Source: Utricularia gibba
Taxonomy: Eukaryota > Streptophyta > Magnoliopsida > Lamiales > Lentibulariaceae
Direction of reading: 5' to 3'
NCBI GenBank assembly: GCA_002189035.1
Contig: NEEC01000361.1
Location: 1-29,650 of the forward strand
DNA: 29,650 bases
Part shown: piece by piece, positions 1 through 29,650 of the stretch
How positions within the stretch are numbered: position 1 is the stretch's first letter
How the letters are laid out: each line of letters opens with the position of its first letter
Program-made: the position numbers and the translations under genes
The notes under the pieces: model-generated
The model's database searches: none
Seen by the model: only the letters and a program-made list of their open reading frames with translations
Told to the model about the DNA's origin: nothing

Positions 1-6
1 ACAACA
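1..6 (+). repeat. Tail end of the monomer preceding the window
   Basis: The first six bases (acaaca) are the last bases of a monomer that lies to the left, so the array continues beyond the window. Confidence 0.85.
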
Positions 7-636
7 TACTTTATACATGAGGAGGCGGTCTTGGGGGCACTTGGAACCGGAAAAAGATCAGCTTAGGCCTTGGCCCAAAGTAAGTTGTAGTCCGGCAAAT
101 AAAGTGATGTATTTATTATCGTTCGGTTTTCGGTGGCTGCCTACATGGTTTTTCAAGGAACCGCTTCTCGTTTTGTGGCGGCCAGTCTCGCTGGGAACTT
201 GGTCCTTGACGCCGATACTGTATTGCTCATGAGGTCAACCGGATGCAAATCAATTAAAAAAAATGATGCATTTTTTTAAATTACGATATCACGAGCACCC
301 TACATGATTTTTCAAACTCTTACTTTATACTTCAGGAGGTGGTCTTTGGGGGGAAGAGGAACCGGACAAAAGTCAGCTTAGGCTTGGTCCGAAAGTAAGT
401 TGTAGCCCGGCAATGAAAGTGATGTATTTATTAACGTTCGGTATTCGCGGGCTGCCTACATGGTTTTTCAAGGAACCGCTTCTCGTTTTGTGACGGCCAG
501 TCTCGCTGGGAACTTGGTCCTTCATCCCCATTCTGTATGGCTCATGAGGTCAACTGGATGCAAATCGATTAAAAAAAATGATGCACTTGTTTAAATTATG
601 ATGTCACGTGCACCTCACATGATTTTTTCAACAACT
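7..636 (+). repeat. Chimeric monomer plus type B monomer (first copy of a duplicated pair)
   Basis: Monomers start at 7 and 321. The first has an ordinary type 1 left half (aggaggcgg, tccggcaaataaag, ttatcg) but a type C tail: tattgctc near 225, accggatg and cacgagcaccc. It therefore looks recombinant between type 1 and type C. The second is type B (cttcaggaggtgg, ggaagaggaacc, ggcaatgaaag) with private changes: ttcggtattcgcggg, tgtgacggcc and ccttcatcccc. The same private changes recur in the pair at 2209-2839, so the two pairs are a recent duplication seven monomers apart. Confidence 0.9.
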
Positions 637-951
637 TACTTTATACTTGAGAAGGCGGTCTTTGGGTGCACTTGGAAACGGAAAAAGATCAGCTTAGGCC
701 TTGGCCCAAAGTAAGTTGTAGCCCGGCAAAGAAAGTGATGTATTTATTAACGTTCGGTTTTCCGTGTTGCCTACAAGGTTTTTCAAGGAACAGCTTCTCG
801 TTTTGTGGCGGCCACTCTCGCTAGGAACTTGGTCCTTGACCCCAATTCTGTATGGCTCATGAGGTGAACTGGATGCAAATCGATTAAAAAAAATGATGCA
901 TTTGTTTAAATTACGATGTCACGTTCACTCCACATGATTTTTTTAACAACA
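637..951 (+). repeat. Diverged type 2-like monomer
   Basis: This copy has type 2 core markers (cggcaaagaaag, ttaacg, gtgttgcc, acagctt) but many private changes: cttgagaaggcgg, ggtgcacttggaaacgg, tttccgtgttgcctacaagg, ccactctcgctagg, gaggtgaact and acgttcactcc. Its left edge (ttgag, gtctttgggtgcac) resembles type C. It looks like an older, unhomogenised copy. Confidence 0.85.
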
Positions 952-1267
952 TACTTTATACATGAGGAGGCGGTCTTGGGGGCACTTGGAACCGGAAAAA
1001 GATCAGCTTAGGCCTTGGCCCAAAGTAAGTTGTAGTCCGGCAAATAAAGTGATGTATTTATTATCGTTCGGTTTTCGGGGGCTGCCTACATGGTTTTTCA
1101 AGGAACCGCTTCTCGTTTTGTGGCGGCCAGTCTCGCTGGGAACTTGGTCCTTGACCCGATTCTGTATGGCTCATGAGGTCAACTGGATGCAAATCGATTA
1201 AAAAAAAATGATGCATTTGTTTAAATTATGATGTCACGTGCACCCCACATGATTTTTTTCAACAACT
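952..1267 (+). repeat. Type 1 monomer leading into the diverged C-like pair
   Basis: Ordinary type 1 markers are present: tccggcaaataaag, ttatcg, gggggctgcc, ccgctt. Its right edge reads tttcaacaacttact instead of the usual taacaacatact. That cttact form otherwise precedes type C monomers, as at 1581, 5963 and 7845. Confidence 0.88.
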
Positions 1268-1580
1268 TACTTTATACTTGAGGAGGCGGTCTTGGGGTGC
1301 AGCTGGAACGGGACAAAGGTAAGGTTTGGCTTGCCCGAGAGTTAGTTGTAGCCCGGCAAAAAAAAGTGATGTATTTATTAATGTTCGGTTTTCGGTGTTC
1401 CCTACATGGTTTTTCAAGGAACAGCTTCTCGTTTTGTGGCGGCCAGTCTCGCTAGGAACTTGGTCCGGGCCCGCGATTCTTTATGGCTCATGAGGACAAA
1501 GGATGCAAATCGATGAATACAATGTTGCATTTCTTTAAATTGCGATATCACGTGCACCCCACATGATTTTTTCAACAACT
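1268..1580 (+). repeat. Strongly diverged C-like monomer
   Basis: This is the most diverged copy I can see. The left third is C-like (gacaaaggtaaggtttgg, gagagttagttg). The middle has ttaatgttcgg and gtgttccctac. The segment normally reading ggtccttgaccccgattctg is replaced by ggtccgggcccgcgattctt. The right part carries gaggacaaaggatg, gatgaatacaatgttgc and aaattgcgatatc, markers of the 1g tail. It combines features of several types and may be an ancestral or strongly converted copy. Confidence 0.85.
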
Positions 1581-1893
1581 TACTTTATACTTGAGCAGGC
1601 GGTCTTTGGGTGCACCTGGAACGGGACAAAGGTAAGTTTGGCTTGCACCGAGAGTTAGTTGTAGTCTGGCAAATAAAGTGATGTATTTATTATCGTTCGG
1701 TTTTCGGGGCTGCCTACATGGTTTTCAAGGAACAGGTTCTCGTTTTGTGGCGGCCAGTCTCGCTGGGAACTTGGTCCTTGACCCCGATTCTGTATGGCTC
1801 AAGAGGTCAACTGGATGCAAATCGATTAAAAAAAATGATGCATTTGTTTAAATTATGATGTCACTTTCACCCCACATGATTTTTTTAACAACA
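1581..1893 (+). repeat. C/1 hybrid monomer
   Basis: The left third is type C (cttgagcaggcgg, gtctttgggtgcac, tttggcttgcaccg, gagttagttg, tctggcaaataaag). The right part is an ordinary type 1 tail (ggctcaagagg, aaatcgatt, ttatgatgtcac) without the tattgctc and gagcaccc markers of full C copies. It is followed by a type 2 monomer rather than type B, so the C-B linkage seen further right is absent here. Confidence 0.85.
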
Positions 1894-2208
1894 TACTTTA
1901 TACATGAGGAGGCGGTCTTGGGGGGCACTTGGAACCGGAAAAAGATCAGCTTAGGCCTTGACCCAAAGTAAGTTGTAGCCCAGCAAAGAAAGTGATGTAT
2001 TTATTAACGTTCGGTTTTAGGTGTTGCCTATATGGTTTTTCAAGGAACAGCTTCTCGTTTTGTGGCGGCCAGTCTCGCTGGGAACTTGGTCCTTGACCCC
2101 AATTCTGTATGGCTCATGAGGTCAACTGGATGCAAATCGATTAAAAAAAATGATGCATTTGTTTAAATTACGATGTCACGTGCACCCCACATGATTTTTT
2201 TCACAACA
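1894..2208 (+). repeat. Type 2 monomer with ttttaggtgttg variant
   Basis: It has cagcaaagaaag, ttaacg and acagctt of type 2, with ttttaggtgttgcctatatgg in place of ttttcggtgttgcctacatgg. The ttttagg change links it to the type 1 variants expanded at 2840-3780 and 4403-5336. It ends with tttcacaacata, a junction form used before type 1 monomers elsewhere. Confidence 0.85.
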
Positions 2209-2839
2209 TACTTTATACATGAGGAGGCGGTCTTGGGGGCACTTGGAACCGGAAAAAAGATCAGCTTAGGCCTTGGCCCAAAGTAAGTTGTAGTCCGGCA
2301 AATAAAGTGATGTATTTATTATCGTTCGGTTTTCGGTGGGCTGCCTACATGGTTTTTCAAGGAACCGCTTCTCGTTTTGTGGCGGCCAGTCTCGCTGGGA
2401 ACTTGGTCCTTGACGCCGATACTGTATTGCTCATGAGGTCAACCGGATGCAAATCAATTAAAAAAAATGATGCATTTTTTAAATTACGATATCACGAGCA
2501 CCCTACATGATTTTTTCAAACTCTTACTTTATACTTCAGGAGGTGGTCTTGGGGGGGAAGAGGAACCGGACAAAAGTCAGCTTAGGCTTGGTCCGAAAGT
2601 AAGTTGTAGCCCGGCAATGAAAGTGATGTATTTATTAACGTTCGGTATTCGCGGGCTGCCTACATGGTTTTTCAAGGAACCGCTTCTCGTTTTGTGACGG
2701 CCAGTCTCGCTGGGAACTTGGTCCTTCATCCCCATTCTGTATGGCTCATGAGGTCAACTGGATGCAAATCGATTAAAAAAAAGATGCACTTGTTTAAATT
2801 ATGATGTCACGTGCACCTCACATGATTTTTTTAACAACA
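2209..2839 (+). repeat. Second copy of the chimeric + type B pair
   Basis: Monomers start at 2209 and 2525. The pair matches 7-636, including private substitutions (gccgatactgtattgctc, aaatcaatt, ttcggtattcgcgg, tgtgacgg, ccttcatcccc). The differences I can see are single-base length changes in homopolymer runs, such as gtggctg versus gtgggctg. The offset between the copies is 2202-2204 bp. Confidence 0.92.
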
Positions 2840-3780
2840 TACTTTATACATGAGGAGGCGGTCTTGGGGGCACTTGGAACCGGAAAAAGATCAGCTTAGG
2901 CCTTGGCCCAAAGTAAGTTGTAGTCCGGCAAATAAAGTGATGCATTTATTATCGTTCGGTTTTAGGTGTTGCCTACATGGTTTTTCAAGGAACGCTTCTC
3001 GTTTTGTGGCGGCCAGTCTCGCTGGGAACTTGGTCCTTGATCCGATTCTGTATGGCTCATGAGGTCAACTGGATGCAAATCGATTAAAAAAAATGATGCA
3101 TTTGTTTAAATTATGATGTCACGTGCACCTCACATGATTTTTTTAACAACATACTTTATACATGAGGAGGCGGTCTTGGGGGCACTTGGAACCGGAAAAA
3201 GATCAGCTTAGGCCTTGGCCCAAAGTAAGTTGTAGTCCGGCAAATAAAGTGATGCATTTATTATCGTTCGGTTTTAGGTGTTGCCTACATGGTTTTTCAA
3301 GGAACCGCTTCTCGTTTTGTGGCGGCCAGTCTCGCTGGGAACTTGGTCCTTGATCTCGATTCTGTATGGCTCATGAGGTCAACTGGATGCAAATCGATTA
3401 AAAAAAATGATGCACTTGTTTAAATTATGATGTCACGTGCACCTCACATGATTTTTTTAACAACATACTTTATACATGAGGAGGCGGTCTTGGGGGGCAC
3501 TTGGAACCGGAAAAAGATCAGCTTAGGCCTTGGCCCAAAGTAAGTTGTAGTCCGGCAAATAAAGTGATGCATTTATTATCGTTCGGTTTTAGGTGTTGCC
3601 TACATGGTTTTTCAAGGAACCGCTTCTCGTTTTGTGGCGGCCAGTCTCGCTGGGAACTTGGTCCTTGATCTCGATTCTGTATGGCTCATGAGGTCAACTG
3701 GATGCAAATCGATTAAAAAAAATGATGCATTTGTTTAAATTATGATGTCACGTGCACCCCACATGATTTTTTTAACAACA
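2840..3780 (+). repeat. Three near-identical type 1 monomers with gatgcattta and ttttaggtgttg
   Basis: Monomers start at 2840, 3152 and 3466. All share gtgatgcatttattatcg (usual form gtgatgtattta) and ttttaggtgttgcc, found together only here. The second and third also share gatctcgattctg. The private combination shows a recent local tandem amplification of one monomer. Confidence 0.92.
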
Positions 3781-4402
3781 TACTTTATACATGAGGAGGC
3801 GGTCTTGGGGGCACTTGGAACGGGAAAAAGGTCAGCTTAGGCCTTGGCCCAAAGTAAGTTGTAGTGCAAATAAAGTGATGTATTTATTACGTTCGGTTTT
3901 CGGGGCTGCCTACATGGTTTTTCAAGGAACTGCTTCTCGTTTTGTGGCGGCCAGTCTCGCTGGGAACTTGGTCCTTGACCCCAATTCTGTATGGCTCATG
4001 AGGTCAACTGGATGCAAATCGATTAAAAAAAATGATGCATTTGTTTAAATTATGATGTCACGTGCACCCCACATGATTTTTTTAACAACATACTTTATAC
4101 ATTAGGTGGCGGTCTTGGGGGCACTTTGAACCGGAAAAAGGTCAGCCTAGGCCTTGGCCCAAAGTAAGTTGTAGCCCGGCAAATAAAGTGATGTATTTAT
4201 TATCGTTCGGTTTTCGGGGCTGCCTACATGGTTTTTCAAGGAACTGCTTCTCGTTTTGTGGCGGCCAGTCTCGCTGGGAACTTGGTCCTTGATCCGATTC
4301 TGTATGGCTCATGAGGTCAACTGGATGCAAATCGATTAAAAAAAATGATGCATTTGTTTAAATTATGATGTCACGTGCACCCACATGATTTTTTTAACAA
4401 CA
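3781..4402 (+). repeat. Two type 1 monomers with aactgctt
   Basis: Monomers start at 3781 and 4091. Both carry caaataaag, ggggctgcc and ggaactgctt; the last is a CpG to TpG form of ggaaccgctt. The first has a shortened tagtgcaaataaag and ttacg. The second starts cattaggtggcgg, and has cactttgaacc and cagcctagg. Both sit between the two ttttagg expansions. Confidence 0.88.
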
Positions 4403-5336
4403 TACTTTATACATGAGGAGGGTCTTGGGGGCACTTGGAACCGGAAAAAGATCAGCTTAGGCCTTGGCCCAAAGTAAGTTGTAGTCCGGCAAATAAAGTG
4501 ATGTATTTATTATCGTTCGGTTTTAGGTGTTGCCTACATGGTTTTTCAAGGAACCGCTTCTCGTTTTGTGGCGGCCAGTCTCGCTGGGAACTTGGTCCTT
4601 GATCCGATTCTGTATGGCTCATGAGGTCAACTGGATGCAAATCGATTAAAAAAATGATGCATTTGTTTAAATTATGATGTCACGTGCACCCACATGATTT
4701 TTTAACAACATACTTTATACATGAGAGGCGGTCTTGGGGGCACTTGGAACCGGAAAAAGATCAGCTTAGGCCTTGGCCCAAAGTAAGTTGTAGTCCGGCA
4801 AATAAAGTGATGTATTTATTATCGTTCGGTTTTAGGTGTTGCCTACATGGTTTTTCAAGGAACCGCTTCTCGTTTTGTGGCGGCCAGTCTCGCTGGGAAC
4901 TTGGTCCTTGATCCGATTCTGTATGGCTCATGAGGTCAACTGGATGCAAATCGATTAAAAAAAATGATGCATTTGTTTAAATTATGATGTCACGTGCACC
5001 CACATGATTTTTTAACAACATACTTTATACATGAGGAGGCGGTCTTGGGGGGCACTTGGAACCGGAAAAAAGATCAGCTTAGGCCTTGGCCCAAAGTAAG
5101 TTGTAGTCCGGCAAATAAAGTGATGTATTTATTATCGTTCGGTTTTAGGTGTTGCCTACATGGTTTTTCAAGGAACCGCTTCTCGTTTTGTGGCGGCCAG
5201 TCTCGCTGGGAACTTGGTCCTTGACCCCAATTCTGTATGGCTCATGAGGTCAACTGGATGCAAATCGATTTAAAAAAATGATGCATTTGTTTAAATTATG
5301 ATGTCACGTGCACCCCACATGATTTTTTTAACAACA
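4403..5336 (+). repeat. Three type 1 monomers with ttttaggtgttg (second expansion)
   Basis: Monomers start at 4403, 4711 and 5021. All keep gtgatgtatttattatcg but share ttttaggtgttgcc and ccgctt; the first two also share gatccgattctg and the short gcacccacatg. Their left edges differ by small indels (gaggagggtc, gagaggcggtc, gaggaggcggtc). They are relatives of the 2840-3780 cluster without the gatgcattta change. Confidence 0.9.
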
Positions 5337-5962
5337 TACTTTATACATGAGGAGGCGGTCTTGGGGGCACTTTGAACCGGAAAAAGGTCAGCTTAGGCCT
5401 TGGCCCAAAGTAAGTTGTAGCCCGGCAAATAAAGTGATGTATTTATTATCGTTCGGTTTTCGGGGGCTGCCTACATGGTTTTTCAAGGAACGCTTCTCGT
5501 TTTTTTGGCGGCCAGTCTCGCTGGGAACTTGGTCCTTGACCCCATTCTGTATGGCTCATGAGGTCAACTGGATGCAAATCGATTAAAAAAAATGATGCAT
5601 TTGTTTAAATTATGATGTCACGTGCACCCCACATGATTTTTTTAACAACATACTTTATACATGAGGAGGCGTCTTGGGGGCACTTGGAACCGGAAAAAGG
5701 TCAGCTTAGGCCTTGGCCCAAAGTAAGTTGTAGCCCAGCAAAGAAAGTGATGTATTTATTAACGTTCGGTTTTCGGTGTTGCCTACATGGTTTTTGAAGG
5801 AACAGCTTCTCATTTTGTGGCGGCCAGTCTCGCTGGGAACTTGGTCCTTGACCCCCATTCTGTATGGCTCATGAGGTCAACTGGATGTAAATCGATGAAT
5901 ACAATGTTGCATTTGTTTAAATTGCGATATCACGTGCACCTCACATGATTTTTTCAACAACT
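5337..5962 (+). repeat. Type 1 monomer and type 2 monomer with 1g tail, preceding the first compact HOR
   Basis: Monomers start at 5337 and 5651. The first is type 1 with gggggctg, aacgctt and ttttttggcgg. The second has a type 2 left part (cagcaaagaaag, ttaacg, gtgttgcc, acagcttctcatttt). Its right end is the 1g form: ggatgtaaatcgatgaatac, aatgttgc, aaattgcgatatc, cacctcacatg and caacaacttact. It is thus a type 2/1g hybrid sitting where 1g normally sits, directly before a C monomer. Confidence 0.87.
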
Positions 5963-6885
5963 TACTTTATACCCTAGCAGAAGGTCTTTGGGTGCACGTG
6001 GAACGGGACAAAGTAAGGTTTGGCTTGCACCGAGAGTTAGTTGTAGTCTGGCAAATAAAGTGATGTATTTATTATCGTTCGGTTTTCGGGGGCTGCCTAC
6101 ATGGTTTTTCAAGGAACCGCTTCTCGTTTTGTGGCGGCCAGTCTCGCTGGGAACTTGGTCCTTGACCCCGATTCTGTATTGCTCATGAGGTCAACCGGAT
6201 GCAAATCGATTAAAAAAAATGATGCATTTTTTTAAATTACGATATCACGAGCACCCTACATGATTTTTTTCAAACTCTTACTTTATACTTCAGGAGGTGG
6301 TCTTGGGGGGGAAGAGGAACCGGAAAAAAGTCAGCTTAGGCTTGGCCGAAAGTAAGTTGTAGGCCGGCAATGAAAGTGATGTATTTATTAACGTTCGGTT
6401 TTCGGGGCTGCCTACATGGTTTTTCAAGGAACCGCTTCTCGTTTTGTGGCGGCCAGTCTTGCTGGGAACTTGGTCCTTGACCCCGATTCTGTATGGCCCA
6501 TGAGGTCAACTAGATGCAAATTGATTAAAAAAAATGATGCATTTGTTTAAATTATGATGTCACCTGCACCCCACATGATTTTTTTAACAACATACTTTAT
6601 ACATGAGGAGGCGGTCTTGGGGGGCACTTGGAACCGGAAAAAGATCAGCTTAGGCCTTGGCCCAAAGTAAGTTGTAGCCCAACAAAGAAAGTGATGTATT
6701 TATTAACGTTCGGTTTTCGGTGTTGCCTACATGGTTTTTCAAGGAACAGCTTCTCGTTTTGTGGCGGCCAGTCTTGCTGGGAACTTGGTCCTTGACCCCG
6801 ATTCTGTATGGCCCATGAGGTCAACTGGATGCAAATTGATTAAAAAAAATGATGCATTTGTTTAAATTATGATGTCACGTGCACC

Positions 6886-7199
6886 CCACATGATTTTTTT
6901 AACAACATACTTTATACATGAGGAGGCGGTCTTGGGGGGCACTTGGAACCGGAAAAAGATCAGCTTAGGCCTTGGCCCAAAGTAAGTTGTAGCCCAGCAA
7001 AGAAAGTGATGTATTTATTAACGTTCGGTTTTCGGTGTTGCCTACATGGTTTTTCAAGGAACAGCTTCTCGTTTTTGGCGGCCAGTCTTGCTGGGAACTT
7101 GGTCCTTGACCCCGATTCTGTATGGCCCATGAGGTCAACTGGATGCAAATTGATTAAAAAAAATGATGCATTTGTTTAAATTATGATGTCACGTGCACC
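6886..7199 (+). repeat. Example monomer showing the two-half (ancient dimer) structure
   Basis: Taken from ccacatga to the next ccacatga, this 314-bp stretch splits into halves 6886-7040 and 7041-7199. Matching anchors in the same order are ccacatga (6886) with cctacatgg (7041), ggcgg (6925) with ggcgg (7077), acttgg (6941) with acttgg (7097), gcaaa (6997) with gcaaa (7145), and tgatgtattta (7007) with tgatgcatttg (7164). The offsets are 155, 152, 156, 148 and 157 bp. Colinearity of five anchors supports an origin by duplication of a ~156-bp ancestor. The halves are now too diverged to be called separate monomers. Confidence 0.75.
7188..7195. promoter_or_regulatory. Recurrent GTCACGTG (CACGTG palindrome) site, one per monomer
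   Basis: GTCACGTG sits about 20 bp before the T-rich end of most monomers; this is one example. It contains the palindromic E-box/G-box core CACGTG and matches the RTCACRTG pattern known as CDEI in budding-yeast centromeres and bound by bHLH proteins. It is altered in some copies: cacgagc in C tails, cacctgc near 6570 and 29590, and cacgttc near 924, 21505 and 25558. No binding function is shown by the sequence alone. Confidence 0.35.
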
Positions 7200-7844
7200 C
7201 CACATGATTTTTTTAACAACATACTTTATACATGAGGAGGCGGTCTTTGGGGCACTTGGAACCGGAAAAAGATCAGCTTAGGCCTTGGCCCAAAGTAAGT
7301 TGTAGCCCAGCAAAGAAAGATGTATTTATTAACGTTCGGTTTTCGGTGTTGCCTACATGGTTTTTCAAGGAACAGCTTCTCGTTTTGTGGCGGCCAGTCT
7401 CGCTGGGAACTTGGTCCTTGACCCCCATTCTGTATGGCTCATGAGGTCAACTGGATGCAAATCGATTAAAAAAAATGATGCACTTGTTTAAATTATGATG
7501 TCACGTGCACCCCACATGATTTTTTTAACAACATACTTTATACATGAGGAGGCGGTCTTGGGGCACTTGGAACCGGGAAAAAGATCAGCTTAGGCCTTGG
7601 CCCAAAGTAAGTTGTAGTCCGGCAAATAAAGTGATGTATTTATTCGTTCGGTTTTCGGGGCTGCCTACATGGTTTTTCAAGGAACCGCTTCTCGTTTTGT
7701 GGCGGCCAGTCTCGCTGGGAACTTGGTCCTTGACCCCCATTCTGTATGGCTCATGAGGTCAACTGGATGTAAATCGATGAATACAATGTTGCATTTGTTT
7801 AAATTGCGATATCACGTGCACCTCACATGATTTTTTCAACAACT

Positions 7845-10800
7845 TACTTTATACCCTAGGTCTTTGGGTGCACGTGGAACCGGAAAAAGGTAAGCTTGGC
7901 TTGCACCGAGAGTTAGTTGTAGTCTGGCAAATAAAGTGATGTATTTATTATCGTTCGGTTTTCGGGGCTGCCTACATGGTTTTTCAAGGAACCGCTTCTC
8001 GTTTTGTGGCGGCCAGTCTCGCTGGGAACTTGGTCCTTGACCCCGATTCTGTATTGCTCATGAGGTCAACCGGATGCAAATCGATTAAAAAAAATGATGC
8101 ATTTTTTTAAATTACGATATCACGAGCACCCACATGATTTTTTCAAACTCTTACTTTATACTTCAGGAGGTGGTCTTGGGGGAAGAGGAACCGGAAAAAG
8201 TCAGCTTAGGCTTGGGCCGAAAGTAAGTTGTAGCCGGCAATGAAAGTGATGTATTTATTAACGTTCGGTTTTCGGGGGCTGCCTACATGGTTTTTCAAGG
8301 AACCGCTTCTCGTTTTGTGGCGGCCAGTCTTGCTGGGAACTTGGTCCTTGACCCCGATTCTGTATGGCCCATGAGGTCAACTGGATGCAAATTGATTAAA
8401 AAAAATGATGCATTTGTTTAAATTATGATGTCACGTGCACCCCACATGATTTTTTTTAACAACATACTTATACATGAGGAGGCGGTCTTGGGGCACTTGG
8501 AACCGGAAAAAGATCAGCTTAGGCCTTGGCCCAAAGTAAGTTGTAGCCCAACAAAGAAAGTGATGTATTTATTAACGTTCGGTTTCGGTGTTGCCTACAT
8601 GGTTTTTCAAGGAACAGCTTCTCGTTTTGTGGCGGCCAGTCTCTTGCTGGGAACTTGGTCCTTGACCCCCGATTCTGTATGGCCCATGAGGTCAACTGGA
8701 TGCAAATTGATTAAAAAAAATGATGCATTTGTTTAAATTATGATGTCACGTGCACCCCACATGATTTTTTTAACAACATACTTTATACATGAGGAGGCGG
8801 TCTTGGGGGCACTTGGAACCGAAAAAGATCAGCTTAGGCCTTGGCCCAAAGTAAGTTGTAGCCCCAAAGCAAAGAAAGTGATGTATTTATTAACGTTCGG
8901 TTTTCGGTGTTGCCTACATGGTTTTTCAAGGAACAGCTTCTCTTTTGTGGCGGCCAGTCTCGCTGGGAACTTGGTCCTTGACCCCCATTCTGTATGGCTC
9001 ATGAGGTCAACTGGATGCAAATCGATTAAAAAAAATGATGCATTTGTTTAAATTATGATGTCACGTGCACCCCACATGATTTTTTCACAACATACTTTAT
9101 ACATGAGGAGCGGTCTTGGGGGGCACTTGGAACGGAAAAAAAATCAGCTTAGGCCTTGGCCCAAAGTAAGTTGTAGTACGGCAAATAAAGTGATGTATTT
9201 ATTACGTTCGGTTTTCGGGGGCTGCCTACATGGTTTTTCAAGGAACGCTTCTCGTTTTGTGGCGGCCAGTCTCGCTGGGAACTTGGTCCTTGACCCCGAT
9301 TCTGTATGGCTCATGAGGTCAACTGGATGCAAATCGATTAAAAAAAATGATGCATTTGTTTAAATTACGATGTCACGTGCACCCCACATGATTTTTTTAA
9401 CAACATACTTTATACATGAGGAGGCGGTCTTGGGGGGCACTTGGAACCGGAAAAAGATCAGCTTAGGCCTTGGCCCAAAGTAAGTTGTAGCCGCAAAGAA
9501 AGTGATGTATTTATTAACGTTCGGTTTTCGGTGTTGCCTACATGGTTTTTCAAGGAACAGCTTCTCGTTTTGTGGCGGCCAGTCTTGCTGGGAACTTGTC
9601 CTTGACCCCGATTCTGTATGGCCATGAGGTCAACTGGATGCAAATTGATTAAAAAAATGATGCATTTGTTTAAATTATGATGTCACGTGCACCCCACATG
9701 ATTTTTTTAACAACATACTTTATACATGAGGAGGCGGTCTTGGGGGCACTTGGAACCGGAAAAAGATCAGCTTAGGCCTTGGCCCAAAGTAAGTTGTAGC
9801 CCAGCAAAGAAAGTGATGTATTTATTAACGTTCGGTTTTCGGTGTTGCCTACATGGTTTTTCAAGGAACAGCTTCTCGTTTTGTGGCGGCCAGTCTCGCT
9901 GGGAACTTGGTCCTTGACCCCGATTCTGTATGGCCCATGAGGTCAACTGGATGCAAATTGATTAAAAAAAATGATGCATTTGTTTAAATTATGATGTCAC
10001 GTGCACCCCACATGATTTTTTAACAACATACTTTATACATGAAGAGGCGGTCGGGGGGGCACTTGGAACCGGAAAAAGATCAGCTTAGGCCTTGGCCAAA
10101 GTAAGTTGTAGCCCAGCAAAGAAAGTGATGTATTTATTAACGTTCGGTTTTCGGTGTTGCCTACATGGTTTTTCAAGGAACAGCTTCTCGTTTTGTGGCG
10201 GCCAGTCTCGCTGGGAACTTGGTCCTTGACCCCGATTCTGTATGGCTCATGAGGTCAACTGGATGCAAATCGATTTAAAAAAATGATGCATTTGTTTAAA
10301 TTATGATGTCACGTGCACCCCACATGATTTTTTTAACAACATACTTTATACATGAGGAGCGGTCTTGGGGGGCACTTGGAACGGAAAAAGATCAGCTTAG
10401 GCCTTGGCCCAAAGTAAGTTGTAGCCGGCAAATAAAGTGATGTATTTATTATCGTTCGGTTTTCGGGGCTGCCTACATGGTTTTTCAAGGAACGCTTCTC
10501 GTTTTGTGGCGGCCAGTCTCGCTGGGAACTTGGTCCTTGACCCCATTCTGTATGGCTCATGAGGTCAACTGGATGCAAATCGATTAAAAAAAATGATGCA
10601 TTTGTTTAAATTATGATGTCACGTGCACCCACATGATTTTTTAACAACATACTTTATACATGAGGAGGCGGTCTTGGGGGGCACTTGGAACCGGAAAAAG
10701 ATCAGCTTAGGCCTTGGCCCAAAGTAAGTTGTAGCCGGCAAAGAAAGTGATGTATTTATTAACGTTCGGTTTTCGGTGTTGCCTACATGGTTTTTCAAGG

Positions 10801-12211
10801 AACAGCTTCTCGTTTTGTGGCGGCCAGTCTCGCTGGGAACTTGGTCCTTGACCCCGATTCTGTATGGCTCATGAGGTCAACTGGATGCAAATCGATTAAA
10901 AAAAATGATGCATTTGTTTAAATTATGATGTCACGTGCACCCCACATGATTTTTTTAACAACATACTTTATACATGAGAGGCGGTCTTGGGGGCACTTGG
11001 AACCGGAAAAAGATCAGCTTAGGCCTTGGCCCAAAGTAAGTTGTAGCCCGGCAAAAGAAAGTGATGTATTTATTATCGTTCGGTTTTCGGGGGCTGCCTA
11101 CATGGTTTTTCAAGGAACGCTTCTCGTTTTGTGGCGGCCAGTCTCGCTGGGAACTTGGTCCTTGACCCCGATTCTGTATGGCTCATGAGGTCAACTGGAT
11201 GCAAATCGATTAAAAAAAATGATGCATTTGTTTAAATTATGATGTCACGTGCACCCCACATGATTTTTTTAACAACATACTTTATACATGAGGAGGCGGT
11301 CTTGGGGGGCACTTGGAACCGGAAAAAGATCAGCTTAGGCCTTGGCCCAAAGTAAGTTGTAGCCCAGCAAAGAAAGTGATGTATTTATTAACGTTCGGTT
11401 TTCGGTGTTGCCTACATGGTTTTTCAAGGAACAGCTTCTCGTTTTGTGGCGGCCAGTCTCGCTGGAACTTGGTCCTTGACCCGATTCTGTATGGCTCATG
11501 AGGTCAACTGGATGCAAATCGATTAAAAAAAATGATGCATTTGTTTAAATTATGATGTCACGTGCACCCCACATGATTTTTTTAACAACATACTTTATAC
11601 ATGAGGAGGCGGTCTTGGGGGGCACTTGGAACCGGAAAAAGATCAGCTTAGGCCTTGGCCCAAAGTAAGTTGTAGCCGGCAAAGAAAGTGATGTATTTAT
11701 TAACGTTCGGTTTTCGGTGTTGCCTACATGGTTTTTCAAGGAACGCTTCTCGTTTTGTGGCGGCCAGTCTCGCTGGGAACTTGGTCCTTGACCCCGATTC
11801 TGTATGGCTCATGAGGTCAACTGGATGCAAATCGATTAAAAAAAATGATGCATTTGTTTAAATTATGATGTCACGTGCACCCCACATGATTTTTTAACAA
11901 CATACTTTATACATGAGGAGGCGGTCTTGGGGGCACTTGGAACCGGAAAAAGATCAGCTTAGGCCTTGGCCCAAAGTAAGTTGTAGCCGGCAAATAAAGT
12001 GATGTATTTATTATCGTTCGGTTTTCGGGGCTGCCTACATGGTTTTTCAAGGAACCGCTTCTCGTTTTGTGGCGGCCAGTCTCGCTGGGAACTTGGTCCT
12101 TGACCCCGATTCTGTATGGCTCATGAGGTCAACTGGATGCAAATCGATTAAAAAATGATGCATTTGTTTAAATTGCGATGTCACGTGCACCCACATGATT
12201 TTTTAACAACT
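7845..12211 (+). repeat. Expanded higher-order unit of 14 monomers
   Basis: It opens with C and B and closes with 1g like the compact unit, with extra type 1 and 2 copies inside. Starts: 7845 C, 8152 B, 8465 2T (cccaacaaag), 8779 2C, 9093 1 (tacggcaaat), 9406 2T, 9716 2T/2C mosaic (agtctcgctgg with ggcccatg and caaattg), 10029 2C, 10342 1, 10650 2C, 10964 1/2 hybrid, 11278 2C, 11591 2C, 11903 1g (aaattgcgatgtcac). The C copy at 7845 has lost bases at its left edge (ccctaggtctttggg). Confidence 0.83.
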
Positions 12212-14996
12212 TACTTTATACATGAGGCGGTCTTTGGGGCACTTGGAACGGAAAAAGGTCAGCTTAGGCTTGCCAAAGTAAGTTGTAGTCGGCAAATAAA
12301 GTGATGTATTTATTATCGTTCGGTTTTCGGGGGCTGCCTACATGGTTTTTCAAGGAACCGCTTCTCGTTTTGTGGCGGCCAGTCTCGCTGGGAACTTGGT
12401 CCTTGACCCCGATTCTGTATGGCTCATGAGGTCAACTGGATGCAAATCGATTAAAAAAAATGATGCATTTTTTTAAATTATGATGTCACGTGCACCCACA
12501 TGATTTTTTCAAACATACTTTATACATGAGGAGGGTCTTGGGGGGGGAACCGGAAAAAGTCAGCTTAGGCTTGGCCAAAGTAAGTTGTAGCCCGGCAAAG
12601 AAAGTGATGTATTTATTAACGTTCGGTTTCGGGGCTGCCTACATGGTTTTTCAAGGAAGCTTCTCGTTTTGTGGCGGCCAGTCTCGCTGGGAACTTGGTC
12701 CTTGACCCCGATTCTGTATGGCTCATGAGGTCAACTGGATGCAAATGATTAAAAAAAATGATGCATTTGTTTAAATTATGATGTCACGTGCACCCACATG
12801 ATTTTTTTAACAACATACTTTATACATGAGGAGGCGGTCTTGGGGGGCACTTGGAACCGGAAAAGATCAGCTTAGGCCTTGGCCCAAAGTAAGTTGTAGC
12901 CCAGCAAAGAAAGTGATGTATTTATTAACGTTCGGTTTTCGGTGTTGCCTACATGGTTTTTCAAGGAACAGCTTCTCGTTTTGTGGCGGCCAGTCTCGCT
13001 GGGAACTTGGTCCTTGACCCCGATTCTGTATGGCTCATGAGGTCAACTGGATGCAAATCGATTAAAAAAAATGATGCATTTGTTTAAATTATGATGTCAC
13101 GTGCACCCCACATGATTTTTTTAACAACATACTTTATACATGAGGAGGCGGTCTTGGGGGCACTTGGAACGGAAAAAGTCAGCTTAGGCCTTGGCCCAAA
13201 GTAAGTTGTAGTCCGGCAAATAAAGTGATGTATTTATTATCGTTCGGTTTTCGGGGGCTGCCTACATGGTTTTTCAAGGAACGCTTCTCGTTTTGTGGCG
13301 GCCAGTCTCGCTGGGAACTTGGTCCTTGACCCGATTCTGTATGGCTCATGAGGTCAACTGGATGCAAATCGATTAAAAAAAATGATGCATTTGTTTAAAT
13401 TATGATGTCACGTGCACCCCCACATGATTTTTTTAACAACATACTTTATACATGAGGAGGCGGTCTTGGGGGCACTTGGAACCGGAAAAAGATCAGCTTA
13501 GGCCTTGGCCAAAGTAAGTTGTAGCCGGCAAAGAAAGTGATGTATTTATTAACGTTCGGTTTTCGGTGTTGCCTACATGGTTTTTCAAGGAACGCTTCTC
13601 GTTTTGTGGCGGCCAGTCTCGCTGGGAACTTGGTCCTTGACCCCGATTCTGTATGGCTCATGAGGTCAACTGGATGCAAATCGATTAAAAAAAATGATGC
13701 ATTTGTTTAAATTATGATGTCACGTGCACCCACATGATTTTTTTAACAACATACTTTATACATGAGGAGGCGGTCTTGGGGGCACTTGGAACCGGAAAAA
13801 GATCAGCTTAGGCCTTGGCCCAAAGTAAGTTGTAGTCCCAGCAAAGAAAGTGATGTATTTATTACGTTCGGTTTTCGGTGTTGCCTACATGGTTTTTCAA
13901 GGAACGCTTCTCGTTTTGTGGCGGCCAGTCTCGCTGGGAACTTGGTCCTTGACCCCGATTCTGTATGGCTCATGAGGTCAACTGGATGCAAATCGATTAA
14001 AAAAAATGATGCATTTGTTTAAATTATGATGTCACGTGCACCCCACATGATTTTTTTAACAACATACTTTATACATGAGGAGGCGGTCTTGGGGGCACTT
14101 GGAACCGGAAAAAGATCAGCTTAGGCCTTGGCCCAAAGTAAGTTGTAGCCCGGCAAAGAAAGTGATGTATTTATTAACGTTCGGTTTTCGGTGTTGCCTA
14201 CATGGTTTTTCAAGGAACGCTTCTCGTTTTGTGGCGGCCAGTCTTGCTGGGAACTTGGTCCTTGACCCCGATTCTGTATGGCCCATGAGGTCAACTGGAT
14301 GCAAATTGATTAAAAAAAATGATGCATTTGTTTAAATTATGATGTCACGTGCACCCCACATGATTTTTTTAACAACATACTTTATACATGAGGAGGCGGT
14401 CTTTGGGGGCACTTGGAACGGAAAAAGATCAGCTTAGGCCTTGGCCCAAAGTAAGTTGTAGCCCAGCAAAGAAAGTGATGTATTTATTAACGTTCGGTTT
14501 TCGGTGTTGCCTACATGGTTTTTCAAGGAACAGCTTCTCGTTTTGTGGCGGCCAGTCTCGCTGGGAACTTGGTCCTTGACCCCATTCTGTATGGCTCATG
14601 AGGTCAACTGGATGCAAATCGATTAAAAAAAATGATGCATTTGTTTAAATTATGATGTCACGTGCACCCCACATGATTTTTTTAACAACATACTTTATAC
14701 ATGAGGAGGCGGTCTTGGGGGCACTTGGAACCGGAAAAAGATCAGCTTAGGCCTTGGCCCAAAGTAAGTTGTAGTCCGGCAAATAAAGTGATGTATTTAT
14801 TATCGTTCGGTTTTCGGGGGCTGCCTACATGGTTTTTCAAGGAACCGCTTCTCGTTTTGTGGCGGCCAGTCTCGCTGGAACTTGGTCCTTGACCCCATTC
14901 TGTATGGCTCATGAGGTCAACTGGATGCAAATCGAAAAAATGATGCATTTGTTTAAATTGCGATGTCACGTGCACCCACATGATTTTTTAACAACA
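12212..14996 (+). repeat. Expanded higher-order unit of 9 monomers with degenerate C and B
   Basis: Starts: 12212 C-like, 12516 B-like, 12816 2C, 13130 1, 13442 2C, 13752 2C, 14065 2T, 14378 2C, 14691 1g. The C copy keeps gtctttgggg and aggcttgcc but has an ordinary tail (ggctcatg, caactgg). The B copy keeps the short caaacatact entry and a long G run but has caaagaaag instead of caatgaaag. Both are short (304 and 300 bp). They look like C and B copies partly overwritten by type 1/2 sequence, probably by gene conversion. Confidence 0.8.
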
Positions 14997-17900
14997 TACT
15001 TTATACATAGGTCTTTGGGGCACTTGGAACGGAAAAGGTCAGCTTAGGCTTGCCCAAAGTTAGTTGTAGTCCGGCAAATAAAGTGATGTATTTATTATCG
15101 TTCGGTTTTCGGGGCTGCCTACATGGTTTTTCAAGGAACCGCTTCTCGTTTTTGGCGGCCAGTCTCGCTGGGAACTTGGTCCTTGACCCCGATTCTGTAT
15201 GGCTCATGAGGTCAACTGGATGCAAATCGATTAAAAAAAATGATGCATTTTTTTAAATTACGATGTCACGTGCACCCACATGATTTTTTCAAACATACTT
15301 TATACCAGGAGGCGGTCTTGGGGGGGGAGGAACCGGAAAAAGTCAGCTTAGGCCTTGGGCCAAAGTAAGTTGTAGCCCGGCAATAAAGTGATGTATTTAT
15401 TAACGTTCGGTTTTCGGGGCTGCCTACATGGTTTTTCAAGGAACCGCTTCTCGTTTTGTGGCGGCCAGTCTCGCTGGGAACTTGGTCCTTGACCCCGATT
15501 CTGTATGGCCCATGAGGTCAACTGGATGCAAATCGATTAAAAAAAATGATGCATTTGTTTAAATTATGATGTCACGTGCACCCACATGATTTTTTAACAA
15601 CATACTTTATACATGAGGAGGCGGTCTTGGGGGGCACTTGGAACCGGAAAAAGATCAGCTTAGGCCTTGGCCCAAAGTAAGTTGTAGCCCAAAAGAAAGT
15701 GATGTATTTATTAACGTTCGGTTTTCGGTTTGCCTACATGGTTTTTCAAGGAACAGCTTCTCGTTTTGTGGCGGCCAGTCTGCTGGGAACTTGGTCCTTG
15801 ACCCCGATTCTGTATGGCCCATGAGGTCAACTGGATGCAAATTGATTAAAAAAAATGATGCATTTGTTTAAATTATGATGTCACGTGCACCCACATGATT
15901 TTTTTTAACAACATACTTTATACATGAGGAGGCGGTCTTGGGGGGCACTTGGAACCGGAAAAAGATCAGCTTAGGCCTTGGCCCAAAGTAAGTTGTAGCC
16001 CAGCAAAGAAAGTGATGTATTTATTAACGTTCGGTTTTCGGTGTTGCCTACATGGTTTTTCAAGGAACAGCTTCTCGTTTTGTGGCGGCCAGTCTCGCTG
16101 GGAACTTGGTCCTTGACCCCCATTCTGTATGGCTCATGAGGTCAACTGGATGCAAATCGATTAAAAAAAATGATGCATTTGTTTAAATTATGATGTCACG
16201 TGCACCCCACATGATTTTTTCACAACATACTTTATACATGAGGAGGCGGTCTTGGGGGCACTTGGAACCGGAAAAAGGTCAGCTTAGGCCTTGGCCCAAA
16301 GTAAGTTGTAGTGGCAAATAAAGTGATGTATTTATTATCGTTCGGTTTTCGGGGGCTGCCTACATGGTTTTTCAAGGAACGCTTCTCGTTTTGTGGCGGC
16401 CAGTCTCGCTGGGAACTTGGTCCTTGACCCCGATTCTGTATGGCTCATGAGGTCAACTGGATGCAAATCGATTAAAAAAAATGATGCATTTGTTTAAATT
16501 ATGATGTCACGTGCACCCCACATGATTTTTTTAACAACATACTTTATACATGAGGAGGCGGTCTTGGGGGGCACTTGGAACCGGAAAAAGATCAGCTTAG
16601 GCCTTGGCCCAAAGTAAGTTGTAGCCCAGCAAAGAAAGTGATGTATTTATTAACGTTCGGTTTTCGGTGTTGCCTACATGGTTTTTCAAGGAACAGCTTC
16701 TCGTTTTGTGGCGGCCAGTCTGCTGGGAACTTGGTCCTTGACCCCGATTCTGTATGGCCATGAGGTCAACTGGATGCAAATGATTAAAAAAATGATGCAT
16801 TTGTTTAAATTATGATGTCACGTGCACCCACATGATTTTTTTTAACAACATACTTTATACATGAGGAGGCGGTCTTGGGGGGCACTTGGAACGGAAAAAA
16901 ATCAGCTTAGGCCTTGGCCCAAAGTAAGTTGTAGCCCGGCAAAAAGTGATGTATTTATTACGTTCGGTTTTCGGGGGCTGCCTACATGGTTTTTCAAGGA
17001 ACAGCTTCTCGTTTTGTGGCGGCCAGTCTCGCTGGGAACTTGGTCCTTGACCCCGATTCTGTATGGCTCATGAGGTCAACTGGATGCAAATCGATTAAAA
17101 AAAATGATGCATTTGTTTAAATTACGATGTCACGTGCACCCACATGATTTTTTTAACAACATACTTTATACATGAGGAGGCGGTCTTGGGGGCACTTGGA
17201 ACCGGAAAAAGATCAGCTTAGGCCTTGGCCCAAAGTAAGTTGTAGCCCAGCAAAGAAAGTGATGTATTTATTAACGTTCGGTTTTCGGTGTTGCCTACAT
17301 GGTTTTTCAAGGAACAGCTTCTCGTTTTGTGGCGGCCAGTCTTGCTGGGAACTTGGTCCTTGACCCCGATTCTGTATGGCCCATGAGGTCAACTGGATGC
17401 AAATTGATTAAAAAAAATGATGCATTTGTTTAAATTATGATGTCACGTGCACCCCACATGATTTTTTTAACAACATACTTTATACATGAGGAGGCGGTCT
17501 TGGGGGGCACTTGGAACCGGAAAAAGATCAGCTTAGGCCTTGGCCCAAAGTAAGTTGTGTAGCCCAGCAAAGAAAGTGATGTATTTATTAACGTTCGGTT
17601 TTCGGTGTTGCCTACATGGTTTTTCAAGGAACAGCTTCTCATTTTGTGGCGGCCAGTCTCGCTGGGAACTTGGTCCTTGACCCCATTCTGTATGGCTCAT
17701 GAGGTCAACTGGATGCAAATCGATTAAAAAAAATGATGCACTTGTTTAAATTATGATGTCACGTGCACCCCACATGATTTTTTTTAACAACATACTTTAT
17801 ACATGAGGAGGCGGTCTTGGGGGCACTTGGAACCGGAAAAAGATCAGCTTAGGCCTTGGCCCAAAGTAAGTTGTAGTCCGGCAAATAAAGTGATGTATTT

Positions 17901-18104
17901 ATTGTCGTTCGGTTTTCGGGGCTGCCTACATGGTTTTTCAAGGAACCGCTTCTCGTTTTGTGGCGGCCAGTCTCGCTGGGAACTTGGTCCTTGACCCCCA
18001 TTCTGTATGGCTCATGAGGTCAACTGGATGTAAATCGATGAATAAATGTTGCATTTGTTTAAATTGCGATATCACGTGCACCTCACATGATTTTTTCAAC
18101 AACT
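14997..18104 (+). repeat. Expanded higher-order unit of 10 monomers
   Basis: Starts: 14997 C-like (cataggtctttgggg, aaagttagttg; 299 bp, the shortest monomer), 15296 B-like (ccaggaggcgg, gggggggaggaacc, ggcaataaag), 15603 2T (cccaaaagaaag), 15914 2C, 16228 1, 16540 2T, 16851 1/2 hybrid, 17162 2T, 17476 2C, 17793 1g (gatgaataaatgttgc, aaattgcgatatc). The 2C at 17476 has a two-base insertion (gttgtgtag) and acagcttctcatttt; the latter is also found in the monomer at 5651. Confidence 0.82.
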
Positions 18105-19976
18105 TACTTTATAAGCGGTCTTTGGGGCACGTGGAACGGACAAAGTAAGTTTGGCTTGCCCGAGAGTTAGTTGTAGTCTGGCAAATAAAGTGATGTATTT
18201 ATTATCGTTCGGTTTTCGGGGGCTGCCTACATGGTTTTTCAAGGAACCGCTTCTCGTTTTGTGGCGGCCAGTCTCGCTGGGAACTTGGTCCTTGACCCCG
18301 ATTCTGTATGGCTCATGAGGTCAACCGGATGCAAATCGATTAAAAAAAATGATGCATTTTTTTAAATTACGATATCACGAGCACCCCACATGATTTTTTC
18401 AAACTCTTACTTTATACTTCAGGAGGTGGTCTTGGGGGGAAGAGGAACCGGACAAAAGTCAGCTTAGGCTTGGGCCAAAGTAAGTTGTAGGCCGGCAATG
18501 AAAGTGATGTATTTATTAACGTTCGGTTTTCGGGGGCTGCCTACATGGTTTTTCAAGGAACCGCTTCTCGTTTTGTGGCGGCCAGTCTTGCTGGGAACTT
18601 GGTCCTTGACCCCGATTCTGTATGGCCCATGAGGTCAACTAGATGCAAATTGATTAAAAAAATGATGCATTTGTTTAAATTATGATGTCACGTGCACCCC
18701 ACATGATTTTTTTAACAACATACTTTATACATGAGGAGGCGGTCTTGGGGGGCACTTGGAACCGGAAAAAGATCAGCTTAGGCCTTGGCCCAAAGTAAGT
18801 TGTAGCCACAAAGAAAGTGATGTATTTATTAACGTTCGGTTTTCGGTGTTGCCTACATGGTTTTTCAAGGAACAGCTTCTCGTTTTGTGGCGGCCAGTCT
18901 TGCTGGGAACTTGGTCCTTGACCCCGATTCTGTATGGCCCATGAGGTCAACTGGATGCAAATTGATTAAAAAAAATGATGCATTTGTTTAAATTATGATG
19001 TCACGTGCACCCCACATGATTTTTTTAACAACATACTTTTATACATGAGGAGGCGGTCTTGGGGGGCACTTGGAACCGGAAAAAGATCAGCTTAGGCCTT
19101 GGCCCAAAGTAAGTTGTAGCCCAGCAAAGAAGTGATGTATTTATTAACGTTCGGTTTTCGGTGTTGCCTACATGGTTTTTCAAGGAACAGCTTCTCGTTT
19201 TGTGGCGGCCAGTCTTGCTGGGAACTTGGTCCTTGACCCCGATTCTGTATGGCCCATGAGGTCAACTGGATGCAAATTGATTAAAAAAAATGATGCATTT
19301 GTTTAAATTATGATGTCACGTGCACCCCACATGATTTTTTTAACAACATACTTTATACATGAGGAGGCGGTCTTGGGGGCACTTGGAACCGGAAAAAGAT
19401 CAGCTTAGGCCTTGGCCCAAAGTAAGTTGTAGCCCAGCAAAGAAAGTGATGTATTTATTAACGTTCGGTTTTCGGTGTTGCCTACATGGTTTTTCAAGGA
19501 ACAGCTTCTCGTTTTGTGGCGGCCAGTCTTGCTGGGAACTTGGTCCTTGACCCCGATTCTGTATGGCCCATGAGGTCAACTGGATGCAAATTGATTAAAA
19601 AAAATGATGCATTTGTTTAAATTATGATGTCACGTGCACCCCACATGATTTTTTTAACAACATACTTTATACATGAGGAGGCGGTCTTGGGGGGCACTTG
19701 GAACCGGAAAAAGATCAGCTTAGGCCTTGGCCCAAAGTAAGTTGTAGCCAACAAAGAAAGTGATGTATTTATTAACGTTCGGTTTTCGGTGTTGCCTACA
19801 TGGTTTTTCAAGGAAACGCTTCTCGTTTTGTGGCGGCCAGTCTCGCTGGGAACTTGGTCCTTGACCCCGATTCTGTATGGCCCATGAGGTCAACTGGATG
19901 CAAATTGATTAAAAAAAATGATGCATTTGTTTAAATTATGATGTCACGTGCACCCCACATGATTTTTTTAACAACA
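18105..19976 (+). repeat. C-B followed by four type 2T-like monomers
   Basis: Starts: 18105 C, 18408 B, 18721 2T, 19034 2T, 19349 2T, 19663 2T variant. The C copy has lost part of its left edge (actttataagcggtc) but keeps gagagttagttg, tctggcaaat, accggatg and cacgagcacc. B has cttcaggaggtgg, ggaagaggaacc, ggcaatgaaag and actagatgcaaattg; the last is shared with the B copy at 6279. The run of 2T copies looks like local amplification after the C-B pair. The last has gccaacaaag, aaacgctt and agtctcgctgg, so it is mosaic. Confidence 0.85.
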
Positions 19977-20286
19977 TACTTTATACATGAGGAGGCGGTC
20001 TTGGGGGCACTTGGAACCGGAAAAAGATCAGCTTAGGCCTTGGCCCAAAGTAAGTTGTAGTCCGGCAAAAAAGTGATGTATTTATTATCGTTCGGTTTTA
20101 GGTTGCCTACATGGTTTTTCAAGGAACCGCTTCTCGTTTTGTGGCGGCCAGTCTCGCTGGGAACTTGGTCCTTGACCCGATTCTGTATGGCTCATGAGGT
20201 CAACTGGATGCAAATCGATTAAAAAAAATGATGCATTTGTTTAAATTATGATGTCACGTGCACCCCACATGATTTTTTTAACAACA

Positions 20287-20600
20287 TACTTTATACATGA
20301 GGAGGCGGTCTTGGGGGCACTTGGAACCGGAAAAAGATCAGCTTAGGCCTTGGCCCAAAGTAAGTTGTAGCCCAGCAAAGAAAGTGATGTATTTATTAAC
20401 GTTCGGTTTTCGGGGCTGCCTACATGGTTTTTCAAGGAACCGCTTCTCGTTTTGTGGCGGCCAGTCTCGCTGGGAACTTGGTCCTTGACCCCGATTCTGT
20501 ATGGCTCATGAGGTCAACTGGATGCAAATCGATTAAAAAAAATGATGCATTTGTTTAAATTATGATGTCACGTGCACCCACATGATTTTTTTTAACAACA
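20287..20600 (+). repeat. Recombinant monomer, type 2 left half and type 1 right half
   Basis: Left markers are type 2 (cccagcaaagaaag, ttaacg). From ggggctgcc onward it is type 1 (ccgctt). The switch lies in the short interval between ttaacg and ggggctgcc, consistent with an exchange or conversion tract ending inside the monomer. Confidence 0.8.
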
Positions 20601-22463
20601 TACTTTATACATGAGGAGGCGGTCTTGGGGGCACTTGGAACCGGAAAAAAGATCAGCTTAGGCCTTGGCCCAAAGTAAGTTGTAGCCCAAAGAAAGTGAT
20701 GTATTTTTATTACGTTCGGTTTTCGGTGTTGCCTACATGGTTTTTCAAGGAACAGCTTCTCGTTTTGTGGCGGCCAGTCTCGCTGGGAACTTGGTCCTTG
20801 ACCCCGATTCTGTATGGCTCATGAGGTCAACTGGATGCAAATTGATTAAAAAAAATGATGCATTTGTTTAAATTATGATGTCACGTGCACCCACATGATT
20901 TTTTTAACAACATACTTTATACATGAGGAGGCGGTCTTGGGGGCACTTGGAACCGGAAAAAGATCAGCTTAGGCCTTGGCCCAAAGTAAGTTGTAGCCCA
21001 GCAAAGAAAGTGATGTATTTATTAACGTTCGGTTTTCGGTTTGCCTACATGGTTTTTCAAGGAACAGCTTCTCGTTTTGTGGCGGCCAGTCTCGCTGGGA
21101 ACTTGGTCCTTGACCCCATTCTGTATGGCTCATGAGGTCAACTGGATGCAAATCGATTAAAAAAATGATGCATTGTTTAAATTATGATGTCACGTGCACC
21201 CACATGATTTTTTTCACAACATACTTTATACATGAGGAGGCGTCTTGGGGGGCACTTGGAACGGAAAAAGGTCAGCTTAGGCCTTGGCCCAAAGTAAGTT
21301 GTAGTACGGCAAATAAAGTGATGTATTTATTATCGTTCGGTTTTCGGGGGCTGCCTACATGGTTTTTCAAGGAACTGCTTCTCGTTTTGTGGCGGCCAGT
21401 CTCGCTGGGAACTTGGTCCTTGACCAATTCTGTATGGCTCATGAGGTCAACTGGATGCAAATCGATTAAAAAAAATGATGCATTTGTTTAAATTACGATG
21501 TCACGTTCACCCACATGATTTTTTAACAACATACTTTATACATGAGGAGGCGGTCTTGGGGGCACTTGGAACCGGAAAAAGATCAGCTTAGGCCTTGGCC
21601 CAAAGTAAGTTGTAGCCCGGCAAAGAAAGTGATGTATTTATTAACGTTCGGTTTTCGGTGTTGCCTACATGGTTTTTCAAGGAACAGCTTCTCGTTTTGT
21701 GGCGGCCAGTCTCGCTGGGAACTTGGTCCTTGACCCCATTCTGTATGGCTCATGAGGTCAACTGGATGCAAATCGATTAAAAAAATGATGCATTTGTTTA
21801 AATTATGATGTCACGTGCACCCACATGATTTTTTTAACAACATACTTTATACATGAGGAGGGGTCTTGGGGGCACTTGGAACCGGAAAAAGGTCAGCTTA
21901 GGCCTTGGCCCAAAGTAAGTTGTAGTCGGGCAAAGAAAGTGATGTATTTATTATCGTTCGGTTTTCGGGGTGCCTACATGGTTTTTCAAGGAACAGCTTC
22001 TCGTTTTGTGGCGGCCAGTCTCGCTGGGAACTTGGTCCTTGACCCCGATTCTGTATGGCTCATGAGGTCAACTGGATGCAAATCGATTAAAAAAAATGAT
22101 GCATTTGTTTAAATTACGATGTCACGTCACCCACATGATTTTTTTAACAACATACTTTATACATGAGGAGGCGGTCTTGGGGGGCACTTGGAACCGGAAA
22201 AAGATCAGCTTAGGCCTTGGCCCAAAGTAAGTTGTAGCCAGCAAAGAAAGTGATGTATTTATTAACGTTCGGTTTTCGGTGTTGCCTACATGGTTTTTCA
22301 AGGAACAGCTTCTCGTTTTGTGGCGGCCAGTCTCGCTGGGAACTTGGTCCTTGACCCGATTCTGTATGGCCCATGAGGTCAACTGGATGCAAATCGATTA
22401 AAAAAAATGATGCATTTGTTTAAATTATGATGTCACGTGCACCCCATGATTTTTTTCACAACA

Positions 22464-22776
22464 TACTTTATACATGAGGAGGCGGTCTTGGGGGGCACTT
22501 GGAACGGAAAAAGATCAGCTTAGGCCTTGGCCCAAAGTAAGTTGTAGTACGGCAAATAAAGTGATGTATTTATTATCGTTCGGTTTTCGGTGTTGCCTAC
22601 ATGGTTTTTCAAGGAACAGCTTCTCGTTTTGTGGCGGCCAGTCTCGCTGGGAACTTGGTCCTTGACCCCGATTCTGTATGGCTCATGAGGTCAACTGGAT
22701 GCAAATCGATTAAAAAAATGATGCATTTGTTTAAATTATGATGTCACGTGCACCCCACATGATTTTTTTAACAACA
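22464..22776 (+). repeat. Recombinant monomer, type 1 left half and type 2 right half
   Basis: Left markers are type 1 (tacggcaaataaag, ttatcg). The right side is type 2 (gtgttgcc, acagctt). The switch is in the same interval as in the reciprocal hybrid at 20287. The monomer is entered through ccccatgattttttt and cacaacatact, where a ca pair has been lost from ccccacatg. Confidence 0.8.
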
Positions 22777-25700
22777 TACTTTATACATGAGGAGGCGGTC
22801 TTGGGGGGCACTTGGAACCGGAAAAAGATCAGCTTAGGCCTTGGCCCAAAGTAAGTTGTAGCCCAGCAAAGAAAGTGATGTATTTATTAACGTTCGGTTT
22901 TCGGTGTTGCCTACATGGTTTTTCAAGGAACAGCTTCTCGTTTTGTGGCGGCCAGTCTTGCTGGGAACTTGGTCCTTGACCCCGATTCTGTATGGCCCAT
23001 GAGGTCAACTGGATGCAAATTGATTAAAAAAAATGATGCATTTGTTTAAATTATGATGTCACGTGCACCCCACATGATTTTTTTAACAACATACTTTATA
23101 CATGAGGAGGCGGTCTTGGGGGGCACTTGGAACCGGAAAAAGATCAGCTTAGGCCTTGGCCCAAAGTAAGTTGTAGCCCAGCAAAGAAAGTGATGTATTT
23201 ATTAACGTTCGGTTTTCGGTGTTGCCTACATGGTTTTTCAAGGAACAGCTTCTCGTTTTGTGGCGGCCAGTCTCGCTGGGAACTTGGTCCTTGACCCCAT
23301 TCTGTATGGCTCATGAGGTCAACTGGATGCAAATCGATTAAAAAAATGATGCATTGTTTAAATTATGATGTCACGTGCACCCCACATGATTTTTTTAACA
23401 ACATACTTTATACATGAGGAGCGGTCTTGGGGGGCACTTGGAACCGGAAAAAGATCAGCTTAGGCCTTGGCCCAAAGTAAGTTGTAGTCCGGCAAATAAA
23501 GTGATGTATTTATTATCGTTCGGTTTTCGGGGGCTGCCTACATGGTTTTTCAAGGAACTGCTTCTCGTTTTGTGGCGGCCAGTCTCGCTGGGAACTTGGT
23601 CCTTGACCCCGATTCTGTATGGCTCATGAGGTCAACTGGATGCAAATCGATTAAAAAAAATGATGCATTTGTTTAAATTATGATGTCACGTGCACCCCAC
23701 ATGATTTTTTTAACAACATACTTTACATGAGGAGGCGGTCTTGGGGGGCACTTGGAACCGGAAAAAGATCAGCTTAGGCCTTGGCCCAAAGTAAGTTGTA
23801 GCCCGGCAAAGAAAGTGATGTATTTATTAACGTTCGGTTTTCGGTGTTGCCTACATGGTTTTTCAAGGAACAGCTTCTCGTTTTGTGGCGGCCAGTCTCG
23901 CTGGGAACTTGGTCCTTGACCCCCATTCTGTATGGCTCATGAGGTCAACTGGATGCAAATCGATTAAAAAATGATGCATTGTTTAAATTATGATGTCACG
24001 TGCACCCCACATGATTTTTTTCACAACATACTTTATACATGAGGAGGCGGTCTTGGGGGGCACTTGGAACGGAAAAAGATCAGCTTAGGCCTTGGCCCAA
24101 AGTAAGTTGTAGTCGGCAAATAAAGTGATGTATTTATTATCGTTCGGTTTTCGGGGGCTGCCTACATGGTTTTTCAAGGAACTGCTTCTCGTTTTGTGGC
24201 GGCCAGTCTCGCTGGGAACTTGGTCCTTGACCCAATTCTGTATGGCTCATGAGGTCAACTGGATGCAAATCGATTAAAAAAAATGATGCATTTGTTTAAA
24301 TTACGATGTCACGTGCACCCCACATGATTTTTTAACAACATACTTTATACATGAGGAGGCGGTCTTGGGGGCACTTGGAACCGGAAAAAGATCAGCTTAG
24401 GCCTTGGCCCAAAGTAAGTTGTAGCCCAAAGAAAGTGATGTATTTATTAACGTTCGGTTTTCGGTGTTGCCTACATGGTTTTTCAAGGAACAGCTTCTCG
24501 TTTTGTGGCGGCCAGTCTCTGGGAACTTGGTCCTTGACCCGATTCTGTATGGCTCATGAGGTCAACTGGATGCAAATCGATTAAAAAAAATGATGCATTT
24601 GTTTAAATTATGATGTCACGTGCACCCCACATGATTTTTTTAACAACATACTTTATACATGAGGAGGCGGTCTTGGGGGGCACTTGGAACCGGAAAAAGA
24701 TCAGCTTAGGCCTTGGCCCAAAGTAAGTTGTAGCCCAGCAAAGAAAGTGATGTATTTATTAACGTTCGGTTTTCGGTGTTGCCTACATGGTTTTTCAAGG
24801 AACAGCTTCTCGTTTTGTGGCGGCCAGTCTTGCTGGGAACTTGGTCCTTGACCCCGATTCTGTATGGCCCATGAGGTCAACTGGATGCAAATTGATTAAA
24901 AAAAATGATGCATTTGTTTAAATTATGATGTCACGTGCACCCCACATGATTTTTTTAACAACATACTTTATACATGAAGGAGGCGGTCTTGGGGGCACTT
25001 GGAACGGAAAAAGATCAGCTTAGGCCTTGGCCCAAAGTAAGTTGTAGCCCAGCAAAGAAAGTGATGTATTTATTAACGTTCGGTTTTCGGTGTTGCCTAC
25101 ATGGTTTTTCAAGGAACAGCTTCTCGTTTTGTGGCGGCCAGTCTCGCTGGGAACTTGGTCCTTGACCCCATTCTGTATGGCTCATGAGGTCAACTGGATG
25201 CAAATCGATTAAAAAAATGATGCATTGTTAAATTATGATGTCACGTGCACCCCACATGATTTTTTTCACAACATACTTTATACATGAGGAGCGGTCTTGG
25301 GGGGCACTTGGAACCGGAAAAAGGTCAGCTTAGGCCTTGGCCCAAAGTAAGTTGTAGTCGGCAAATAAAGTGATGTATTTATTATCGTTCGGTTTTCGGG
25401 GGCTGCCTACATGGTTTTTCAAGGAACTGCTTCTCGTTTTGTGGCGGCCAGTCTCGCTGGGAACTTGGTCCTTGACCCCATTCTGTATGGCTCATGAGGT
25501 CAACTGGATGCAAATCGATTAAAAAAAATGATGCATTTGTTTAAATTACGATGTCACGTTCACCCCACATGATTTTTTTAACAACATACTTATACATGAG
25601 GAGGCGGTCTTGGGGGGCACTTGGAACCGGAAAAAGATCAGCTTAGGCCTTGGCCCAAAGTAAGTTGTAGCCGCAAAGAAAGTGATGTATTTATTAACGT

Positions 25701-27141
25701 TCGGTTCGGTGTTGCCTACATGGTTTTTCAAGGAACAGCTTCTCGTTTTGTGGCGGCCAGTCTCGCTGGGAACTTGGTCCTTGACCCCGATTCTGTATGG
25801 CCCATGAGGTCAACTGGATGCAAATTGATTAAAAAAAATGATGCATTTGTTTAAATTATGATGTCACGTGCACCCCACATGATTTTTTTAACAACATACT
25901 TTATACATGAAGGAGGCGGTCTTGGGGGCACTTGGAACCGGAAAAAGATCAGCTTAGGCCTTGGCCCAAAGTAAGTTGTAGCCCAGCAAAGAAAGTGATG
26001 TATTTATTATCGTTCGGTTTTCGGGGGCTGCTACATGGTTTTTCAAGGAACCTTCTCGTTTTTGTGCGGCCAGTCTCGCTGGGAACTTGGTCCTTGACCC
26101 CAATTCTGTATGGCTCATGAGGTCAACTGGATGCAAATCGATTAAAAAAAATGATGCATTTGTTTAAATTACGATGTCACGTTCACCCCACATGATTTTT
26201 TTAACAACATACTTTATACATGAGGAGGCGGTCTTGGGGGCACTTGGAACCGGAAAAGATCAGCTTAGGCCTTGGCCCAAAGTAAGTTGTAGCCCAGCAA
26301 AGAAAGTGATGTATTTATTAACGTTCGGTTTTCGGTGTTGCCTACATGGTTTTTCAAGGAACAGCTTCTCGTTTTGTGGCGGCCAGTCTTGCTGGGAACT
26401 TGGTCCTTGACCCCGATTCTGTATGGCCCATGAGGTCAACTGGATGCAAATTGATTAAAAAAAATGATGCATTTGTTTAAATTATGATGTCACGTGCACC
26501 CCACATGATTTTTTTAACAACATACTTTATACATGAGAGGCGGTCTTGGGGGCACTTGGAACCGGAAAAAGATCAGCTTAGGCCTTGGCCCAAAGTAAGT
26601 TGTAGCCCAGCAAAGAAAGTGATGTATTTATTAACGTTCGGTTTTCGGTGTTGCCTACATGGTTTTTCAAGGAACAGCTTCTCGTTTTGTGGCGGCCAGT
26701 CTCGCTGGGAACTTGGTCCTTGACCCCATTCTGTATGGCTCATGAGGTCAACTGGATGCAAATCGATTAAAAAAAATGATGCATTGTTTAAATTATGATG
26801 TCACGTGCACCCCACATGATTTTTTTCACAACATACTTTATACATGAGGAGGCGGTCTTGGGGGCACTTGGAACCGGAAAAAGATCAGCTTAGGCCTTGG
26901 CCCAAAGTAAGTTGTAGTCCGGCAAATAAAGTGATGTATTTATTCGTTCGGTTTTCGGGGGCTGCCTACATGGTTTTTCAAGGAACGCTTCTCGTTTTGT
27001 GGCGGCCAGTCTCGCTGGGAACTTGGTCCTTGACCCCATTCTGTATGGCTCATGAGGTCAACTGGATGCAAATCGATTAAAAAAATGATGCATTTGTTTA
27101 AATTATGATGTCACGTGCACCACATGATTTTTTTAACAACA
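22777..27141 (+). repeat. Run of 2T / 2C / 1 cassettes without C or B (14 monomers)
   Basis: Starts: 22777 2T, 23092 2C, 23404 1, 23719 2C, 24029 1, 24341 2C, 24649 2T, 24964 2C, 25274 1, 25587 2T, 25897 2-to-1 hybrid, 26210 2T, 26523 2C, 26834 1. Here 2C copies commonly carry a one-base deletion giving gatgcattgtt, and they are usually followed by a cacaacatact junction into a type 1 monomer. The recurring 2T-2C-1 order is the inner cassette of the expanded units. With the two preceding segments this makes 29 monomers between the C-B pairs at 18105 and 27142. Confidence 0.83.
25897..26209 (+). repeat. Recombinant monomer, type 2 left and type 1 right, with small deletions
   Basis: It carries cccagcaaagaaag then ttatcg, gggggctgctac, a shortened ggaaccttctcg and tttttgtgcggcc, and ends ttacgatgtcacgttcacc. 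The catgaaggagg insertion at its left edge is shared only with the monomer at 24964, so the two left ends are related by recent copying. Confidence 0.78.
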
Positions 27142-28995
27142 TACTTTATATAGAGAAGGTCTTTGGGGCACTGGAACGGAAAAGGTAAGCTTTGGCTTGC
27201 CCAAGTAAGTTGTAGTCCAAATAAAGTGATGTATTATTATCGTTCGGTTTTCGGGGGCTGCCTACATGGTTTTTCAAGGAACCGCTTCTCGTTTTGTGGC
27301 GGCCAGTCTCGCTGGGAACTTGGTCCTTGACCCCGATTCTGTATTGCTCATGAGGTCAACCGGATGCAAATCGATTAAAAAAAATGATGCATTTTTTTAA
27401 ATTACGATATCACGAGCACCCTACATGATTTTTTTAAACTCTTACTTTATACTTCAGGAGGTGGTCTTGGGGGGAAGAGGAACCGGACAAAAGTCAGCTT
27501 AGGCTTGGCCGAAAGTAAGTTGTAGGCCGGCAATGAAAGTGATGTATTTATTAACGTTCGGTTTTCGGGGGCTGCCTACATGGTTTTTCAAGGAACCGCT
27601 TCTCGTTTTGTGGCGGCCAGTCTTGCTGGGAACTTGGTCCTTGACCCGATTCTGTATGGCCATGAGGTCAACTGATGCAAATTGATTAAAAAAAATGATG
27701 CATTTGTTTAAATTATGATGTCACGTGCACCCCACATGATTTTTTTACAACATACTTTATACATGAGGAGGCGGTCTTGGGGGGCACTTGGAACCGGAAA
27801 AAGATCAGCTTAGGCCTTGGCCCAAAGTAAGTTGTAGCCCAACAAAGAAAGTGATGTATTTATTAACGTTCGGTTTTCGGTTGCCTACATGGTTTTTCAA
27901 GGAACCGCTTCTCGTTTTGTGGCGGCCAGTCTTGCTGGGAACTTGGTCCTTGACCCCGATTCTGTATGGCCCATGAGGTCAACTGGATGCAAATTGATTA
28001 AAAAAATGATGCATTTGTTTAAATTATGATGTCACGTGCACCCCACATGATTTTTTAACAACATACTTTATACATGAGGAGGCGGTCTTGGGGGGCACTT
28101 GGAACCGGAAAAAGATCAGCTTAGGCCTTGGCCCAAAGTAAGTTGTAGCCCAGCAAAGAAAGTGATGTATTTATTAACGTTCGGTTTTCGGTGTTGCCTA
28201 CATGGTTTTTCAAGGAACAGCTTCTCGTTTTGTGGCGGCCAGTCTTGCTGGGAACTTGGTCCTTGACCCGATTCTGTATGGCTCATGAGGTCAACTGGAT
28301 GCAAATTGATTAAAAAAATGATGCATTTGTTTAAATTATGATGTCACGTGCACCCCACATGATTTTTTTAACAACATACTTTATACATGAGAGGCGGTCT
28401 TGGGGGGCACTTGGAACCGGAAAAAGATCAGCTTAGGCTTGGCCCAAAGTAAGTTGTAGCCCAGCAAAGAAAGTGATGTATTTATTAACGTTCGGTTTTC
28501 GGTGTTGCCTACATGGTTTTTCAAGGAACAGCTTCTCGTTTTGGGCGGCCAGTCTCGCTGGGAACTTGGTCCTTGACCCAATTCTGTATGGCTCATGAGG
28601 TCAACTGGATGCAAATCGATTAAAAAAAATGATGCATTTTTTAAATTATGATGTCACGTGCACCCACATGATTTTTTTAAACATACTTTATACATGAGGA
28701 GGCGGTCTTGGGGGGCACTTGGAACCGGAAAAAGATCAGCTTAGGCTTGGCCAAAGTAAGTTGTAGTCCGGCAAATAAAGTGATGTATTTATTGTCGTTC
28801 GGTTTTCGGGGGCTGCCTACATGGTTTTTCAAGGAACCGCTTCTCGTTTTGTGGCGGCCAGTCTCGCTGGGAACTTGGTCCTTGACCCCATTCTGTATGG
28901 CTCATGAGGTCAACTGGATGTAAAATCGATTAAACAATGTTGCATTTGTTTAAATTGCGATATCACGTGCACCTCACATGATTTTTTCAACAACT
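27142..28995 (+). repeat. Second compact six-monomer higher-order repeat C-B-2T-2T-2C-1g
   Basis: Starts: 27142 C, 27443 B, 27753 2T, 28064 2T/2C mosaic, 28377 2C, 28684 1g. The order and position-specific markers match 5963-7844: cccaacaaag in the first copy after B, cccagcaaag in the second, and tattgctc / accggatg / cacgagcaccc at the end of C. The 1g copy has aaacaatgttgc and aaattgcgatatc. The C copy is reduced at its left edge (tatatagagaagg) and in the middle (tagtccaaataaag, gtattattatcg) and is only 301 bp. The unit is 1,854 bp against 1,882 bp for the first. Confidence 0.86.
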
Positions 28996-29650
28996 TACTT
29001 TATACCCTAGCAGAAGGTCTTGGGGCACTGGAACGGGAAAAGGTAAGGTTTGGCTTGCACCGAGAGTTAGTTGTAGTCTGGCAAATAAAGTGATGTATTT
29101 ATTATCGTTCGGTTTTCGGGGGCTGCCTACATGGTTTTTCAAGGAACCGCTTCTCGTTTTGTGGCGGCCAGTCTCGCTGGACTTGGTCCTTGACCCCGAT
29201 TCTGTATTGCTCATGAGGTCAACCGGATGCAAATCGATTAAAAAAAATGATGCATTTTTTTTAAATTACGATATCACGAGCACCCTACATGATTTTTTTC
29301 AAACTCTTACTTTATACTTCAGGAGGTGGTCTTGGGGGGGAAGAGGAACCGGACAAAAGTCAGCTTAGGCTTGGGCCGAAAGTAAGTTGTAGGCCGGCAA
29401 TGAAAGTGATGTATTTATTAACGTTCGGTTTTCGGGGCTGCCTACATGGTTTTTCAAGGAACCGCTTCTCGTTTTGTGGCGGCCAGTCTTGCTGGGAACT
29501 TGGTCCTTGACCCGATTCTGTATGGCCATGAGGTCAACTGGATGCAAATCGATTAAAAAAAATGATGCATTTGTTTAAATTATGATGTCACCTGCACCCC
29601 ACATGATTTTTTTAACAACATACTTTATACATGAGGAGGCGGTCTTGGGG
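28996..29650 (+). repeat. Start of a further higher-order unit (C, B, partial monomer), cut by the window edge
   Basis: Starts: 28996 C (ccctagcagaagg, tttggcttgcaccg, gagagttagttg, tattgctc, accggatg, cacgagcaccc), 29308 B (cttcaggaggtgg, ggcaatgaaag, ggccatg), and 29621, where only 30 bases of an ordinary monomer remain. C resembles the copy at 5963, with the same ccctagcagaagg edge. B shares gtcacctgcacc with the B copy at 6279. The array continues past the right edge. Confidence 0.86.

What the first reader, a model, noticed from the sequence alone, without database searches (positions are those of the whole stretch)
6886..7199. Each ~312-bp monomer is a cryptic dimer of two ~156-bp halves
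Within one monomer, cc(c/t)acatg(a/g)ttttt, ggcgg, acttgg, gcaaa and tgatg(t/c)attt recur in the same order, offset by 155, 152, 156, 148 and 157 bp. The same pairing is visible in every monomer I checked. The satellite therefore probably arose from a ~156-bp repeat that doubled and diverged. Units of 150-180 bp are common for centromeric satellites, so the ancestor may have been of that size class. The halves are diverged enough that a simple tandem-repeat scan would report only ~312 bp.
Basis: seen in the sequence. Interest (0 to 1): 0.72.

Follow-up and report, generated by a model that had tools for sequence, protein, structure and literature searches.

The report
Plant satellite DNA: hidden two-part repeat
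This 29.6-kb stretch is one tandem array of a roughly 313-base plant satellite whose unit is an old duplication of a roughly 156-base repeat, and the host plant, probably the bladderwort Utricularia gibba, carries related satellites at broken inner ends of some chromosome pieces although its centromeres were described as satellite-free.

Summary
The whole window is one ~313-bp satellite array (S1). The two halves of the 314-bp consensus score above all 2,000 dinucleotide shuffles (z 5.8), best in the unrotated register. Single units of an unrelated satellite, S4, show no such signal (5 of 5).

A halves split from B halves with 100% bootstrap, so the doubling predates the families. In 22 sampled stretches A and B alternate at 560 of 562 junctions: the dimer is the amplifying unit.

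The host is a land plant, by assembly statistics probably Utricularia gibba (inferred). S1-S3 make up roughly 4 Mb. S2 closes a telomere-bearing contig with ~218 kb of array; two telomere-to-telomere contigs give no probe hit. A paper calls the putative U. gibba centromeres satellite-free; perhaps only satellite-free chromosomes assembled completely. Centromere function is inferred, not shown. Dimer-derived satellites are known, so this is a new member of a known kind.

The parts
1..29650 (+). S1 satellite array, ~313-bp unit, 95 copies, fills the whole contig (G000:C94)
   Evidence: TRF period 313, 95.1 copies, 93% matches; window = C94:1-29650
6884..7038 (+). half A of the reported unit (starts CCCCACATGA)
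   Evidence: split of the consensus, placed by reading
7039..7197 (+). half B of the reported unit (starts TGCCTACATGG)
   Evidence: split of the consensus, placed by reading
6991..7056 (+). approximate core shared by the halves, copy 1 (end of A into start of B)
   Evidence: 66 of 157 aligned columns, threshold chosen by me; clustering of A-B identity p 0.0066; coordinates placed by hand
7142..7215 (+). approximate core shared by the halves, copy 2 (end of B into start of the next A)
   Evidence: coordinates placed by hand

Best explanation
The window is a plant satellite array whose amplifying unit is an A-B dimer of two homologous ~156-bp modules. Shown: the halves are alike beyond chance and in register; the A/B split is older than the split of the S1, S2 and S3 families; sampled arrays alternate A and B almost without exception. 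Inferred: an ancestral ~156-bp repeat duplicated, A and B diverged to ~51% identity, and since then unequal exchange and amplification have copied whole A-B units (or multiples, such as the ~2.17-kb spacing in contig C8), because A and B no longer match well enough to misalign with each other. Inferred with less certainty: the arrays are centromeric or pericentromeric heterochromatin on some of the chromosomes, each half roughly one nucleosome long, and they stop the assembly at inner ends of chromosome arms.
For: Halves against shuffles: S1 z 5.8, 0 of 2,000; S1 variant of contig C8 z 4.8, S2 z 6.5, S3 z 7.4 and 8.7, 0 of 1,000 each. Between families A-A 0.69-0.77 and B-B 0.67-0.76, but A-B 0.48-0.62 everywhere; A|B split at 100% bootstrap. 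560 of 562 junctions alternate. Satellite S4: no half signal in 5 of 5 units (single units, not a consensus). Inner location: S2 array on C213 from 3,486,181 to the contig end 3,704,653, 6 of 6 points sampled inside it are S2, telomere at the other end; S3 at the end of C402 and an 84% S1-like piece at the start of C414. Of 40 contig ends read (20 contigs, 2 kb each, one all N), S1-S3 are on 3 and telomere repeats on 17, with no overlap.
Against: No CENH3 data and no FISH. Contigs C3 and C4, telomeric at both ends, hold no probe hit, so the family is not seen on every chromosome. 8 of the 13 contigs with a telomere at one end only show no satellite-length tandem array in the 2 kb read at the other end. 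Within arrays the shared core is not less variable than the rest (S1 p 0.29, with the core slightly more variable; S2 p 0.13), so there is no sign of present selection on it. Duplication in place cannot be told from joining of two variants.
Confidence: 0.62

Rival explanations
1. Same dimer, but the arrays are knob-like or other non-centromeric heterochromatin; the true centromeres lack satellites, as published for the complete chromosomes.
For: C3 and C4, telomeric at both ends, carry no hit of the S1-S3 probes or of the S4 probe (that probe misses 1 of 5 known S4 ends). PMC8333044 (passages) says satellites are absent from the putative centromeres. C402 has S4 at one end and S3 at the other, so one chromosome can hold more than one satellite block.
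Against: None of 17 telomere-bearing ends carries S1-S3 within 2 kb; where placed, the arrays are at inner ends, on C213 for ~218 kb.
Confidence: 0.33
2. A and B were two already different ~156-bp library variants that became joined into one unit, rather than one repeat duplicated in place.
For: Satellite libraries with coexisting variants are described (PMC4053949, passages); the A-B distance is already large at the base of all three families.
Confidence: 0.3
3. The half similarity is chance, composition or convergence on nucleosome-favouring sequence, not common descent.
For: The best local alignment alone is modest: 40 of 2,000 shuffles reach it.
Against: Global alignment 0 of 2,000; the same register in S1, S2 and S3; S4 units give z from -0.30 to 0.32.
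Confidence: 0.03

Closest known systems
New World monkey 343-bp centromere repeat (doubled 171-bp repeat), PMC4053949, passages seen
   Same: A unit of about twice nucleosome length whose two halves are weakly related and which became the dominant unit.
   Different: Different sequence and kingdom; [quoted passage not shown]
AB dimer higher-order repeats of plants such as Sorghum bicolor (PMC4053949, passages)
   Same: A and B cluster separately in a tree and alternate.
   Different: There both the single and the doubled period show; here A-B identity is ~51% in S1 and S2 and TRF reports only the doubled period in the window.
Genlisea nigrocaulis 161-bp centromere-associated repeat Gn7c161 (PMC4542322, passages)
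   Same: Same plant family if the host is Utricularia; similar length to one half.
   Different: Only its two PCR primers could be compared: best of 8 Gn7c161 comparisons p 0.066, not significant.

Membership tests
satellite derived from a dimer (higher-order repeat that became the unit) | two halves homologous beyond chance and in register | tested here: met
satellite derived from a dimer (higher-order repeat that became the unit) | A and B types cluster separately and alternate | tested here: met
   100% bootstrap for A|B; 560 of 562 junctions
satellite derived from a dimer (higher-order repeat that became the unit) | an ancestral single-length array in the same or a related genome | tested here: inconclusive
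centromeric satellite | enriched in CENH3 chromatin | not testable with these tools
   no ChIP data available
centromeric satellite | an array on every chromosome | tested here: not met
   no 22-mer hit on C1-C6 and two isolated 15-mer hits, on C1 and C2; none on C3 or C4, both telomeric at both ends. C1-C6 are read as fully listed because the listing runs in contig order. Diverged families outside the probes are not excluded
subtelomeric satellite | next to telomere repeats | tested here: inconclusive
   0 of 17 telomere-bearing ends carry S1-S3 within 2 kb; beyond 2 kb only C1-C4 (six of these ends) are covered, by the probes. S1 itself is unplaced in the window's contig
rDNA or other structured RNA repeat | match to an Rfam family | tested here: not met
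   0 matches at gathering score in window 6000-9000 and in 12 further sources

The most novel reading that the evidence does not exclude
The host has two kinds of centromere: satellite-based ones (S1/S2/S3 or S4) that broke the assembly, and satellite-free ones on the chromosomes that assembled end to end. The report of satellite-free centromeres would then be a survivorship effect of assembly, and the A/B dimer would mark an old satellite library behind the first kind.
Probability: 0.33. Interest if true: 0.65.

Novelty: new member of a known kind. Interest (0 to 1): 0.45.

Why it matters
It confirms a hidden dimer that tandem-repeat software does not report, and gives a three-family example in a plant of a dimer acting as the unit of amplification. 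It also supplies probes (S1, S2, S3, S4) for a direct test of whether a plant with a minute genome has satellite centromeres on some chromosomes and none on others.

Tried and rejected
Read too early: the ~2,335-bp spacing of S3 hits looked like 15 half units, and I wrote that in a note. The sequence refuted it: halves cover 38% of L049, and each unit also holds 62-bp subrepeats with inverted copies further along the unit. A higher-order repeat in the window itself: identity by monomer lag is flat, 0.927-0.939 over lags 1-15. Homology of the S1 halves with S4: best z 2.1 (A) and 1.9 (B) over 36 windows each of one S4 unit, that of C244. Kinship with the Genlisea repeats: 16 primer-by-family comparisons, best p 0.04 (Gn44c19_R with S4) and 0.066 (Gn7c161_F with S2), not significant for 16 tries. 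WW periodicity of the consensus was not interpreted, because repeating the unit inflates the harmonics. Contamination by another organism: rejected for S2 and for the S1-like piece, which sit on contigs that bear light-harvesting genes (C213, C414); the window's own contig holds nothing but satellite, so its placement rests on sequence kinship. Chromodomain search: 22 matches, none on the satellite contigs named apart from C213, where it lies at 0.52 Mb, far from the array; neither helps nor hurts. Identity by Ribonuclease T2: the 10 exon matches group into four places by my reading, against three family genes stated for U. gibba in PMC7149871 (passages); not decisive. The histone search was not followed to a CENH3 gene.

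Full report
What is there. The window is one contig (C94) of a 100.09-Mb, 516-contig assembly and is satellite from end to end: period 313, 95.1 copies, 93% matches. The 93 monomers cut from it share on average 95% identity at aligned bases (two half-length intervals were dropped). There is no higher-order structure above the unit in the window: identity is 0.927-0.939 at lags of 1 to 15 monomers, gaps counted. No Rfam family matches the 3 kb tested.

The observation. Four of the five anchor offsets are exactly as written; the first is off by one. Cut at the anchors, the two halves of the consensus align globally at -36, against -117.4 (sd 14.0, maximum -64) for 2,000 dinucleotide shuffles; the unrotated register is the best of 159. 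Allowing the best rotation in the null as well, 0 of 150 shuffles reach the observed score, z 4.9. Local alignment alone would have been weak, 40 of 2,000. A second satellite of this genome, S4 (336-356 bp), gives z from -0.30 to 0.32 in 5 of 5 units, so the test does not pass for any satellite; these were single units, whereas S1 and S2 were tested as consensus.

Relatives. BLAST with the consensus on 40 contig ends (20 contigs, 2 kb each, one end all N) found diverged copies at the end of C213 (72-76% in most pieces), the end of C402 (74-83%) and the start of C414 (84%, about 127 bp); a repeat with the halves of all families found the same three ends and no other. The first defines S2 (consensus 314 bp, TRF period 310), the second S3, a 2,336-bp tandem unit in which half units cover 38% of the 7.5 kb read and the rest includes 62-bp subrepeats with inverted copies further along the unit. 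Contig C8 carries an S1 variant with a favoured spacing of ~2,170 bp, about seven dimers.

Age of the doubling. Between families A halves are 69-77% alike and B halves 67-76% (79% and 78% between the two copies within S3), but A against B is 48-62%; within S1, its C8 variant and S2 it is 51%, within S3 54-62%. The tree of ten half sequences splits A from B at 100% bootstrap; nodes inside A and B are weak (34-55%) except the pairing of S1 with its C8 variant at 100%. The doubling is therefore older than the families. Homology is concentrated in 66 of 157 columns, running from the end of one half into the next (clustering p 0.0066; the cut-off for 'core' was mine). Those columns are also better kept between families (A 0.81 against 0.67, B 0.81 against 0.63), but they were chosen by A-B identity, so that is partly circular; within arrays they are not less variable (p 0.29 and 0.13).

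Present unit of amplification. Halves called by BLAST in 22 stretches (window plus 21 loci; hits under 90 bp dropped, junctions with a gap of 40 bp or more not counted) make 280 A-B, 280 B-A, 1 A-A and 1 B-B junctions; both exceptions are in S2. So exchange happens, in what was sampled, in the dimer register.

Host. Light-harvesting genes (46 matches) and TTTAGGG telomeres say land plant. The assembly is 100.1 Mb; among the 20 contigs I measured, half of it is reached at 3.45 Mb (an unmeasured large contig would raise this), the largest is 8.5 Mb and one is 6.82 Mb. Papers give contig N50 3.4 Mb and 581 contigs for U. gibba (PMC5793159, passages), and a 6.8-Mb Unitig_8 with 18 contigs over 1 Mb (PMC8333044, passages). 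I measured 18 contigs over 1 Mb, and C317 is over 1.08 Mb too, so that count does not fit exactly; nor does 516 against 581. Identity as U. gibba is an inference. The original genome paper is not held.

Where the satellites lie. A 22-mer of S1 has 5,846 hits, 0 in the reversed control; the listing runs in contig order and starts at C7, so C1-C6 have none. A 15-mer present in S1, its C8 variant, S2 and S3 has 16,269 hits against 9 in the control, with only two isolated hits on C1-C6, one on C1 and one on C2. At the densities of sampled arrays (2.78 of the 22-mer per kb of S1; 1.71 and 6.41 of the 15-mer per kb of S1 and S2) I estimate about 2.1 Mb of S1 and about 2 Mb of the rest, roughly 4% of the assembly. 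S4 has 4,003 hits of a 16-mer, none before C32, very roughly 2.2 Mb at 1.8 per kb; that probe has no hit in one of the five S4 ends known (C508). C3 and C4 have telomeres at both ends and no hit of any probe. On C213, telomeric at its start, S2 begins at 3,486,181, about 0.3 kb beyond a reverse transcriptase frame (RVT_2, E 1.2e-86; that RVT_2 marks Ty1/copia is recalled), and 6 of 6 points sampled up to the contig end at 3,704,653 are S2. S4 closes the inner ends of C244, C451, C480 and C508 and, in a more distant form (72-77% over 139-194 bp), the start of C402. Of 13 contigs telomeric at one end only, 5 have a satellite at the other end and 8 show none of satellite length in the 2 kb read.

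Meaning. PMC8333044 (passages) says the low lncRNA density of the putative U. [quoted passage not shown] pericentromeres are said to be seen most clearly in four complete chromosomes. If the host is U. gibba, the same assembly holds by my estimate some 6% satellite that C3 and C4 lack. Chromosomes with long arrays may simply not have assembled. Whether S1-S4 bear CENH3 cannot be decided here. My searches for satellites of Utricularia in print (listings, with passages of the papers named) showed me no description of these repeats, but the library holds open-licence papers only and I read passages, not whole texts.

Known kind. [quoted passage not shown] In Genlisea nigrocaulis a 161-bp repeat is centromere-associated (PMC4542322, passages); with only its primers available no kinship could be shown.

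Noticed in passing
L034, L017, L041, L026, L027 (ends of contigs C244, C402, C451, C480, C508): A second, unrelated GC-rich satellite (S4, 336-356 bp) closes inner ends of four telomere-bearing contigs and one end of C402; 4,003 hits of a 16-mer.
   Followed up: partly
L049 (C211:1500-9000) and L037 (C402 end): S3: 2,336-bp tandem unit made of A/B half units plus a stretch with 62-bp subrepeats in both orientations, foldback-like.
   Followed up: partly
L051 and L060 (contig C8): S1 variant arrays; in L051 a favoured spacing near 2,170 bp, about seven dimers.
   Followed up: partly
Contigs C1, C2, C409, C505: Lengths are exact multiples of 2,500 (8,500,000; 6,192,500; 2,492,500; 3,452,500) and their last 2 kb have no telomere; the ends may have been cut in processing.
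   Followed up: no
L006 4900-6001 and L008 1-1000: Scrambled, shortened satellite units inside small contigs; may be read error or real decay.
   Followed up: no
L050 1-3681: Retrotransposon pol frames with RVT_2, interrupted by one stop in the stretch read, about 0.3 kb left of the ~218-kb S2 array on C213.
   Followed up: partly
L052 1403-1552 and L057 1-155: The only two breaks of A-B alternation in 562 junctions, both in S2.
   Followed up: no
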